64,000 nucleotides of DNA from Gordonibacter sp. An230 (GTDB taxonomy: Bacteria; Actinomycetota; Coriobacteriia; Coriobacteriales; Eggerthellaceae), in the NCBI RefSeq assembly GCF_002159915.1, contig NZ_NFJP01000014.1:1-64000 (forward strand). Direction: 5' to 3'. The notes under the pieces are model-generated. The model was not told the origin of the DNA. It did not search any database and was given only the letters and a program-made list of their open reading frames with translations. Below are positions 1 to 64,000 of the stretch, in pieces. The translations under genes and the position numbers were made by a program. Position 1 is the stretch's first letter, and the number at the start of each line of letters is the position of its first letter.

Positions 1-19
1 TGATGTGTATATGAGACAG
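1..19. other. Near match to Tn5/Nextera mosaic end
   Basis: The first 19 bases match the 19-bp transposase mosaic end used in tagmentation libraries at 17 positions, with mismatches at bases 1 and 12. Its position at the extreme edge suggests residual adapter or a contig end rather than biology. Confidence 0.6.
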
Positions 20-30
20 CAATCAAATAG

Positions 31-51
31 AAGTGGTCGCAAAGTGGTCGC
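31..51. repeat. Tandem AAGTGGTCGC repeats, possible integrase arm sites
   Basis: AAGTGGTCGC occurs at 31-40 and again at 42-51. It lies about 105 bp before the first tRNA-fMet fragment, the place where arm-type sites of an element ending at that fragment would be. The role is inferred from position only. Confidence 0.35.
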
Positions 52-156
52 GAGTGCCAATATATAACATATTGTAGCAACCTCAAATGAATTGTGAACT
101 GGGGTTTTACATGCTACAATATACCCTAGCAGTTCAGATCGAATCTTGAAAACACG

Positions 157-264
157 CGCTCATAACCCGGAGGTCGTAGGTTCAAATCCTGCCCCCGCGA
201 CCAAAACTTATCGCCTGAACTGGTAAAACAGTTCAGGCGTTTTCTTTTATCTGCCGCCAAAAAC
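157..264 (+). repeat. att copy 1: tRNA-fMet(CAT) 3' half plus terminator
   Basis: Bases 157-203 read from the anticodon loop (CTCATAA) through the anticodon 3' stem, variable loop, T-arm (GGTTCAAATCC) and acceptor end (CCCCGCGACCA) of an initiator tRNA. The 5' half is missing: the bases before the loop do not pair with CCCGG. A 108-bp block including the downstream terminator recurs at 17998-18105 with two mismatches, and a 38-bp core recurs at 8481-8518. This is the footprint of tyrosine-recombinase integration into a tRNA 3' end. The intact tRNA must lie left of the window. Confidence 0.88.
212..249 (+). terminator. Rho-independent terminator after tRNA fragment
   Basis: A perfect 10-bp stem CGCCTGAACT/AGTTCAGGCG with an 8-nt loop is followed by TTTTCTTTTAT. 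It is carried along with the attachment block and repeated at 18053-18090. Confidence 0.85.
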
Positions 265-268
265 ACCA

Positions 269-297
269 AAAGTAATAAGTATGGTAATGGGTTTCAG
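269..297. repeat. Left arm-type repeat pair of element 1
   Basis: Two 12-mers in tandem, GTAATAAGTATG and GTAATGGGTTTC. The same 29-bp block recurs with three mismatches at 8336-8364, across the integrase stop codon, in the same orientation. Matching repeats just inside both ends of an element are typical of integrase arm sites. Confidence 0.6.
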
Positions 298-311
298 CTA
301 AAGGCCGTTTG

Positions 312-647
312 TCAGGGTCGGCGCTTTGCCATCGCGTCCCGCAGCGCCCGAAGCACCTCTATCGCCACGGGCAGCTCGTCCGCCTCGAAGGAATCCAGAA
401 TCTCCTGCACGTCGGCGGAGAGCTTCGCCCTATCGGGCTTCGGCCCGTCCGAAAGCAGTGCGTCCGTGCCGACCGACAGCTCGTCGGCAATCCCTGCCAG
501 CACAGGCAGGCTCAACTTGGTGTTCCCGGTCTCTATGTGGCTCATGTGGGTGACGGAGATTCCCACCCTCTCGGCCAGCGCCTCCTGCGAAAGCCCGCAC
601 GCCTTGCGGTAGCGCCGGATTCTCTGGCCAATCTCGAAGTACCTCAT
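312..647 (-). CDS. XRE-family HTH transcriptional regulator
   Basis: The protein is about 111 aa from the ATG at 647, where GGGCGGTGA lies 4-5 bases upstream. A GTG at 704 is open in frame but has no ribosome site of its own. Residues about 1-60 form a Cro/C1-type helix-turn-helix (GLSQEALAERVGIS, then SHIETGNTKLSLPVL). The C-terminal half is acidic and helical. It is the first gene inside element 1 and faces the lipoprotein gene at 811, so it probably controls that divergent promoter region (648-810) or element maintenance. The same layout (att fragment, arm repeats, leftward XRE gene, rightward surface gene) recurs after att copy 3. The family assignment is firm and the target is inferred. 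Confidence 0.85.
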   Translation of the reverse strand: MRYFEIGQRIRRYRKACGLSQEALAERVGISVTHMSHIETGNTKLSLPVLAGIADELSVGTDALLSDGPKPDRAKLSADVQEILDSFEADELPVAIEVLRALRDAMAKRRP

Positions 648-810
648 ATCGTCACCGCCCATCAGAATCAAGTCTTTCTGAATCGTATGGGCGATTGCTC
701 TCACCTATAATAGCCTGCAAGGGCTGAATTATGCCTATATAGTTAAAGTTTGCGCGAGGGCGCAGGGATGCGCCGGGAGACTTGGAAACCCAAGCAAGGG
801 AGGATTCAAC

Positions 811-1797
811 ATGAAACAACAGTACACGAGAAGAGGCGCGCTGAAGCTGCTCGGCCTGGGAGCCGTGGTCGCGGCCAGCTTCTGCCTTGCTGGCTGCGGA
901 AGCTCGGGCGACGGCATCAAGAGCGCGAGCGAGCCCGTGCCCGCGTCGCAGGCGTTCAGCCAGAAAAGCGTATGGATGGTCTACGACGGCGACGACCAAA
1001 TCGGCAAAGACGAGGCAATCAAGCGCATCCTCGCGTTCGACGGCAACGGCAACGTCACGGTGTACCAATGCGACGACGCGACCTTCGCCGACCTGAACGG
1101 GCTTTCCGACGAGGAGATAATCGACTTCGCCAAGCAGCAGGACAAGGCCGTCTTCGACGCGGCCAAGCAGTCCGCAATCGACAGCACCGCCGAAGCCATC
1201 GAGGCGTGGCAGCGGTGCTACGACACCATGAAAGCCGAGGCCGACGCGGGAACGTACGATTCGGTGAACGAGTACGGGGAATACGGCATCGACGCCGTGC
1301 CGGAGGAGTATCGCGCAGAGGTCATCGAGCAGTTCCAGACCACTCTGGAGAACACGAAGAACACGCTCGATACCGCCAACGAGGGACAGGCGTTCAACAA
1401 GGCGACGGAATACCGGGAGCCGCAGCCCCAGCCCTACACGCTCGCGCTGGAAACCGACGATTCGGGCAACGTCGCGGCGAGCGAGGAAATCCGCTTCGCC
1501 GAGCCTCGATTCAGCTTCTATGAGGCAAGCATCGACGACGCATCGGACCTTGAAAGCCCGGAAACGCGCTTCCGCGTCCTGAATAGCGGCGGCTGGCAGA
1601 GCAACGTCAAGATTCCCGAGAGCGCCTTTGCAGCCGACGAGGGGGCCGTTGAGCTGTACTCGCCCGCCTACTCCACCACCCAGACCGTCTACGACACGAC
1701 CTTCGGCGGGTATTCTGGCCTCGCCACCGTCGTGAACGAGGGGCACGCGGGCTTCACATGGGACACCCCCGACACCGAAGGGATAGAGGTGGACTAA
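811..1797 (+). CDS. Tat-type exported lipoprotein, unknown function
   Basis: The protein has 328 aa and a strong ribosome site (GGGAGGA) before ATG 811. Residues 6-12 read TRRGALK, a twin-arginine-like motif. A hydrophobic stretch and the lipobox LAGC follow at about 26-29, so the mature protein should be lipid-anchored on the outer face of the membrane. The rest is acidic with no domain I recognise. It begins with a strand-rich stretch (VWMVYDGDDQIG) that describes a conserved small fold. The gene is followed without gap by the next reading frame (TAAATG), so the two are translationally coupled and probably act together at the cell surface. It may be lysogenic-conversion-like cargo of element 1. 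Confidence 0.8.
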   Translation: MKQQYTRRGALKLLGLGAVVAASFCLAGCGSSGDGIKSASEPVPASQAFSQKSVWMVYDGDDQIGKDEAIKRILAFDGNGNVTVYQCDDATFADLNGLSDEEIIDFAKQQDKAVFDAAKQSAIDSTAEAIEAWQRCYDTMKAEADAGTYDSVNEYGEYGIDAVPEEYRAEVIEQFQTTLENTKNTLDTANEGQAFNKATEYREPQPQPYTLALETDDSGNVAASEEIRFAEPRFSFYEASIDDASDLESPETRFRVLNSGGWQSNVKIPESAFAADEGAVELYSPAYSTTQTVYDTTFGGYSGLATVVNEGHAGFTWDTPDTEGIEVD

Positions 1798-2934
1798 ATG
1801 GGAAAGACAATCGAATGGATTAAGGGGCACAAGCCTCACGCGGCGGCAATCTCAATCGCTGCCGTCGCAATCGTCGCCGTGGCGGTTGCAGCCGCGTCAG
1901 GTGCGTTTTCCACGGCACAGCCCGAGCCATCCGACGAGGCAACGGCCAAGACCGCCGACCTCGTCCTCGACGTGACGGCCGACAAGGGCTGGGACGCGGA
2001 TTCCACTCCCGCCATCGCGCACATCACGGGCGAGGGCGTGGACATCTACCACGCGGTGTCGCCCGACGCCGAGGGCAACAAGGGCACATCCACCGTCACC
2101 GTCGGGGAGGGCGACTACACCGTCGACTTCATCAGCCCCGTCAACGCCGACGGCTCCGCCTACGAGCTGTTCGACACGGGCGACGCGCAGGACGTGACGG
2201 TCGACGCCGACGCGAAGGACGCGCCCACCGTGACCTGCGAGATGACGCAGATTCCCGCCGAGAAAGTAACGGACGAGATGCTCAAGGCCATCGTCGCCGA
2301 CACCGAGAAAGCCGTCGACAAGGGCGACGAGACCTTGAAGGGCGACGCGGGCAAGGGCATCCTCGACAAGCTGTCCGCCAACGTCGGGGAGAACCCGAAC
2401 GCCTCCGACGAGACGAAGAAGGACGCCGACGACGCGGATAGGAACGCGGACCTCGACGGCGAGCCAGGGGACCCGACGGCTCCCGCGGGCAACGCCGACT
2501 CCTCGAATGACGCGGGCAACGCCGCCAGCACGGACAGCGGCGGTTCCAGCAGCCCAAGCTCCAACGGCGGAGGCGGAGGCGGTTCTTCGAGCCAGCCGTC
2601 CAAGCCGTCCCACACGCACAGCTGGAAGGACCACACCGCCACCAAGCAGACGTGGGTGCCCAACATCGTGACGGTCATCGACTACGACTACAAGAAGGTG
2701 GCCGTCGGGACGAAATACATCTTCACGGAAGACGGGTACACGACGACCGACCCCGCAGACGCCAAGGCGCACGGCGTCGAACTCGTCAAGAACGGCGGCA
2801 CTGGCAGCCACTACTTCGAGACCATCTACGAGACCCAGAAGGTGCAGGTCGGCTCCCACGAGGAGGACCACGGCAGCTACAAGACGGAGTCCTACGTGGA
2901 CTACCAGTATTGCGACTGCGGGGCGACGCGTTAG
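1798..2934 (+). CDS. Membrane-anchored surface protein with low-complexity stalk
   Basis: The protein has 378 aa and its ATG abuts the TAA of the preceding lipoprotein gene. A hydrophobic segment at about residues 15-36 (AAAISIAAVAIVAVAVAAAS) is a signal anchor. Residues about 45-150 look like a beta-rich domain. Residues about 200-270 form an Asp/Ser/Gly/Asn-rich linker ending in GGGGGG. The C-terminal about 105 aa are Tyr/His-rich, start at SHTHSW and end in a CDCG motif. This tail resembles a module I associate with hypothetical surface proteins of Eggerthella-type bacteria. The anchor and the stalk indicate display outside the cell, with the lipoprotein upstream as likely partner. The function is unknown. 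Confidence 0.75.
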   Translation: MGKTIEWIKGHKPHAAAISIAAVAIVAVAVAAASGAFSTAQPEPSDEATAKTADLVLDVTADKGWDADSTPAIAHITGEGVDIYHAVSPDAEGNKGTSTVTVGEGDYTVDFISPVNADGSAYELFDTGDAQDVTVDADAKDAPTVTCEMTQIPAEKVTDEMLKAIVADTEKAVDKGDETLKGDAGKGILDKLSANVGENPNASDETKKDADDADRNADLDGEPGDPTAPAGNADSSNDAGNAASTDSGGSSSPSSNGGGGGGSSSQPSKPSHTHSWKDHTATKQTWVPNIVTVIDYDYKKVAVGTKYIFTEDGYTTTDPADAKAHGVELVKNGGTGSHYFETIYETQKVQVGSHEEDHGSYKTESYVDYQYCDCGATR

Positions 2935-3028
2935 CCCCAGCATCGCGCACGACACCCCCGGATGCGTTTCGAGGCGGGGAAAGCATGCCTCCGGCATCGG
3001 AGAGGCGGTGCGAAGGGAGGTGCTGCGA

Positions 3029-3367
3029 ATGGACAAGGAAGAGAAGGGGCGGCACGGCGAGAGGGAAGAGACGAAGTGGCGGGCGCAGGTGCTCAGGCGA
3101 ACCGCGCGCGTCTGCAACGCCCAAGCGAAGATGTACGAGAAGATGCTGAGGGATGACGTGTGGACTTCCGCCCTCGACGTGGATTCGCTGCGCATGGTTC
3201 TGAAGCGCATCGACAACGTGATGGACTGGCGGTTCGTGAACCCCATGGGCGAGGTGGTGCTGGATTCCGACATCCTCGCCGAGTGCATAGACGGGGACCT
3301 CCTGCGCGCCATGCGCGAGTGCGTCGTCCACGTCCTCGAAGAACTGGAAGGGGGCGAACGTGGCTGA
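3029..3367 (+). CDS. Small charged hypothetical protein
   Basis: The protein has 112 aa from ATG 3029, chosen because AAGGGAGGTG lies 8 bases upstream. An in-frame ATG at 3008 precedes that site and is less likely. It is highly charged and predicted mainly helical. The N-terminus is rich in Lys, Glu and Arg, and a later segment contains MDWRFVNPMGEVVLDSDILAE. No family is recognised. It overlaps the next gene by 8 bases and is probably the third gene of the operon starting at 811. Confidence 0.6.
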   Translation: MDKEEKGRHGEREETKWRAQVLRRTARVCNAQAKMYEKMLRDDVWTSALDVDSLRMVLKRIDNVMDWRFVNPMGEVVLDSDILAECIDGDLLRAMRECVVHVLEELEGGERG

Positions 3368-3638
3368 GTTCGGCATCGAGACCTACGCCGACTTGGCGAA
3401 AACCTGCGGCGGCGTGGTGCTCGCCAACGAGATGGCCTGCCGCCCGATGGAGCTGATGAGCGGCAATTGGGCGCCTTGGGAGGAAATCTTCCAGTGGTAC
3501 ATCGTGCAGGACCCGAGCTTCCTCATGAACCATACCGACGAGCCGGTGTTCTACGACGGCGAGCTCTGCCTGTACGTGTGGGGGTTGAAAACTTTCGGCA
3601 CGAGCTGGTCCGTCCTGCCCGCCCCCGAGATTCACTAG
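3360..3638 (+). CDS. Small hypothetical protein, GTG start
   Basis: The protein has 92 aa and starts at GTG 3360, inside the end of the previous gene, with GAAGGGGGC upstream. It is acidic with many aromatic residues (NWAPWEEIFQWYIVQDPSF). There is no signal peptide or membrane segment, so it should be cytoplasmic. It is the last gene of the rightward operon and is followed 13 bases later by a strong terminator. No function can be assigned. Confidence 0.6.
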   Translation: MAEFGIETYADLAKTCGGVVLANEMACRPMELMSGNWAPWEEIFQWYIVQDPSFLMNHTDEPVFYDGELCLYVWGLKTFGTSWSVLPAPEIH

Positions 3639-3651
3639 CCAATCGTGCCCC

Positions 3652-3690
3652 ATGGGTGCGGCGAGAAATCGCCGCACCCATCTTTTTTTT
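3652..3690 (+). terminator. Strong rho-independent terminator
   Basis: A perfect 13-bp stem (ATGGGTGCGGCGA with its complement) and a GAAA loop are followed by C and eight T. It closes the 811-3638 operon and insulates the repeat region to its right. Confidence 0.93.
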
Positions 3691-3715
3691 CGCCCGCCGC
3701 GCCCCACGTGGGGCA

Positions 3716-3925
3716 TTTTCGCAACGGCGTCACGAGGGGCGGTTGCCATGCGAAAAACGGGGCGCCCCGACCCCTCGTAAACGAGGGCTTTCGGGGGCGT
3801 TTTCGCAAGTTGCGCGAACAGCGAAAACCATCGGCCCGAAAACCGGGCTTCTTTCGCAGCCGTTTCACGGCATAGACGAGGCGAAACTGCCATCGCCCCT
3901 CCGCTCTACGCTTCGGGGGCGAAAA
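3716..3925. other. GCGAAAA iteron-like cluster, candidate replication origin
   Basis: GCGAAAA occurs exactly at 3750-3756, 3821-3827 and 3919-3925 on the plus strand, and at 3716-3722 and 3800-3806 on the minus strand. Near matches lie at 3851-3857 and 3881-3887. Seven hits in 210 bp of GC-rich sequence is far above chance. A 14-bp palindrome (GCCCCACGTGGGGC) is at 3701-3714. The cluster lies downstream of an SF3 primase/helicase gene, as the origin repeats of P4-type replicons do. The origin role is inferred. Confidence 0.5.
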
Positions 3926-3942
3926 TGGCAAAAGGGCATAAG

Positions 3943-4159
3943 GGGGACTGACGCAGCTTGCGCTGCGGTCGGCATAGCCGACAGTCCCCGGTTGCGGCGC
4001 GCGCCGCAATCCTGCCGAGCGCCGTGCGCTCGGCAGAGGCCCCGCCATAGAGAGGCCGTACACGAAAAGGGCGGGTGCCCCGAGGCAGCCCGCCCTTCGG
4101 CATAACGTCCCCGCGCAGATCGCAAAGACCGGCCGCGCCATGCGCGACCCGTCTTTGCG
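3943..4159. other. Dense stem-loop array with a three-way junction
   Basis: A 7-bp outer stem (3943-3949/3983-3989) encloses two abutting 6-bp hairpins (3952-3967 and 3968-3982). An 18-bp perfect palindrome follows at 3992-4009. Then come an 11-bp stem with a 3-nt loop (4012-4036), a nested hairpin (4067-4097) and a 9-bp stem with an inner 5-bp hairpin (4121-4159). No open frame accounts for it. It could be a single-strand or double-strand origin, a transfer origin, or a structured RNA read in either direction. Confidence 0.55.
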
Positions 4160-4175
4160 ACTTCGCGGCGCGACC

Positions 4176-5882
4176 CTAATCGTCCGCGCCCGCAGCGCCG
4201 CCCACCGAATGATTCGGAGCGCCGTGGGGAGGGTTGCGGAGAAGCCCGAGATAGCGCTCCTTGAGGTCGGGCATGGCGATGCGCCCGGGGTCGGAGCCCC
4301 GATACGCCATGTTCATCCATTCGCGTACGTCGTACTCGAGGATGAGGGCCTCGGGCCAGTCCATCTTGTTCGCGCTGCGCACGGTGTTGGGCGTGACCTC
4401 CCATTCGCCCAGCTCCGCCTCGAGCAGCTTTACGTCCTTGACGAAAGCGTTCTTGGACTCCGGCCTGCCAGAGGGGTTGAACCTCGCCATCCAGCGCCGG
4501 TACAGGTCGTACAGGAACTGCCACGGAAGCAGGTCCCACGATGCCTCGGGCAGCACATCCTCGAGAAACTGACGGATGGCGTCGTTGTACCCCTTGAAGT
4601 CGGCGAGAAGCTCGCGGCATGCCTTCGGCTCGTCCAGTTCGTAGTAGTCCGTCTCCGCGAGAACGCGGTACAGCACGTATTCGAGCACATCCCGCCTGTT
4701 GAGGTAATCGCTCTTGATGTACTTACGCTCGCGCCCCTCGAACGATTTGTTCATGGGAACGACCAACAGGCGCCGGTACATGGAATCGGTCTTATCGCGG
4801 AGCTTGGGAAGCTCGTTGATGCACTGAATCATGAACCCGTTGAACTTGAGCGACACCGCATCCTTGAACTTCCGGTCGACGAGGAACGGGTCGCCCGTGA
4901 TGATTGACTTCAGGGCGGCGGCGTCATCGAGGTAGGTGCCCGTGTCGTTCTCGTCGGTGATGATGGCGGAGACGCGGGTCAGCGGTTCGAGCATGAAGTT
5001 GTGCCCGAAGTCCTTGAGCTTGATGGAGGCGCACGCCTCCGGCCCGCAGAGGTTGCGGGCGAGCGTGCAGAATGTGCCCTTGCCGTTGTTTCCCCTCGTG
5101 GAGTACAGCCAGGCGCTCTTGTTCCAGCGGACGTTCGGACGAATGACCGCCCCGAGCAGCTGCCAGAGGAGGTGAACCGTCTCGGGGTCATCCGAGAGGG
5201 AATCCATCCAAGACACCACGTCCCAATCGGTCCCGTCCTCGTCGTTGTGGATAACGGGGTTGCGCGCCCCATCCACGTAGTCGACGCCTATCTTCGTGAT
5301 GAAAACGAAATCCGGGCTGAAGCTCAGCAGGCATTTGCTTTCGTAGTCGAACACGCCGTTGTTCACGCAGACGAGGTTCGCATCCTGACAGCGCATCACC
5401 CTCGGGCACTCCGTCCGCAAGATCGCGACGACCTCATCGATGCCTCGCTTTGTGATCGTCGCGTTATAGCGGCGGATGAGGGCCCGGAGGTTGTCGCGCC
5501 TTATGTCGTAACATCCGGCGAGCCGTCCCTCGGTCTGGTACACGCCAATCTCGTAGTTGCCATCCTCCTCCCTGTCCGAGAGGCAGATGAGCTTGGCGTG
5601 GTGGACGTACTTGATGGCGAGCGCGACCTGAAGCGGCAGCAGCGTCTTGAGCTTGGAAAGGCGCTCACCCGGCGGCTTCTGGTTGGGGTAGGCATCCTTC
5701 TCCTTCGCCCCCGCCGGGGCGTTCGGGTCGCGCGGGCCGAGGCTCCAGTCCTCGATTGCGCCGTTCGTCGCCGAAAGCAGCTCTCGCTCGACGGTGAAGA
5801 ACGGCGGCGGACAGTCCGCATCGAGCCCGGAGAGGTAGTCCTCGCTCACGGTGCGGTACAGCTCGTTCGGAGTTTGGTTCAT
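4176..5882 (-). CDS. Phage/plasmid primase with SF3 (D5-type) helicase
   Basis: The protein has 568 aa from ATG 5882, which has AAGGAGG 6 bases upstream. The open frame extends to 5981 without a ribosome site. The C-terminal half is a superfamily III helicase. Walker A GNNGKGT is at about 264-270, Walker B-like SAIITDEND at about 305-313, the sensor region FMIQCINELP at about 350-359, and arginines of MYRRLLVVP at about 370. The N-terminal about 220 residues are the D5_N/primase-polymerase-type region seen in P4 alpha-like proteins. It would initiate replication of the excised element 1 at an origin, probably the repeat cluster just downstream. It is transcribed towards that region, convergent with the 811 operon. 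Confidence 0.9.
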   Translation of the reverse strand: MNQTPNELYRTVSEDYLSGLDADCPPPFFTVERELLSATNGAIEDWSLGPRDPNAPAGAKEKDAYPNQKPPGERLSKLKTLLPLQVALAIKYVHHAKLICLSDREEDGNYEIGVYQTEGRLAGCYDIRRDNLRALIRRYNATITKRGIDEVVAILRTECPRVMRCQDANLVCVNNGVFDYESKCLLSFSPDFVFITKIGVDYVDGARNPVIHNDEDGTDWDVVSWMDSLSDDPETVHLLWQLLGAVIRPNVRWNKSAWLYSTRGNNGKGTFCTLARNLCGPEACASIKLKDFGHNFMLEPLTRVSAIITDENDTGTYLDDAAALKSIITGDPFLVDRKFKDAVSLKFNGFMIQCINELPKLRDKTDSMYRRLLVVPMNKSFEGRERKYIKSDYLNRRDVLEYVLYRVLAETDYYELDEPKACRELLADFKGYNDAIRQFLEDVLPEASWDLLPWQFLYDLYRRWMARFNPSGRPESKNAFVKDVKLLEAELGEWEVTPNTVRSANKMDWPEALILEYDVREWMNMAYRGSDPGRIAMPDLKERYLGLLRNPPHGAPNHSVGGAAGADD

Positions 5883-5972
5883 TCCTGCCTCCTTAAATCG
5901 ACTATTGATTACGGGATTTGTACCGCCCGGGAACGAGTGCGTAAAGGGGTGAATTTTCGTAAAACAGCAGGT

Positions 5973-6012
5973 CAGGGCCATATCTGTTCATATATGAACA
6001 GATATGGCCCTG
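5973..6012. promoter_or_regulatory. 40-bp perfect palindrome upstream of primase gene
   Basis: The two 20-base halves (5973-5992 and 5993-6012) are exact reverse complements with no spacer. The centre is TGTTCATATATGAACA. It lies 90 bp upstream of the primase start and beside a long gene-free stretch. It could be an operator for a dimeric regulator, a cruciform, or a terminator for rightward transcripts (TGTGTTTT follows). Confidence 0.7.
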
Positions 6013-6750
6013 TGTGTTTTCCGTGACGAGCGCGACCCGAGAGCCCGGGAGGGGTTTCGCCGCCCTTCCGCCCCTCCGTCCTTGCCCTCCAAATCAGCCG
6101 TACAGGCGGGACGAGAGACAGACGGTAGGGCCGGTAGGCCTCTTTTCAGGTAAGACGAGAGAGCAGGAAATAGGCAATCCCGCCGTGTACTTCATCTGCA
6201 ATGCCTCGGCGGGAAGGGCTACCGGGGCTACCAGAACGGCCCTAAACCCCAAGTCTCAGGCAAGAAGAGCGCCGCCCGCTCAATGGACATGGCGGCAAGC
6301 GAGCAACCATGGCGGCAACCAAGCCCCGGCCGGGCTCCCCGCCATGGAATCCGGGGCTTCATGTAGCTTCCGTGTACTTTTTTTGCCCCAAAAACAGGTT
6401 CGGAGAGGGCGGGGTGCCCGGCCGCGCCCAGCCCGTCGGTCTCTCCGGCAAACGCCGGTCAATCTTTGCGGGCTGAGCGTCGTTTGACCGCTGGCGCCCG
6501 TCGGGATACGTTCGTATTGGCCGTTTATGGCCGCGTGCAATGACGCCTCGATGCGTTATCACGGGATGCATGTGAGGCCGCCCATGGCCTCTTAAGAGAT
6601 TGCCCGGGGAAGAGAGCCGCCCCACGCCGCGTCCGGCGCACCAAACCCGCGCGGGCCACGCAGGGCCATTTGACCGCCACAGGTCGGCTCGCGGAGCCAC
6701 GAGCTCCGCATGCTGAGGAGCGCGGGCGCGCGTATCGCGCCCGATGGGCG
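6013..6750. other. Gene-free structured region upstream of excisionase
   Basis: No supported gene. There are several inverted repeats: CCCGCC/GGCGGG around 6180-6216, AAGCCCCGG/CCGGGGCTT around 6322-6360 followed by a T run at 6377-6383, GCGGAGC/GCTCCGC near 6690-6710, and GGGCGCG/CGCGCCC near 6724-6742. It probably holds a long leader or termination sites for the excisionase-integrase transcript. Confidence 0.4.
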
Positions 6751-6810
6751 CGCCTCCCAGCTCGGCCGCACGCCGCAACCGTCGGCGTGCCTGACGCTGG
6801 GAGGCGTTTT
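6751..6810 (+). promoter_or_regulatory. Hairpin sequestering the excisionase Shine-Dalgarno
   Basis: An 11-bp perfect stem CGCCTCCCAGC (6751-6761)/GCTGGGAGGCG (6796-6806) encloses a second stem GCACGCC/GGCGTGC and is followed by TTTTC. The only ribosome site for ATG 6812, GGGAGG at 6800-6804, lies inside the 3' arm. The fold could act as a translational switch or a terminator-like attenuator. Confidence 0.55.
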
Positions 6811-6811
6811 C

Positions 6812-7078
6812 ATGACAAGGGTTGTGTACGTTCAGAATCACGACAAGGGAATCCTTCCCGAGAAGCAAATCGCGGTCACCAACGGAGCGGCCGCACGGAT
6901 GCTCGGCATCAGCCCCCGCACGCTCTCCAATTGGCGCGCGCAGGGCCGCGGGCCCAAGTACATAAAGGTCGGCTCCCACCGCTCTCCGGTGCTGTACCGC
7001 GTATGCGATATCGAGGCTTGGCTCAACTCCCGTCTGGTTGGGGGCGACGGCGAGACGAGCGCGGGCGCTCGTCGGTAG
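6812..7078 (+). CDS. AlpA/MerR-type HTH excisionase
   Basis: The protein has 88 aa from ATG 6812. Residues about 20-75 form a winged helix-turn-helix of the HTH_17 type: AVTNGAAARMLGISPRTLSN, then GRGPKYIKVG, ending in the typical CDIEAWLNSR. Proteins of this kind bind next to attachment sites and direct excision, or activate integrase expression. It sits 31 bp upstream of the integrase gene on the same strand, which fits a recombination directionality factor for element 1. Its ribosome site is buried in a hairpin, so expression is probably low by default. Confidence 0.82.
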   Translation: MTRVVYVQNHDKGILPEKQIAVTNGAAARMLGISPRTLSNWRAQGRGPKYIKVGSHRSPVLYRVCDIEAWLNSRLVGGDGETSAGARR

Positions 7079-7109
7079 GCAGCGCGCAGCCAAAGAGAAA
7101 GGAGGCCCC

Positions 7110-8342
7110 ATGCCGCGCGTTGCACTCGAACCGGGCCGGAGCAGCATCGAGCGCGCCGCCATCGTCAAGACCGACGATGGCGGCTACCGGATGCAGTGGA
7201 GCGTACGCCTCATGAACGGGCGCATTCTTAATAGAACCACCAAAGGGAGGTGCTCGAAAGGCGAGCTTCGCAGGCGCGCGCACGCCAAGGCCCAAGAACT
7301 CATCGCCACGTCTGGAGGGAGCGTCTCCGTTTGGAGAGGCTCCTCCTCCATGAGCGACTTTATCCGTCAGGAGGCTTTGCCGGGCATAGCCGCGACCGAC
7401 GATTCGATTCTGCGCCCCCGGACGAAAAGCAGCTACAAGCGCGTCCTCGAGCTTTCCGCAGAAGCGCTTAAGGGATTCCGAATCGCAGACGCCGTGCGCC
7501 CGCGCAACCTCGAGGAAGCGCTTGCTGGTATCGCAAGCAGGAACGGGACCGCAACCGCGCGCCAGTGCTCCAAGACGCTGAGCAAATATGTCCTAGAACC
7601 GCTCGTGCGTGACGAGGTGATAGCGTACAACCCGCTCAAGAGCTTCAAGCCGCGTCTGCCCGAGCACCGTGCCACAAACAAGGCCCCGGGCGGTCAGGCG
7701 CTCAGCCCCGGCGAGCGCGAGCGGGTCATTGCCTACCTGCTCTCCATCGACCCCGCCGACGTTGCCCCGCCTAAGAGGGGCCGCTATTCCGTCGAGGATA
7801 GGAGCAACCTTCGCCGCGCCGTTACGGAGATCACGTTGCTTCAGGCAGCAACTGGTCTCCGCATCAATGAGGCGAGAACGCTCACGCGGGGGAACGTAGG
7901 CGAGAAGGACGGTCTGCTCACCATCACCGTCACCGAAGAGACCTCGAAGACGCACAAGGGCCGCATCATCCCCGTGCTGGACGAGCGAGTTGCCGAGCGC
8001 ATACGGAAACGTCTGGAAGAGGCCGGGGAGACGCCGGACGCGCTCCTGTTCCCCGCTCCCGCCGCCCCCGGAAAAGAATGGGACTTGAACAACGCGGAGC
8101 ATGCCATCAAGAAGCTGTACCGTGAGCTTGCTGACGCCTTGGACATTCCCCTCTTGAACAAGGTATCTACTCACGTATGGCGGGCCACGCTCAATACCGA
8201 GTGGCTGAATAAGGGAGTTCCGGAAATCCAGCGTGCGGCGTACTTCGGCCACAGCCCGGAGGTCAACAGGAGCTACTATACCGACCTCACCGATATCTCG
8301 TATCTGGTGGAGATGCTTCGGCGTCCTGAAGGTGCAAAGTAA
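7110..8342 (+). CDS. int: Tyrosine recombinase (integrase) of element 1
   Basis: The protein has 410 aa from ATG 7110, preceded by AAAGGAGG. The N-terminal region (about 1-190) is the arm- and core-binding part. The catalytic domain shows Arg251 in ATGLRINEA, Lys280 in TSKTHKG, His355-x-x-Arg358 in STHVWRAT, His381 in the GHS motif and Tyr389/390 in RSYYTD, so all catalytic positions are present. The gene ends inside the right arm repeat (8336-8364), 139 bp before the tRNA-fMet core at 8481. It should integrate element 1 into the tRNA 3' end, and could also mobilise neighbouring att-flanked DNA that lacks an integrase. Confidence 0.93.
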   Translation: MPRVALEPGRSSIERAAIVKTDDGGYRMQWSVRLMNGRILNRTTKGRCSKGELRRRAHAKAQELIATSGGSVSVWRGSSSMSDFIRQEALPGIAATDDSILRPRTKSSYKRVLELSAEALKGFRIADAVRPRNLEEALAGIASRNGTATARQCSKTLSKYVLEPLVRDEVIAYNPLKSFKPRLPEHRATNKAPGGQALSPGERERVIAYLLSIDPADVAPPKRGRYSVEDRSNLRRAVTEITLLQAATGLRINEARTLTRGNVGEKDGLLTITVTEETSKTHKGRIIPVLDERVAERIRKRLEEAGETPDALLFPAPAAPGKEWDLNNAEHAIKKLYRELADALDIPLLNKVSTHVWRATLNTEWLNKGVPEIQRAAYFGHSPEVNRSYYTDLTDISYLVEMLRRPEGAK

Positions 8343-8364
8343 TGAGTATGGTAATGAGTATCAG
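8336..8364. repeat. Right arm-type repeat pair of element 1
   Basis: GTAATGAGTATG and GTAATGAGTATC lie in tandem, 26 of 29 bases matching the left copy at 269-297 in direct orientation. The first unit contains the integrase TAA stop. Confidence 0.6.
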
Positions 8365-8480
8365 CGTGATTTATGGTGATTTATATGACCACGGAGAGCA
8401 TCCGATTACCGCAAAATACGCACCATGAGCTGGGAGGATATAAAGGTTGACCTCGTGATACGAGAAGCGCCCTTCGCTTG

Positions 8481-8518
8481 CCCGGAGGTCGTAGGTTCAA
8501 ATCCTGCCCCCGCGACCA
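8481..8518 (+). repeat. att copy 2: tRNA-fMet 3' core
   Basis: These 38 bases run from the anticodon 3' stem (CCCGGAGG) through CCA and are identical to copies 1 and 3. Neither the anticodon loop upstream nor the flank downstream is shared. It marks the junction of element 1 and element 2. Confidence 0.88.
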
Positions 8519-8527
8519 AGAAACCGC

Positions 8528-8563
8528 AGGCCAGAGGCATCGTTCTCTGGCCTTTTCCTTTTC
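8528..8563 (+). terminator. Terminator following att copy 2
   Basis: A 9-bp stem AGGCCAGAG/CTCTGGCCT with an 8-nt loop is followed by TTTCCTTTTC. It replaces the terminator found after copies 1 and 3, so this element brought its own. Confidence 0.8.
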
Positions 8564-9569
8564 GCGCATCTGCCCTAACATGCTGGAGGCTTCGCCGGCG
8601 CTAACCTACCGACTCGTCGGGATTTCCTCTCGCCCCCCCAAGATCGTGCCCAAAAAAGCGAGAGGGTCTCAAGCGCGCTCGGTTTTGCCAGGGGATGGGT
8701 AATAACGCGGCTGCACGGGGATGTCTCCTAGCCCCGTCCCAACCGCGCGCATTCTGCGAGCGAATTCCCGGGATGCCTTGCAGGCCAATGGCGCTTCCTT
8801 CGTGACTTGTCCGGGAGTCCCTCCGCCTGTATAAATCGAACTGAAGCGGGGCGGTCCTGCGTTGCACGGGGTTCAGGACAAGGCGTAAGGTTGCAGGAGG
8901 TACTCTATGAAGGAGATGGATGGCCGACTGCGGGCGCGCAACCCTCCCGGTGGCGGCAAGGGGAAAGTGTCGGGTTGCCACCCCGAGGTCCGCTGAGGAT
9001 GGCGGAGGTAGACACGCGGTACCTTGGTGCCCAGGTGGGACTGCTGTTTGTGGCGTGGAGAACTCCCTCCGAGATAGTGCCTTCGACGTCGTTAGGCGCG
9101 GCGACTCTTTTTGTCATTATCCCGATCTTTGATCCGGCGGTATTTCAGATCGGACGTGCTTTCACCCTTCGGCGGGGCGTTCATGCTCGAAGATGCACGG
9201 CGGTTCGCTCTCGCCCGTGAAATTGCGAACGCGCGCATGCTGCGTTTATGCGAGGAGGGCGCGCGGGGCTATTCCGAAGCCGAGATGAGAATGATCGCAG
9301 GAGCGTGATTCGAGCCAGTCGAAAGGCGACGGGTCGGCTCGGCGGCCCGACTTGTGATGGCACGCTTGGTGGGGGACTCATGGGAGGCGCTTCCAAAAGC
9401 CCCCCGCAGAGTTTTTCTGCCAAAGGGGGACGGTTTTCGGGCAAGGAACCTAATTGTGGTCTCGAGCCAGCTCCTTTGATACCTGGTGGGTTCGAGATGG
9501 TCGAAGAAAGGGCACTCGCGCGCTGGTTGTCGTTCGGGGGAGGGGCAGGCTTGGTTGCATCGAGCGACT
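8564..9569. other. No confident gene; one weak small ORF
   Basis: Open frames here have poor starts and look like antisense noise. The only candidate is 9183-9308 on the plus strand, 41 aa (MLEDARRFALAREIANARML at its start), helical, with only a G-rich stretch as ribosome site. The region may be a decayed remnant. Confidence 0.25.
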
Positions 9570-11828
9570 CTACATAAGCGACATCATGAAGCGGCCCGTC
9601 TTCGAGGTGGGACAGCCTGCAAGCTCGCCCGGTGTGCCGCAGAACAGGATCTCTCCGCCCTCGCTCCCGCCTTCGGGCCCCATGTCGATGACCCAGTCTG
9701 TCTGGGCGATCAGCTCCAGCCGGTGCTCGACGATGACGACGGTGTTGCCTCGGTTCACGAGGCGCCGCAGCAGGGAGAGGAGGTCCTCCACGTCCCGCCC
9801 GTGCAGGCCGGTGGACGGCTCGTCTAGGATGTAGAGGTTCCCCTCCTTGTGCAGTTCGCTTGCCAGTTTCACCCTTTGGACCTCTCCGCCGGACAAGGTA
9901 TTCGTGGCCTGTCCCAAGGTCAGGTAGCCCAGGCCGACATTCATCATGCCCCGGAGGCGCCTCCGCACTTTCTCAGTCGGGAAAAACTCCATCGCCTGCT
10001 CGACGGTCAGGTCCATGACCTCCTTGATGTTCTTTCCCCGATAGGTGTAGCGCAACGATGTCGGGTTGTAGCGTCGCCCGCCACACTCCTCGCACGGGAC
10101 GACCACCGGCTCGGCGAAGGCCATCTCGTAGCTGATCTCCCCTTTGCCCCGGCAGGCGGGGCAGCCGCCCTTGGAATTGAAGCTGAACCACTCCGCCCCC
10201 ACACCGTTCTCCTTGGCGAACAGCGTGCGGATCTCCTCCATCGCACCCGTGTAGGTTGCGGGCGTGGACCGGATGGAGGTGCTGACGGGCTTCTGATCGA
10301 TGACGATTGCTTCCGGGCAGCGCTCGACTAACTCGCGGCAAGCCAACGTGCTCTTTCCGGAACCTGCGACGCCGGTGATCGCCGTCAGAACTCCCTTGGG
10401 GATCGTCACGCTGATGTCTTTCAGGTTGTGGCGGCTTGCGTGGCTGATCAGGATGCCCTCCGACCAGGGAAGCGGCTTCTGGTTGATCCGTACCCCCTCG
10501 TTCATGTTCTTGGCGGTTGGCGTGTTCTTGTATAGCAGGCTGGTCGCATCGCCATCGTAAACGATTTTCCCGCCGTGCTCTCCAGCGTGCGGCCCGAGCT
10601 CAATGACGTGGTCGGCTAGAGCGATGATTTGCCGGTTGTGCTCGACCGCCAAGACCGTGTTGCCCCTGTCGCGCAGCTCGAAAAGCATGCGGCCAATCTT
10701 CTCCGCGTCCGCAGGATGCAGGCCAGCAGTGGGCTCGTCGAAGACGTAGGTGATGCCACTCAGGCTGCTGCCCAGGTTGCGGACTAGCTTGATGCGCTGG
10801 GCCTCGCCGCCCGACAGGGTGTCGGTGGGCCGGCCTAACGACAGATACCCGATTCCCACGTCCGTCATGCGGTGCAGGCAGGACGCAATCTGCCTCACCA
10901 AGGAGACTCCCCGGGGATCCTCGATCTTGTCCAGCACGGACAAGAGGTCGCGGACTGGCAGGCCGAGGTAGTCAATGATGTTCCGACTGCCGATCTTGGA
11001 AGCCAGCGCCTTCGGGTTCAGGCCAGTGCCCTCGCAGGCTGCACAGGGGCCGGTGCGAACGTGGGATAGGATCTCCTCCTGCAGGCTCTTCTTTAGCTTG
11101 GAGATATCCCGGTTTAGGTAGAGTCTGCGAAATCGCGGGATGATGCCCTCGTAGTCCACCCTGTCCACTCGGCCCGTCTGGTTGGAGCGGATCTCAATCT
11201 TCAAAGGCTCCTTTGTGCCGAGGCACAAGATCTCCCATTCCTCCGCAGAGTAGTCTCGCAATCTCTTGTTTGAGTCGAGGAGTGGGTTGCCCAGATACAG
11301 GTGCCGCTGCCAGCCGGCGGCGAACTGGCTGAACAGAATTGCCCCTTCCTTGAGGGATTTGTCCAGATCGAACAGACTTCCCTCTTCAAGTTCGGAGATT
11401 CGACCGAGGCCGGTACAGCTGGGGCACGTCCCGTTCGGGTGGTTGAAAGAGTACGCCATGGATCCGCCCGCGCTGGGCTGGCCGACCCGGGAGAACAGCA
11501 GCCGGACGAGCGGCGCGACGTCGACCGCCGTTCCCACGGTGGACCGGCTGCCGCTCCCCAGGGGTTTTTGGTCGACCACGATCACAGGGGTTAGGTTCTC
11601 GATGCTGTCCACCTTTGGCCGCTCGTAGTGGGGCATCTTGTTCCGCAGGTATAGGGGGTAGGACGCCTGCCACTGGCGGTTACTCTCGACGGCTATGGTG
11701 TCGAAGGCCAGCGAGCTTTTCCCGGAGCCGGAAACGCCCGCCAGCACCACCAGCTTGCCCTTGGGTATGTTGAGATTGACGTGTTTCAAATTGTTCTCGG
11801 CTGCGCCGATGATCTTGATGTCGTCCAT
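9570..11828 (-). CDS. UvrA-like ABC ATPase (UvrA2/DrrC type)
   Basis: The protein has 752 aa; AGGGAGA lies 7 bases before ATG 11828. Two ABC halves are present. Walker A GVSGSGKS is at 31-38 and GVAGSGKS in the second half. Signatures LSGGEAQR and LSGGEVQR and Walker B regions FDEPTAGLH and LDEPSTGLH are intact. Zinc-binding cysteine pairs (CPSC, CAAC, CPAC, CEEC) are retained. It is about 190 aa shorter than housekeeping UvrA (about 940), which fits the UvrA2/DrrC-like class linked to resistance to DNA-binding drugs. The gene lies downstream of the AraC regulator on the same strand, so the two probably form an inducible resistance or stress unit carried by element 2. The substrate is unknown. 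Confidence 0.88.
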   Translation of the reverse strand: MDDIKIIGAAENNLKHVNLNIPKGKLVVLAGVSGSGKSSLAFDTIAVESNRQWQASYPLYLRNKMPHYERPKVDSIENLTPVIVVDQKPLGSGSRSTVGTAVDVAPLVRLLFSRVGQPSAGGSMAYSFNHPNGTCPSCTGLGRISELEEGSLFDLDKSLKEGAILFSQFAAGWQRHLYLGNPLLDSNKRLRDYSAEEWEILCLGTKEPLKIEIRSNQTGRVDRVDYEGIIPRFRRLYLNRDISKLKKSLQEEILSHVRTGPCAACEGTGLNPKALASKIGSRNIIDYLGLPVRDLLSVLDKIEDPRGVSLVRQIASCLHRMTDVGIGYLSLGRPTDTLSGGEAQRIKLVRNLGSSLSGITYVFDEPTAGLHPADAEKIGRMLFELRDRGNTVLAVEHNRQIIALADHVIELGPHAGEHGGKIVYDGDATSLLYKNTPTAKNMNEGVRINQKPLPWSEGILISHASRHNLKDISVTIPKGVLTAITGVAGSGKSTLACRELVERCPEAIVIDQKPVSTSIRSTPATYTGAMEEIRTLFAKENGVGAEWFSFNSKGGCPACRGKGEISYEMAFAEPVVVPCEECGGRRYNPTSLRYTYRGKNIKEVMDLTVEQAMEFFPTEKVRRRLRGMMNVGLGYLTLGQATNTLSGGEVQRVKLASELHKEGNLYILDEPSTGLHGRDVEDLLSLLRRLVNRGNTVVIVEHRLELIAQTDWVIDMGPEGGSEGGEILFCGTPGELAGCPTSKTGRFMMSLM

Positions 11829-11951
11829 GTGATTCTCCCTATGATTCGGTCTGCTTGAAGCGCCCGTGCTCTGGGCGACTATCTCGGAGGGGCTAGGCCC
11901 TCTCCATGCTTGGACACGGTCAGCTGACGCGCATTTGCCGTCGGTTCGAGG

Positions 11952-12875
11952 TTAGACGCTTGCGGGTCCTTTGCGCTGCGCCAACTCCCGGTAGTCTCGG
12001 GGCGTTTTTCCGTAACGGGCTCGGAACAGCTTCCCAAAGTAGCTGGAGCTGCCGAACCCGCAACTGGACGCGATGTCAGCTATCGGGCGGGTCGTGCCCG
12101 CGAGAAGAGAGGCTGCAGCGGACAGGCGGTATGTGGAGAGATATTCCGTGGGGGTCTCGCCCAGGGCTGATCGGAAGCAGCGAAAGCACTCCGTTCGGCT
12201 GACGGCAGCCGAACGCGCGATGTCATCGACCCCGATGGCCTCCCTGAAATGCGCGTGGACGTAGGAGAGCATCTTCTTCATGTTCCGCTCCCGCGCCGCG
12301 GCGCGGGAGCCGGTCCTCGGTGCAGCCTCGTCGCTTTTGATGATGAGGTTCGCAAACAGTCTCCACGCTCGGCACGCCAGCTCGATGAGCCGGAGCTCTC
12401 CGCATGGGCCATCGTCGGCCTCGAAGATCTCTCGCATCGTTTCGAGGAGGAGTGCGGCGTCCTCGTTGTCCGCGCGTAGGATCGCATGGGCCATCCCGCT
12501 CTCCACGACAGGGCGAACCGCCGAGCTCTCGGCGCCATTGTAGAGCCGCTCGATGAAGGCGGGCGGCACCGCGAACCCCGTCAGCTCCGTTCCCGAGGCC
12601 TTTGATCTGACTGAGTGGAGGCGGCCCGAGTTGATGACGATGCCGTCCCCCTCCCGCAGGTTGATGGCCACGCCCTCGTCCCCTTGCCGCACGGTGAAGC
12701 GGACGGCGCCCCTCCGCACCACCGCGAACTCGACCTCGTCGTGCCAGTGGAAGCTCCACTCCCTGCTGAGGTACTCGTCGAGTCTATCGACGCAGGCACA
12801 AAGGGGGACGAGACTTTCCCCGTAGGGGATAGTCTCTCGGAGATCGGGGCCGATCTGGAGTTGCTTGAAGCGCAC
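11952..12875 (-). CDS. AraC-family transcriptional regulator
   Basis: The protein has 307 aa from GTG 12875, chosen because GAGGA lies just upstream and because the promoter at 12922-12949 excludes the longer frame starting at 12938. Residues about 30-120 form a cupin-like sensing domain (WSFHWHDEVEFAVVRRGAV). The C-terminal about 100 residues contain two helix-turn-helix motifs, the second ending in the AraC hallmark SSYFGKLFRARYGKTPRDYR. It is divergent from the reductase gene at 13028 and upstream of the UvrA-like gene, so it probably regulates both in response to a small molecule. Confidence 0.9.
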   Translation of the reverse strand: MRFKQLQIGPDLRETIPYGESLVPLCACVDRLDEYLSREWSFHWHDEVEFAVVRRGAVRFTVRQGDEGVAINLREGDGIVINSGRLHSVRSKASGTELTGFAVPPAFIERLYNGAESSAVRPVVESGMAHAILRADNEDAALLLETMREIFEADDGPCGELRLIELACRAWRLFANLIIKSDEAAPRTGSRAAARERNMKKMLSYVHAHFREAIGVDDIARSAAVSRTECFRCFRSALGETPTEYLSTYRLSAAASLLAGTTRPIADIASSCGFGSSSYFGKLFRARYGKTPRDYRELAQRKGPASV

Positions 12876-12921
12876 GTTTCCTCGCTTATATCGCCGTCGT
12901 TTAGTATGAGTTGACACGATA

Positions 12922-12949
12922 GTTATACAAATTGCCACAAATCTTGCAA
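12922..12949 (-). promoter_or_regulatory. Probable promoter of the AraC gene
   Basis: On the minus strand TTGCAA (12944-12949) and TATAAC (12922-12927) are separated by 16 bases. TTGCAA is self-complementary and could also serve the divergent gene. The next 80 bp are AT-rich. Confidence 0.5.
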
Positions 12950-13027
12950 AAGACGATAAAAACCGCGCCTATCCTATCATTATCGATAAAACAGTCAAGA
13001 ACGAATCAACACAGGAGGAGGCGCCTT

Positions 13028-13774
13028 ATGGAGCGACCGTTCATCACGTGTTACATGATGAATTCCCTTGACGGTAGGATCATCGGCAACTATTTCGAAA
13101 CGGATCGGGGCAGGGAGTTCATTGTCCTGTACGAGAGGATCCACGACAGGATCGGAGCGCCTGCGTTCATGAACGGGCGCACGACCTTCGAAGATTGGCC
13201 GTGGCAGCTGGAGCCTGGCAATAGGCTTGACCTTCCGGCAGACGCTCCGCGCATCGAGCGCGAGGACTGCATCTTCGATACGGGTGCCGAGCGGTACGCC
13301 ATCGCGATCGACGGTTCCGGCAAGTTGGCATGGAGGGGCAACGCCATGATCCATGGGGCGTCGGATCTGTACTCCAACCGGTGCGGCGACCATATCGTCA
13401 CCGTGCTCACGCGACGCGTGTCCGACGCCTACCTAGCCTTTCTTCGCGACAGGCGAGTGTCCTACATCTTCGGCGGCGACGATGCGCTCGACCTCGCGCT
13501 CGTCGTGGGAAAGTTGCGCTCCCTGCTCGGTATTGAGCACCTGCTCCTTGAGGGCGGCGGGCGCCTGAACGGGAGTTTCGTTCGTGCTGGGCTGGTCGAC
13601 GAGTACAAGGTCCTGCTTATGGCGACCGTTGACGGAGGATCGGGCGAATTCCCGACGAAGACCTCCTTCGATGTGGCTCCCGGCCAAGGCGGCATGGTGC
13701 CTGTCGATTTCGCCGTGGGCGATGTGGAGAGGGTGGACGACAGGGGCCTGCTGCTGACGTTTACCAGGGCGTAG
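13028..13774 (+). CDS. RibD-C/dihydrofolate reductase-like oxidoreductase
   Basis: The protein has 248 aa from ATG 13028, which has AGGAGGAGG 9 bases upstream. It begins FITCYMMNSLDGRI, the first strand and loop of the RibD C-terminal/DHFR-like fold. Later motifs are MNGRTTFEDWPW, VSYIFGGDDALDL and the strongly typical IEHLLLEGGGRLNGSFVRAGLVDEYKVLL (positions about 178-205). Such enzymes reduce pyrimidine- or folate-like substrates with NADPH. The substrate cannot be read from the sequence. It diverges from the AraC gene, which likely controls it. Confidence 0.85.
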   Translation: MERPFITCYMMNSLDGRIIGNYFETDRGREFIVLYERIHDRIGAPAFMNGRTTFEDWPWQLEPGNRLDLPADAPRIEREDCIFDTGAERYAIAIDGSGKLAWRGNAMIHGASDLYSNRCGDHIVTVLTRRVSDAYLAFLRDRRVSYIFGGDDALDLALVVGKLRSLLGIEHLLLEGGGRLNGSFVRAGLVDEYKVLLMATVDGGSGEFPTKTSFDVAPGQGGMVPVDFAVGDVERVDDRGLLLTFTRA

Positions 13775-13924
13775 CCTCGGCCGGAGTCTTACATTGAGGT
13801 GCCCGGAGGCGGAGGGCGCAGCCTCGTGGCGCGTGGGCGGACATGGACATGCGGGGAGCGGGGTGCGGGGGCGCCCCCCTGCGGAAAGAATCGGCCCCCG
13901 GGCGCTCTCGGAGACCGGCGGGCC

Positions 13925-14290
13925 CTAGCCTTGCGCTCCGACGATCCGCTCGACCTGGCGGCACGCCTGGGCGAGCGCGCGGGCCTGGACGTCGAGCCAC
14001 TCCTCGCGCCGGTTCGGCCGGAGCTCCCCGCCGCGCGTGCGCCTGGGCTCCCACGGCGCGCAGAGGGCGCGGGCTATGTCCGCGTCGTAGACGAGCGCGC
14101 AGCCGCCCCAGCTGTAGGCGGGCCAGTCCGCCGCCCCGTCCAGCAGGGCCTTCCGGACGCTCCCAGGCGCGAGCTCGGCGTCCGGCCCCAGCTCCTCGAG
14201 CATCCCGACGGCGCAGGAGGTGACGCCCCTGTCCCATGCGCCGCGGTCCCTGCGCCCCTCCAACTCCACGATGACCTCGCTCGCCTTCAT
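13925..14290 (-). CDS. Conserved small hypothetical protein
   Basis: The protein has 121 aa from ATG 14290, with GAAGGGAG upstream. The longer frame to 14404 lacks a ribosome site. Residues 1-25 (ASEVIVELEGRRDRGAWDRG) and the motif WPAYSWGGCALVYDADIA resemble a small family I have seen in Coriobacteria and Bifidobacteria without function. It contains no signal peptide or recognised domain. It lies alone between the reductase and the HEPN gene. Intergenic 13775-13924 and 14291-14569 show only GC-rich tracts, including runs of A, G and C at 14401-14447. Confidence 0.6.
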   Translation of the reverse strand: MKASEVIVELEGRRDRGAWDRGVTSCAVGMLEELGPDAELAPGSVRKALLDGAADWPAYSWGGCALVYDADIARALCAPWEPRRTRGGELRPNRREEWLDVQARALAQACRQVERIVGAQG

Positions 14291-14569
14291 GTCCCGCTCC
14301 CTTCCGGCCTTCCGGCCCGTAGGATCTCCGCCCGTGGGCAAAGCGGAAGGCGCTTGCCCTGCGGCGCCTTGCGCTTTGCTCCCTGAAGCGCCGCCCCGAG
14401 GCAAAAAAAAAGGGGGGGGTCAGGGGATGCTCGCGGCAACCCCCCCCCACCAATCGGAGCGGAGCGCAGGTTTGTATGGGGTTCCGTGAGCGCCCCTGAC
14501 GCCGCACAGCGGAGGCGCAACACGTGGGAACGCATATGCGAAAGGTGATGCTTCGTCCTCGCCTGGAAT

Positions 14570-14598
14570 TTGGGATCCCCTCGGGAGTGCAATAAAAT
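14570..14598 (+). promoter_or_regulatory. Probable sigma-70 promoter of the HEPN gene
   Basis: TTGGGA (14570-14575), a 17-bp spacer and TAAAAT (14593-14598) lie 33 bp before ATG 14631. Confidence 0.55.
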
Positions 14599-14630
14599 GT
14601 GATCGACGGAATGCTGGGAAAGGAACAGCC

Positions 14631-15056
14631 ATGGACAAACTGACTCGGCAGGCGTTGCCGCCTGACAACTACCTGCTTTTGCTGGGCGCCTCGATGTGCG
14701 TATTTAATGCGAACTACGCCTTCGTAGTCGAGAATATTCTCCGGACTTCCTTGTGCACAAAGTCGTGGTACGAATTAATCGACCTGGAATCAGGGTGGCT
14801 AAAGCCGCATATCGCCGAAACCATATCGAAAGAGGCGGGAAGCACCGACATAGCCGACTTGTTCGAAGAGGTCGTGGATATGAGGAACCGCATCGTCCAT
14901 AGCTTCCAGACAACGGTGGAGAACGGGGACCAGATGCTTTCCACCAAAGTTCGGCGTACGCATGAGCAGTTCCGTATCACGGAGGACTATCTTCGCGAGT
15001 TCATAGAGAAGAACGAAAGGCTGAGCGGCTTGCTGCATAGCTTTAGGGGGCATTGA
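14631..15056 (+). CDS. HEPN-like protein, possible RNase toxin
   Basis: The protein has 141 aa; AAAGGA lies 6 bases before ATG 14631. The all-helical sequence carries RNRIVHSF at about 84-91, matching the R-x4-H catalytic motif of HEPN ribonucleases. The N-terminus (LLLLGASMCVFNANYAFVVENI) may pack as a hydrophobic helix rather than span the membrane. HEPN proteins act as toxins or abortive-infection effectors and often pair with a nucleotidyltransferase. Here the AbiE pair is only 0.8 kb away on the other strand. The gene converges on a frameshifted RES-like gene. The family call rests on the short motif and helical composition. Confidence 0.6.
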   Translation: MDKLTRQALPPDNYLLLLGASMCVFNANYAFVVENILRTSLCTKSWYELIDLESGWLKPHIAETISKEAGSTDIADLFEEVVDMRNRIVHSFQTTVENGDQMLSTKVRRTHEQFRITEDYLREFIEKNERLSGLLHSFRGH

Positions 15057-15079
15057 GGCCCTGCGCCGCTGCAGCCTAT

Positions 15080-15806
15080 TTAGATTTCGTAGGGCTGGTG
15101 CCAGCGGCGCACGCTCCTCCGCGCGTACTCGTCGGTCTCAAGGTGCTCTTCGACCATGGCGGTCCTGGCGATGGGGAGGAAGCATCTGCCATACGATTCC
15201 TGGATGGGCGAGTAGTCGCATCCCCATGCGCATTCGATTACGTTCCTGTTGACCTTGCGTTTGCCGGTCTCCTCGTCCCGGTGCTCGAGGCGGAGCCTCG
15301 GAGAGCTTCTCGAAGCCCTTCTCGAAGAAGAGGAAGTTGCACCTCCCCTTCCTGACGTGGGACTCGTACATCATGCAGTCGGGCTCCTCGGCCCCGATGC
15401 GGTCTATGAGCGACCTGTCTTGGGCGTTCGGCTCCGCCCCGGCGTCGAGCTTTTCGATTATCTCCGCGAACCCCGTCTCCCTGCCGTCCACCACGATGAG
15501 AGGCTCGCGGCAGTCCGAAGTCGGAAACGTGCTCGATGCGTCGTCGTATGCGTGGAACGTGATGAGGTCGAGTCCGGGGTTGTACTTCCTGGCCTCCGCC
15601 GTCGCCGTCAAGGGGTCGTCCGACCAGTACGAGACCCTGTCTCCGGGGAGCAGGGAGGCGTACCTGCTGCTTTCCGATCTCCTGAGGTTTCCGGCATGGA
15701 GCTCGCTGACGGTCCTCCCGTAGAACTTTGGGTCGAAGGAGAGGCACCTGAAGAAATCGAACTCCTCTGTGACCTTGACCATGGGGAGGCGGCGGAGGAA
15801 GTACAT
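15080..15806 (-). pseudogene. RES-domain-like protein, frameshifted
   Basis: The frame starting at 15806 reads convincingly to about position 15300 (FFEKGFEKLS). Beyond that, good coding sequence continues in another frame (RLRLEHRDEETGKRKVNRN) to a stop at 15080-15082, so a one-base frameshift near 15295-15305 splits a protein of about 240 aa. YWSDDPLTATAEARKY resembles the RES (NAD+ phosphorylase toxin) block and the upstream arginine and later serine could complete the triad. It lies on the same strand as the AbiE genes and 60 bp downstream of them. It may be an inactive toxin gene or a sequencing error. Confidence 0.5.
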
Positions 15807-15865
15807 TGGGCTTGGGGAAACGTGTCATCGAGCGGGTTCATGCGCACTCCTGGTTCGGGTTGTGT

Positions 15866-16678
15866 CTATCGGCGGAGGCTGCCCAGGAACCTGGGCAGCC
15901 ATCGGGCGACCTCGTCGGCGCTCCGGCCTATCCAGTCCCTGTGGGAGGACTTCATCCGGGCGAGGAACTGCCGGTTGGAGAGCGTCCGCTCGACGCGCCT
16001 GACGACGTCCTCGATGCTCTCGTCCCACATGTCCCGGTCCTCGACGATGGCCTCGTCGATGTAGCGCGCGAGCCTCTCCCTGTCGAGGTCCTTCCTGTGC
16101 CCGATGTAGTACATGTCGTAGAGGTCGCGGAAGCGCGTGCTGCGGATGCCGTGGTGGAGCAGGGACTTGAGCTTCTCCGCGAACACCTGCTCCTTCGAGT
16201 TCGCGAGCAGGCAGACGCCCTCCTGCCAGTGCGCCACGTCGAACCACAGCTCGTCCTGCTCCATCGCGGCGCTCGCGTGGACCCCCAGGTCGAGCTTGGT
16301 GCCGAACGTGCTGCGGCCGTCGCTGATCTTGAGGTTGACGCGCCTCCCCTTGTAGTCCTGCTGCGACAGCTCCTCTATCTCGCCGGCGATGCGGACGGTG
16401 ATGCCGTCACCGAGGTTCGAGAGGGCGGACACGAAGGAGCGGATGGAGGAGTCGGTCGTCGGGTACCGCACGAAGTCGAGGTCTATGTCCTGGGTCGCGC
16501 GGCGGCTGCTCCCCGACAGCGCGCACATCAGGACCCCTCCCTTGACCGTTACTCGGTCGCGCATGCTCGACGCCGCCAGCTTCGAGAGGATCACGTCCTG
16601 GCAGACGCGCGCGGTCGCGTTGAGACGGGAGTGGCCCTCCTCGCGCTCGTAGCGTGCCCTCATCTCGCTCAGGTCCAT
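15866..16678 (-). CDS. abiEii: AbiEii-type nucleotidyltransferase toxin
   Basis: The protein has 270 aa and its ATG 16678 overlaps the stop of abiEi by one base (TGATG). Residues about 40-70 hold the nucleotidyltransferase core, VKGGVLMCAL then RRATQDIDLDF, with the paired Asp residues of the minimal NTase fold. A Lys/Asp region FAEKLKSLL then FRDLYDMYYI follows, as in AbiEii/MenT toxins. In type IV toxin-antitoxin systems this enzyme modifies nucleotides or tRNA and stops growth on phage infection. The pairing with AbiEi confirms the assignment. It is defence cargo of element 2. Confidence 0.9.
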   Translation of the reverse strand: MDLSEMRARYEREEGHSRLNATARVCQDVILSKLAASSMRDRVTVKGGVLMCALSGSSRRATQDIDLDFVRYPTTDSSIRSFVSALSNLGDGITVRIAGEIEELSQQDYKGRRVNLKISDGRSTFGTKLDLGVHASAAMEQDELWFDVAHWQEGVCLLANSKEQVFAEKLKSLLHHGIRSTRFRDLYDMYYIGHRKDLDRERLARYIDEAIVEDRDMWDESIEDVVRRVERTLSNRQFLARMKSSHRDWIGRSADEVARWLPRFLGSLRR

Positions 16679-17220
16679 CAGAATACCTCCTGCATGGCGC
16701 GCTCGAGGTGCGCCTCGCCGCGCGGGATCGCCTCCGCGTAGTCCTGCAGCCTGTATATGTCCAGCCGCTCCGACCGCCTGCGGAACGAGGCGACGGCCTC
16801 CCTGTAGAGGTCGTAGGGCAACTTGTTGCGCGAGCGCATGAGCTCGAGGAGCATGCGCTCGGGGTCGTAGGCGGCCAGCTCGGTCCCGTCCACCGAGACG
16901 GTCGACCTCCCGACGCCCAGCCACTCCTCCGGAATGAAGTGCTGGCGCACGGCGGCGTCGCGGATCTTGGTCCCCCCGCGCTTCGTGGCCAGGTCGATCC
17001 GGTCGGGCGGCGCGGTCACGAGGCCGTGGGCGTAGAGGGCGGTCTGCCCGGTCAGGATGCCGCCGGGGTACCGCTTCGCGATCACGGCGAGGGCGTCCTC
17101 GTCCCTGCTGGTCGAGTACATCCCCCGGCCGACGGGGTGGAGCGCCCCTTCCGACACCGCCTTCCGAACGCGGTACCTGCTCCCGAGCTCCGCGAGCGCC
17201 TCCCGGTAGGTGATTACCAC
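16678..17220 (-). CDS. abiEi: AbiEi-type antitoxin and repressor
   Basis: The protein has 180 aa from GTG 17220, with AAGGAGG 6 bases upstream. The N-terminal winged helix is ALAELGSRYRVRKAVSEG, followed by a segment typical of AbiEi, including GQTALYAHGL and RQHFIPEEWLG. It neutralises the AbiEii toxin and represses its own operon by binding inverted repeats in the promoter. A fitting inverted repeat is at 17239-17280. The stop overlaps the toxin start, giving tight co-translation. Confidence 0.88.
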   Translation of the reverse strand: MVITYREALAELGSRYRVRKAVSEGALHPVGRGMYSTSRDEDALAVIAKRYPGGILTGQTALYAHGLVTAPPDRIDLATKRGGTKIRDAAVRQHFIPEEWLGVGRSTVSVDGTELAAYDPERMLLELMRSRNKLPYDLYREAVASFRRRSERLDIYRLQDYAEAIPRGEAHLERAMQEVF

Positions 17221-17238
17221 GCTGTTCCTCCTTGAAAA

Positions 17239-17280
17239 CCACAAGAGCCTACATCTGATGATAATTGTAGGTCTTTGTGG
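17239..17280. promoter_or_regulatory. Inverted-repeat operator upstream of abiEi
   Basis: Arms 17239-17253 (CCACAAGAGCCTACA) and 17266-17280 (TGTAGGTCTTTGTGG) pair at 13 of 15 positions around a 12-bp AT-rich spacer. They sit 19 bp upstream of the antitoxin start, where AbiEi autoregulation is known to act in other systems. Confidence 0.7.
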
Positions 17281-17324
17281 CTTTTCTGGGAAGCCCGGCA
17301 TCCCGCCCGGGCGCCGGGGCGGCC

Positions 17325-17771
17325 TCACGCGCCCCTCGTCATGACGGTGATCCGGCTCCTGTCGATGGCGATGGGCGCGCCCGCCCCGCGCTGGATCTCC
17401 AGGAGCTCGGCGGCCGAGGAGACCGTGACCCGCCACTCCTCGACCCAGGCGGCGCGGCCGTCGCGCACGACCTCGCGCTCGTCGGTCTTGTGCGTGAGCG
17501 GGGAGAGGTCCTTGAGGAGCTTGCGCTGCTCGTGCCGCTTCCACCCGAGCTCGGGCACTGTCACCTCGTCGGGGTTGGCGAACCCGCTCTCCAGCTCGCG
17601 GCGGTAGTCCTCGAGCGCCCGCCCCGCGTCCGACTTGGCGCCGCAGACCGTCCTCTTCGGGGATCGGATGTGCTTCCCCGTGGCGGGGCCTTTCCCCAGA
17701 TGGTGCCTTATCCTGCAGACCTCGCCCCGCTCGATCTCCCCGATCTCGCCGCAGCCTGTGACCTTCGGCAT
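17325..17771 (-). CDS. Integrase arm-binding-domain-like protein (possible integrase remnant)
   Basis: The protein has 148 aa from ATG 17771, with GGAGAAAAGGGGG upstream. Residues about 18-62 (CRIRHHLGKGPATGK, then about 25 residues ending in ALEDYRRELESG) follow the pattern of the arm-DNA-binding domain at the start of the prophage integrase at 57759 (CRKWRLVVSLGKDPHTGK). The remaining 85 residues show no catalytic motifs. It lies where element 2's integrase would be expected, 227 bp from att copy 3. It could be a truncated integrase whose tail was replaced, or a small accessory binding protein. Confidence 0.5.
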   Translation of the reverse strand: MPKVTGCGEIGEIERGEVCRIRHHLGKGPATGKHIRSPKRTVCGAKSDAGRALEDYRRELESGFANPDEVTVPELGWKRHEQRKLLKDLSPLTHKTDEREVVRDGRAAWVEEWRVTVSSAAELLEIQRGAGAPIAIDRSRITVMTRGA

Positions 17772-17926
17772 GGCCGCCCCCTTTTCTCCTGCGTGTTCCG
17801 CGCGGCCCTGTCCGTCGGGGCCCCTCGGAACCCCTCCTCGGCGCGAATTGTATCAGGGGGGGGGGTTGTTAGACGGGGTGAACGGAATAAGGGGGGTCGG
17901 GGGGATTTTGCCGAACTACGCGGTTT

Positions 17927-17970
17927 CGTGCAATTGCACGCAGATTGTGGAAATTGACACACATCCACAA
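17927..17970. other. Palindrome and inverted repeat next to att copy 3
   Basis: CGTGCAATTGCACG (17927-17940) is a perfect 14-bp palindrome. TTGTGGA (17945-17951) and TCCACAA (17964-17970) form inverted arms. They lie 28-70 bp before the att core and may bind recombination proteins. The rest of 17772-17926 has no gene. Confidence 0.4.
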
Positions 17971-17997
17971 ATGACCAAACTGTATTACTTGTTTAGT

Positions 17998-18105
17998 CGC
18001 TCATAACCCGGAGGTCGTAGGTTCAAATCCTGCCCCCGCGACCAAAATTTATCGCCTGAACTGGTAAAACAGTTCAGGCGTTTTCTTTTATCTGCCGCCG
18101 AAAAC
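17998..18105 (+). repeat. att copy 3: tRNA-fMet 3' half plus terminator
   Basis: It is identical to 157-264 except for two bases. It includes the anticodon loop, T-arm, CCA and the terminator stem (18053-18062/18071-18080). It bounds the right side of the tandem array. What follows is either chromosome or a further element. Confidence 0.88.
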
Positions 18106-18113
18106 GAGCAAGC

Positions 18114-18137
18114 GTGTAGGTATCCGTGTATGTATCG
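18114..18137. repeat. Tandem 12-mers after att copy 3
   Basis: GTGTAGGTATCC (18114-18125) and GTGTATGTATCG (18126-18137) match at 10 of 12 positions. Their unit length and position match the arm repeats after att copy 1, although the sequence differs, so they could serve another integrase. Confidence 0.4.
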
Positions 18138-18209
18138 GCGAAAAGCGAGAATGTTGGCATATAAGCCTGGAAAGATTGGCTGAGCTGTCTTAAACAAGCT
18201 TTTGGCGGT

Positions 18210-18470
18210 TCAATCTGAGGTGTTCGAGTCTTTGGTTGGAAGGACGTCGAATTCGAAAAGCTCCGGGAAGCTAACACCGTAGAGCCTCGTCATCGCATGA
18301 AGAGTGCTGAGCTTCGGCGCACGCTTGCCCTGCTCGATGTAGCCAACAGACACCCGGTCCATTCCCAGAATTTCACCCGTTCGCTCCTGCGAAAGGCCGC
18401 ACTCCTTGCGTCGCGCCTGGAGATGCCTGCCGAGCCTTCTTTTAAATATGTAAAAGTCTTCGTTTTCCAT
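18210..18470 (-). CDS. XRE-family regulator paired with surface-protein gene
   Basis: The protein has 86 aa, almost entirely one Cro/C1 helix-turn-helix (ECGLSQERTGEILGMDRVSV, then YIEQGKRAPKLSTLHAM). It is divergent from the LPXTG gene at 18599, with an inverted repeat at 18481-18495 between them, so it likely controls expression of that surface protein and of itself. A decayed relative lies at 20251-20451, and element 1 has the same regulator-plus-surface-gene layout. Confidence 0.85.
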   Translation of the reverse strand: MENEDFYIFKRRLGRHLQARRKECGLSQERTGEILGMDRVSVGYIEQGKRAPKLSTLHAMTRLYGVSFPELFEFDVLPTKDSNTSD

Positions 18471-18480
18471 GACGGAAACG

Positions 18481-18546
18481 CTAACTGCGAGTTAGCACAA
18501 AATCCACAAACAGAGAGTTTGCAATAAAGAAAAGATGGCATAAAAT
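18481..18546 (+). promoter_or_regulatory. Operator and promoter of the LPXTG gene
   Basis: CTAACT-GCG-AGTTAG (18481-18495) is a perfect inverted repeat. TTGCAA (18519-18524), a 16-bp spacer and TAAAAT (18541-18546) form the promoter. The operator is 24 bp upstream of the -35 and 11 bp from the XRE start, which suits autoregulation. Confidence 0.6.
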
Positions 18547-18598
18547 GAAAACTATAAGTTTGCTTATCAATCGATCTATCTACCGAAAAGGAGAGCAC

Positions 18599-20188
18599 GT
18601 GGAAAGACAGATGAGGGGGTTCAAGTTGCTATTATCAGGCGCTCTTGTCGCGGTGTTGGCGCTTGGCTCGATCGTTCCGATGGCACCTGCTTATGCCGAT
18701 GAGGCGGTTGCTATCGCTGCGGCGCCGGAGGTACGTGGTGACGCCGAGGGCGGAGACGGCAGCAACGAGAGCTGTGAGCACCTTGCCGGTGAGTGGCAGG
18801 CGATGCTCGTTAACAGCAAGACAAACGAGGTCGATGAGTTTTTCGCAATCAATCTCGTCGGTGATGCAAACGCCAAGCTTCGTATCAATCCGGATAATGC
18901 GGCTGCGCCCTCTCTGAGCCTTTCCGAAGGCACGCTTATCGTCGAGGGCGGTTTGGGAATCGACTGGAGCAACGACGCGTATCTCGGGCCTTATGGGTGG
19001 GTCAGCGGCTACCAAATGGGCAATATTCCCTTGCGTGTTCCCGAGGGGAAGAAGCTCGCCTCCCTCACGTTGACCATCATCTCGGTCGACGAGAGCGGGT
19101 ACGTCTCGAGGGCGGTGCTCACCCCGGTGTACGCGCTGTCTGACACCGTCGGTGCCGTTGTGACCGACAAGAACGCCCCGATGGACATCCCGTTGCTCAA
19201 CCCGACCACCGGAGAGCCCGATGACATCTTCTCCGCCACTGGCATCCTGGACGGCGCAAACGTGCCCGAGGGTGCGCACGTCTACCTGGCGCCGGGTGTG
19301 CGCGGCGACTGGATGGAGGACGGCGTCATCACCGTTGCAACGTTTGCCTGCAGTCTCGTGGTGAACGGCCAGACGGTGACGGACGATTTCGGCACGATTA
19401 CGCTGACCATTCCCGCTTGCTTCGATAAGCAGCTGGCCGACGGTAAGGTTCGCACGGTGACTGTGGAGACCTCCGAGGGTGAGAAGTGGAGCGATTCCAT
19501 CAAGATGACCGAGGACGCGACCCTCACTGCGACCATGACAAAATATGGGTCCGAACTCGGCAGGTTCGAGGTTACGGTAGCTGTTGGTGACGTGGTCGAT
19601 GACGGCTCGCAGGGCGGCGCCCCCGCCCCGCAGCCTCCGACCGTCGAGGCCCCGGCCGTCTCCGGCGGCACGGGCATCACGGCCTCCGGCGCGCTCTCCG
19701 GCGCGAACATCCCCGAGGGCGCCCAGGTCGCGCTGAGCGCGGCCGAGCTCTCCGCGGGCGACGCCGACTACGACAGGCTCGTCGCGGCCATGGGCGCGGG
19801 CGAGCTCGCGGGAGTGTACGAGGTCTCGATGTTCGTGAACGGCTCCGAGGTCCACGACGGCTTCGGCGAGCTGACGCTCACCATGCCCGTCGATGAGGCA
19901 TATAACGGACATTGGGTGACCGTTTGGCACCTCCATGCGGACGGCTCCATCACCTCCGAGCGCGTTGTCGCCGAGAATGGCGGCGTGACCTTCACGGTGT
20001 CCGATCTCTCCACCTTTGCGTTAGAAATCGGCGAGCTTGCGGAGGACGGCGGTTCCGAGGTATCGACTGAGGACAAACTCCCCCAGACGGGAGACTCCAC
20101 TGCGATCCTTGGCATTCTTGCTGTTTCCGGTGCGGCGCTGTCCGGTGCGGGCGCATTCATTTCACGCCGTAAGAACGGTATTCGCTAA
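18599..20188 (+). CDS. LPXTG cell-wall-anchored surface protein
   Basis: The protein has 529 aa from GTG 18599, with AAAAGGAGA directly upstream. An in-frame ATG at 18545 overlaps the -10 element and is rejected. A signal peptide (about 6-35, ending APAYADEA) leads into repeated beta-type domains. Segments such as GILDGANVPEGAHVYL and GALSGANIPEGAQVAL, and the pair VNGQTVTDDFGTITLTIP and VNGSEVHDGFGELTLTMP, show two related repeats. The C-terminus has LPQTGDS, a hydrophobic helix and RRKNGIR, so sortase should attach it to peptidoglycan. A degenerate paralogue lies at 59783-60384. It is probably an adhesin. The ligand is unknown. Confidence 0.88.
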   Translation: MERQMRGFKLLLSGALVAVLALGSIVPMAPAYADEAVAIAAAPEVRGDAEGGDGSNESCEHLAGEWQAMLVNSKTNEVDEFFAINLVGDANAKLRINPDNAAAPSLSLSEGTLIVEGGLGIDWSNDAYLGPYGWVSGYQMGNIPLRVPEGKKLASLTLTIISVDESGYVSRAVLTPVYALSDTVGAVVTDKNAPMDIPLLNPTTGEPDDIFSATGILDGANVPEGAHVYLAPGVRGDWMEDGVITVATFACSLVVNGQTVTDDFGTITLTIPACFDKQLADGKVRTVTVETSEGEKWSDSIKMTEDATLTATMTKYGSELGRFEVTVAVGDVVDDGSQGGAPAPQPPTVEAPAVSGGTGITASGALSGANIPEGAQVALSAAELSAGDADYDRLVAAMGAGELAGVYEVSMFVNGSEVHDGFGELTLTMPVDEAYNGHWVTVWHLHADGSITSERVVAENGGVTFTVSDLSTFALEIGELAEDGGSEVSTEDKLPQTGDSTAILGILAVSGAALSGAGAFISRRKNGIR

Positions 20189-20216
20189 GTCAACAGCCTA
20201 TCTATCGAAGCGGAAA

Positions 20217-20250
20217 CGGAAGGCGCGGCCCGATCAGGCCGCGCCTTCCG
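20217..20250 (+). terminator. Hairpin after the LPXTG gene
   Basis: A perfect 14-bp stem (CGGAAGGCGCGGCC and its complement) has a 6-nt loop. The T tract is poor (TTC), so termination strength is uncertain. Confidence 0.55.
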
Positions 20251-20451
20251 TTCGGGCGCCCTACCGGCAAGTTGTATGGGCGGGTTCAGAACCTTCGCCC
20301 GATGGCCGCAGCGAATCGAGAGAAGCGGGCGCGTAGGAGCGCTGAGCTCCGGAGTGCGCTTGCCTTGCCTGGCATGAATCGCGGTTGTGCGATCCATGCC
20401 AGGCATCTTGCTTGCGCGTTCTTGCGAATGGGCGCATACCTTGTGCCGCAC
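20251..20451 (-). pseudogene. Decayed XRE regulator remnant
   Basis: Reading leftward from 20451, VCAHSQERASKMPGMDRTTA then RQGKRTPELSA lines up with ECGLSQERTGEILGMDRVSV then EQGKRAPKLST of the intact gene at 18210. The recognition helix and downstream part are degenerate and no sensible start remains. It marks an earlier duplicate of the regulator-surface-gene module. Confidence 0.65.
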
Positions 20452-20514
20452 CTATGCGCACGGGCGTCTCCTCGTGTCTGAGCTCCCTGTGGCTGGCCTT
20501 GTCAAGAACGTCCG

Positions 20515-21015
20515 CCAGCGTGCGGCTGCCGACAGCTGCACGCTGGCGAGTGCGAGGCGCCTTTTGAGGAAGGCCTTCGAGGTCTTGCCGAGCACGTCTG
20601 TGAGCAAGCGCCTGTGCTCGGGGAGCACCCGATCGAGCGCGACGATGACCCGGCGTTTCAGGTTGACCCGCTTTCGGTCGTGGATTGGCCGAGCCTTGTC
20701 GCCTGCCGAAGCGAGAAAAGCCTCTCGTTGGCGAGCCTACTCGGAGCGAAGTCCCCGTAGCGCGGTGTCCCAGCGATGAAGGTGGAGCCGACGACGTCGA
20801 TCTCTACCTCGACGAGGTTTTGAGGCGGCTCATGGCGTCGGTGCACGGTAAATTGGCGATCACGACGAAGCCTCGCTCCTTCAGGTGCGGAGGCAGGCCA
20901 TCCGGTAGCGGCTGGTGGCCTCCATGTCGACGAGGATGCCGGACTCGTCATCGGAGAGTGCGTCCAGGTGCATGACGCGCTTCTCGAATCCCGACGGGGA
21001 GTTATCGAGCGCCAT
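20515..21015 (-). pseudogene. IS110-family transposase remnant
   Basis: Three minus-strand frames together recover an IS110-type protein: SGILVDMEATSRYR, then HLKERGFVVIAN, then RYGDFAPSRLANERLFSLRQ, then LKRRVIVALDRVLPEH with LLTDVLGKTSKAFLKR. At least two frameshifts are needed. The first about 40 residues, including the start of the DEDD region, and the C-terminal serine-containing domain are missing. It is an inactive fragment, consistent with repeated rearrangement of this surface locus. Confidence 0.75.
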
Positions 21016-21170
21016 GGGCTAAGAGGGCGAGCGCTCACGTTCATCCATGGCGTCGACCGGGAATGCCGACGGGCTATTCAGAATCCTTTCGTTTCTTTCG
21101 TGCCCTAAAGGATAAGCTGGCGTGCAGCAGGTTTGAGCTTAAGCATCGGGCGGCATGTCGGCATCGGCTG

Positions 21171-21212
21171 ATACAAAAAGCAAGGCGGCCGCTTTCGCAG
21201 ACCGCCTTGCTT
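21171..21212 (-). terminator. Terminator of the BspA-like gene
   Basis: Read on the minus strand, an 11-bp perfect stem AAGCAAGGCGG/CCGCCTTGCTT (21178-21188/21202-21212) is followed by TTTTTGTAT, 35 bp after the gene's stop. The 21016-21170 segment has no gene. Confidence 0.85.
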
Positions 21213-21246
21213 TCGGAGATAGGGTTTCTGGCTTCCCGCTCGTGCG

Positions 21247-24222
21247 CTATCGCTTGCTCCTGCGTGTTGCTGCTGCGACGCTCAGGGCGACGACGGCACC
21301 GCTTGCCAGCGCAGACATCGCCGCTGCCGTTGCCGTATCGCCAGCAGAGGGCAGCGCTTGCGTATCGTTTGGTTGCTGGGGTAGAGGCTGGGGTTGCTGG
21401 GGCTGGCTGTCGGTGGCGGGAGGGGTGATGCCGCTCGGGGCGGTGACGGTGAGCGGCGCGCTCTCCAGGGAGGCGAAGCTGCCGCTCTCGTCGGAGGCCT
21501 TGAGGCGGAACGCGTAAGTCCCCGGATCAAGCTGCGCCACCCATGCGCCTTCCGCGTCCTGCGTGAGCGGGGCCGGCCCCCACGAGGCGGCCCCGCGCGC
21601 GGGCGCCTGCCCGGACGTCGCCGCCATCTCGTAGAGGCCGGCGGCCGCGGCCGCCGGGTCGAACCCGGCGATCACGCCTTGCTGGCCGGGCTCGGAGGGC
21701 TGCGACGCGACTCGGAGCTCCACGGAGGGGCGCGACGGCACCCGGATCTCCTTGGCGTAGCCGTTGTGGTTGTCGTCCCCCCGGATGGAGAGGGCGACCG
21801 CATGCTCCTCGCCCGGCGCGCTCCACGCCGGGGCGTCCAGGGCTTCGGTCAGGCTGACGGTCGCGCTCCCCGTGCCGGCCGCGACCTCGAGCGACACCCC
21901 GTCGGCCGTCGCCTCAACCGAGCCCGCGTCCTCGCCGGTCAAGACGATCAGCTCGTCCTGGTAGTCGATCGCGGGGTCGCCGACCTGGTAGTCGGCCTTG
22001 TCGACGACGAGCTCGACGACGACCTGGGCCCCGGAGTATTCGTGCTCGTCGTCTTCCGCGGGCGCCAAGGTGGCCCGCACCTCGTACGAGCCGGCGTTCG
22101 TCGGCAGGCCGGCCGTCCACTCCTCGCTAGGTTCCGCGCCGGCAGCCCGATGCTCGTAGCTCATCCTCTCCTCGTCGCCCTCGAGGGAGTTGCCCTGCCC
22201 GCGCGTGATGGTCGGCTTGAGCGTCACGGGATCGCCGGTGTACACCTTGCGAAGGTCGGAGGGGTCAAACTTGATGCCGCTCGGGGCGGTGACGGTGAGC
22301 GGCGCGCTCTCCAGGGAGGCGAAGCTGCCGCTCTCGTCGGAGGCCTTGAGGCGGAACGCGTAAGTCCCCGGATCAAGCTGCGCCACCCATGCGCCTTCCG
22401 CGTCCTGCGTGAGCGGGGCCGGCCCCCACGAGGCGGCCCCGCGCGCGGGCGCCTGCCCGGACGTCGCCGCCATCTCGTAGAGGCCGGCGGCCGCGGCCGC
22501 CGGGTCGAACCCGGCGATCACGCCTTGCTGGCCGGGCTCGGAGGGCTGCGACGCGACTCGGAGCTCCACGGAGGGGCGCGACGGCACCCGGATCTCCTTG
22601 GCGTAGCCGTTGTGGTTGTCGTCCCCCCGGATGGAGAGGGCGACCGCATGCTCCTCGCCCGGCGCGCTCCACGCCGGGGCGTCCAGGGCTTCGGTCAGGC
22701 TGACGGTCGCGCTCCCCGTGCCGGCCGCGACCTCGAGCGACACCCCGTCGGCCGTCGCCTCAACCGAGCCCGCGTCCTCGCCGGTCAAGACGATCAGCTC
22801 GTCCTGGTAGTCGATCGCGGGGTCGCCGACCTGGTAGTCGGCCTTGTCGACGACGAGCTCGACGACGACCTGGGCCCCGGAGTATTCGTGCTCGTCGTCT
22901 TCCGCGGGCGCCAAGGTGGCCCGCACCTCGTACGAGCCGGCGTTCGTCGGCAGGCCGGCCGTCCACTCCTCGCTAGGTTCCGCGCCGGCAGCCCGATGCT
23001 CGTAGCTCATCCTCTCCTCGTCGCCCTCGAGGGAGTTGCCCTGCCCGCGCGTGATGGTCGGCTTGAGCGTCACGGGATCGCCGGTGTACACCTTGCGAAG
23101 GTCGGAGGGGTCAAACTTGATGCCGCTCGGGGCGGTGGGTTTCGAATTTGTTTTGAAGGTTGCGTTCAGCGTGCCGCCGTCGCGCCATATCCGGATTGGA
23201 CCGGAGCCTTGCGTTCCTTCGGGGTTTTCATACTCAATAGGAGTGTTTTCATCGACCACAAATTCCCCTATGACGCTCGTCCAGGGGACGCTTGCGGTGT
23301 ATTCGGTTTCATAGTCTGCCGTTTCGTCAGGGTCTGCTGGAGTCGGCTTCCAGGTGAGTCCCGTCGGCACGTAAAATTTCTGTGCCTTATCGGCGTTGTC
23401 TGAACCTTGCATGTAAAACAACGCCTCGACCATTATATTGCCCTCCTTAGGCAGCTTTTCCCCTGCACGGGGGGAGGCGAAAGACAGTCCGAGAGTTTTA
23501 AGAGGGGTTCTTTTTATGAGCTTGTACCTGCCGGAGACTTCGCCATCGTCCTCGGCTCTCGGCAAGCTGTGATGAAGGGTGATGCTTGCATCCTGCGCGC
23601 TTTGGTACACCCATACTCCATCGATTTTGAGGAAATCGTCATCGGCATCAAATATGTCGTTCGTGAAGTACAGGCTATCGCTGTTAAAAGATATCGCAGT
23701 CAGGTTGTTGCATCCGGAGAACATCTCTTCCATGTTGGGCGCTTCCGCGTCTGCTCCGATTGACATGTTGCCAAGATCGACTTCCCATAACTTCGCGCAG
23801 TCCTTGAACATGCGCGAAACATTTGTCGGTTTGACGGGGTTGTCTGACCAGTCAGGATCGAAAATCGTGACGGATTCCAGCTGCGAGCAGCCCTCAAACA
23901 TGGAACTGCAGTTCGCAGTACCCGTCATGTTCAATTGGGTGAGGTTGTCGACCTTGGTGAGCTTGGGACAGTTCTTGAAAAGTCCCGACATGTCATTCAC
24001 GTGGGCAGAGTTCCAGCCTTCGCAATCAACGTCCAGCAGGTTTGGGCAGTCTGCAAACCATTCGCTCACAGAGGTGACGTATCCTCCGGAATAGCCCGGT
24101 TTCAGATCATCGAATTTAATATGCTCGACCACACTCGATATTGGTGGCTGCCCATTTTGGGAGTGCTTCCAAGGAGCTGCTGAGGGGTCGGAGTTGTTAT
24201 CCCCTACGTGCTGGGAAAACAC
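21247..24222 (-). pseudogene. BspA-like LRR surface protein, 5'-truncated
   Basis: There are 991 codons from a GTG at 24222 that has no good ribosome site. A TAG lies just upstream in frame and there is no signal peptide. The N-terminal about 190 residues are BspA/DUF285-type repeats (MSGLFKNCPKLTKVDNL, MFEGCSQLESVTIFDP, MFSGCNNLTAISF). Two identical 282-aa blocks follow (from APSGIKFDPSDLRKVYTGDP), each with sugar- or Ig-like beta strands. The C-terminus has a Pro/Gln-rich wall spanner, the sorting-like LPSAG, a hydrophobic helix and RRSKR. The missing signal-peptide end is probably the fragment at 59127-59465, across the prophage. Confidence 0.75.
21431..23122. repeat. Perfect 846-bp tandem duplication
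   Basis: 21431-22276 is repeated at 22277-23122, with a short third start at 23123-23137. The spacing is exactly 846 bp (282 codons) and I found no difference between copies. It keeps the reading frame and lengthens the surface protein. Confidence 0.9.
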
Positions 24223-24376
24223 TCCAACCCACTATACAACAAAACCGCAGGTAAAACCGCAAATCGCCCTTCACTTCGCACCGAAAGAAAACGCTCCATC
24301 GGGGATTCCTCTTGACAGAATTCTTTACTGCCAAGAGCCCCCGAGGGGCACGGTAGCGAAGAAGGGAAGATCCAAC

Positions 24377-24688
24377 ATGACGAACGATACCAAGTGGGAA
24401 GAGCTTCGGCAAGCCGAGGAAATGGCTTACTTCAAGGCGGATATCTGCCTGTACTCGCCCGAGAGCTACAGCCTGGACGAGAAGAAGGAGATCTGCAATG
24501 AGATGATGGCCACCAGCAAGGCCACGCTCGATGCGATGCGCGAGGACTTCCAGAGCTGCCCGCCCGAGTTCCGCGCCAAGCTGCTTGACATGCTGTGCCA
24601 GTCTGATGTTGAGACTCCGGAATGGTGGTGGCAGGTGCTCGTGGGTGACGGAGATCCGCTGTACCGCGAGCTGGAGCCGCTCAGCTAG
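24377..24688 (+). CDS. Small hypothetical protein beside prophage left end
   Basis: The protein has 103 aa; GAAGGGAA lies 6-8 bases before ATG 24377. It is acidic and helical with a C-terminal aromatic stretch (PEWWWQVLVGDGDPLYREL) and no signal or membrane segment. It diverges from the truncated BspA gene and converges on the phage lysis genes, so it may be a prophage moron or a host gene at the boundary. Upstream, TTGACA at 24313-24318 has no clear -10 partner. Confidence 0.55.
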   Translation: MTNDTKWEELRQAEEMAYFKADICLYSPESYSLDEKKEICNEMMATSKATLDAMREDFQSCPPEFRAKLLDMLCQSDVETPEWWWQVLVGDGDPLYRELEPLS

Positions 24689-24710
24689 TCAGAACCCACA
24701 CAGCAAGCAA

Positions 24711-24742
24711 GAAGGCCGTCTATCATGCGATAGGCGGCCTTC
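24711..24742. terminator. Bidirectional hairpin between converging genes
   Basis: GAAGGCCGTCTA/TAGGCGGCCTTC form a 12-bp stem with two G-T-type pairs and an 8-nt loop, between the plus-strand gene ending at 24688 and the minus-strand lysis cassette ending at 24747. Confidence 0.6.
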
Positions 24743-24746
24743 CGCG

Positions 24747-24893
24747 TTACTTGTCCTCGTAAGCCCTCCGGATGTCGTCGTACATCTCGAAGAGCGGTAT
24801 GAGCGGCAGCAGGATAAGCATCAGCAGCAGGCTGGCCGCGATTCCCAGGAGCCAGCCCACCTGCTCGCTGAGCCACCGAAGCTTCGACCTCAT
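24747..24893 (-). CDS. Small single-span membrane protein in lysis cassette
   Basis: The protein has 48 aa and its ATG 24893 overlaps the endolysin stop as ATGA. Residues about 13-35 (GWLLGIAASLLLMLILLPLI) form one transmembrane helix, followed by an acidic tail ending in YEDK. Position and overlap suggest a lysis accessory such as a regulator of holin timing. No family is recognised. Confidence 0.55.
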   Translation of the reverse strand: MRSKLRWLSEQVGWLLGIAASLLLMLILLPLIPLFEMYDDIRRAYEDK

Positions 24894-26542
24894 GACAGCA
24901 TCTCGTTCACGCGTCGCTGCACGATCGAGTAGTAGGAGCCCAGGCGCCGCTTCCGTTCCTCGCCGTTGCCGTAGTCGCCCCGGATTACCGCGCGCGCCAT
25001 GGCGTCGACGTCCATGGAGGTCGTGCCCGCGCCGGAGGCACCGAGGATCTCGTTCACGCGCTTCTGCACGGCAGAGTACCTGTCGCCCAGGCGCCGCTTT
25101 CTCTCGTCGCCGTTTTCGAACTCGCCGGCGATGACGCGCCGCGCGAGGGCGTCCACGTCGTAGGAGGAAGAGGACGAGCCGCCCGAGAGGATCCGGTTGA
25201 CCTCCGCCTGGACCTCGTCGTACCGGCTGCCAAGCGCGGCCCTTCGAGCATCGCCATTGCCGAAATCGCCTGCGATGACCCTCGCCGCAAGCTCTGACAC
25301 GTCGCCGGAGGGCGCACCAGAGCCGGTAGGGGTTGACGCGCCCCCGGTGTCGGCCTTGCCGTTGTAGTGGAGGATGCCGTCCCAGCTGCCGGGATAGTAG
25401 TCGTGGATCCAGCTCTCGCGCCCGGTCTGGTCGCCCGGCTCGCCATCGATGCCGCCGGTCTCGCTGATGCTGAACTCGCCCAGGAGGTCGGCCGTGCCGT
25501 CGTTGCGGATGCACATGGCCGTGTGGTGCTCCTCTTCGAGGTAGATGTCGCCGCGCGAGGCGTTGAAGCTCATCGGCTTCCACGAGAAGAGGCCAGAGCC
25601 CACGAACATCTCGCGCATGCCGCCGGTCCAGTTGTACCGGGTGATCAGGCCGTCGTAGGGAGAGCCCGCGAGCGCCAGCTCCCAGGCCTCGCACACCGCA
25701 CTGGAGCAGTCGCGGTCGCCCTTGGTCACCTTGATCGTGCCCGCGTCGGTCTTCACGTTGCAGTGCCCAGAGGTACCATGCCGTCCTGGCTGCGAGTACC
25801 CGTGCTCCGCGCACGTGCAGAGGTGCTCCATGATCTGCGCCGCCACGTTCGCCCTGCTGATCGCCACTTCCTTCACCTCCTTGGTGCCAGCGGAGGCGCC
25901 GGCAACCGCGCAGAGCCCCCGCCAGTCGTCCTTGGTGCCGTAGAAGAGGTCGAGGTCCAGGTGCCCGCCGTATCCGGGGATGCGACCCGTGCCGGTGTAC
26001 TGGAAGATGAGAGGATCCTTCCAAGCCCCGAAGTCCCAGCCGTCGGTCCATGGCTCGGATAAGAAGCCCGTCTCCTCGTAGTTGGGGTACTGCGCCACCC
26101 ACAGCGGGTACGTCTTGGCCACGCTCGACCAGTCGTAGGAGAAGAGCACGCTCTTGCTCGTGTAGATGCCGGGCGTCACGCCGGTCTTCGCCTTGACCCT
26201 TTCCAGCCACGTCTTCGCCCAGGATGGCCCCAGGTTCAGCGCGTCCGCCTCCCAGTCCAGGAACGGGATCGCCTTGCCGGTATAGGGCTTGAAGGCAGAA
26301 ATGAAGTGGTCAGCCTCGGACTCAGCCGAGCCCTCGTACCCATGGTCACGCGCGTAGTGGTAGCAGCCCAGGAGCTTTCCGGCCGCCAGCGTCTCGTCGG
26401 CGTGCCGGCGGAAGCACTCGTTTGAGTAGCCTGCGCCGCCGGTCGCCTTCACGATCACGAAGTCGCAGCTCCCCATGGCCGAGACGACCAGGTCGTCCTG
26501 CCAGGAGCTGATGTCGATGCCGTTAAGCCCCACGGATCTCAC
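24890..26542 (-). CDS. lys: Endolysin: GH25 muramidase, cysteine amidase-like domain, three Cpl-7 repeats
   Basis: The protein has 550 aa. Residues about 5-200 are a GH25 muramidase (GIDISSWQDDL, FVIVKATGGAGYSNE, FLDWEAD carrying the catalytic Asp/Glu, WVAQYPNY). Residues about 235-395 contain DRDCSSAVCEAWE, which fits an NlpC/P60 or CHAP-like cysteine amidohydrolase. Three copies of a roughly 42-aa Cpl-7 (CW_7) repeat follow, each with ARxVIxGDFGNGxxRRxxLGxRY and ending in VNxxL. It would degrade the host wall at lysis. Its start overlaps the holin gene, and its stop overlaps the 48-aa gene. Confidence 0.9.
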   Translation of the reverse strand: MRSVGLNGIDISSWQDDLVVSAMGSCDFVIVKATGGAGYSNECFRRHADETLAAGKLLGCYHYARDHGYEGSAESEADHFISAFKPYTGKAIPFLDWEADALNLGPSWAKTWLERVKAKTGVTPGIYTSKSVLFSYDWSSVAKTYPLWVAQYPNYEETGFLSEPWTDGWDFGAWKDPLIFQYTGTGRIPGYGGHLDLDLFYGTKDDWRGLCAVAGASAGTKEVKEVAISRANVAAQIMEHLCTCAEHGYSQPGRHGTSGHCNVKTDAGTIKVTKGDRDCSSAVCEAWELALAGSPYDGLITRYNWTGGMREMFVGSGLFSWKPMSFNASRGDIYLEEEHHTAMCIRNDGTADLLGEFSISETGGIDGEPGDQTGRESWIHDYYPGSWDGILHYNGKADTGGASTPTGSGAPSGDVSELAARVIAGDFGNGDARRAALGSRYDEVQAEVNRILSGGSSSSSYDVDALARRVIAGEFENGDERKRRLGDRYSAVQKRVNEILGASGAGTTSMDVDAMARAVIRGDYGNGEERKRRLGSYYSIVQRRVNEMLS

Positions 26543-26765
26543 CCCTCGGGATCTCCGGCTTGTCGCCGTCGCCTCCGCCGAGAGCCGCCATGACCGGCGA
26601 GAGGATCGCCATCACGAACGCCACGACCAGTGCCCGCAGCGTCGGGTCCAGGATCGCGTAGCCCAGGATCAGGTCGATGTTGGCGATTACCACGCCCAAA
26701 ACCCCCTGCACGATCGTCCGCGCCAGCCTCCACTGCCACTCGTTGCTTGCCAGAAACTCGCTCAT
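26523..26765 (-). CDS. Phage holin
   Basis: The protein has 80 aa with two hydrophobic segments (TIVQGVLGVVIANIDLILGY and ALVVAFVMAILSPVMAALGG) and a charged C-terminus (GGGDGDKPEIPRGE). This is the layout of small class II holins. It overlaps the endolysin gene by 20 bases and starts two bases after the XhlA-like gene ends. Confidence 0.8.
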   Translation of the reverse strand: MSEFLASNEWQWRLARTIVQGVLGVVIANIDLILGYAILDPTLRALVVAFVMAILSPVMAALGGGDGDKPEIPRGEIRGA

Positions 26766-26766
26766 C

Positions 26767-26985
26767 TCATGCCACCTTCCCCTTGATCTCCTCGATGTCG
26801 TGCTTCGCCACGGCCATATCCTGCTCGAGCCGGTAGGTGCGCTCCAGGACCTGGTTGTGCTTCTCGACCTTTGCCGTGAGGGCGTCCAGCTTGACCTCCA
26901 TGACGGCCCTGCTCTTCGAGTTGGAGAGGATCACCCCGACGAGGGTCACCACCCCCGTGATGCACGCGACGATGATTGACTCCAT
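26767..26985 (-). CDS. XhlA-like hemolysin/holin-associated protein
   Basis: The protein has 72 aa. An N-terminal membrane helix (IIVACITGVVTLVGVILSN) is followed by a coiled-coil-forming region (EVKLDALTAKVEKHNQVLER) and a charged tail. This matches XhlA-type proteins of Gram-positive phage lysis cassettes, although the helix is N-terminal here. It is the first gene of the lysis operon. Its ribosome site lies in a 13-bp hairpin (26991-27029). Confidence 0.7.
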   Translation of the reverse strand: MESIIVACITGVVTLVGVILSNSKSRAVMEVKLDALTAKVEKHNQVLERTYRLEQDMAVAKHDIEEIKGKVA

Positions 26986-26990
26986 AAAGA

Positions 26991-27029
26991 ACTGCCTCCC
27001 GAGATCGACTGTTGTCCTCGGGAGGCAGT
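26991..27029 (-). promoter_or_regulatory. Hairpin burying the Shine-Dalgarno of the lysis operon
   Basis: A perfect 13-bp stem (26991-27003/27017-27029) has, on the minus strand, CGGGAGG in its 3' arm, 9 bases before ATG 26985. The arm is followed by TCTTT. It could hold lysis-gene translation low, or terminate upstream transcription. Confidence 0.6.
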
Positions 27030-27039
27030 GTCCAACCTT

Positions 27040-27046
27040 GTCACAA
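27040..27046 (-). promoter_or_regulatory. TTGTGAC motif, site 1 (lysis module)
   Basis: TTGTGAC on the minus strand, followed by AAGG, lies 55 bp upstream of the XhlA-like start. It is one of five such sites before late modules. Confidence 0.4.
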
Positions 27047-27050
27047 CTTG

Positions 27051-28427
27051 CTAGGCAGCCGTCAGATACCCCGGCGTGCTCGCCGTGTCGATCCGCATGT
27101 ACGTGTAGTTCGTGTTCGAGCTAGACCATGCGGTCCCGTTGCCGCCGACAAGCGAGCGGCAGTTGTAGAAGCACTGCATGCCGCTGATGCCGCTCGAAGG
27201 CAGCGCCCAGCTCGAATCCGCGTAGATCGTCGTCAGGCTGCTGCACCCCGAGAAGCAGTAGAACAGGTCCGTGAGCGTGGACGGGTCGAAGCCCCGGAAG
27301 TCCAGCTCGGTCACCGCGCAGGAGCTGAACGTGTAGCGCATCGAGCCCACGTTGGCCAGGTTGCCGAGGCCCGTGACGGTCGCCAGGTTCGTGCAGCTGT
27401 AGAACAGGTAGATCAGGTTCAGAGCGGCGAAGGAGCCCATGTCGCTCGCGAAGTGCACGCTCGTGAGCTGCGGGCGGTTCGTGCTGTCCCAGGGCGTGAA
27501 GCCCATGCCCGTGTACTTGCCGATCGCGCAGATCCGCCCCGTGGCCAGGAGCTCGCGCGTGGCGTCCGGCGTCGCGGTCGCCGTGAGCACGGCCTGCCCG
27601 TCCGCGTAGAAGTGCCCGTAGAACCACGTGCGGCTGTCCGCGTTGGGGTTCGTGAGCACGCCGCCGGTGCCGAGCTTGCACACGCTGCCCGCGCTCGTCG
27701 ACGTGGGAACGTAGCCGTCGGTGCCGCCCACCAGGCGGCTGCAGCCGTAGAACATGGAGCCCGAGCTCGTGATGGCGTTCGTGAAGCTCGTGGCGTAGAT
27801 GGTCTCCAGCTTCCCGCAGCTCGTGAACATCTGCGTGGTCGTCTTCACGCCGGAGAGGTTCTCGAACCCGCGCACCTCGGTGCACTCAGAGAACGAGTTG
27901 AACCAGTACGCGCAGTTGGTCAGGCCCAAGGGACCGATGGTGCTGTCTATGTAGACCTTCCTCACCAGCAGCTTGATGGAGTCGTAGGAGCGTGCGCTCG
28001 CGGACGAGTACCCATCTGGGTCGACCTCGAAGACCTGCACGATGCGCCCGCCGGTGACCGACGTTCGCCGTTCGTAGTAGTTGATCTCCAGCGTGCCGTC
28101 GTCGAGCAGCAGCGCGCGGATCTTGTAGCCCACGTCCCACTCGAGCGCCAGGATGGCGGCCGCCATGTCGCCCGGCTGGTAGAGCGTCGAGAGCCCGTTC
28201 TGCCCGCGTATGGCGTCTGCGATGTCCGAGAAGACCGACTCCGGTAGCACGCCCGATTCCAGCTGCATGTAGGGCTGCGCCTGGTAGTTGCCGGCGTCGG
28301 TGCCGTCGAGGGCCGCCACCGCAGCGGCCATCTCGCGCGGCTTGTAGAGCGTGGCCACGCCGGCCTGGTATCGGATAGCGTTCGCTATGTCGGTGAGTAT
28401 GTGTGTGGAAACGGTACCTACGGCCAT
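27051..28427 (-). CDS. Phage tail-tip protein with BspA/DUF285-type LRRs
   Basis: The protein has 458 aa. Its start overlaps the previous gene's stop (TGATG). The first about 95 residues contain two copies of a helix-rich motif (ILTDIANAIRYQAGVATLYKP and VFSDIADAIRGQNGLSTLYQP) typical of phage structural proteins. The rest consists of DUF285/BspA leucine-rich repeats: MFTSCGKLETIYATSF, MFYGCSRLVGG, LFYSCTNLATVTGLGN, CFSGCSSLTTIYAD. Its position after the baseplate fibre suggests a receptor-binding or surface-binding component. The host surface protein at the prophage edge uses the same repeat family. Confidence 0.8.
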   Translation of the reverse strand: MAVGTVSTHILTDIANAIRYQAGVATLYKPREMAAAVAALDGTDAGNYQAQPYMQLESGVLPESVFSDIADAIRGQNGLSTLYQPGDMAAAILALEWDVGYKIRALLLDDGTLEINYYERRTSVTGGRIVQVFEVDPDGYSSASARSYDSIKLLVRKVYIDSTIGPLGLTNCAYWFNSFSECTEVRGFENLSGVKTTTQMFTSCGKLETIYATSFTNAITSSGSMFYGCSRLVGGTDGYVPTSTSAGSVCKLGTGGVLTNPNADSRTWFYGHFYADGQAVLTATATPDATRELLATGRICAIGKYTGMGFTPWDSTNRPQLTSVHFASDMGSFAALNLIYLFYSCTNLATVTGLGNLANVGSMRYTFSSCAVTELDFRGFDPSTLTDLFYCFSGCSSLTTIYADSSWALPSSGISGMQCFYNCRSLVGGNGTAWSSSNTNYTYMRIDTASTPGYLTAA

Positions 28428-29950
28428 CAGAACTCCTCTTCTTCGAGGTTGGCAATGGCGGCGATCGCGTCGTCCACGTACTGCTTGGTGGCGTAGGCGG
28501 ACAGGTCAGGCGTCGTCCCCGCCGGCCCCTGCGGCCCCTGCGGTCCCGTGGCTCCCGTCTCGCCCTTGAGGTTGTGGAAGGCAAATGCGAACGTCCTGGC
28601 GGATGCCGTGCCGCCGAGCGTGACGTTCACGGAAGGCGTGCCGGTGGACGAGTCGACGGTGGCCGAGGCGCCGGTGATGGTCGCGTCCGCGCCGTCGTCG
28701 CCCGTATCGCCCTTGGGTCCCTGCGGTCCCGTGGCGCCGGTCGCGCCGGTCTCGCCCTGCGGCCCCGTCTCACCCTGGGGGCCGGTCTCGCCCTGGATTC
28801 CCTGGATGCCCTGCGGTCCGCGAAGGTCGGCCGAGCTCGTGCCCGACGCGCTCGTGACGGTCAGCACCGAGCCGCTCCACGAGTGCGTGCAGGGGGTGCC
28901 GTCGGCGCCGGCAGGCCCCGTCGCGCCCTGCGGTCCCGTGTTGCCGGTGTCTCCCTTCGGTCCCTGCGGGCCAGTGTCGCCGGTATCGCCCTTCTCACCC
29001 TGGGGACCCTGCGGCCCAGTCGGACCGGTCGCGCCGGTATCTCCCGTGTCACCCTTCGGCCCTTGCGGTCCCGTGGCGCCAGTCAAGCCCTGGATTCCCT
29101 GCGGTCCCTGCTCTCCAGTGTCGCCCTTGGGCCCCTGCGGTCCAGTCGCACCTGTGTCTCCCGTGTCACCCTTGTCGCCTTTCGGACCTGTCAAACCCTG
29201 GATGCCCTGCGGTCCCTGATCTCCCGTGTCGCCTTTCGGGCCCTGGGGACCGGTCTCTCCCGTGTCACCCTTGTCGCCCTTCACGCCCTTGGCGACGTCG
29301 GCAGTCGTGGTGCCGTTCTTGTCGGTGATCGTGATGGCGCAGCCGCCCTCGGTCTGCGTGACGGTGGCCGTCGGGCTGAAACCGTCCGCGCCGTCGTAGT
29401 CGCCGCGCTGCGCCGCCGCCTGGATGGCGGCAGCCACCGCGTTCGCGCTGTCGGCAGCGTCCTCAGCGGCCTCGGCCGCCTCATTGGCGGCATCGGCAGC
29501 CTCGTTGGTGATCTCGATAGCGCCCTCGTAGCGCATGATCGTCTCCACGAACAGGGTGAAGCCGTCCTCGCTCTCGGTGCCGCCGATGATCACGGGCTCC
29601 ACGCGGATCGTGAACGCCCGCGTGCTGATGCTCTTGCCCTCGTGCGTCACCATGAACTGCGCGTCAACGGCACCCTCGGCCTCCTGCATGGCGGCCGGAT
29701 AGTACACGACGAACTGCCCGAGGGACGCGTCGATCTCCGTCATCGGCTCGCACCCGCGCGTGCCGGCCATCTTGTGCCGCCAGAGGAAGTAGACCTCCGC
29801 GCCGGTCAGGTCGGCAACCGCGCCGCCCTGTCGGACGTGCAGCTCAAGGCCGCGCCCGTTCGCATCGGCAGGCGACGCCACCAGGAAGTCGCCCAGCCGC
29901 TCGTCGGCCGAGTCCCATATGATCGTGTGAAGTCCGTACCCGTCGAGCAT
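28427..29950 (-). CDS. Baseplate upper protein with collagen-like repeats
   Basis: The protein has 507 aa; GGAGG lies 5 bases before ATG 29950. Residues about 10-120 resemble the BppU N-terminal domain ([39 protein letters not shown]). An Ala-rich helical stretch follows (about 145-180). Then comes a long Gly-X-Y region ([19 protein letters not shown] and similar, about 215-335 and again about 370-400), a beta insert, a [10 protein letters not shown]-type segment and a C-terminal helix. The triple-helical shaft would link the tail tip to the LRR protein made from the next gene. Confidence 0.85.
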
Positions 29951-29979
29951 GCCGCCTCCAATCCTCGGGCAAAAGAGTA

Positions 29980-30004
29980 GGCCCGCGTCACAAGGACGCG
30001 GGCC
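29980..30004 (-). terminator. Terminator of the SDR gene
   Basis: A perfect 10-bp stem GGCCCGCGTC/GACGCGGGCC with a 5-nt loop is followed on the minus strand by TACTCTTTTG. It separates the Rrf2/SDR cassette from the fibre gene. Confidence 0.65.
29987..29993 (-). promoter_or_regulatory. TTGTGAC motif, site 2 (fibre gene)
   Basis: Minus-strand TTGTGACGCG lies 37 bp upstream of the fibre start. The same ten bases precede portal and TerS. Confidence 0.4.
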
Positions 30005-30038
30005 CGACGCTCGTGCGGGATGTGAGCCAGCTGCGGCG

Positions 30039-30671
30039 CTACTTGCGCACGACGCTGATGCGCTGGCGGATGTGGTCTCCGGACTCGATCTCGTCGACCA
30101 TGGCTATGGCGTAGTCGGCGTAGCTGATGACGGACTCGCCGGCCTCGTTGAGCGTCAGCTCCTCGCCGGCCAGGGTGTAGGCCCCAGTGCGCTCGCCCTC
30201 GGCCTGGAAGTCCGCGGCGGGCGAGATGAAGGTCCAGCTCACGTCATCGCGCCCGCGAAGCCTCTCAAGCTCTTCGCCCTGGGCGGCGGCCAGCGGCTTG
30301 AAGGCGTCGGGGAAGTCGGGGCCGTCGGCCACGCACGCGGTGTGCTCGGGGTTCACGTAGAGCGAGCCCGCGCCGCCCACGACGAGCAGGCGCACATCGG
30401 TGCCGGAGAGCACGTCGCACAGGTGCTGGCTCGTGGCCACGTGCCCATCTAGGGTCTCGGGCGCCCAGGCGCCGAAGGCGTCGACCACGGCGTCGAAGCC
30501 CGCCAGGTCCTCGGCCGTGATGTCCATGATGTCCTTCTGGACGGCCTTCTCGGCGGCCGTCTGGTTCTCTTCGCGCACGAACACGGTCACGTCGTTCCCG
30601 CGCTCCACGGCCTCCTTCACGATGAGCTTGCCGGCCCTGCCGTTTGCTGCGACGACTGCGATCTTCTTCAT
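30039..30671 (-). CDS. NAD(P)-binding SDR-type oxidoreductase
   Basis: The protein has 210 aa from ATG 30671, with GAAAGGGGC upstream. The frame extending to 30746 would cover the operators. It begins [18 protein letters not shown], a Rossmann fold with the GxxGxxG-type loop. [13 protein letters not shown] and [10 protein letters not shown] follow, as in atypical SDR/NmrA-like reductases. Such genes commonly pair with a divergent Rrf2 regulator and respond to redox or electrophile stress. It is not a phage structural gene; it is cargo inserted between Tal and the baseplate fibre. Confidence 0.87.
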
Positions 30672-30692
30672 GGTGGTGCCCCTTTCGTAGGT

Positions 30693-30801
30693 TGTAACCT
30701 TAACGCTTACAGCCTGTACTATGCCATGCCGCCGTTGTAATGTCAACGATTACATCAAGGGCGTCCACAACTCCTCCATAGTTGTAACACGTGACATTAC
30801 A
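30693..30801. promoter_or_regulatory. Three 19-bp Rrf2-type operators
   Basis: TGTAAC-N7-CTTACA (30693-30711), TGTAAT-N7-ATTACA (30736-30754) and TGTAAC-N7-ATTACA (30783-30801) share the consensus TGTAAY-N7-MTTACA. They are spaced 43 and 47 bp apart in the region between the SDR and Rrf2 starts, so one dimeric repressor could control both genes. Confidence 0.8.
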
Positions 30802-30842
30802 ACCAATGCGTGCTACGCTATCCCAAGAGAAAGAGAGGGATC

Positions 30843-31283
30843 ATGAGGTTCTCGTCCAGACTGCCGGTAGCCACCCACATACTGCTCTGCATCGCCCTGC
30901 TCGGCGAGGAGCACAAGACCACGTCCACGTTCCTCGCTGGAAGCGTCGGGGTGAACCCCGTCATCGTGCGCAACGTCCTGGGCCAGCTCAAGGCCGCGGG
31001 CCTCGTCGCCGTGGAGCCGGGCGTGGGTGGGGCGTCCCTCACCATGGAACCCGAGGAGATCACGCTGCGCGACGTGCTCGAGGCCGTCGAGGACGACACC
31101 GGCGTGTTCCACATGCACGAGCACCCCAGCCCCGAGTGCCCCATCGGCCGCAACGTCCACGCCGTGTTGGGCGCGGAGCTCGAGGCCGCGGAGACCGCCA
31201 TGCTGGAGAGACTTGCCTCCACCACCCTGGCCGACCTCGCGGACGAGACGCGCGAGCTCATCCAGCAGCAGGAGCAGGGCTAA
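30843..31283 (+). CDS. Rrf2-family transcriptional repressor
   Basis: The protein has 146 aa; GAGAGGGA lies 3-5 bases before ATG 30843. It opens MRFSSRLPVATHILLCIALL and continues with the winged helix TTSTFLAGSVGVNPVIVRNV and the wing GAASLTM-like GVGGASLTM, all typical of Rrf2. Two cysteine positions used by iron-sulfur members are not evident; one Cys lies in SPECPIG. It diverges from the SDR gene and ends tail-to-tail with Tal, their stop codons overlapping. It probably represses the cassette and responds to redox or metabolic signals. Confidence 0.9.
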   Translation: MRFSSRLPVATHILLCIALLGEEHKTTSTFLAGSVGVNPVIVRNVLGQLKAAGLVAVEPGVGGASLTMEPEEITLRDVLEAVEDDTGVFHMHEHPSPECPIGRNVHAVLGAELEAAETAMLERLASTTLADLADETRELIQQQEQG

Positions 31284-32500
31284 AAGTCCAGGTCCGCGAG
31301 CTCGTCCAGATCGTCGATCGCCTCGGTGACGGTCTCGGTCACGCGCTCGGTTGAAGCCGCGCTCGTCAGGTTGCCGTCGATGCCGACAACGTCGTTCTGC
31401 AGCGTGGCCACGTCGGCCGCCAATGCGCTCACCTGCTCGTAGTCGGCCTTCTGGACGGTGCCCACGGTCACGCGGGCAACCACCGTCTCGCCGAACGTGC
31501 GCACGCGCCGCACGATCCGTGCCGTCAGACGCCATTCTGGGTCACGCGACGTGTCGATCACGGCCACGGTGTCACCCAGCTCGGCGTCGTCGCCGTCGAG
31601 CGCCGCCACGTCGATCTCGTAGCTGACCTTGGGCTGCGTCGCCTCAGCCAGGGCCCGCCTGGTCAGCACGATCAGCCGCTCGGGCTCGGTCACGTCGGAG
31701 AACGTCACCTGCCCAAAGGAATGCACCCTGGCGGTGCGGTCCGCGTTCCAGCGACCCCAGACCAGCTTGGCGCTCTCGTCGGCCACGTAGTTCAGGCCGC
31801 CATTGATGTCCCCGAAGGTCAGCTTGCGCCGGTACCCGGCCTTGTAGTTGCCGTCCTCGTCGGTGAATGGCAGTCCAGCTCCAAACCCATACAATGCCGT
31901 GTACACGTCCTGCTCGAGCACCGTGCACGTACATCCGGCCATGTTCTTGCCGTAGGTGAAGCGCAGGCCTCGCCACTCTCCGCGCTCGTCGTCCAGGCGA
32001 ATCGCCCTCGATGCCACGCGCCCGTTCGCAACCGTGATGATCGGCGTAACCTCGCCGCCCCACACCTCGGCGACGCGGCGGAGCGCCCAGAGTGCGTTCT
32101 GGTGGTAGATGAGCGCCCCGGCGGTGCCGAGGGATGCGCAGTACGCAATCGACCATCTCGTCGGCGCGAGCACAGCCGTCAGCGCCTGCCGCGCCGTGCG
32201 GGAAACCAGCTGGGCCTCCTCGATGAAGTCGTCGAGCATCTCGCAGAGGGATGACTCGGCGTAGACGGAACAGAGCCCCTCCAGAGGCTCCTCGGTCCTC
32301 ACGACCACGTGCTCGCGCCAGGTCTCGCCGTCGAGCCACAGAAGCCGGTCGCCCTTGGCAGGCACCTCGTAGCTGCAGAACTCGAGCGTGTCCTCGCCGT
32401 TGAGCTCCTCGGTGTGCACGAGCTCGCCGACAACGCGAAGAAGCCCGATGCGCTCGTCCCAGCGGTCGAACCAGTAGAGCGTCGGCACCATGCTCGCCAT
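31280..32500 (-). CDS. Tail-associated lysin/endopeptidase-type protein (Tal)
   Basis: The protein has 406 aa from ATG 32500, which overlaps the Dit stop (TGATG) and has AAAGGTGGG upstream. The sequence runs MVPTLYWFDRWDERIGLLRV and then segments such as EEAQLVSRTARQALTAVLAPT and RRALAEATQPKVSYEIDVAAL, typical of prophage endopeptidase-tail (PblB/Tal-N) proteins. It would form the tail-tip hub. It is short for the family and ends in an acidic helical stretch, with no peptidase domain seen. Confidence 0.8.
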   Translation of the reverse strand: MASMVPTLYWFDRWDERIGLLRVVGELVHTEELNGEDTLEFCSYEVPAKGDRLLWLDGETWREHVVVRTEEPLEGLCSVYAESSLCEMLDDFIEEAQLVSRTARQALTAVLAPTRWSIAYCASLGTAGALIYHQNALWALRRVAEVWGGEVTPIITVANGRVASRAIRLDDERGEWRGLRFTYGKNMAGCTCTVLEQDVYTALYGFGAGLPFTDEDGNYKAGYRRKLTFGDINGGLNYVADESAKLVWGRWNADRTARVHSFGQVTFSDVTEPERLIVLTRRALAEATQPKVSYEIDVAALDGDDAELGDTVAVIDTSRDPEWRLTARIVRRVRTFGETVVARVTVGTVQKADYEQVSALAADVATLQNDVVGIDGNLTSAASTERVTETVTEAIDDLDELADLDF

Positions 32501-33219
32501 CACGCCCACCTTTCGGAGAAGCGCGTCTCCACGTAGGTGCAGTTGGAGGTCGAGAGGATCGCCTCGCCGGGGTCGAGCGCGAAGAAGTCGCTCGCAAGCG
32601 CCACGCAGTCACGCGCGTCCACGTCGTTGATGCGCACCGTCTCGCCCTGGCAGTCGACGACGACGGCCTCGCCGCCGGCGAACTCGTAGTCCACGCGGAT
32701 GCCGCGCCCGATCGCCGGCACCGACACCTGCAGGTAGGTGCCTGCAGCCGCAACGAGCCGGATCTCGGGCAGCGTCGGCCAGTTGCCGCCCACGTCGAAG
32801 CGGGCCGTGCGCTCGACGCGCTCGGCGCCCCAGCCGATGGGGTCGAACAGGGTGAACGTCAGCTGGCACTCGCCGTCCTCGAAGAGGTTCGACCAGTCGG
32901 CCGCGCCCACGAGAATCACGTCGCGGTACTCGATCTCCGGGTCATCTGGAAGTATCAGGTTCCCGCCGCCAGGCCATGACAGCCAGCGGCGCACCTTGGC
33001 CCGCATCTGCGCCATGCCGGTGAAGCCGGGGTTGTAGCCCATGTCCATGAAGAGCCGCACGGTCACGTCGACCGGCGGGATGTAGCCCGAGACGAGCAGC
33101 GCCCCGGCACGTCCGGGGACGCGCATGTACTCTGCGATGACGGGGTTCGCGGACCTCGCGACCACCTCCGCGCTGCAGACGTCGGAGAAGTCGTTGCCGG
33201 CGTAGACGATCGACCTCAT
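32500..33219 (-). CDS. Distal tail protein (Dit)
   Basis: The protein has 239 aa. The sequence fits the siphovirus Dit/tail-component family: RSIVYAGNDFSDVC at the start, RVPGRAGALLVSGYIPPVDV, the conserved WLSWPGGGNLILPDDPEIEYRD region (about 80-101) and a C-terminal beta sandwich. It should form the hexameric ring joining tail to tip. Its start overlaps the stop of the 49-aa gene (ATGA). Confidence 0.82.
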   Translation of the reverse strand: MRSIVYAGNDFSDVCSAEVVARSANPVIAEYMRVPGRAGALLVSGYIPPVDVTVRLFMDMGYNPGFTGMAQMRAKVRRWLSWPGGGNLILPDDPEIEYRDVILVGAADWSNLFEDGECQLTFTLFDPIGWGAERVERTARFDVGGNWPTLPEIRLVAAAGTYLQVSVPAIGRGIRVDYEFAGGEAVVVDCQGETVRINDVDARDCVALASDFFALDPGEAILSTSNCTYVETRFSERWA

Positions 33220-33365
33220 GCGTTGCCCCTCGCTCTCCCGTAGGAGGACGCCCGACGTTGCGACTCACGTGCCGCGCGGTCGTCCTTTCCGAAGGGCTTT
33301 GCCCGCTTCACGACGGGCTCGGGCGTGCGCCCCGCGCTATTGACGCGCCTGGTCTTGTCGCTCAT
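33216..33365 (-). CDS. 49-aa basic protein, translationally coupled at both ends
   Basis: It starts at ATG 33365, overlapping the preceding stop as ATGA, and ends with TGA overlapping the Dit start as ATGA. It is Arg/Lys-rich (MSDKTRRVNSAGRTPEP at the start, RRASSYGRARGNA at the end) and probably disordered. It occupies the slot where major tail, chaperone and tape-measure genes normally lie. The function is unknown; the double overlap is strong evidence that it is translated. Confidence 0.6.
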   Translation of the reverse strand: MSDKTRRVNSAGRTPEPVVKRAKPFGKDDRAARESQRRASSYGRARGNA

Positions 33366-33748
33366 AGGCTTCTCACCACCGTAAGCCTCACGTCGAACTC
33401 GTACACGAAGCGGCCTGACCCGTCGCGCTCCTTGAAGGCGGGCGCGGTCGTGTCCAGGCCGCAGATGCGCCAGCTGCCGTTCTCGGCGACCGGCTCCCAG
33501 CCGTAAGTGCGAATCCAGCGCTCGCAGGCCTGGGCATCCGCCTCGGCCTGGGCCTCAACGTCGCGCACGACGAGCACGGCGACCGTCACGGTCCCGCGCT
33601 CCTCGTCCTCCATCCGCGCCTCGCGCTCGAACTTTCCCTCGCGCACGACGATGGGCTCGGGGTCTTCCGCCGCCGACGGAACACTTGCGAAGTAGCTTGC
33701 GAAGTCGCCATCTAGCAGTGCCTTCGCGATAAGAAACGAAAGCTGCAA
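33362..33748 (-). CDS. Head-tail joining/tail terminator-type protein
   Basis: The protein has 128 aa. It is alpha/beta with a central acidic segment and FVYEFDVRLTVVRSL at the end, the profile of small minor capsid or tail terminator proteins that follow connectors. Its stop overlaps the next start. The assignment rests on order and size. Confidence 0.55.
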   Translation of the reverse strand: MQLSFLIAKALLDGDFASYFASVPSAAEDPEPIVVREGKFEREARMEDEERGTVTVAVLVVRDVEAQAEADAQACERWIRTYGWEPVAENGSWRICGLDTTAPAFKERDGSGRFVYEFDVRLTVVRSL

Positions 33749-33754
33749 GGAGAA

Positions 33755-34081
33755 TCACCTCACCTTGAGTTCCCAATGGTGCACGCGCCCGAACAGGTCG
33801 CAGCAGGCGTGCGACTCGGCCACGTACATCGAGCGGCCGCCGACGGCCACTCTCGATCCCGCCACCACCTCGAACGCGCCGATGGAGTTGACCGCGTCGA
33901 CGAAGACGGTCCCGCCGCCAGCATCCGCGCTCCTGTGATCGTCGTCCGAGACCCTCTGCGTCCGCTCGAAGCGTACGTTGCAGATGAGCTCGGGCTCGTC
34001 GTAGGTGCCGTCGGGTAGCGGCGCTCGCACGGTCATCGTGTCGGGCAGCGCCGATCTCGGTATCGGGCGGATCGACCTCAT
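33755..34081 (-). CDS. Minor capsid/head-closure protein
   Basis: The protein has 108 aa from ATG 34081, overlapping the preceding stop by one base. It begins MRSIRPIPRSALPDTMTVR and has a beta-rich middle (TVFVDAVNSIGAFEVVAGSR), as in stopper-type minor capsid proteins of Gram-positive siphophages. It is part of the connector cluster. Confidence 0.6.
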   Translation of the reverse strand: MRSIRPIPRSALPDTMTVRAPLPDGTYDEPELICNVRFERTQRVSDDDHRSADAGGGTVFVDAVNSIGAFEVVAGSRVAVGGRSMYVAESHACCDLFGRVHHWELKVR

Positions 34082-34419
34082 CAGCACACCCCCGTGAACG
34101 CCATGCCGGAGAGCCCGAGCTCGCGAAGCGCCGCTGCTGTCGCCAGCTCCTCGCCGGTCGTCTGCTGGCTCGCGTAGTTCTTCACGCTGAACTCGCCGAT
34201 CTGGAAGCCTCCGACCTCACCCGCGCCGTACTCGGCGAAGGCGTCGACTGCCGCGCACACGGCGCGCTTGAACACGTTGCAGGTGGTCGTCGCGCCTTTC
34301 GCGGCGCAGAGCCACTTCACGTGACTGTCAGCAATGGGCAGCGATGCCGCGAAGGCGGCCTCAGAGAGACCGCCCCCGTAGGTCTGCGAGTAGAACTCGT
34401 ATGTCACGGTGGACGCCAC
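34081..34419 (-). CDS. Head-tail connector (adaptor-type) protein
   Basis: The protein has 112 aa with a GTG start, almost entirely helical (GLSEAAFAASLPIADSHVKW, AVCAAVDAFAEYGAG). This composition and the place directly after the capsid gene match gp6-like adaptor proteins. Confidence 0.62.
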   Translation of the reverse strand: MASTVTYEFYSQTYGGGLSEAAFAASLPIADSHVKWLCAAKGATTTCNVFKRAVCAAVDAFAEYGAGEVGGFQIGEFSVKNYASQQTTGEELATAAALRELGLSGMAFTGVC

Positions 34420-34421
34420 GG

Positions 34422-35303
34422 CTACTCCGTGGAGGCCGAGACGTACACGCCGTCGAGCTTGTTGTCGAAGAGCTCCACGATGCCGTACTTGCGGTACTTC
34501 ATCATGTAGGAGTCCAGCGACTCGAGCTCGTCGGGCGAGAAGACGCGCGACGCCACGTGCTTGTCGAACTTGATGACGGCCGACTTCTCCACGACCATGA
34601 AGTTGATGTCCTTGCCGGTCGAGGCCTTGGCGTAGCCGAACTCGGTGTCGCCGGACTTCAGGTCGATTGCGGTGTAGAAGCGCACCTGCGGCACCTCGAT
34701 CACGCGGGCGAAGCGCTCGAGCACGCGGTTGCTCATGGTGGGGTTGGCATAGGAGAAGTCGTCCAGCACGCCCTTGAGCGTCGGCGTGATGAAGAGGTAG
34801 CGCGACCCCAGCGTCACCTGCTTCTCGTCCATGGCGCTTGTCACATCGCGAAGCGTCTGCAGGATGTCGGTGGCCGTGGCCTCCGAGAGGTCCTCCGGGG
34901 TCACGGTTACGCCCGTGTGCGATGCAATCTGCGAGAAGGTGAAGGCGTCGGCCTCCGGGGCCACCTGCGTGCGCTGGAGCTCGGCGCCGGCCTCCACGAA
35001 GCAGTCGTTCACGCCAGCCTCCTCGACGTCCATGACGTCGGCGAAAAGGCGGATGCCGCGGTCGTAGTTGAAGGTCTTGGTCTCGAACTCGTAGGTGATG
35101 GCGCCGGTCTTGTATCCCACGTTGCGCGTGTAGTCGCCGAGACCGGTGACGGAGATCTTCGGGATGAGGATCTCCTTGGCGTTGTGCCCGGCGCGGACCA
35201 TGCGGCGGCCGGAGTTGAGCACGCCCGAGACGGACGCCCTCTGGTACACCTCGTCGATCACCGAGGTGTAGTTGCGTGCGAATGCGATGTTGTTGCTAGG
35301 CAT
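34422..35303 (-). CDS. Major capsid protein
   Basis: The protein has 293 aa. An N-terminal helix contains YTSVIDEVYQRASVSGVL, followed by the sequence GRRMVRAGHNAKEILIPKIS, a long central region with SRYLFITPTLKGVLDDF, and a C-terminal stretch with FMVVEKSAVIKFDKHVASRV. This is the pattern of HK97-fold capsid proteins of low-complexity siphophages without a processed N-arm. It follows a scaffold gene and precedes the connectors. Confidence 0.85.
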   Translation of the reverse strand: MPSNNIAFARNYTSVIDEVYQRASVSGVLNSGRRMVRAGHNAKEILIPKISVTGLGDYTRNVGYKTGAITYEFETKTFNYDRGIRLFADVMDVEEAGVNDCFVEAGAELQRTQVAPEADAFTFSQIASHTGVTVTPEDLSEATATDILQTLRDVTSAMDEKQVTLGSRYLFITPTLKGVLDDFSYANPTMSNRVLERFARVIEVPQVRFYTAIDLKSGDTEFGYAKASTGKDINFMVVEKSAVIKFDKHVASRVFSPDELESLDSYMMKYRKYGIVELFDNKLDGVYVSASTE

Positions 35304-35306
35304 TGC

Positions 35307-35849
35307 TTAGCCCTCCTTCTTGGTGTCGTCATCGTCGGTGAGTCCCGCGATCTCGCGCCAGTGCTTGAGCGTCTTGCCCTCGTCGCTGGCCGCGCCCGCG
35401 TTGGGCAGCCCGGTCGCGCCGGAGCCGCCGGCGTTGCCGCCCTTGGCGTGCTTTCCGGTGGTCTCGAAGAGCCAGGGCTCGGCTTCCTTGAGCTTGTCCA
35501 CGTCGTTGCCGTGGTCGCCGAGAAGGGCCCGCGCAGCCTTCACGTTGCGCACGCCAGCGAGCTGCAGCTTGAAGTCGATGCGGTCGGACTCTCCCTGGGC
35601 CTTGAGCTCGGCGATCTCGCCGCGCAGCTGCTCTGCGGTCTCGGCGTTCTTCGCCGCCTCGGCCACCTGGGCCTCCAGGGATGCGATCTTCTCGTCGCGC
35701 TCGGCGATCTGCTTCTCGTAGTCGGGGGCGTTGCCGCCAGTCACTTCCTGCTGGCCCTGTTGTGTCTCCTGCTGCTCTTGGCCCTGCTGTTGCGACGTGT
35801 CCTGCGCACCCTGCGTGGCTTCCTGGCCGCCATTGGTCTCACCGTCCAT
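35307..35849 (-). CDS. Capsid scaffolding protein
   Basis: The protein has 180 aa. A Gln/Glu-rich N-terminus (about 10-40) and a long coiled coil (EKQIAERDEKIASLEAQVAE onwards, about 50-110) lead to a Gly-rich C-terminus. This is the DUF4355-like scaffold profile, and the gene lies directly upstream of the capsid gene. It should drive procapsid assembly. Confidence 0.8.
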   Translation of the reverse strand: MDGETNGGQEATQGAQDTSQQQGQEQQETQQGQQEVTGGNAPDYEKQIAERDEKIASLEAQVAEAAKNAETAEQLRGEIAELKAQGESDRIDFKLQLAGVRNVKAARALLGDHGNDVDKLKEAEPWLFETTGKHAKGGNAGGSGATGLPNAGAASDEGKTLKHWREIAGLTDDDDTKKEG

Positions 35850-35890
35850 GCTTTACCGCCTTTCGTTTCCTTGGGCGGCCAACAAGAAGG

Positions 35891-35930
35891 CAGCCCACCA
35901 ACCTGCGATGAGGTTAGTGGGCTGTCACAA
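35891..35930 (-). terminator. Terminator after the defence operon, with TTGTGAC site 3
   Basis: A 14-bp stem with one mismatch (35891-35904/35911-35924) is followed on the minus strand by CTTCTTGTT. It lies between the DUF262 gene's stop and the scaffold start. TTGTGAC (minus strand, 35924-35930) abuts it, 75 bp before the scaffold. Confidence 0.55.
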
Positions 35931-35977
35931 GGTAGATAGTAATTTGTGCGCCAGGGTCGTTTCGTGCTGGTTTACGT

Positions 35978-37675
35978 CTAGAGGCCCCAGCCTTTCACGA
36001 AGACTGCCATCAGGTCCTTTTGGCGCTGCTCGACGACTTCCGGAGTCCACTTGGCTTCATTAAGCACTTGGGTAGTTAATGCATAGGACGATGTGCCTTT
36101 ACGCCCCGTGAAGTACTTCGCCTTCTTCTTGTCAAAGTCGAAGTTCTGGGCCTCCGAGTTCTTATACCTAGTCAATGGGACGAGGTTCGCGATTTTGTTC
36201 AGCCAGGCGTTACGCTGCTCTACATCGGGCCAAATAACAGACCATTCGCTGCCGTCATGCACAGTCTGTGGCAGCACATGCTCAATCGTAAGAATTCGGG
36301 AGTCATAGGTGGCTGCTCCATCCGCAACAAAGCTGTCGAGACGGAGTATCACGTAATTTCTCTTGCGAGGTGTCTTCAGGTAAATGTCCCCGTTCAGAGC
36401 CGCCAGGAATTGGTTCCGCTCTTCATCAGTGAGGAGCACCGATTCCAGGCGCGGGTTTCCGTTTGTGCCGTGCTCGGGGTGCTCGTCCATTTCGTCGAGT
36501 ATCTGAACATACCGGTTGATGCGCTGGTTTATGTCCTTGGAAGTGACGTGCATGAAAGACGCGAGCCTTTCCAAAGCAATGAAGAACCACTGCACGTAAT
36601 CCGAGTCGCTTCTACGGTTGGCAAGGAACTTGAGGGCGACAGGAACCCAGTCCGAGTTATCAATGCGGTTAAGCCAGCCGAGCCGGTCGTTTACGACCTC
36701 CGAGCCGGTTGTCGCCGAATAGGCGCAGCCCTTCACATCCAGGTATGCTTCCGTGTAGGGCTCCAGCAGGTCGTCAATGAGGATTTCCGGCGTCATACCG
36801 TCTTGCTTCACCACGAACTCCGTGAATTCCTCGTTGAGCGATTTCTTGGCCTTCTTCTTCGCAAACACCATGCGGATGCACGAGAAGACATCATCGAACC
36901 CAGAGCGACCCGCCTGGACCTCGAGCTCCTCCCATTTCTCGGCATAACTAGTCCGCTTAGCCTCTGGTATTTCGGCAATCACATTGGCCTTGATAATGTC
37001 CATCGGAAGCAAGTCGAGCCCTCGGCTGTTCATAACGGCGAAGACACGATATGCGGATGACTGGCTAGGCGTCGACACTGCGACCATGTAGCATCGCGTC
37101 AACAGGAATGTGGCGAAGCTGAAGAGCCGGTCGTCATCGTCCCCGAATTCGTCGCCTATGTCCTTGACGAGCGACCGACAGTTTTCCTGAATGTTTATCT
37201 GAGCCTCATCTTCAAGCTGAGCTGGATCAAGCTCAAGCAGTTCATCGATCTCTAGACCCTGTATATACTTCGAGAAGAACGGCTGGTCGCGGTCCCTTAG
37301 GAATAGACGCGGTTGGTCCGCAATCCCGAGCAGAGCGTTGCCCTGGGCCTTGATGAACGTCATGCAGTCATCACGCCGCTTTCCCTGCAGCTTGTTAGCG
37401 ATAGACGCAAGAAGGATCGTGAGCGTCGTCAGGCGCTGCTGCCCGTCGATCACCTCGGCGCGGCGTTCGTCGTCTTTCTTGATAAGGACGGTGCTGCCCA
37501 GGAAGTAATTCTCCTCGTCCTCCTCTACGAAGAAGTCCCTAAGGTCGGTGAAAAGGACGTTCGTTTCCTCTGTCGTCCAGGCATAGGGGCGCTGATATTG
37601 AGGGATGTGGTATTCGAAGTCGTCGCTGAACACCTTTCCCAATGGATACTCGGCGCCTGTAATCATTTTGCTCAT
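35978..37675 (-). CDS. DUF262/DUF1524 (GmrSD-like) nuclease
   Basis: The protein has 565 aa. The N-terminal DUF262 domain carries YQRPYAW and IDGQQRLTTLTILLA (about 70-90), the ParB-like NTP-binding motif. The C-terminal DUF1524 domain carries TIEHVLPQT, an HNH-type nuclease motif. Fused proteins of this kind include GmrSD-type enzymes that cut modified phage DNA. It is the last gene of the operon, 15 bp after Res. It likely adds a second anti-phage activity to the modification system. Confidence 0.88.
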   Translation of the reverse strand: MSKMITGAEYPLGKVFSDDFEYHIPQYQRPYAWTTEETNVLFTDLRDFFVEEDEENYFLGSTVLIKKDDERRAEVIDGQQRLTTLTILLASIANKLQGKRRDDCMTFIKAQGNALLGIADQPRLFLRDRDQPFFSKYIQGLEIDELLELDPAQLEDEAQINIQENCRSLVKDIGDEFGDDDDRLFSFATFLLTRCYMVAVSTPSQSSAYRVFAVMNSRGLDLLPMDIIKANVIAEIPEAKRTSYAEKWEELEVQAGRSGFDDVFSCIRMVFAKKKAKKSLNEEFTEFVVKQDGMTPEILIDDLLEPYTEAYLDVKGCAYSATTGSEVVNDRLGWLNRIDNSDWVPVALKFLANRRSDSDYVQWFFIALERLASFMHVTSKDINQRINRYVQILDEMDEHPEHGTNGNPRLESVLLTDEERNQFLAALNGDIYLKTPRKRNYVILRLDSFVADGAATYDSRILTIEHVLPQTVHDGSEWSVIWPDVEQRNAWLNKIANLVPLTRYKNSEAQNFDFDKKKAKYFTGRKGTSSYALTTQVLNEAKWTPEVVEQRQKDLMAVFVKGWGL

Positions 37676-37690
37676 AGTAGTCTCCCGGCC

Positions 37691-40600
37691 CTATACGCTC
37701 ACCGTGTGGTACGTAGTCCGCACGTCATATTCCACATCCACCTGCAGTGCCGCGAAGTGCCGCCTAGCGCACCGGATCTTTGTCCTTTCGGCGTCGCTCA
37801 CGCGAATGTTGTTGTTTCCGCCGCCCTTGGTCTCCACAACGAAGTACACGCGCCGCTCGCCATCCTCCTCGACAACGTAGGCCCAGTCGGGGTTGTAGCT
37901 GCCCAGCGGCGTGTCGATCTTGAACTTGTTCGGTAGCTTGGCGAAGACGCGCACCTCCTCGGCTAGGTCGAGCTCCACGGCGAAGGGCTGCTCCACGGTC
38001 GAGGAGTCGTACACGACATAGCTGTACAGGCTCTTGCCGCTGCTCGGCATCCATGCGTTCTGGCCCAGGTAGGCCTTCAGCTCGCCGGGGTCCAGGTCCT
38101 CCATCGTGTACCAGTCCTCGTCTGGCAGCTTTGTGTACTTAATGCCCTCGGCGATGGCTTCGCCCTTGGCCTTCTCTATCTTCTGCGCCACCTGCGCAAG
38201 GAACGTTGCAGGGTCGACCTCGAACTCGTCGTAGCGCCCGCACTCCTCGAGGATGCGCTTGAGCGTTGCGCGGGTGAGCCCTACGGCGTCCTGCAGCTCG
38301 GCGATGGGGTCAGGCAGGTCGTACACGCGCGCTCCGCCCGTCTTCACGAACGAGGTGCCAGTCGCCTGCGCGTCCACGCCGCCGTCGCCAACGATCAGGT
38401 CGGCGCGCGTCGAGAGCACCTCGAGCGGCTTCACCTTCGGCATGCCCTGGATGCCCGCCACGGCGTCGGCGATCAATCTCTCGCTGTCCACGTCCACTTC
38501 GAAGCGCGTGCGCTGGCGAATGCGCTCCCACAGCTCCTGGAAGGCGGGGTCGGCCGTCACGTCCTTGCACAGCTCGACCTCGACCTCCTTGGCCTTGTCC
38601 CTGATCTGGAGCTTCTGGGCCTTGTGCAGGATGATGGCCTCGACCTGCGATTGTGCAGATTCCAGCCCTGCGGGCATCTCCACGCAGCCCTTCTCTGCGG
38701 CCTCCTTGAGCTCGGGTGTGATGTTGCCCTTCTTGTCGACGAGCCCTTTTGCGGCAAAGCTCTGGTACACCTCGGCGCTCTGCTCGAAGCCCAGCTTCAC
38801 CTCCTGGCCGTCAGGCAGCTCTATGGTCACCTTCGTGAACGACTCGGGCGTCAGCACGCCGAAGCGCAGGCCGTCCTTCTCGAACTCGGTCTGCAGCCCG
38901 CTCGCGAAGGCGTCGTAACTCTCGTTGGCGATGACGGTGAGCACGTTGGCGTCCTCGTCGTAGCAACGCTCGCCGCTCTGGTCAACGCACAGGCGAAGCC
39001 CACGCCCGACTTTCTGTCGCTTGGTCATGGTGTCTTTGGTCTCAACCAGCGTGCAGATCTGGAACACGTTCGGGTTGTCCCAGCCCTCCTTGAGCGCCGA
39101 GTGCGACCAGATGAACTGGATGCGCTTCTTGGCCCGTGTCTCCTCGTCGTCACCGTCTGAGGGGAAGGAGATCAGCGTCTCCTTCTCGCGCATGATGGTC
39201 TCGAAGGTCGATATGTCGGCTGCCGTGCTTGCGGTCGCGCTCGTGTTCTTGATGCGGCCCTTGCCGTCCTGGGCGAAGTAGCCAGAGTGCACGGCCGCGG
39301 CGTCGGTGTCGAGCGTAAGCCCGGCGGCGGCGTACTTCTTCTGCCAGCGCGGGCTCGCCACGGCATCGGCGTACTCCTGCTCGAACATCTCGGCGTACTC
39401 GCCGTTTCTCACCGGGTCGTACAGGCGGTACTTCTCAACCTTGTCGATGAAGAAGAGGCTCAAGACCTTGATGCCCCTGGGCGCGAGCTCCAGTTGCCGC
39501 TGCAGATGGTCCTCGATTGTGCGGCGGATCTGGGCGCGCTTCACGGCCTCGTCGGCCACGTCGCCCACAGCCTGGCCCTTCTCCAGCCACTCGCCGTTGG
39601 TGAACTCTATCCATTCGTCGCCGTCGGCGGCCGATATGTTGCTCACGATCCATCCGGCCTCGTAGTCGGTGTTCTCGCCGCTCTTGTCAAAGAGCGAGTC
39701 GTGCGTCCTTACGGTCACGGCCTTGCGCTTCTGACTGCCGTCCTTCTGCCTCACGTCGATGGTCAGTCGCGCCGTTATGGACCCGGGCGTCTTGCCCATG
39801 CGCGTGGAGTCCAGCCTCACGTACGCGCCGTTCAGGTCCGCCTGTGCGAGCACCGAGTCTACGCAGATGCCTTTCACGAGACCCTGCTGAAAGGCGTCAA
39901 CAGGTGTTAGGCGGTAGACCTTGTTGTAGCCCTCCTTGTGTGTGGCGGAGTAGCGCAGCACGAAGAGCGGGTTCAGGCTGCGGATGGCTGCCTTTGCCTT
40001 GGCGGTGTTGTCAACGCTCTGCGGCTCGTCGATGATGACGATGGGGTTGCAGGCGGCCACAACCTCGCGAGGCGATCGGCCACCGATAAGCCGCTCGCTC
40101 GGCCGGTGGAAAAGCGAGCTCGACTCGGCGTTGCCGTCGTTCGAGTAGTCGCGGTTGAACGCCTGAATGTTGATGATCATCACCTGGATGGAGCTGCTGG
40201 TGGCGAAGTTGCCCACTGGCCCCATGTCCTTGCTGTCGTAGACGAACACGTCTATCGGCGCGTTGTCGTAGAGCGTGGCGAAGTGCTTCTTAGTGCTTTG
40301 GAAGCTCTTGAGCACGCCCTCGCGGATGGCTACGCTCGGCACCACGATGAGAAACTTGGCGATGCCGTACCTCTTGTTCAGCTCGAAGATGGTGCGCGTG
40401 TACACGTAGGTCTTGCCGGTGCCCGTCTCCATCTCGATGGTGAAGTCTCGTAGCTTGCCGTCGGTGAGCACGTTCGTCGCAGGGAGGCTGTTCTCTTCTT
40501 GGATGTCGTGCAGGTTCTCAAGCAGCTGGTTGGCCGAGAGACGCAGCCCGTTGGCGTGTCCCACGGAAAGCACTTGGCCCTCCATCAGCGTGCCGGCGGC

Positions 40601-40723
40601 GCCAACCTCGGCTGTGAATTCGCTACGCAGGAACTCCTGCCCGCGGAACAGGTCGGTGATGGCCTCAACGGCCTCCACCTGGTGCTTTTGGTCGGCGGAG
40701 TACTTGAGCTCTAGGGTCGCCAT
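37691..40723 (-). CDS. res: Type III restriction endonuclease (Res) subunit
   Basis: The protein has 1010 aa. The N-terminal half is an SF2 translocase: METGTGKTYVYTRT is the Walker A region (about 117-130), IIDEPQS the motif II variant, LRYSATHK motif III and GRGLRLCVD near motif VI. The C-terminus (about 960-990) carries NPDWAYV and FVVETKGG, the PD-(D/E)xK nuclease. It starts 2 bases after the Mod stop, so the two are co-translated. With Mod it would translocate and cut unmethylated DNA. Confidence 0.92.
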   Translation of the reverse strand: MATLELKYSADQKHQVEAVEAITDLFRGQEFLRSEFTAEVGAAGTLMEGQVLSVGHANGLRLSANQLLENLHDIQEENSLPATNVLTDGKLRDFTIEMETGTGKTYVYTRTIFELNKRYGIAKFLIVVPSVAIREGVLKSFQSTKKHFATLYDNAPIDVFVYDSKDMGPVGNFATSSSIQVMIINIQAFNRDYSNDGNAESSSLFHRPSERLIGGRSPREVVAACNPIVIIDEPQSVDNTAKAKAAIRSLNPLFVLRYSATHKEGYNKVYRLTPVDAFQQGLVKGICVDSVLAQADLNGAYVRLDSTRMGKTPGSITARLTIDVRQKDGSQKRKAVTVRTHDSLFDKSGENTDYEAGWIVSNISAADGDEWIEFTNGEWLEKGQAVGDVADEAVKRAQIRRTIEDHLQRQLELAPRGIKVLSLFFIDKVEKYRLYDPVRNGEYAEMFEQEYADAVASPRWQKKYAAAGLTLDTDAAAVHSGYFAQDGKGRIKNTSATASTAADISTFETIMREKETLISFPSDGDDEETRAKKRIQFIWSHSALKEGWDNPNVFQICTLVETKDTMTKRQKVGRGLRLCVDQSGERCYDEDANVLTVIANESYDAFASGLQTEFEKDGLRFGVLTPESFTKVTIELPDGQEVKLGFEQSAEVYQSFAAKGLVDKKGNITPELKEAAEKGCVEMPAGLESAQSQVEAIILHKAQKLQIRDKAKEVEVELCKDVTADPAFQELWERIRQRTRFEVDVDSERLIADAVAGIQGMPKVKPLEVLSTRADLIVGDGGVDAQATGTSFVKTGGARVYDLPDPIAELQDAVGLTRATLKRILEECGRYDEFEVDPATFLAQVAQKIEKAKGEAIAEGIKYTKLPDEDWYTMEDLDPGELKAYLGQNAWMPSSGKSLYSYVVYDSSTVEQPFAVELDLAEEVRVFAKLPNKFKIDTPLGSYNPDWAYVVEEDGERRVYFVVETKGGGNNNIRVSDAERTKIRCARRHFAALQVDVEYDVRTTYHTVSV

Positions 40724-40725
40724 GG

Positions 40726-42555
40726 CTACACCGTCCTCAGCTCGACCTCGCGGCCAGTCTTCTCCTCCACGCGCTTGAACGCCTGCACGGCGTTGAGCTT
40801 GGTGGTGTCGTCGAGGATACGGTCGAGCATAAGCACGCGCCTTGGCTCCATGTCGGCTATTGCGTCAAGCACTTGCATGTTCAGGCCATCGGCCAAGCAG
40901 CAGACGAGCTCGCCATAGGCGACGGAGTAGCAGGGGTAGCCCGCCGCCTCCACCTTCTCGATGGGGAGGGTGAGCTCGAGGCCCCACTTGAGCATCATCT
41001 CGAAGATGATGTCCTCGTCGCTGCGGTCGGGCTTCACCACGTCGAGCAGCAGCTCTCCGGGTTTCGGGCGCTCGATGCCGCTTTCGTCTAGCTTGAGTAC
41101 GCGGAAGCCGGTGTCTACCTCTCTTTCCGAAGTACCGTCAATAGGCAATTGGAGATTATCTGTCCTGCGTGCTGATATTTGCTCCCCAGCTCGTTTAATC
41201 CGCTCCCTACACATGTCGAATATGCTGTTGAATGCGTTGTTGCCATCACCGACTGGTTCGGGTATTTGGACAGAGATACAGCTAACACAAAATTGCGATT
41301 CGGTATTGAATTTCATAACCGCATCGGCAGTCGCTCCTGATCCAGCAAAGAAATCCATGACTATGCAATCGCGGTCGACAACAAGCTCAAGCAGATACTT
41401 CATAAGAGCCGTTGGCTTTGGGGTGCTGAAAAGGTCTGCAACGGGTAGTTCGGGGAACAGTGCTTTTAGTTCATATTTGGCTGCACGCGTATGTCCTGTT
41501 TTATTCAGGTCAATCAACAATGTCGATGGCGGTAGTCCTTTCATATCCGCCAAATAACGCCTCTTTATTACGCGGGTTTCGTCAGGCGAAAAACGTAGCT
41601 CACCCGTTTTGAACATTTCGTCCATGCGCTCGCGTGACCAACGCCACCCGTTTGCTGGATGCTTAATCACATTGCCGCTGGGTGTAGTGATGTCAAATTG
41701 AAGATTAGGACGTACTCCAGGATTGCTTACATCACCGCCGTCATAATATGGGCCCCTCGGGTCGTTATCGGGATTCTTGTAGTGCTTTCTTTTCTCGGGG
41801 TCATTAAGGAAGTTTGGCCTCCAGCCTGGTGTGCGGCAGTATACAAGCACATCGTTGAAATCTTCAGAAAAAGAGAGAGCATTGTTGTTGCTGCTATCGC
41901 TAGATCGCCATGCAAGATGAGCTGCAAAGCAGTTTTCTCCAAAGATTTCGTCGCAGAGCTTCTTTAGGTTCGCAAACTCAACATGGTCAATGGTTATCAG
42001 TATTACGCCATCTTCTGACAGGAGTTCTCGAGCAAGTCGAAGCCTCGGATATAAGAGCGAGCACCAGTTTGCATGAAAGCGCCCGCTGGTATCAGCGTTT
42101 GATTGTTTCCCTAGATTCAGCTGTTCACGGTAATGTTCAATTGTGTCGCCAAAGCTGTCTGGATATATGAAATCCGTACCAGTATTATATGGGGGATCAA
42201 TAAATATACACTTAATGCGGCCATGGTATGAATGCTGTAGAAGTTTAAGAACTTCTAGATTGTCGCCTTCAATGCAGAGATTCTCGGTCTCATCCCAATC
42301 CACGCTTTCTTCAGGACAGGGACGCAGCGTTGCCATGCTAGGGGTCTGACTCTGGCGGATGGCATCGGTCTTGCCGGGCCAGGTGAAAGCGTACCGCTCG
42401 TTGCCTTCGTCAACTTCGTCGCCCAATACCAGGCGCAGCTTGTCGAAGTCTATGCCACCTTCGGTGGCGACCTCGGGCAGCAGCTGTTTCAGCTGTTCGA
42501 TGCGTTCTGCCACCAGGTTGGCAGATGCAAGGTTCATCTTCTCGAACTCAGCCAT
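40726..42555 (-). CDS. mod: Type III-like DNA adenine methyltransferase (Mod)
   Basis: The protein has 609 aa. Motif IV is FIDPPYNTGTDF (about 137-148) and motif I is DFFAGSGATADAV (about 400-412), the order of beta-class N6-adenine or N4-cytosine enzymes. Flanking regions include target recognition and a C-terminal domain seen in Mod subunits. It overlaps the DUF4391 gene by 8 bases. It would mark self DNA and supply specificity to Res. Confidence 0.92.
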   Translation of the reverse strand: MAEFEKMNLASANLVAERIEQLKQLLPEVATEGGIDFDKLRLVLGDEVDEGNERYAFTWPGKTDAIRQSQTPSMATLRPCPEESVDWDETENLCIEGDNLEVLKLLQHSYHGRIKCIFIDPPYNTGTDFIYPDSFGDTIEHYREQLNLGKQSNADTSGRFHANWCSLLYPRLRLARELLSEDGVILITIDHVEFANLKKLCDEIFGENCFAAHLAWRSSDSSNNNALSFSEDFNDVLVYCRTPGWRPNFLNDPEKRKHYKNPDNDPRGPYYDGGDVSNPGVRPNLQFDITTPSGNVIKHPANGWRWSRERMDEMFKTGELRFSPDETRVIKRRYLADMKGLPPSTLLIDLNKTGHTRAAKYELKALFPELPVADLFSTPKPTALMKYLLELVVDRDCIVMDFFAGSGATADAVMKFNTESQFCVSCISVQIPEPVGDGNNAFNSIFDMCRERIKRAGEQISARRTDNLQLPIDGTSEREVDTGFRVLKLDESGIERPKPGELLLDVVKPDRSDEDIIFEMMLKWGLELTLPIEKVEAAGYPCYSVAYGELVCCLADGLNMQVLDAIADMEPRRVLMLDRILDDTTKLNAVQAFKRVEEKTGREVELRTV

Positions 42556-43318
42556 TGCATAGCTCCTTTATCTCGTTGAGAATCGCGTCCTGCTGGTTCT
42601 CGGCCTTTCTTATGCGTATCCGAAGCTTGGCGGATTCATTCAGGGTCACGTCGGGCGCTCGCTTCTGTTCGTAGAGTTGACGCACCTCACTTCGCACCAC
42701 ATCGTAACGGTTCACTAGGACAAGAATTCGTTCATGGTCTCCGGCGCGTGCTTGGGGATAGAAGCCCAGTGCGTCGATAGCGCGGGAGAGCATCACGTCG
42801 CTTGCCATAGCGCTCAGGTATTCGTAGAGGTCGCCCTGCGGCAGCATCGGATAGGCGATTGCGTCCAGGAAGGGTTGCCACTCGGGCGCCCGCGGGTCGA
42901 AGAGCCCGGTCGACTCAATGGCCTCCATCACGGTGGCGCCGCGCTCAGCATAGCTCTTGCGGGTGAGCGAGACGGACACGCACGTCTTGTCGCCCACGTC
43001 CTGCATGATCACGGTCGGGTTCGGGAAGCACTTGTGCACGAGGTGTGCCACCTCGGCCACAGCCTGTGACGTCCCCGCCATCTCGCAGCGCAGGTATATG
43101 ACGCTTTGGATGTCTCGCTCGTCGTCAACGCGCGGCAGCATCCTCGTCGTCGCCTTGGTTGCCGTTGCGAAGTGCTCGAGCCTCCTAATCTTGTCGAGCG
43201 TCTTCTGCTCGTGCTTGGTGAGCGCGGCTTGAGCTACGAGCATCGTCTTGGGCACGCGCTTGTTTCCGGCCAGCGCCGTCTCGGGCAGCTGGAATATGTC
43301 GTTCCACCGCGTGCTCAT
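42548..43318 (-). CDS. DUF4391-type protein of the defence operon
   Basis: The protein has 256 aa from ATG 43318, which overlaps the helicase stop as ATGA. It begins MSTRWNDIFQLPETALAGNK and has IQSVIYLRCEMAGTSQAV and a C-terminal coiled-coil segment. This matches the DUF4391 family as I know it, a protein regularly found between an SNF2-type helicase and a Mod gene. Its function is not established. The tight overlaps on both sides imply it works with the complex. Confidence 0.75.
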   Translation of the reverse strand: MSTRWNDIFQLPETALAGNKRVPKTMLVAQAALTKHEQKTLDKIRRLEHFATATKATTRMLPRVDDERDIQSVIYLRCEMAGTSQAVAEVAHLVHKCFPNPTVIMQDVGDKTCVSVSLTRKSYAERGATVMEAIESTGLFDPRAPEWQPFLDAIAYPMLPQGDLYEYLSAMASDVMLSRAIDALGFYPQARAGDHERILVLVNRYDVVRSEVRQLYEQKRAPDVTLNESAKLRIRIRKAENQQDAILNEIKELCNG

Positions 43319-46300
43319 CGCAGCACCAAGAAGGACAGGAGCGAGTAGTCGTTGAAGCCCAGGGTCACGCCGCTGCCCACCTCGCCCAGGCTGAACAGCG
43401 ACTCCATGCCCTTGGTCTCCTGCACGCCGGTTATGGCGGCCACAACGTCGTCGAGCAGGTCGGTGTAGGCGTCCATGCGAAGCCCGTCCCTCGTCTCTGC
43501 ATTGAATGTCTTGCATAGGTCGAGCAGGGGCTCGTGTTGTCCGCTACACGCCGCCCGCATTAGGTCCAGTGCAGGCTTGGGCTGCGTGTGCTTGGTCATC
43601 CTCGCCCCGTCGTCGGTCACGTAGACAACGTAGTACGGGAAGGTCGGGTTGGTGTCCTTTGGGTCCTTCCGCTCGTCGTTCTGCTTGAGGCAGAAGATCA
43701 CGCCGGGCCTCACCTCGCCCTTTAGCTCGTCGGGTATGGGCGCAATGGCGTGAAGGCCAACAGGCGACGTCTCCAGCAAGCCGGGGTTATCCTTGGCGTA
43801 GCGCTGCAACTCCACGCGGAAGTCGTCGAAGGCGAAGTCGGTGATGGATATGCCGCCCGATATGTCCTCCAGGTCCAGCACCTCGGTGCGCAGCTGCTCG
43901 AGCTGCTGGCGGCGGTACTTGAGGTCGTTCATCTCGCCGGCCGCCTTGGACTCCAGCACGTTTTCCTCGCCGGTGGCGCTCGCGTCCATGAGCACCATGC
44001 GGCCCTTCACGCGGCCCTCCAGCTGGATGTACTCGTCGAGCGCGATGTCCGGCCAGAAGTTCACGAGCTGGATCTCCTTGTTCTCGCTGCCCAGGCGGTC
44101 GATGCGCCCGAAGCGCTGGATGATGCGCACCGGGTTCCAGTGGATGTCGTAGTTCACCAGGCAGTCGCAGTCCTGCAGGTTCTGGCCCTCGGATATGCAG
44201 TCAGTGGCAAAGACGATGTCGATCTCGCCGGCGTTGCGGTCGCGTTCCGAGAGCTCCTTCGACTTCGGGGAGAAGTGCGCTAGTATCGCCTCGAACGTCG
44301 TGCGCCTCAGCTTGAGCGAGTAGGTGCGGTTGGCCCCGCCGTTCACCTCGGCGCACTCCAGCCCGAGCTCGCGCTTGAGCGGCCCGGCCAGCTGGTCGAA
44401 GAGGTAGTCAGTCGTGTCCGCGAACGCGCTGAACACGAGGATCTTGCGGTTGCCCGGGTTGTATGGGTTCGTCACCTTCTCGGCTATGTACTCGCGCAGC
44501 CTTATGAGTTTTGCGTCGCGCTCGGGCGTCACCGCGTCGGCGTAGCTGAGAAGCAGGCGCAGCTTCTCGATGTCGTAGTCCAGGTCCTGTCGCAGGCGCA
44601 GCGCGTCCACGTCGCGCAGGTCAACGTGCACCCTGCCGCCGGCCACGAACTCCTCGGCGTCATCGTCGTCGTCGAACTCGGTGTCGGTGCCGCGCATGTC
44701 GTAGTTCACGCTCGCGCCCACGTTGTCCAGGCGGCCCCGCAGGTCCACGCAGCCGTCCAGGATGCGCCGCAGCGTGATGCGGAAGCTGTTCACGGACGAC
44801 TCCATGCGCTTGAGCACGTTCACGCGCATCAGGTTGGCCACGGCGGTCGTGCGGTTCACCTGGCTCTGGAAGTCCTTGCCCCACGTGTCGCCGTAGCGGT
44901 CCTCGTACTTCCTCTGCTGGTCGTAGCGCACGTAGCTGAGCACCTGGTACTGGGCGAACGTCAGCTGGGCGATCATGTCGTTGAGCTCAGCGATCGGCGG
45001 CAGCTCGCCCCTGGCGTCAATGGGCGTCTGGAACGATATGGGCGGTCGCCTCGTCGGGAACGTGCCGGACGCGGCGCCGTAGTACTTGGTGATGTGCTTG
45101 CGGGAGCGTGCGATGGTCAGCACGTCGAGCAGCTTGAAGTAGTCGGCGTTCACCGCGTTCACGAAGCTCTCGGTCGTGCGCTCGCTGTCGTCTAGCTTGC
45201 TCCACTCGTTGAATCTCTGCTGGGCAACGCGCGTCACCTGCGTGATGGATGGGATGCCGTCCGTCTCGGCGAGGTACTCGTCGTCGCCCTCGGTTATGAG
45301 CTCGATCTGGTTGCGCAGGTCGAGCAGCTTGTTGTTCACCGGCGTGGCCGAGAGCATCAGCACCTTGGTGCGCACGCCTGCCCGGATCACGTCGTCGATG
45401 AGGCGCGTGTAGCGGTCGGTCTTCTCGGCGTCGGTGCTCTTGTTGCGGAAGTTGTGGCTCTCGTCGATGACCAGGAGGTCGTAGTTGCCCCAGCGAAGGT
45501 ACTCCAGGTCGATGTCGCCGCTCATGCCGGAGTAGCGCGACAGGTCGGTGTGGTTCAGCACATCGTATGCGAAGCGGTCGTCCGCGAGCGGGTTGCGCTC
45601 GTCGTTGCCGCGCGTCCAGAGCGTCCAGTTGTCGCGCAGACGCTTCGGGCAGAGCACGAGCACGCGGCCGTTGCGCTCCTCGTAGTACTTGATGATCGCC
45701 AGCGCCTCGTAGGTCTTGCCCAGGCCCACCGAGTCGGCGATGATGCAGCCCTTATACTTCTCCAGCTTGCGGATGGCGCCCACCACGGCGTCGCGCTGGA
45801 AGTCGTAGAGCTTACCCCACACGACCGACTCCTCGAAGCGGAGTCCCGGCCGTATCGGGTCCTCGGTCTCGTCCTCCATGAAGTCGCGGAACAGGTGGTA
45901 GAGCGTCAGGAAGTACACGAACTCGGGCGAGTTCTCGCGGTAGAGCGTGGAAACCTGCTCGATGACTTCCTCGGTCACGTCCTCCACGAGCGCTGGGTTG
46001 TCCCAGACCGAGTCGAACATGGCCTTGAGGCCCATCGCCTCGGCCGACGTCTGGAAGTGGCTAATGCCGGTCACGACGCCGGGCTTGCGCTCGTAGCCGA
46101 GGCCTTCCAAGGTGAAGGCGTTGGCCGCGCTACCCATGAAGGCGTGCGACTCCGCATTCGGGTTATCCACGTGGTAGCTGCCGGTCGTGGCGATCATGCC
46201 GCGCTGCTTGGCCGTCTTGAAGGTGGCGCGCTGTCGCGCCCACTCGGCGCACTGCCTTGCGAGCGCTCGCTGGTTCAAGTTGTTGCGCAGCGTCAGCTCC

Positions 46301-46566
46301 AGGCCCGTGCCGCCGACGCCCTTCTCGCGGGACCGCCGGCGCACGACGAACTCGCGCGGGTCCTTCTCGGACTCCATCTGCTTGGCGAAGGTCGGCTCGT
46401 CGAAGATGAACCGCAGCTCGTCGACCTTCGAGAGTTCGTCCTTGAGCTCGCCGAACGCGAAGACCGTGAAGTACGACGCGATTATGGAAAGCTTCGCGCC
46501 GTCGTCGATGGAATCCCTGAGGGCGTCGCCGAGGCGCTGCCGCCCCGTGTTGTCGAGGTATTCCAT
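43315..46566 (-). CDS. PLD-like/SNF2-type helicase of the defence operon
   Basis: The protein has 1083 aa. The N-terminal about 120 residues (IIASYFTVFAFGELKDEL, RFIFDEPTF) resemble the phospholipase-D-like domain that precedes such helicases. The SNF2 ATPase shows SVGLGKTYEALAI (Walker A), LLVIDESHNFRN (motif II), MLSATPVNN (motif III), SEGQNLQDCD and RIIQRFGRIDRLGS (motifs V and VI). It is probably a DNA translocase that cooperates with Mod, Res and DUF4391 in restriction. It is separated by 4 bases from the upstream small gene. Confidence 0.9.
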   Translation of the reverse strand: MEYLDNTGRQRLGDALRDSIDDGAKLSIIASYFTVFAFGELKDELSKVDELRFIFDEPTFAKQMESEKDPREFVVRRRSREKGVGGTGLELTLRNNLNQRALARQCAEWARQRATFKTAKQRGMIATTGSYHVDNPNAESHAFMGSAANAFTLEGLGYERKPGVVTGISHFQTSAEAMGLKAMFDSVWDNPALVEDVTEEVIEQVSTLYRENSPEFVYFLTLYHLFRDFMEDETEDPIRPGLRFEESVVWGKLYDFQRDAVVGAIRKLEKYKGCIIADSVGLGKTYEALAIIKYYEERNGRVLVLCPKRLRDNWTLWTRGNDERNPLADDRFAYDVLNHTDLSRYSGMSGDIDLEYLRWGNYDLLVIDESHNFRNKSTDAEKTDRYTRLIDDVIRAGVRTKVLMLSATPVNNKLLDLRNQIELITEGDDEYLAETDGIPSITQVTRVAQQRFNEWSKLDDSERTTESFVNAVNADYFKLLDVLTIARSRKHITKYYGAASGTFPTRRPPISFQTPIDARGELPPIAELNDMIAQLTFAQYQVLSYVRYDQQRKYEDRYGDTWGKDFQSQVNRTTAVANLMRVNVLKRMESSVNSFRITLRRILDGCVDLRGRLDNVGASVNYDMRGTDTEFDDDDDAEEFVAGGRVHVDLRDVDALRLRQDLDYDIEKLRLLLSYADAVTPERDAKLIRLREYIAEKVTNPYNPGNRKILVFSAFADTTDYLFDQLAGPLKRELGLECAEVNGGANRTYSLKLRRTTFEAILAHFSPKSKELSERDRNAGEIDIVFATDCISEGQNLQDCDCLVNYDIHWNPVRIIQRFGRIDRLGSENKEIQLVNFWPDIALDEYIQLEGRVKGRMVLMDASATGEENVLESKAAGEMNDLKYRRQQLEQLRTEVLDLEDISGGISITDFAFDDFRVELQRYAKDNPGLLETSPVGLHAIAPIPDELKGEVRPGVIFCLKQNDERKDPKDTNPTFPYYVVYVTDDGARMTKHTQPKPALDLMRAACSGQHEPLLDLCKTFNAETRDGLRMDAYTDLLDDVVAAITGVQETKGMESLFSLGEVGSGVTLGFNDYSLLSFLVLR

Positions 46567-46570
46567 GGCG

Positions 46571-46774
46571 TCAGTCCTTCTTCGTAAGCTTCTCGATGAG
46601 GCATTGCTTCACGAGGGAGGTAAACGTGAGGCCGTTGAGGTTGGCGTACTCCTTTGCAGATTCCCGCATGGTGCGCGGAAGCCGAAGGGTGACCGTGACC
46701 AGCTCGGAATCGACAAGATACGCCTGCAGCTCTGACGTGGAGGCGCCGGAATCGAGCAGCTCCGAATACTTCAT
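46571..46774 (-). CDS. Small ribbon-helix-helix-like regulator
   Basis: The protein has 67 aa from ATG 46774, 8 bases after AGGG. Longer starts at 46780 and 46810 are possible. Residues about 25-65 (VTVTLRLPRTMRESAKEYAN and FTSLVKQCLIEKL) form the beta-strand-helix-helix of CopG/Arc-type repressors. As first gene of the defence operon it probably controls operon expression. Confidence 0.65.
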   Translation of the reverse strand: MKYSELLDSGASTSELQAYLVDSELVTVTLRLPRTMRESAKEYANLNGLTFTSLVKQCLIEKLTKKD

Positions 46775-46810
46775 AAGCATCCCTACCAAGTAACGCCGAT
46801 GTAAATACAC

Positions 46811-47082
46811 AACGCATCACATTCTAACAGACCGCAACAGTACTGAGATTAGCTGGCAGCTAAGAAGGAAGAGGAACGCAGCAGAATGACTCGCAGGTGA
46901 ACGAAACCGTTAGCGAGAAGACCGTAAGCGGAAAGTAAGAAGTGCATACGGATAGAGAGAAGACCGTGGCGAATGAGAAGAACGCGCACGCCGAGACCGC
47001 GACCGTCTGCCAAACGATGAACCTGCGACCGAACCGTTGCTGATCGCCACCGAGACCGTGAGCGTCACGACGCAGAATTTAT
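46811..47082. other. Upstream region of defence operon, repetitive, no gene
   Basis: No convincing gene. Purine-rich on the plus strand, with three GAGAAGA (46915, 46957, 46975) and repeated ACCGT steps between 46907 and 47055. It should contain the promoter for the minus-strand operon, though I cannot pick boxes with confidence. Confidence 0.4.
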
Positions 47083-47589
47083 CTGCCGCCGGGCCGTGCG
47101 CACAAGCCACGCAAGCGCGGGCTCATCGAGGGTTGGGCCGCGCCATGGGCAGGGGTGCCGTGGGGCGCGGGTCGGGCCTGCCATGCGGGCAGCGGGCGGC
47201 ATGCGAGTCAACCGGGGACGGCCGGGAGCGTGGCCGTCGTCCGTGTCTTCGCGCTCCGCCTCACAGCCCCGCTTCGCGGGTCTGTTCGTCGGGCGGCGCT
47301 CAGCCACGGCCGCCGTCCACGCTCCCGGCCTGCGCTGGCACACAGGGGGCCGTGGGCGCGTGCGTCTTCGCCACGGCGCTTCACAGCCCGGCTTGCGCCG
47401 GTCTGTTCAGCGCTGCGGGCTCAGCCGCCCACGCCCACGGCCCCCTGTGCGCCAGCGCCTGCAAGGTTATCGGGCCGCCCGCTGCCCGCATGGCAGTCCC
47501 TCCCTCGCGCGCCCCACGGCACCCCTGCCCATGGCGCTACCGCTTTGGGGTCGTGCGCTTGCGTGGCTTGTGCGCACCGTCGGCGGCAG
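47083..47589. ncRNA. Giant inverted-repeat element enclosing two homologous hairpins
   Basis: The outer arms pair in four exact blocks: 47083-47091/47581-47589, 47096-47118/47555-47577 (23 bp), 47140-47169/47508-47537 (30 bp) and 47178-47200/47474-47496 (23 bp). Inside are hairpin A (47220-47233/47317-47330) and hairpin B (47332-47358/47432-47458). A and B share GTCTTCGC, TCACAGCCC, GGTCTGTTC and GCTCAGCC in the same order, while the small stem between them differs but stays paired (CCCGC/GCGGG versus CCGGC/GCCGG). It is noncoding on both strands. Whether it acts as RNA or as DNA is not known. Confidence 0.65.
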
Positions 47590-47712
47590 AGACGGCGGCA
47601 GCGGCGGTCACCGTGCCCGGGTCGGCCGTGACGGATCCCGGGCCCAGACAGCAGGAGACGGCCCGCAGGCCGTCCCCGGAGAGCTCGTATGCCGTTGTGC
47701 GTGCCCGCGTGG

Positions 47713-47982
47713 CTACTTCACCAGGCGGAACCCCACCGTGCCGTCAGGCTCCGCCACGTACACGCGCGTGGCCATCGCAGCGTTCATCTGCTCCAGCGTG
47801 TCCCAGGCTCCGAAGGCCCAGAGCAGGTCCTCGTACATGGTCTGGTCGGAGGGCACCAGGTCCGGGTCCACGCCGTCAAGCATCTGGCCCAGGGTCATGG
47901 GGCCGAGCTCCTCGCAGTGGTAGACGGTGTCCAGGTCGGGGAGCTTCCAGGCGGTTGCTTCCTTGGTGATGGTGGCGGTCAT
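47713..47982 (-). CDS. Small hypothetical protein opposite an HTH gene
   Basis: The protein has 89 aa from ATG 47982, preceded by AAAGGAGG. It is acidic and has the motif WAFGAWDTLEQMNAAM and a beta-rich end (RVYVAEPDGTVGFRLVK). No family is recognised. It diverges from the small HTH gene at 48143, with three GATTAGCA sites between, so it is probably under that regulator's control, as in toxin-antitoxin or immunity pairs. The downstream stretch 47590-47712 contains hairpins such as GACGGCC/GGCCGTC. Confidence 0.6.
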   Translation of the reverse strand: MTATITKEATAWKLPDLDTVYHCEELGPMTLGQMLDGVDPDLVPSDQTMYEDLLWAFGAWDTLEQMNAAMATRVYVAEPDGTVGFRLVK

Positions 47983-48003
47983 GGCGTCCTCCTTTACGAT
48001 AGA

Positions 48004-48089
48004 GATTAGCAACTGATAATATAGTAAGCCCATGGGTAGGTATTATCAAGTGCTAATCATGCCTTCATAGAGATTACATATTGCTAATC
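48004..48089. promoter_or_regulatory. Three GATTAGCA operator-like sites
   Basis: GATTAGCA at 48004-48011 on the plus strand, and its complement TGCTAATC at 48051-48058 and 48082-48089. The region is much richer in AT than its surroundings and lies between the divergent genes starting at 47982 and 48143. Confidence 0.6.
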
Positions 48090-48142
48090 CCTGCCAGCTG
48101 GGATAGACTGTTCTGGTAAACCCCCACGGGCAGGGAGGAAGA

Positions 48143-48361
48143 ATGAGGATCACCGAGGCGATAAAGCACATGTGCGAGCAGAGCGGCAAGGGCGTCGTGG
48201 GCGCCTCCCAGGCGCTTGGTAAGTCCAGGATGTACCTCTCCGCCCTCATAAGCCGTGGGAGCTACCCGCGCACCGACACGCTCGTGCAGATCGCCCAGGC
48301 GTGCGGCTACAGGGTCGAGCTCGTGAGGGACAGCGAGAGGATCGAGCTCGAGGCCGAGTAG
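48143..48361 (+). CDS. Small HTH DNA-binding protein
   Basis: The protein has 72 aa; AGGGAGGAAG lies just before ATG 48143. Almost all of it is one helix-turn-helix (VVGASQALGKSRMYLSALIS, then YPRTDTLVQIAQACGYRVEL), of XRE/Cro type. It is on the opposite strand from the phage late genes, between portal and the giant inverted repeat. It likely autoregulates and controls the 89-aa gene through the GATTAGCA sites. Confidence 0.75.
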   Translation: MRITEAIKHMCEQSGKGVVGASQALGKSRMYLSALISRGSYPRTDTLVQIAQACGYRVELVRDSERIELEAE

Positions 48362-48366
48362 GGCCC

Positions 48367-49848
48367 TCACTGCTTTTCACCATCCCCGATACTGCCAGCA
48401 CCGATCTCGGCCGCCCTGGCGCGTGCCACGCTTTCCTCTTCTCCATACCAGCGCATGCGATACTCCCATGCGCCCATGGTGACGCCCACTTCCTTCATGT
48501 CCTGTTCCTTCTCGGCGGCCGTGTCCTGGATGATGGAGTCATCAAATTGGATCCTCGTCTCGCCCTCATTGGGAATGGACTCACCAAAGCCACGCGACAC
48601 GTGCATGGCCGCCCTGGCTATCGAGACGATCGCGTCTTCCAGGCTGTTCTCATGCCTGCGGATGTTGCGCATCAGGGCCGAGTTATCGCTACTGACCTCC
48701 GTGGCCGTCTTCACGTACCCGCGCGAGTCGTCCATGTCGAAGTAGTTGATGCCGAAGCCCGTGAGGTCGCCGAGCATCTGTAGGGCAACGCGGAAGGCCT
48801 CGATCTGCCCGCTCGTGCGGAGCGCCGGCGCGAATTCTTGGATGGTGTCTTCCGTCGACATGACCTTGCGGAAGACGGTGCAGTCCTGCTTTCCGAAGGG
48901 GATGGTGACGTTCTTGTTGCCATCGGCCTCACGGTCGAAGAGAACATCGCTAAGAAAGACACGCATCTTGCTCAGGTCAATCTCGTTGATGAGCGCGTCG
49001 AAGGTGAGGTCCACGGCTTGCACCGCATCCACCGCGTCCGCGAAGACGCTCTGTCCGTAGGGACTCATATCCACCCTGGTATTCGTGACTGCTGGCTTGA
49101 CGATGCCGAAGGTGGGGAAAGGGCAGCCCGTGTCGTATATGGGGAGAATACCCACCGGCGCGAGCTCGTTACCCTCATGGTCGAAGCACACGGTGACGAT
49201 CCGGTACGTCTCCTCGCTTTCATTGGCGAGAAGACCTTCCGCGTATTCAGGTGAAGGTGTGGAAGGTGAAGAAAAGTCAGGCGAGAAGACCATGCCGCCC
49301 TTGAGGTGCATCTGCAGCTGGTCCACGGCCTTGCCACGATAGAAGGCACGCGTGACGAAGGCGCATTCGCTGATGCCGTCCTCATCCCAGCTCAGGGGAA
49401 TGACCATGCGAGCGTCGTAATGGCGAATACGGACCTTCCGCTTGCCCAGGTCAATCCAAAGCGCCCAGGCACCAGTGCCGAGCCCGAAGGCACGTACCAC
49501 GGTGGCCTGCGCCGCGTTCATGAAGTTCGTGGAAGAGAAGAACGAGTTGATCCAGTCGGTGGCCTTCTGGTTCTCACAGACCACCTTCACTTCCTCGTTG
49601 AGGAGAAGAGAGCCCCATTCCTTGCAAACGCGCATGGCAGGGTGAATAGACCGACGGTGAACAGCGTACACGCGCCCCATGCCGTCCTTGTCCCTATAGT
49701 CGTAAAACTCGCCCCTGGCTGACATCCAGTCATCCCAGCTACGTATCCAGGGCTCCATGTCATCCAGGGGAAGGACAAACCCAAGCTTGCGCAAGTAATC
49801 CTTCACGTGCTCCGGCACCCAGTATTCATCGAGACCATTAGCGCCCAT
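48367..49848 (-). CDS. Phage portal protein
   Basis: The protein has 493 aa. It has the length and pattern of SPP1-type portals. N-terminal WIRSWDDWMSARGEFYDYRD is followed by a region with FFSSTNFMNAAQATVVRAFGLG. A central part contains YGQSVFADAVDAVQAVDLTFDA. A long C-terminal helix lies near FGINYFDMDDSRGYVKTATE. It would form the DNA entry vertex. It is separated from the scaffold gene by about 12.5 kb of accessory DNA, where a minor head protein is normally found. Confidence 0.85.
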   Translation of the reverse strand: MGANGLDEYWVPEHVKDYLRKLGFVLPLDDMEPWIRSWDDWMSARGEFYDYRDKDGMGRVYAVHRRSIHPAMRVCKEWGSLLLNEEVKVVCENQKATDWINSFFSSTNFMNAAQATVVRAFGLGTGAWALWIDLGKRKVRIRHYDARMVIPLSWDEDGISECAFVTRAFYRGKAVDQLQMHLKGGMVFSPDFSSPSTPSPEYAEGLLANESEETYRIVTVCFDHEGNELAPVGILPIYDTGCPFPTFGIVKPAVTNTRVDMSPYGQSVFADAVDAVQAVDLTFDALINEIDLSKMRVFLSDVLFDREADGNKNVTIPFGKQDCTVFRKVMSTEDTIQEFAPALRTSGQIEAFRVALQMLGDLTGFGINYFDMDDSRGYVKTATEVSSDNSALMRNIRRHENSLEDAIVSIARAAMHVSRGFGESIPNEGETRIQFDDSIIQDTAAEKEQDMKEVGVTMGAWEYRMRWYGEEESVARARAAEIGAGSIGDGEKQ

Positions 49849-49899
49849 GCGTCACCTCCGATAGTCCGGCCGATAAGGTCAGGTGAAGCATCCGCCCGC

Positions 49900-49906
49900 G
49901 TCACAA
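49900..49906 (-). promoter_or_regulatory. TTGTGAC motif, site 4 (portal)
   Basis: Minus-strand TTTGTGACGCGGGCGG lies 52 bp upstream of the portal start and shares ten bases with the sites before TerS and the fibre gene. Confidence 0.4.
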
Positions 49907-49969
49907 ACACCCACGTGCCTTAAAATGCCGAGAAGAGCTTTCGGTTTGAGAAGAGAAGCCGGGGAGAAC

Positions 49970-50692
49970 ATGCAGAACAGGTACACGGGCGACATTGGCG
50001 ACTACAGCAAGCTTGGCCTCCTTAGGGCTCTGCAGTCGGCAGGCTTCTCGATAGGGCTCAACTGGTACCTCACGCCAGACGAGACGCACAATAGCGACGG
50101 CCGCCACGTTGACTACCTTCACCAGGACGAATACCGCGCATGCGATCCAGACCTCTGGCTTGGCCTCAAGGCTATCGTCGATGGAAAGCACCGAGAAGTG
50201 CGCTACATGGAGAATGACGGCATCCTGCAGGCCACGTTCTTCTCTGACTGCCTTGATTTCAGGGGAATGAGGAAGGCGAAAAGGATCGAGCGTCGGGCCG
50301 AGTGGTTCGCAAAGTCTCTCGACGTCATGGCCAGAAAAGACATCGTGTGCGTGGATCCCGACAACGGCCTGGTCGTTCCATCTGCCAAGGGAAGGCCGAA
50401 GGAGAACAAGTACGTGCTGCCCGAAGAGCTCGCCAGGTACTACGCCCAGGGCTCCACGGTCGTCTACTACCAGCACAAGGCAAGGCGAAAGGACCCCTTC
50501 TACACGGATCAGCTAAAGGCGCTGTTGAGAAGAGAAGACCTCCCCGGTGCTTCTGGCCTTGCATTGAAGTTCGAGAAGGTCTCGCAGCGCTACTACATGT
50601 TCATCGTCCAGCCAAGGCATAGGGAAATGGTCGAGAAGAGCGTGCAGGACATGCTCTCAACCTCCTGGGGCGATCACTTCCGCCAGCTCTAG
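49970..50692 (+). CDS. Conserved hypothetical cargo gene antisense to late operon
   Basis: The protein has 240 aa from ATG 49970, with GGGGAGA upstream. The frame extending to 49883 has no ribosome site. It begins MQNRYTGDIGDYSKLGLLRA, a signature I associate with a widespread family of uncharacterised proteins. WYLTPDETHNSDGRHVDYL, CVDPDNGL and VVYYQHKARR follow. It is rich in Asp and His, which fits a nuclease or other metal enzyme, but this is not shown. It lies between terL and portal in the opposite orientation, so it is probably a moron expressed in the lysogen. Confidence 0.7.
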   Translation: MQNRYTGDIGDYSKLGLLRALQSAGFSIGLNWYLTPDETHNSDGRHVDYLHQDEYRACDPDLWLGLKAIVDGKHREVRYMENDGILQATFFSDCLDFRGMRKAKRIERRAEWFAKSLDVMARKDIVCVDPDNGLVVPSAKGRPKENKYVLPEELARYYAQGSTVVYYQHKARRKDPFYTDQLKALLRREDLPGASGLALKFEKVSQRYYMFIVQPRHREMVEKSVQDMLSTSWGDHFRQL

Positions 50693-50703
50693 CACGCAAT
50701 CGC

Positions 50704-50838
50704 TTAGGCGCCAATAAGGGCGAGAAGAGCCAACGTCACCAAGGCGCACGCCAGCAGCCGCATGAGCTCGATTATGGCGAGAAGAGCACAGATGCCAACG
50801 GCAATAAGAATGGCGAGAAGAACGATGAGAAAAGCCAT
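50704..50838 (-). CDS. 44-aa hydrophobic membrane peptide
   Basis: It starts 3 bases after the TerL stop (ATG 50838). The sequence is almost wholly hydrophobic (MAFLIVLLAILIAVGICALL, then IELMRLLACALVTLALLALI), predicting two short membrane helices. Three of its Leu-Leu-Ala steps use CTTCTCGCC, giving GAGAAG on the other strand. It could be a small toxin, a holin-like peptide or an exclusion factor. Expression is inferred from placement only. Confidence 0.45.
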   Translation of the reverse strand: MAFLIVLLAILIAVGICALLAIIELMRLLACALVTLALLALIGA

Positions 50839-50841
50839 TGC

Positions 50842-52122
50842 CTAACCTCGCAATACGTCGTCCATCATGGCATAGCGAACAGCGTCTATGGAATGGTCAT
50901 TGCCGTCCGGGATCTCGTCGATCCAGTTGCCCTCCTTGTCCTTCTCGAACTCCTTCAAGGTGAATTCGGAGAAGGTCAAGGGGCATCGCTCCGGGTCAAT
51001 CACGATCTCGCGCAGCCCCGCCAGCCACTCGTAAGACAAGCGCCTCATCCTGGCCTTCCTGGCCGCATGCACGCGGATGCCGAGCTCGCGTCTCCACACG
51101 TTCATCTGCACCTTGCTATCAGGCGTGTCGTCGCAGTAGACGATCTGGTCGTGGAAGTATGCCTCCGCGCCCTGTTCGTCCGGGAAGGTGAGAGAATCCA
51201 CTACGATCCTGCCCGTCTCTGCCGGCATCATCTTGTTCGCGGAATGCTCCTCGAAGACGAGAAGGCGCCGCGCATCAGGCTCCCAGGCACAGCGGACAAA
51301 GCGCCAGGGATCAGGGAACCAGCCCCAGTCCACGCCATTGCGAATACGTTGGAAGGTGCGGATGCGAGAGTCGGAAAGCTTCGCCTCGTGCACGTTATCG
51401 AAGATGGCGCCGCCAGTGCCGGTGATCTCGCCCAGGTACTCCCAACGCCATGCCTGCTCGTTCGTGTCGCGCAGGTATTCGGCTTCCTCGACAAAGGGTG
51501 CGCCCAGCCAGTCGGGGTGCGTCTCTATCACGTCGAGATAAGAGCTACCACGCACAAGGGTGTCGTCACGCCTCACACGCTCCAGGCGCTCCACGTTCAC
51601 CCAGCTCCACATAGTCTTCGGCGGGTTGTAGGAATAGAAGATCCAGAAGCGGTCGCCGCCACGGCGCAAAGAGTTGAGGATGGAGCGAACAGCCTCCACG
51701 CCCTCGAACTGGTCCAACTCCTCGAACCACACCACCGAGCAATAGCCCTTGGTGAACTTCACGCCCTTGAGCTTGAGAGGATCGTCCGCCCCGCGGAACA
51801 CGATGCGCTGCCCGGTAGGGGTGTACGTGATTTCCATGGGAGAAACGCGGCAGCGGAAGACGCCCTCCAGGCCGAGCACCTCGATCGCCCACTGGATCTG
51901 CTGGTAGACGGAATCGCGCAAGGTGTTGGAGAAACGCCTCACCACCACCGCGTTCGCCTTCGGGTTGGCAATGATGAGAAGGACGATTGCTATCGAGATG
52001 AACGAGCTCTTGGTCGACCCGCGCCCGCCCGGCAGCCAGTAGTGCGTGTGGCCATGGGCCATCACGTCGCCGAGCACCGGGTGGAAGCGCGGGATGACGA
52101 AGTCGGAGACGTTAGTCGCCAT
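50842..52122 (-). CDS. terL: Terminase large subunit
   Basis: The protein has 426 aa from ATG 52122, with GGTGA 5 bases upstream. The start lies within the end of terS. The N-terminal ATPase has GGRGSTKS (about 32-39) and SVVWFEELDQFEG as Walker B (about 130-142). The C-terminal nuclease domain includes GVDWGWFPDPWRFV and HSIDAVRYAMMDDVL. It is of the PBSX/XtmB type and would drive DNA packaging. Confidence 0.92.
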   Translation of the reverse strand: MATNVSDFVIPRFHPVLGDVMAHGHTHYWLPGGRGSTKSSFISIAIVLLIIANPKANAVVVRRFSNTLRDSVYQQIQWAIEVLGLEGVFRCRVSPMEITYTPTGQRIVFRGADDPLKLKGVKFTKGYCSVVWFEELDQFEGVEAVRSILNSLRRGGDRFWIFYSYNPPKTMWSWVNVERLERVRRDDTLVRGSSYLDVIETHPDWLGAPFVEEAEYLRDTNEQAWRWEYLGEITGTGGAIFDNVHEAKLSDSRIRTFQRIRNGVDWGWFPDPWRFVRCAWEPDARRLLVFEEHSANKMMPAETGRIVVDSLTFPDEQGAEAYFHDQIVYCDDTPDSKVQMNVWRRELGIRVHAARKARMRRLSYEWLAGLREIVIDPERCPLTFSEFTLKEFEKDKEGNWIDEIPDGNDHSIDAVRYAMMDDVLRG

Positions 52123-52546
52123 TCGCGTCACCGTCCCCGGCCTCGCCGTCGGAGTCGTCGGCCATGGGCTCGATCACCAAGCCAAGAGTGAGCTGCACCG
52201 GCGCGTTGTCGGCCTCCTCGGCCTTGCGCTCCATCTTGCCGTACTCCATGGGGTACTTGCGCTCGAGCAGCCAGGCGGCCGCCGTCCAGTACTGGGCGCG
52301 AGACTCCGCCGCCGACTTGATGGTCGTGAGCAGGCATCTCTTGTACTGCGCCTCGGCCTTTTTTAGTTCTTCGTATAACGCGCGTTTCACTCCGGTCTTT
52401 GCGTTCTCGCCCTCCTTGAGCCAGCGGTAGAACGTCGCCTGGTGCACGCCGATCGCGGCGATGATGTCCGCGTCGCACAGTCCGTCGCGCTTGAGCTCGA
52501 CGATCTGCTCCACGAGCGCGTATGTAAGCTTCAACTTCGCGGGCAT
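52112..52546 (-). CDS. terS: Terminase small subunit
   Basis: The protein has 144 aa from ATG 52546, preceded by GAGGAGG. The N-terminal helix-turn-helix (CDADIIAAIGVHQATFYRWL, about 25-44) is the DNA-recognition part. The following helices form the oligomerisation core and the C-terminus is acidic. It lies directly upstream of terL, as usual. Confidence 0.85.
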   Translation of the reverse strand: MPAKLKLTYALVEQIVELKRDGLCDADIIAAIGVHQATFYRWLKEGENAKTGVKRALYEELKKAEAQYKRCLLTTIKSAAESRAQYWTAAAWLLERKYPMEYGKMERKAEEADNAPVQLTLGLVIEPMADDSDGEAGDGDANGD

Positions 52547-52583
52547 GGTCAGCCACCTCCTCAAGGTGGCATGGTGCCTTCGC

Positions 52584-52590
52584 GTCACAA
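52584..52590 (-). promoter_or_regulatory. TTGTGAC motif, site 5 (terminase)
   Basis: Minus-strand TTTGTGACGCGAAGG lies 38 bp upstream of the TerS start. Confidence 0.4.
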
Positions 52591-52653
52591 ACTGGCATAC
52601 AAAGGGGTGAAAGGGTGAAAAGCTTTCGGCCTTTGCACCCTTTCACCCTCGCG

Positions 52654-53088
52654 TCACTTGTCGTCCCTGCGGTCCCGCCTGGACTTCAAGCCGTACTTCC
52701 TGCAAAGCCGGCTGTTCCTCTGCCGCATCCGGTCGCGCTCGCGCCGTATCGCGGCCACGTCGGCATCGTCGGCCTTCTCCTCGCGCTCGGCCTGCAGCAC
52801 CTCGTTGAAGGCCAGCTCCTCGTTCAGGTGCATGAGCTCGGTGCACTTGGGGCAAAGCCCGCTCTGCCTGTTCAGGCGCACGCCCACGACCCCGCACTCG
52901 GGGCACACCTGCTGCACGCGCAGGCTCACGTGGCACCGGCTCGCCTGGCTCTCGATGGAGCGCGTAGATCTGTCGGTGCCGCACTCGCGCAGCAAGGCAT
53001 CGTGCACGGCCTCCACGCCCAGGTGCCCGTTGGCCCGCATCACGTCTATCTCCCGCGTGGTCCACTCGCGCCATTCCTTCGCGCTCAT
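52654..53088 (-). CDS. Zinc-ribbon DNA-binding-type protein
   Basis: The protein has 144 aa from ATG 53088. Residues about 1-55 look like a Myb/homeodomain-like fold (EWREWTTREIDVMRANGHLG, RSTRSIESQASR). CPECG and CPKC (about 60-83) form a zinc ribbon. The C-terminus is a basic coiled coil (RRERDRMRQRNSRLCRKYG). Located just upstream of terS, it may be the late-gene activator that recognises packaging or late-promoter sequences. Confidence 0.65.
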   Translation of the reverse strand: MSAKEWREWTTREIDVMRANGHLGVEAVHDALLRECGTDRSTRSIESQASRCHVSLRVQQVCPECGVVGVRLNRQSGLCPKCTELMHLNEELAFNEVLQAEREEKADDADVAAIRRERDRMRQRNSRLCRKYGLKSRRDRRDDK

Positions 53089-53095
53089 CTGCGGC

Positions 53096-53268
53096 ACCCC
53101 CAAAAGGGGGTCGAAAAGGCTTTTCGGGGTCCAAGCCTCGCCGAGAGAGAGCGGGGTTGAGGGGTTGGGGCGCCTCGTCCCCAACCCTCATCCCCCTCTC
53201 TAAAAAGATTCCTATATATAAGGCTTTTTAGTGGGGGGTCTAAACCCAAAATTTGGGGCTTTAGGGGG
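53096..53268. terminator. Intergenic hairpins after the RepA-like gene
   Basis: GGGGTTGAGGGGTTGGGG pairs with the CCCCAACCCTCATCCCC region around 53150-53196. CTAAAAAG (53200-53207) and CTTTTTAG (53224-53231) flank an AT-rich CCTATATATAAGG that may hold a promoter for the gene at 53088. CCCCC-AAAA-GGGGG lies at 53096-53109. Confidence 0.5.
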
Positions 53269-54567
53269 TCAGAGCGGAAGCGCATCCTGGCCCCCTTCGT
53301 CCTGTGCGGAGCCAGACCCCGACGGGCCCGAAGTTGCCGCATCATTCGAGGTCGTGCCGGAGGAGGCAGGCGCACCCGACGCGGCCGAAGTTGCCGCATC
53401 ATTCGCGGGCCTGCGCACGATCGTCGCCTTCGTCGCCCCGCCGCCGCTTATGCGCATGAAGCGCGTCGACTGGTCAACCCAGCGGTTCACGGTGGGCGCT
53501 GACCAGTTGAGCGCCGCCATCACCTCGTCGCGGAAGCACTCGGTGCCGTCTCCGATCAGCTTCTCGCACACGGCATCCAGGGAGGTGACCTTGCCAAGGT
53601 TCTCGGCCTCGGTGCGCAGCTTCCTGGCCTCGGACACGCCGCCGTAGTTGGGCTTGCAGTCCTCGAGCAACCCGGTTGAGTCCATGGTGTGCAGCGGGAA
53701 GGTGAACCAAAGGTCGAGCGGCGCCTTGGGCGGGAACTCTCGCAGCGTGAAGCTCATGCGCCAGCCGGTCAGGTGCTGCGTCTCGGCGAGCTTGTACGAC
53801 TGCCGCGCCATCTCCAGCGTGCCCGGCTCCAACACGAGCTCGGTCATGTCGAGCACCGCGTCGGGCGCACGCCCGAACACGCCGGAGCCGCTGCCACGGT
53901 CGATGGCGGACTTCAATCCCTGCGCGCCCTTGCTGTGGTGGTGGCTGATGACCACGGTGCAGCCCAGGTTCACGCAGATCTCGTCGAGCTTGGCGAAGAA
54001 CTCTCGGATGTCCTTGGCGTTGTTCTCGTCGCCGTCCTGGACCATGTAGGCCGGGTCGATGATGACCATGCCGAAGTCGCCGGCCTTGCAGCGGCAGAAG
54101 AGCTCGGCCGTGATCTCCTCCAGGCCGCAGCTCTTGCCGCGCAGGGGCCACACGGTCAGGTTCTCCCGCACGACCTTCGCGTCGGCGCTCTTGGCGATGC
54201 TCACGGTGGAGATGCGCTTCTGCAGCGTGCGGTGGTCGGTCTCCAGGTCGATGTAGAGCACCTTGCGCTGTGCGCATTTGAAGTCGATCCACCATCCGCC
54301 GGTCGCCACGCTCACAGCCAGGTTGATGAGGCCCCACGTCTTGTTCGCCTTGGAGGGCCCGGTAAGAAGCATCTTGTGCGTCTCCAGCAGCACGCCCTCC
54401 ACGATCTCGGCCGGCATCTCGGGCAGCTCGGCGGGGATGACGATGGCCTGCTCGAATGCGGGCAGGCGCGAAGGTCCGTTTGTTGCCGCAATATCCTCGG
54501 AGACGACGGAGGCCGCGTCGTTCGCGGCCTCCACGTCGTGCATGTATGCTTCCTTGCTCACGCCCAT
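53269..54567 (-). CDS. RepA/DnaB-like replicative helicase (AAA_25)
   Basis: The protein has 432 aa from ATG 54567, which overlaps the primase stop (TGATG). The RecA-fold core has LLTGPSKANKTWGLI (Walker A), VLYIDLETD, GMVIIDPAYM (Walker B) and VVISHHHSKGAQG, all typical of RepA-like hexameric helicases of phages and plasmids. The C-terminal tail is Ala/Ser/Gly-rich and contains two copies of NDAATS. It should unwind DNA for the adjacent primase. Confidence 0.87.
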   Translation of the reverse strand: MGVSKEAYMHDVEAANDAASVVSEDIAATNGPSRLPAFEQAIVIPAELPEMPAEIVEGVLLETHKMLLTGPSKANKTWGLINLAVSVATGGWWIDFKCAQRKVLYIDLETDHRTLQKRISTVSIAKSADAKVVRENLTVWPLRGKSCGLEEITAELFCRCKAGDFGMVIIDPAYMVQDGDENNAKDIREFFAKLDEICVNLGCTVVISHHHSKGAQGLKSAIDRGSGSGVFGRAPDAVLDMTELVLEPGTLEMARQSYKLAETQHLTGWRMSFTLREFPPKAPLDLWFTFPLHTMDSTGLLEDCKPNYGGVSEARKLRTEAENLGKVTSLDAVCEKLIGDGTECFRDEVMAALNWSAPTVNRWVDQSTRFMRISGGGATKATIVRRPANDAATSAASGAPASSGTTSNDAATSGPSGSGSAQDEGGQDALPL

Positions 54568-55655
54568 CAGCGCCACCTCGTGTACCACAGCTTGTAACCG
54601 GTCGTGATCGAGGGGTCCCTCTGCTCGAAGTCCCACTCCTTGCCGCGCATGGCCATGAGGTACTCGTCGGCGTCCTTGGCGCCGTTCGGGTACGGCGGCA
54701 TCACGGCATGGGGAACCTTGAGCATGTCGAGGTCGTGGCAGATCCTGTCGCGGGTCCTTCGCCCCTCGTCGTCCTCGTCCATGGCCACGGTGATCTTCTT
54801 GGGTCGAAGGTCAGGAGGCGTCGCATGGAGCACCTGCGCCAGGCGCTTGGCGTTCGACACGCCTCCCAGGGCCATCGTGTCGCCGCCGGTGATCTTCGCC
54901 AGCGCCATCGCGTCGATAAGCCCCTCGGTCACGTAGACCTGCTCGGCCGAGGCTGACAGGAGCCACTCGCACCAGAGCGGCGTCGCAATCCCGCGCGGCC
55001 GCCACTCCTTGTTCCGCGCGTCGCCGGGCCTGCAGACGGTGCGCACCATGCAGTAGTTGGCCGTCGAGAAGTCCTGGTTCCAGAACGGTATCGTGATGAA
55101 GCCGAATGCCTTGGGCTCGTAAACGCGGAACTCAGGCATGATCTCGCGCGGGTCGCGCGTGAATCCCAGCCCGAAGGTGGCGGCGTCGCCGTCGTCCAAG
55201 CCGCGCCAGCGCAGGTAGCGCCGGCCGATGTCGTTCTCTGCGCAGTAGAGCTGGCCGAACGCGGTGCCGCACGCCTCTGCGCAGTCGGCGCCGCCCGCCT
55301 CGCGAGGAGGGTCGAACAGCGGCCGGGGCTTGCGCTTTGGCCTCTGTCTCGGCTTTCGCGGCCCGTCATCCTCGTCGAGTCGGTACCCGACGATCTCGGC
55401 GACCTTGCGCGCCTGCTCGGCGAAGCCCGTGATGCCGTAGAGCAGCTCCATGAGCTTGAAGACGTCGAACGTCTTGCCGCAGCCGAAGCAGTGCACGGTG
55501 TTGTCGTTGGCGTAGTAGTGCGCCGACGGGTCGCGGTCGTCATGGTCCGGCAGCGGGCAGCGGAACGACCGGCGCAGGTCCGTTATGCCGAACAGGATCT
55601 CGAGCACCTCGGGCATCGAAGCCCGCAGCGCCTCCTTGTCGGTTTCGGTGATCAT
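54567..55655 (-). CDS. DnaG-type phage primase (CHC2 zinc finger plus Toprim)
   Basis: The protein has 362 aa from ATG 55655, with GGGAGGTG upstream. CPLPDH and HCFGCGKTFD (about 32-65) form the zinc-binding domain. QVYVTEGLIDAMALAKI (about 235-251) is the Toprim acidic motif and VAMDEDDEGRRTRD the second. It would prime replication together with the downstream helicase. 55656-55794 contains no gene. Confidence 0.9.
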   Translation of the reverse strand: MITETDKEALRASMPEVLEILFGITDLRRSFRCPLPDHDDRDPSAHYYANDNTVHCFGCGKTFDVFKLMELLYGITGFAEQARKVAEIVGYRLDEDDGPRKPRQRPKRKPRPLFDPPREAGGADCAEACGTAFGQLYCAENDIGRRYLRWRGLDDGDAATFGLGFTRDPREIMPEFRVYEPKAFGFITIPFWNQDFSTANYCMVRTVCRPGDARNKEWRPRGIATPLWCEWLLSASAEQVYVTEGLIDAMALAKITGGDTMALGGVSNAKRLAQVLHATPPDLRPKKITVAMDEDDEGRRTRDRICHDLDMLKVPHAVMPPYPNGAKDADEYLMAMRGKEWDFEQRDPSITTGYKLWYTRWR

Positions 55656-55794
55656 CGGCGCACCTCCCTCGTTTTGGGGAAGTTGCCGCAAGGTCTATAA
55701 TCCCTCGCACAGAGCGCAACGCTCTGACCATCGGTGGCCCGCAGCCTGCTATCCGCCAAGATTCCGGCTGTGGGTCGCCACTTGTTAAAGGCCG

Positions 55795-56019
55795 TCACAT
55801 CTGGCCTCCCTCCTCGTCGCATTCCTCGAAGAGCTCGCGCCAGTCGCCAGCCCAGCCCACGGCTGCGGCTATGGCGCGTCCCCGTTTCGGGTAGGGCGGC
55901 TCCAGGCCCCGCACGATGCGCGACACGGCAGGCCGGGAAATGCCCGTCTTCCTCGCGATCATCGCCTGGGTGCCCCGCTTCTCGCAGATCCGCCCTATGC
56001 GCAGCGTGCGCTCGCTCAC
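55795..56019 (-). CDS. Small Cro-like HTH protein
   Basis: The protein has 74 aa, starting at a GTG that overlaps the preceding stop (GTGA). It contains a helix-turn-helix (MIARKTGISRPAVSRIVRG, about 20-38) and an acidic tail. As part of the leftward early operon it may act as Cro or as an antirepressor. Confidence 0.68.
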   Translation of the reverse strand: MSERTLRIGRICEKRGTQAMIARKTGISRPAVSRIVRGLEPPYPKRGRAIAAAVGWAGDWRELFEECDEEGGQM

Positions 56020-56225
56020 TGGTCCACCTTCTCGCCGAAGAGAAGGCCCTCCTTGGTGTTCGCGAAGACGGCGTCGCGGCAGATGCGCCAGCGCCCGTTC
56101 ACCTTGTCTGCGGGGATGCGGCCCTCGAGGATGCCGCGCCGGATCGAGTTCACGTGCTCTCCGGTCACCTGCGCCAGCTGCTGCGGTGTCAGGAACAGTG
56201 GCAGGTCGTCGAACTTGTTACCCAT
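56016..56225 (-). CDS. Excisionase-like HTH protein
   Basis: The protein has 69 aa from ATG 56225, with AAAGGAAG upstream. LFLTPQQLAQVTGEHVNSIR, then GRIPADKVNGRWRICRDAV, is the HTH_17/excisionase fold with its wing. It is the first gene of the leftward early operon, opposite the repressor, and may serve as Xis for the prophage integrase. Confidence 0.75.
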   Translation of the reverse strand: MGNKFDDLPLFLTPQQLAQVTGEHVNSIRRGILEGRIPADKVNGRWRICRDAVFANTKEGLLFGEKVDQ

Positions 56226-56413
56226 GGTTCTTCCTTTCGTCGAAACGGTCCTTTCTAGCTGCGTGCCGCCGCCCCAGTCGGTCGTTCCGGTGCTCACCGT
56301 GGAACTCCGATTCGCTCTGATGCGTCGGCGGGCCATAGAGTAGCACAAGAAATCCCACCACGGCTAACATGAATTGATAAATGTGGTAATATTGACCCAA
56401 GAGCATTGTCTGT

Positions 56414-56441
56414 TTCGTTGCATGGTGGTATGATTCGTTGC
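56414..56441. promoter_or_regulatory. Direct-repeat operators in the early control region
   Basis: TTCGTTGC at 56414-56421 and 56434-56441, exactly 20 bp apart, in the AT-rich gap (56226-56513) between the leftward early operon and the repressor. The spacing of about two helical turns suits cooperative repressor binding. Confidence 0.5.
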
Positions 56442-56513
56442 GTAGTGTTGAACCGTTCACCCGACGAGTCGCACCGCTCCACCACAGAACGTACACATTG
56501 GGAGGACTAGGAA

Positions 56514-57278
56514 ATGGCGAAGAGCATCAAGGACCTGAGGCAGGAGAAGGGCTACCGCAGCGCCCGAGAGTTCGCCGACGCGCTGGGCATCGCGACGTCC
56601 AGCATGTCCCGCTACGACCGCGACCCTGAGACGATTCCGCTCAAGCACGCGTGGGCCATGGCAGACCTGCTTGACTGCTCCATCGACGAGGTCGTGGGCC
56701 GAGAACAAGTTACAGCTGGTCGCAATGAACTGCAGGAGTTCTACGATGGGCTCTCACGTGAAGGCAAGGCTCTCTTCGATGAATTCAAGGAGTTCGTCGC
56801 GATGAAGGAGGAGCGTGCAAAGAAGAGCGCACAGGACGCAGACGACAAGAAGTACGAACGCCTGGCGATGCTGTACGAGCGCATGTTCACCCAGGCAATC
56901 CTCAACCGCATGGACCCAGATGACTTCGTGGTATTCGAACAGCCATGGATGATGCGCGACGGCATTGCCGCACTCGTGGAAGAGAAGGTCGAGGAATCGC
57001 GCTACAAGAGCGCCCAGCGTTTCGCAAAGAAGGAAATCGCTCGCATGAAGAGCACCGGAGAGTATAACGAGCCCATCGAGGACGTCACCGCCGAGATCGG
57101 CGACCCAGACTACGACATGGCGCTTGAGTACTACCTTGTCCACGTTGCCCTCGACCATGACGAGGCGTTTGAAGGAAGCGTAAAGGAGGTGACGGAGAAG
57201 GTCATGGCAGCCTATGACAGGATGCACCCGGAGGAAGAGCACGGAAGCGTGTTCTATTCGGTGCTGCAAATGCCGTAA
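56514..57278 (+). CDS. Prophage repressor, XRE family
   Basis: The protein has 254 aa; GGGAGGA lies 8-11 bases before ATG 56514. N-terminal helix-turn-helix: YRSAREFADALGIATSSMSR (about 14-33). A long charged helical region follows, then an alpha-helical C-terminal domain without the Ser/Lys motifs of LexA-type cleavage. It faces the early operon across the operator region and should maintain lysogeny. Induction would need an antirepressor rather than self-cleavage (inferred). Confidence 0.82.
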   Translation: MAKSIKDLRQEKGYRSAREFADALGIATSSMSRYDRDPETIPLKHAWAMADLLDCSIDEVVGREQVTAGRNELQEFYDGLSREGKALFDEFKEFVAMKEERAKKSAQDADDKKYERLAMLYERMFTQAILNRMDPDDFVVFEQPWMMRDGIAALVEEKVEESRYKSAQRFAKKEIARMKSTGEYNEPIEDVTAEIGDPDYDMALEYYLVHVALDHDEAFEGSVKEVTEKVMAAYDRMHPEEEHGSVFYSVLQMP

Positions 57279-57366
57279 GCGCAAACCAAATTGGCCCCGC
57301 AAGTGGTGGCACACCTGCAGGGCCGGTGTCCAACTAGATCGCAGCTAGAAAGGACGGTGTCATTAT

Positions 57367-57753
57367 ATGGCATCCAACACCCGCATGGACAGCGCCCAGG
57401 CGCCTGTCCGCACTAATTCCCCCTTGGCGGAGCTCCGCAAGGCGGCGGGCTACCGCAGCAGCAGGGACTTCGCGGCCGTGCTCGGCATCCCCGCGACCAC
57501 CTACTCGCGCTACGAGCGCACCCTCGCAGACCCCGACAGCGGCATCCCGCTTCGCGCCGCGTGGGCCATCGCAGACAAGCTCCACTGCTCCATCGACGCG
57601 GTCGTGGGCCGCGACGAGGCCGTGGGCGACGAGGGCCGCGACCTCAACGCCGCGTACCGCACCCTTAGCGACGGCGGCAAGGAGCGCTTCGACGAGTACC
57701 TGCAGTTCCTGGCCTTCCGCGACCAGCTCATCGCGACCCAGCAGGGCAGGTGA
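57367..57753 (+). CDS. Second XRE regulator, paralogue of the repressor
   Basis: The protein has 128 aa. Its HTH (YRSSRDFAAVLGIPATTYSR, about 30-49) is close to that of the repressor upstream, and both share AWAIADKLHCSID / AWAMADLLDCSID and a VVGR motif. It lacks the long C-terminal domain. It lies just upstream of int and its stop overlaps the possible GTG of int. It may tune integrase expression or compete for the operators. A hairpin at 57292-57323 separates it from the repressor. Confidence 0.8.
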   Translation: MASNTRMDSAQAPVRTNSPLAELRKAAGYRSSRDFAAVLGIPATTYSRYERTLADPDSGIPLRAAWAIADKLHCSIDAVVGRDEAVGDEGRDLNAAYRTLSDGGKERFDEYLQFLAFRDQLIATQQGR

Positions 57754-57758
57754 TCGGT

Positions 57759-59024
57759 ATGGCTGAGAAGACCAACGGCAAGGGAAGCATCTACCAGCTC
57801 GACAAGGGCAAGGACGGCAAGAAGCCCAAGAGCAAGTGCCGCAAGTGGCGCCTGGTCGTGTCGCTCGGCAAGGACCCGCACACCGGCAAGTACCGCCAGA
57901 AGGCCAAGAACTTCAACGGCACCTACACCCAGGCACAGCGCGAGCTGCGCGCGTTCGTCGCCCAGATCGAGGGCGGCAACCTCGTCAAGCGAAACGGCTG
58001 GACCTTCAACAGCTACGCCAAGCACTACGTCGACACCCGCGTGGCCGCCGGCGAGATCCAGGAGCGCACGGCAAACAGCCTGCGCGGCACGCTCAGGGCC
58101 CTGGGCTACCGCATCGGCGAGCTCAGGCTGCAGGAGATCACGCCCGAGATCATCGAGGCGGCCTACATCGACCTGCGCGCCGGCGAGAGCCTGTCCGGCA
58201 AGCCTCTGTCGGGCCGCACGCTCTACAACATCAACCTCAGCGCGTACCTCATGTTCCAGAGCGCCAAGGAGAAGGGCATCGTGGGCGAGAACCCGCTCGA
58301 GAAGGTGCCCATGCCCAAGAAGGACACCAAGGAGAAGGAATCGCTCACGGCCGCCGCCTACAGCGCCCTTATCTCAGCGCTCGACCCGGCCGAGCGCTTC
58401 CAGTGCGCCGTGCTGCTCTGCGCGACGCTGGGCCTTCGCCGTAGCGAGTCGCTGGGCCTCTCCTGGGGCGACGTGGACTTCGCCAACGGCACCGTGAATG
58501 TGCACGCGTCGACCGACGACCACGCGGGCCTCAAGGAGCCCAAGACCGAGGCCGGCTTCCGCCTGCTGCCCATGCCCGAGCAGCTGGCCGCCGCGATCAT
58601 GAGGCGCAAGGAGGCCGTCATGCCCTCGCTCATCAAGTACCATCCGGATCTCGTCTTCCGCGTGCTTTCCACCGACAGCGAGCGCCCGGCGGGCTGCGTA
58701 GAGATCGACGGCAAGTACTACGACGTCGACGGCAAGGTGGCCGTCTGCTGCGACGACGACGGCGAGCGCCCGCTGCCCGACAGCCTCTCCCGCTGGTGGG
58801 CACGCCACCGCAAGGACTACGGACTCGAGGGATGGACGCTGCACGGGCTGCGCCACACGTTCCTGAGCCTCGCCGCCGCCCAGGGCGTGCACCCTTCGGT
58901 GATGATGCGCCTGGCCGGGCACAAGAACCCGAACATCACGATGAAGATCTACACGCACGTCAACATGGAGTCCAAGCGCGAGGCCATGGACGCCATGCAG
59001 GCTGCGTACATGCTGGCAGGGTAG
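57759..59024 (+). CDS. int: Tyrosine integrase of the prophage
   Basis: The protein has 421 aa from ATG 57759, with AGGTGA 5 bases upstream. A GTG at 57750 is an alternative. Residues about 5-70 form the arm-binding domain, about 80-180 the core-binding domain. The catalytic residues are Arg227 (GLRRSE), His362 and Arg365 (LHGLRHTF), His388 (AGHKNPN) and Tyr398 (IYTHV). It sits at the right end of the prophage, so the attachment site should lie in 59025-59200. Confidence 0.93.
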   Translation: MAEKTNGKGSIYQLDKGKDGKKPKSKCRKWRLVVSLGKDPHTGKYRQKAKNFNGTYTQAQRELRAFVAQIEGGNLVKRNGWTFNSYAKHYVDTRVAAGEIQERTANSLRGTLRALGYRIGELRLQEITPEIIEAAYIDLRAGESLSGKPLSGRTLYNINLSAYLMFQSAKEKGIVGENPLEKVPMPKKDTKEKESLTAAAYSALISALDPAERFQCAVLLCATLGLRRSESLGLSWGDVDFANGTVNVHASTDDHAGLKEPKTEAGFRLLPMPEQLAAAIMRRKEAVMPSLIKYHPDLVFRVLSTDSERPAGCVEIDGKYYDVDGKVAVCCDDDGERPLPDSLSRWWARHRKDYGLEGWTLHGLRHTFLSLAAAQGVHPSVMMRLAGHKNPNITMKIYTHVNMESKREAMDAMQAAYMLAG

Positions 59025-59126
59025 TAAAATGGTGCGAAGTGATGCGGGCGTGGAGCGGGCACAATTCTTGATTCTTTCTTTACTGGAAGGATGCAGGCAG
59101 ACGGCCCGAACCAAGAAACAAGCCAT
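59025..59126. other. Presumed right attachment region of the prophage
   Basis: There is no gene here. It lies between the integrase stop and the truncated BspA fragment. I searched by eye for a direct repeat of the left side (24180-24380) and found only TTCTTTACTG (24321-24330 and 59076-59085), which does not rejoin the split gene, so the core remains unidentified. Confidence 0.35.
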
Positions 59127-59465
59127 CTACCTGCATCGTTGTAAGTGGGATTCAGTTACAATCCCAAGTGTACAAAGGGGTCTGTCCCCGTTGTATATGC
59201 CGCTGAGGATGAGGGTCCCAGTATCTGACTCGTATTTATAATTAAGACTACCCCAGCTTTTGCTTACGTCGCCGAGCTCGCTTCGATCCTCTCGTTCTGC
59301 GATTCCGCTGTCCTTCTCTGGGGCCTTCTCGACACCCGATGCAAGTCCGGCTGACGCGTCGCTTGGAATCTCGTCGCTTGCAGCTTGTGCTAAAGCGGCT
59401 GTGGGAATGCCGTTGAGCATCAGCATCGAAGTCGCCGCTATGGAAACCACCCATCTCTTGTTCAT
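59127..59465 (-). pseudogene. BspA-like surface protein, N-terminal fragment
   Basis: The protein has 112 aa from ATG 59465, with GAGAGGAAG upstream. A signal peptide (RWVVSIAATSMLMLNGIPTA) ends near ALAQAAS. After an acidic linker, WGSLNYKYESDTGTLILSG is the strand that opens BspA-type domains. The sequence then loses similarity and stops at 59127. The matching C-terminal part (21247-24222) lies on the same strand on the other side of the prophage. Confidence 0.7.
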
Positions 59466-59782
59466 GCGCTTCCTCTCATAATGCGATTTGCCTGCGATTA
59501 GTGTTAAGGTTCGTGGCGTGGAATACCTAGTTGGTACAATTGTAATCAAAATCATCTTACTTTTCCACAGAAAAGAGGCGGAAAGAGCCGTATCAGGTGC
59601 CATTGCGCATGCGTTCGAGGGCAGTCGTGCGGATTGTAGGCTCTGCGCTTGATTTTGCGGGTTTAAGCGGGGCTGCAAGATTCTTCCAAATCGGCCTTGA
59701 TTCGTGTTTTCCGGTTGGCAATAGGGTTGCATATGACGAAGAATCGACAGCCGGCAAGAGAGAAGGTGCGGTATCTTAGAGT

Positions 59783-60384
59783 TTGCGCGGATCGCGAGTG
59801 CATTCGCATGCGTTACGACGAAGCGCGTCTCCTTTCCGGCGTTGGCTGCTGAGGAGGCGATGGGTATCCGGCATTCGATGCCTGCAACGGAAAGAAGGTC
59901 GAAGAGTTCCTCCCGATTCAGCTCGTGGACGACGCGAACGCCATGCTCCACACCAACCCGGACAACTCTGTCGCGCCCTCTCTCAGTATCGGGGCGGGCA
60001 CGCTCGCGGGCGCGTAGAGCGTCTCGATGTTTGTCGACGGCGGCTGCGTTCGCGACGGCATCGGAAGGCCAACGCTCGCTCTACCGGTCGATGCGGCGCA
60101 CAACGGCCATCGGGTGACTGCTTGGCACTTCCATGCCGATAGCCCATCACCTCGGAGCACGTCGTCGCAAGGGGCGTTCTGCGTCCTTCTCAGTTAGCGA
60201 CCTGCCTTTCTTTTTTTTGGGGGGGGGGTGGCGAAATGATCGGGACAGCCATTTCCAGCGTGGTCGAGGAAGGGCTGGCTCAGATGGGTGACGCCGCCTT
60301 CCCGCTCATTGTCGCTGCGACATCCGGTGTTGTTTTGGCCGGTATGGGCATTCTCGTTGCTCGCCGCAAGGGGTCGGAAGAGTG
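59783..60384 (+). pseudogene. Decayed paralogue of the LPXTG surface protein
   Basis: In shifting frames the sequence recovers VDDANAMLHTNPDNSVAPSL, then VSMFVDGGCVRDGIGRPTLA, then LPVDAAHNGHRVTAWHFHAD, and finally an anchor LAQMGDAAFPLIVAATSGVV with RRKGSEE. Each matches the intact protein at 18599-20188. An in-frame TAG at about 60017 and several frameshifts make it non-functional. It shows that the locus once held at least two related proteins, now separated by the prophage. Confidence 0.8.
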
Positions 60385-60429
60385 ATTGCTCGAAGCGCTT
60401 TCCCGCATTCCGATTTTTCGCCGAGGGGA

Positions 60430-60455
60430 GGCAGGCCAAATGCCTGCCCTTTTTC
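60430..60455 (+). terminator. Terminator after the LPXTG pseudogene
   Basis: GGCAGGC/GCCTGCC, with a 5-nt loop, is followed by CTTTTTC. Confidence 0.8.
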
Positions 60456-60689
60456 ATCTCCTGAGGTGTTTCGCGCCCCGTGCGCTTACATTGCGCCGTG
60501 AGCGGCCGCACGGGTGCGCCTAGCGGGCTGCAGCGTCTCCTTCGAGACGCTGTCTTGACCTGAGCGGGTGCGGCGTGCACGATGCGCCTTGTCGGCCGTC
60601 GCCGTGAAAAGGCCAGTTCGTCGATGTCTCTTCGTTAATGGTGGCCTTTCTTCGAAATTTTGTTTTCAAACCGTCATTTTCCAGGGGAG

Positions 60690-60822
60690 GGGGGTATTCA
60701 CAAATATTTGCATAAGTTAGAATAAATTTCGTCTTAAAGAAATCGCAGGTCGTCTATTTATTTATGTGTATATTAAATAAATTTTATACTTTTTCAAAAT
60801 TGTAATATTTGGAGGTTGACAC
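60690..60822 (+). promoter_or_regulatory. AT-rich promoter region of the PrsA-like gene
   Basis: The 130 bp before ATG 60823 is strikingly AT-rich for this genome and contains several -10-like boxes, including TATACT at about 60786, and GGAGGT 7 bases before the start. The rest of 60456-60689 has no gene. Confidence 0.5.
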
Positions 60823-62079
60823 ATGTGTTTGCGAGAAGGTGGGTACTGGGGGTTGCCGATGCGGGCGATTGCGCTGGGATGTGCGGCTGCGTTGGTCGGC
60901 GTGCTGGTCGCGAGCCTTGCGGGCTGCGCATCGACTTCGGCAGACGACGCGATCTCTGATGTGAGCCAAGGCACGGCGGCAACGGTGAACGGCAAACCGG
61001 TAGGCGAAAAAGCGATCACCGATTACGTGGCCACTTTCCGCTCCACCAATGCGTTGGATTCCACGGAGTCGTGGGGGCAGTGGCTGGCGACTAACGAACA
61101 GACTCCCGAGAGCGTGCGCGCCGACGTCATCGATTACTATGTCGATGAGTTGTTGGTGCGTCAGGCTGCCCAGGAGAGCGACGTGGCCGTTGACGCGTCG
61201 GAGATCGACGCGGAAATCGATGAAGCGAAGTCGCGTTTCACGGATGAAAACGCATGGGCGTCGGCCCTCGAGCAGAGTGGGCTCACCGAGGAAACGTACC
61301 GTGAAACCATCGTTGAGCCCGGGCTTTTGCGCCAGAAGCTGCAAGAGAAAGTTGCTCCCGGTGCCGATGTGAGCGACGAGGCCGTGGCGCAGGGCATTTC
61401 GGAAAACGCCGAGCGATACGACGGTGCCCGCCGCTCCAGCCACATTCTGTTCGCTCCGGGTGATGAGGCAAAGGCGCAGGAGGTTCTGGACAAGATCACC
61501 TCTGGTGAACTTGATTTCGCCGATGCGGCCAAGGAGTACTCGACCGATGCGGTGTCGGCCGAGCGAGGCGGCGACGTGGGCTACGACGTACTGACCACGT
61601 TCGTGGACGAGTACGCCGATTCGCTGTCCGCTTTGAACGAAGGCGAAGTGAGCGGATTGGTAACTTCGCAATACGGCATTCACATCATCATGTGCACCGA
61701 CATTGTTTCCATTCCCGAGGAGGGCGTCTCCTCCCTCGACGGGATACCCTCCGAAATCGTCGATCACGTGCGCATGACCCTTTCGGCAACCGACTCCGAC
61801 ACGGCGTTCCTCGCATGGTTCGACGAGTACCGTGCGGCTGCCGACATCGTGGTGAACGATATGCCCGAGGATCTTCCCTACGATATCGATATGAGCCCTT
61901 ATCAGCAACAGGACCTGGGGCTTCCGGCCGAAGGAGTAACGGACGGCCCGGAGGATTCGGGTGCTTTGGGAGCGACGTCTCAAGGATCGGAGCCAGGCGC
62001 ATCCGACGGCTCCGGCGAAGCGCCGGCAGACGGGGAGGATCGCCCCGACGGCTCCGCAGCTGAGGCTGATGGCGAGTAG
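60823..62079 (+). CDS. PrsA/SurA-type peptidyl-prolyl isomerase lipoprotein
   Basis: The protein has 418 aa. The signal peptide ends in the lipobox LAGC (about 32-35). A SurA-N-like helical region follows (TVNGKPVGEKAITDYVATFR onwards). A parvulin domain at about 200-300 shows SSHILFAPGDEAKAQEVLDK, FADAAKEYS, RGGDVGY and VTSQYGIHIIM. The C-terminal about 60 residues are acidic and low in complexity. It would fold exported proteins on the outside of the membrane, including the neighbouring surface proteins. It appears to be a host gene. Confidence 0.9.
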   Translation: MCLREGGYWGLPMRAIALGCAAALVGVLVASLAGCASTSADDAISDVSQGTAATVNGKPVGEKAITDYVATFRSTNALDSTESWGQWLATNEQTPESVRADVIDYYVDELLVRQAAQESDVAVDASEIDAEIDEAKSRFTDENAWASALEQSGLTEETYRETIVEPGLLRQKLQEKVAPGADVSDEAVAQGISENAERYDGARRSSHILFAPGDEAKAQEVLDKITSGELDFADAAKEYSTDAVSAERGGDVGYDVLTTFVDEYADSLSALNEGEVSGLVTSQYGIHIIMCTDIVSIPEEGVSSLDGIPSEIVDHVRMTLSATDSDTAFLAWFDEYRAAADIVVNDMPEDLPYDIDMSPYQQQDLGLPAEGVTDGPEDSGALGATSQGSEPGASDGSGEAPADGEDRPDGSAAEADGE

Positions 62080-62230
62080 ACCAGGTTTGCCCCGATATTC
62101 GGATTGGCGCCGACGAACGGCGGCGCGTGTGGCAAGCGAGAGAGCGATAGGTGTTGAGGATAAGGTGGCAGCGATGAGCCGACGAACGCGCATGAGCCGA
62201 CCATTTGAACGCAACAGGGGAGAATGCACA

Positions 62231-64000
62231 ATGAATGATGCGCAGGACGCCGAGGTCAGAACCGTCTCGGTGTCTCCTTCGTTTAGAAGGAAGCCATGGG
62301 TGCGCGCGCTGTCGGTGGTGTTGTCGGTGGCGCTTGCGGCCACCATGTTCGACGCATCGAGCTTGCGTGCGGCCGGCGAGGCGTTCGCAATGGACGGCCG
62401 GGCCGAACAAGCCGGTTTGTCCGACGAGGCGCCTGTTGGCGAAGGCGATCAGAGCGGCTCCAACGTTGGTTCGGAAGACCCGGCCGATTCGCCGCAGGAC
62501 GATTCCTCGCCCGATGCGGAGGAAGGAGGGGAGGGCGTCGATGGTGGCGCCGGTGCGGTGAGCGACCCAGACGCATCGGATGATGAGACGCAAGGCGATC
62601 AATCCGCCGAGAGCGCGGGCTCGACCGAAGAGGCCCTTCCTTCTGCCGACGACGGATTCGCTGACGAGCCGACCGAGGTCGACGATACGGCGGAGGAGGA
62701 AGCTGACGAGCCGACCGAGGCCGACTTCCTGCCCGAAGGCCTCGTGGAGGCCGCTTCGGTGCTCCCTCGAAAGCCTGAAGGGCTTGCTCAGGCAGACGAG
62801 GCTGCCAAAGCGGACCCCAGCTTCGTTGCCCCCGCTGATCGGGTGGGTCTTGCGCTTTCCGCCTACGGCTCTCCGCAGGATGCCGAAGGCGTGTTCCTCG
62901 CAAAGGGCACGCATGTGCGGACGAGGCTCGACCTTGGTTATCTGGCCAAGTCGCTCGAGGGAGGTCATTTGGGCGGCGCGTTCGAAGGAGATGCGCTTGC
63001 CCTGCATATCGAAGCTCCGTATCTGTATCGCGGCGAGGCGGGCGAGGCGGTGCGGACGCTTTCCCGCGAAACGTGGATGCTCCACGGGGGAGAGGAGTCG
63101 GGTGCTCGCGCGGCGCTGTTCTCGGAGGGAGTGCCCGCAGGGTGGTCTGTGTGGACCGAGCACGATGGCGCGTACCTCAGGCGAAGCGATGCCGATCTGC
63201 GCGCGGGCGTGAGCGGCCATGTGGTGCTGCGTTACGAAGGCGATGCCGACCATCCGCGCGCGTTCGATGCCGATGCCGTGTTGCCGCAGATTGAGGCGGG
63301 CGTCGTGGGCGAGGGTTTCGCGGGCGAGCGCATAGGTGTGACGTTCTCGCTGGAGGCGTACTCGTTCACCAGCGCACAGGGCGACGTCGTGTATGGCACG
63401 GTCTCGCATCGCGTTGAAAACGCGCTCTCTCTGCGCAGCGACGAGAGTGCCATGAGAGTGCGAGCTGCATGGGCAGAGGGTCCGTCGGCGGGCTCCGTTG
63501 CCGTCGGGGGCTGCGGTTGGGCGACGGGCGTTGTGGAGGTGTCGGTGCCTTCAGGCGCTCCCGCCGTCGATGCGGTCGAGGTGTTCGCAGGCTCTGCCGC
63601 CCAGGCGGCGCGCGCAGATGGGCCTGCCGCGGTGGTTCTCGACGTGACGGGGTTGTCCGCCGAGGCGGTGGCTGCGCTTGATCCCGCCGATCCTTCGACG
63701 TGGCAGGACCAAGGTGCACAAGCGCTCGATGTCTCTGTCGATGAAGCGGGCATGGTGCGCGCTTCGCTTCAGGGCGGCATGGCACCGGGCTCTTCGGTGC
63801 GCCTGTGGGCGGCCTATCCGTTTGACGAAGGGTCGTTGGTTGTCGAAAGCGCTGAGGCCTACCGTCCCGTCCCGCTTGTCGCGGGCGCGCAAGCGCACCT
63901 CGGCGTTGGCTCTGCGGCCGTTTCGTGCGCCGACGAGGATGCTTCCCAGGTTGCGTTCGTTGCCGAAGCTCCTGAAGACGAGGCTCCCGAAGGCGAAGCC
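62231..64000 (+). CDS. Large secreted surface protein, partial (runs off window)
   Basis: There are 590 codons from ATG 62231 with no stop before the window end; AGGGGAGA lies 8-12 bases upstream. After a charged N-terminus, WVRALSVVLSVALAATMFDA is a signal peptide or anchor. Residues about 60-175 are an acidic Asp/Glu/Ser/Ala-rich low-complexity region with repeats such as ADEPTE. A beta-rich ectodomain follows (LHIEAPYLYRGEAGEA, GVTFSLEAYSFTSAQGDVVY). It probably ends in a wall anchor outside the window. It lies 150 bp after the PrsA-like gene. Confidence 0.75.
   Translation, partial: MNDAQDAEVRTVSVSPSFRRKPWVRALSVVLSVALAATMFDASSLRAAGEAFAMDGRAEQAGLSDEAPVGEGDQSGSNVGSEDPADSPQDDSSPDAEEGGEGVDGGAGAVSDPDASDDETQGDQSAESAGSTEEALPSADDGFADEPTEVDDTAEEEADEPTEADFLPEGLVEAASVLPRKPEGLAQADEAAKADPSFVAPADRVGLALSAYGSPQDAEGVFLAKGTHVRTRLDLGYLAKSLEGGHLGGAFEGDALALHIEAPYLYRGEAGEAVRTLSRETWMLHGGEESGARAALFSEGVPAGWSVWTEHDGAYLRRSDADLRAGVSGHVVLRYEGDADHPRAFDADAVLPQIEAGVVGEGFAGERIGVTFSLEAYSFTSAQGDVVYGTVSHRVENALSLRSDESAMRVRAAWAEGPSAGSVAVGGCGWATGVVEVSVPSGAPAVDAVEVFAGSAAQAARADGPAAVVLDVTGLSAEAVAALDPADPSTWQDQGAQALDVSVDEAGMVRASLQGGMAPGSSVRLWAAYPFDEGSLVVESAEAYRPVPLVAGAQAHLGVGSAAVSCADEDASQVAFVAEAPEDEAPEGEA

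What the first reader, a model, noticed from the sequence alone, without database searches (positions are those of the whole stretch)
47083..47589. Ornate ~507-bp inverted-repeat element with two homologous internal hairpins
Four exact arm blocks (9, 23, 30 and 23 bp) pair across the whole element. Inside, two hairpins of about 110-125 nt share four short motifs in the same order (GTCTTCGC, TCACAGCCC, GGTCTGTTC, GCTCAGCC), while the stem between the second and third motif differs in sequence but stays paired. Compensatory change with conserved loops is what a selected structure looks like. It is noncoding, sits in a prophage between a small HTH pair and a defence operon, and matches no feature I know. 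Candidates are a large structured phage RNA (in the spirit of GOLLD or ROOL, without claiming identity), a palindromic mobile element, or a cruciform DNA site.
Basis: partly seen in the sequence, partly recalled or inferred. Interest (0 to 1): 0.85.

Follow-up and report, generated by a model that had tools for sequence, protein, structure and literature searches.

The report
Folded border of phage defence cassettes
An elaborate folding sequence with no match in the RNA family catalogue sits, in viruses of a group of gut bacteria, right where interchangeable antiviral gene sets are plugged in, so it may be the socket or the control element for swapping them.

Summary
The element is real (window 47082-47590) and is one copy of a conserved family. 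Relatives lie after the portal gene in Coriobacteriales phages: 74 of 93 loci with at least 2 kb there carry its module (the two collections overlap), every model hit on the portal strand. Of 24 copies with readable ends, 16 are 379-389 nt and 3, the window's among them, 505-508 nt. Stems covary; G.A and A.G mismatches are kept. Rfam has no match.

The surprise is the position. Homology between phages with different cargo stops a median 9 nt past the foot of the fold. There begins an exchanged cassette of about 5-12 kb. In 30 of 31 loci examined it held restriction-modification, BREX, Dodola, Mza, IetS or similar genes, two of them on a helicase domain alone. The element also stands beside such cassettes outside these phages (L236-L238).

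Whether the folded strand is RNA or single-stranded DNA is open. Tip loops and the lack of a G.U excess lean to DNA; apparent co-transcription with portal leans to RNA. My leading reading is a folded-DNA border of a cassette site (0.38), narrowly ahead of an ornate phage RNA (0.36). No transcript or recombination test was possible.

The parts
47082..47590 (-). whole folded element; the folded strand is taken to be the portal-coding (minus) strand
47096..47118 (.). outer arm (23 bp), pairs with 47555-47577
47140..47169 (.). second arm (30 bp exact), pairs with 47508-47537
47174..47200 (.). third arm, pairs with 47474-47500 (96%)
47355..47435 (-). module B of the covariance models (internal hairpin 47332-47458)
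   Evidence: 69.5 and 71.6 bits
47236..47314 (-). module A (internal hairpin 47220-47330)
   Evidence: 56.5 and 59 bits
47075..47083 (-). A-rich foot (GATAAATT) after the closing stem; homology to L137, L141 and L124 ends at 47075-47078, to L136, L140, L059, L112 and L126 only at 46849-46975
46571..46810 (-). small ribbon-helix-helix-like gene, first gene of the cassette
   Evidence: (DUF6290 5e-6, CopG 8e-4, both below Pfam's cut-offs)
43315..46566 (-). helicase gene of the cassette
42548..43516 (-). DUF4391 gene of the cassette
40726..42555 (-). N6/N4 DNA methylase, taken with the next gene as a type III system
37691..40723 (-). type III restriction enzyme
   Evidence: PADLOC REase_III 3.5e-291
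35978..37675 (-). GmrSD-type restriction gene, last gene of the cassette
35891..35931 (-). right border: CTTGTGAC late-promoter-like box overlapping a terminator-like hairpin, just before the scaffold gene
35307..35849 (-). scaffold gene (constant right flank)
34422..35303 (-). major head protein
48367..49848 (-). portal gene (constant left flank)
49887..49907 (-). late-promoter-like TTTGTGAC-N7-GATGCT upstream of portal
50842..52131 (-). terminase large subunit

Best explanation
It is the conserved left border of an exchangeable anti-phage defence cassette in Coriobacteriales phages (shown). Most likely it works as folded single-stranded DNA: when the portal-coding strand is single-stranded (replication, annealing recombination, transfer) it folds into a long hairpin tipped by very stable mini-hairpins. 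The foot of that hairpin is then where incoming defence cassettes are joined, much as attC hairpins serve integrons (inferred). The right end of the site is a late-promoter-like box with a terminator-like hairpin before the scaffold gene (seen as sequence). The recombining enzyme is unknown; which nucleic acid folds is inferred, not shown.
For: Homology ends a median 9 nt past the foot, 66 of 73 pairs (19 loci) within 30 nt; right-hand breaks against the window lie at 35933, 35881 and 35867, at or within 25 nt of the box and hairpin. The element borders the same kind of cassette outside these phages: L236 (chromosome; genes 98-100% like those of phage L132, one only 72% like L074) and L237/L238, whose mutual homology starts at the 5' foot. 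Tip loops: of 42 distinct tips, 11 are C-GNA-G triloops, 19 GNNA closed by C-G (2 more closed by T-A), 6 CNNG closed by G-C; GNYA 14 against GNRA 7. d(GNA) triloops with a C-G closing pair are a stable DNA family (PMC5815330, passages); the other two as stable DNA loops are recalled. With DNA energies the portal strand of L041 folds far better than its complement, z -11.7 against -4.3; for the window -21.8 against -18.7. On pairs predicted from both strands, G.T and A.C mismatches are about equally rare (13:7, 6:8, 12:10, 8:5), so no G.U tolerance typical of RNA is seen.
Against: No recombinase has been linked to it. Only the left border is a hairpin of this kind, whereas integron cassettes need two sites. 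Homology would also end at the foot if the element is simply the last selected sequence before freely diverging cargo. In phages it is always in the late-transcription sense behind portal, which suits an RNA. The strand bias is larger with DNA than with RNA energies only for L041; for the window it is smaller (z gap 3.1 against 4.5). Loop counts come from related sequences. Tandem G.A pairs and seven GNRA loops suit RNA as well. On the portal side homology runs on for a median 172 nt, with a quarter of 115 pairs ending by the 5' foot or inside, so the 5' foot is not a general junction. 19 of 93 loci lack a module after portal by model R2.
Confidence: 0.38

Rival explanations
1. A large ornate structured RNA (in the manner of GOLLD or ROOL) transcribed late from the portal promoter and acting as an RNA or RNP.
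For: Every model hit in the portal-oriented loci lies on the portal strand. A late-promoter-like TTTGTGAC-N7-[TGA]ANNNT (68 of 92 boxes have the second part at exactly that spacing) precedes portal in part of the loci (20 of 76 by the strict form), and none lies between portal and element in 85 regions even with one mismatch, so the element would be the 3' part of the portal transcript. Sense RNA folds beat antisense. Tandem G.A and A.G mismatches are conserved (34 of 34; A.G 66 of 66 in the model-fitted set). 47 of 124 pairs show two-sided change in 15 full-length rows.
Against: No transcript data. GNYA loops outnumber GNRA; no G.U excess on strand-neutral pairs. It does not explain why the element keeps company with defence cassettes outside these phages, including L238 where the upstream gene is divergent.
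Confidence: 0.36
2. A cis-acting RNA in the late transcript that insulates the cassette from late transcription, or an antiterminator that lets transcription cross it.
For: Position between the last late gene and the cassette. The right side carries a terminator-like hairpin within 40 nt of the scaffold start in 15 of 22 rows plus a promoter-like box. Long defence operons follow in sense in many loci (not counted).
Against: No intrinsic terminator: none of 24 ends has four T in a row in the 20 nt after the stem. Cassette genes lie in either orientation (L065, L069, L028), so a leader role is not general. Scaffold has its own promoter-like box.
Confidence: 0.13
3. A packaging (cos/pac-like) or replication site folded as DNA, shared by phage and satellites, with defence genes collecting beside it as in P2/P4.
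For: P4 and P2 defence hotspots lie by cos (PMC9122126, passages). The element also occurs in islands without portal that carry a TerS relative (L244) or an integrase (L237, read by eye).
Against: Packaging sites act as duplex DNA; a covarying single-strand fold is not expected. A chromosomal island (L236) carries it too.
Confidence: 0.1
4. Artefact: misassembly, or arms kept alike by template switching with no function.
For: Long near-perfect arms in the window clade.
Against: Dozens of separate assemblies; the mismatches that template switching would erase are among the best-conserved positions.
Confidence: 0.02

Closest known systems
Integron attC sites
   Same: Imperfect hairpin at a gene-cassette junction, used as folded single-stranded DNA; mini-hairpins near the tip can help folding (PMC11641012, passages)
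   Different: About 60-150 nt with L and R boxes and extrahelical bases; two sites and IntI needed; here about 380-510 nt in most copies, one border, IntI neither found nor searched for by profile
GOLLD and ROOL RNAs
   Same: Very large covarying structures encoded in phages and prophages, function unknown (PMC12286853, passages)
   Different: No Rfam match at gathering in the window and 9 relatives; no tRNA gene in the window; not shown to be an RNA
P2/P4-type phage defence hotspots
   Same: Interchangeable defence genes at one fixed place in a phage and in satellites (PMC9122126, passages)
   Different: That paper's main text has no occurrence of noncoding, non-coding, hairpin or terminator; here the site lies between portal and scaffold and is bordered by a large folded element
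put/EAR-type antitermination RNAs (recalled)
   Same: Structured nucleic acid ahead of long operons
   Different: Far larger here; cargo in either orientation

Membership tests
Rfam families (GOLLD, ROOL, OLE and all others) | covariance-model score above gathering | tested here: not met
   (window and 9 relatives): 0 matches; best E 0.53 to an unrelated sRNA
GOLLD/ROOL-like ornate RNA | expressed as a stable RNA | not testable with these tools
   no expression data
GOLLD/ROOL-like ornate RNA | large structure supported by covariation, in phages | tested here: met
Integron attC | hairpin foot coincides with the cassette junction | tested here: met
   3' foot, median 9 nt, 66 of 73 pairs within 30 nt
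Integron attC | a matching site at the other end of the cassette | tested here: not met
   where scaffold is seen, the right border is a promoter/terminator-like box without a model hit
Integron attC | IntI recombinase | not tested
   no profile search for IntI was made
Phage defence hotspot | diverse defence genes exchanged at one fixed position | tested here: met
   control
Kink-turn RNA | 3-nt bulge flanked by tandem G.A | tested here: not met
   the loop GCTGA/GAAGA is symmetric: G.A, C-G, U-A, G.A, A.G
Intrinsic terminator | U-run after the stem | tested here: not met
   no run of four T in the 20 nt after any of 24 ends; most feet are A-rich, L079 and L098 (doubtful ends) are not

The most novel reading that the evidence does not exclude
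Coriobacteriales phages, satellites and chromosomal islands share a folded single-stranded-DNA 'socket' of some 380-510 nt, built of duplicable and nestable mini-hairpin modules, at whose foot whole anti-phage defence systems are swapped: a cassette-exchange system for immunity distinct from integrons.
Probability: 0.28. Interest if true: 0.95.

Novelty: new variant of a known kind. Interest (0 to 1): 0.8.

Why it matters
Phages are known to trade defence systems at fixed hotspots, but how whole systems are swapped so cleanly is open. Here is a conserved structure whose foot is the junction, in one phage family, with many natural comparisons and copies outside the phages. It can be tested directly as RNA or as DNA. 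Its two covariance models also serve as a search key that leads to defence cassettes.

Tried and rejected
Kink-turn: my first reading of GGCTGA/GCGAAGAC (note), withdrawn (note) because the loop is symmetric with two Watson-Crick pairs inside; a kink-turn stencil gave one unconvincing hit.

Exchange at CTTCTCG-like repeats: breaks against three relatives fell on them, but over 246 pairs a repeat lay within 15 nt of the break in both members 2 times (control 1.0%) and in at least one 16 times (6.5%, control 8.6%); rejected.

G.U asymmetry as proof of RNA: it depends on which strand is folded; on strand-neutral pairs there is none.

Processive antitermination to reach the head genes: weakened when scaffold was found to have its own promoter-like box.

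Ribbon-helix-helix gene as a constant partner: only 10 of 67 distinct loci.

Searches of phage and plasmid records with the window and L041 elements: no match. Paper searches on defence, Coriobacteriia and structured-RNA combinations (listings only) listed nothing that I could recognise as this element; the library lacks most subscription papers.

Rows dropped or capped: L079, L095, L098 (ends unsure); loci with under 2 kb after portal; identical rows from A3; one search kept 80 of 102 relatives; the output was cut. In one search, 22 of 46 loci gave no ends under the simple rule. Loci without a module after portal: L068, L069, L080, L081, L090, L091, L112, L115, L118, L120, L122, L125, L127, L129, L133, L142, L147, L167, L171. 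Of these L069, L142 and L147 are the contigs of L029, L039 and L044, which carry arm remnants; L112 and L122 match part of the element; L081 has modules before portal; the others were not examined further.

One search was added to check loop-closing pairs and portal-scaffold distances.

Full report
The minus strand is the coding strand of the surrounding late genes: TerS, TerL, portal, element, defence operon, scaffold, major head protein.

The element is a family. A search of 149 relatives' genomes found an 89% copy in another family of the order, clear fragments in two more genomes, and only short weak matches in others. Portal searches gave 24 viral loci, 80 genome loci kept of 102, all titled as Coriobacteriia, their families or genera, or simply actinobacteria, and 47 viral loci, some seen before. 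A model of the 80-nt module (34 sequences) and a second one (77 matches) find it after portal in 41 of 56 genome loci and 33 of 37 viral loci with at least 2 kb there (the collections share some phages). All hits in the portal-oriented loci were on the portal strand: 63 of 63, 52 of 52, 65 of 65, 46 of 46, the window's own hits being on its minus strand. In whole genomes it is in 52 of 395 of the order and 3 of 396 drawn from the phylum, all three of the same order and one the window's own.

Structure. On the MAFFT alignment, which was not fitted to the structure, 16 of 23 pairs change on both sides, 131 cells against 43 in shuffles and at most 32 when partners are slid. Fifteen full-length copies give 124 pairs, 47 with two-sided change. 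Among the best-kept positions are mismatches: G.A, tandem G.A/A.G and a single A.G (33, 34, 34 and 34 of 34; A.G 66 of 66 in the model-fitted set). A tip motif (AGAC stem loop stem GGCT) occurs 114 times in sense and 2 in antisense in 2.14 Mb of partly redundant loci, and 0 times in 0.58 Mb shuffled. Of 46 loci tried, 24 gave ends by a simple rule: 16 are 379-389 nt, the window and two relatives 505-508 nt with two modules, five others 426-741 nt. Rfam has no match.

Position. In 21 loci where portal and scaffold are both seen they stand 4.7-9.9 kb apart (longer gaps could not be seen), in the window 12.5 kb. The space holds genes that differ from phage to phage and may lie on either strand. 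Profile searches covered 31 loci: window, L032, L033, L037, L038, L042, L044, L045, L060, L062, L065, L069-L072, L074, L077, L078, L080, L082, L085, L086, L090, L095, L059, L152, L054, L164, L169, L170, L173. Thirty had at least one restriction-modification or other defence-type gene: type I, II and III systems, BREX, Dodola, McrBC, Mza, IetS, DrmD-like and others. L095's tested gene was a transporter. L090 and L164 rest on a ResIII helicase domain alone, L078 on a methylase and a helicase domain, L170 on partial methylase matches. PADLOC matched in 23 of the 26 loci given to it (limit 1e-3, 1e-15; often one gene a locus). The loci are not all independent, and four (L044, L069, L080, L090) have no model hit. 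As a control, 1 of 9 other large genes of the window's prophage matched PADLOC (a primase), and the type III enzyme did as it should. For 73 pairs (19 loci) with different cargo the shared sequence ends a median 9 nt past the 3' foot, 66 within 30 nt; on the portal side it runs on for a median 172 nt (115 pairs, quartiles 3 and 785). Against the window three relatives break at 47075-47078, five others 109-235 nt further on.

Transcription. A box TTTGTGAC followed at exactly seven bases by [TGA]ANNNT (68 of 92 sites; 92 boxes in sense against 11 antisense) lies upstream of TerS (41 boxes, 47 loci), of scaffold (12, 17) and of portal (20, 76 by the strict form). None lies between portal and element in 85 regions, one mismatch allowed. 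So the element would be the end of the portal transcript. A terminator-like hairpin stands within 40 nt before the scaffold start in 15 of 22 rows, in the window overlapping the box.

Outside these phages. Of 30 genome-search loci with short flanks, 22 showed portal sequence. Of 25 loci fetched with more flank, seven had the module, at least 3.4 kb upstream and no portal: L236-L238, L244, L245, L247, L249; four more were too short to tell. In L236 the element and a type I system 98-100% like that of phage L132 (one gene 72% like L074) sit in a chromosome beside genes that read as ribosomal protein S1 and other housekeeping genes (by eye). L237 and L238, from two families, share element and type I-like genes at 87%, and their homology begins at the 5' foot (gene names from weak similarity and by eye). 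L247 has the Alw26I cassette of L137 with the element cut by what reads as an IS21-type insertion. L249, L244 and L245 are less clear; in L245 the likely defence genes lie before the module, not after it. The L238 copy folds with z -11 and differs from a phage copy by 9 two-sided compensated pairs, 7 one-sided and 11 broken of 139.

RNA or DNA. For RNA: late sense orientation, size, mismatches typical of structured RNA. For DNA: loops interchange among GAA, GTCA, GCCA, GACA and GCAA in close relatives; 36 of 42 distinct tips are C-GNA-G, C-GNNA-G or G-CNNG-C, and GNYA outnumbers GNRA 14 to 7; d(GNA) triloops with C-G closure are a stable DNA family (PMC5815330, passages), the other two are recalled as such; G.T and A.C mismatches are about equally rare on strand-neutral pairs. 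The strand bias of folding is larger with DNA energies for L041 but not for the window. None of this is decisive. I lean to DNA (0.38) over RNA (0.36).

Interpretation. Shown: a conserved, covarying, oriented folded element marks the left border of an exchangeable defence site and accompanies such cassettes elsewhere. Inferred: that it acts in the exchange. Not shown: transcript, extrusion, enzyme. The sharp border by itself can also mean only that selection stops there.

Noticed in passing
window 49907, 35931, 29994, 27047 (minus strand): Candidate phage late promoter TTTGTGAC-N7-[TGA]ANNNT shared by this phage family, upstream of TerS, portal, scaffold and tail genes.
   Followed up: partly
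window 49941-50705: Second swap site between TerL and portal: an antisense 269-aa ORF without Pfam match, not shared by L136, L137, L124 and L142.
   Followed up: partly
window 49929-50814 (minus) and L108 12370-12433: CTTCTCG-type repeats crowd the TerL-portal gap; in L108 eight copies stand 9 nt apart just after the element. Function unknown; not generally at cassette breaks.
   Followed up: partly
L081, L084, L092, L094-L096, L104, L109, L128, L160-L163: In some phages of Collinsella, Olsenella and relatives module hits also lie between TerL and portal, in a hairpin array.
   Followed up: no
L168 9399-10833, L170, L169: Modules appear nested inside modules, as if the fold grows by insertion at its tip.
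   Followed up: no
window 46571-46810; L062, L063, L067, L059, L100, L085, L136, L169, L238: A related small ribbon-helix-helix gene opens cassettes of quite different type, perhaps a shared defence-operon repressor.
   Followed up: partly
L247 4765-7653; L030 184-654: What reads by eye as an IS21-type element, or its end, abuts the folded element at two different points in two genomes.
   Followed up: no
L244: Island with a TerS relative but no portal, genes that read as type I RM, and the module: a possible phage satellite.
   Followed up: no
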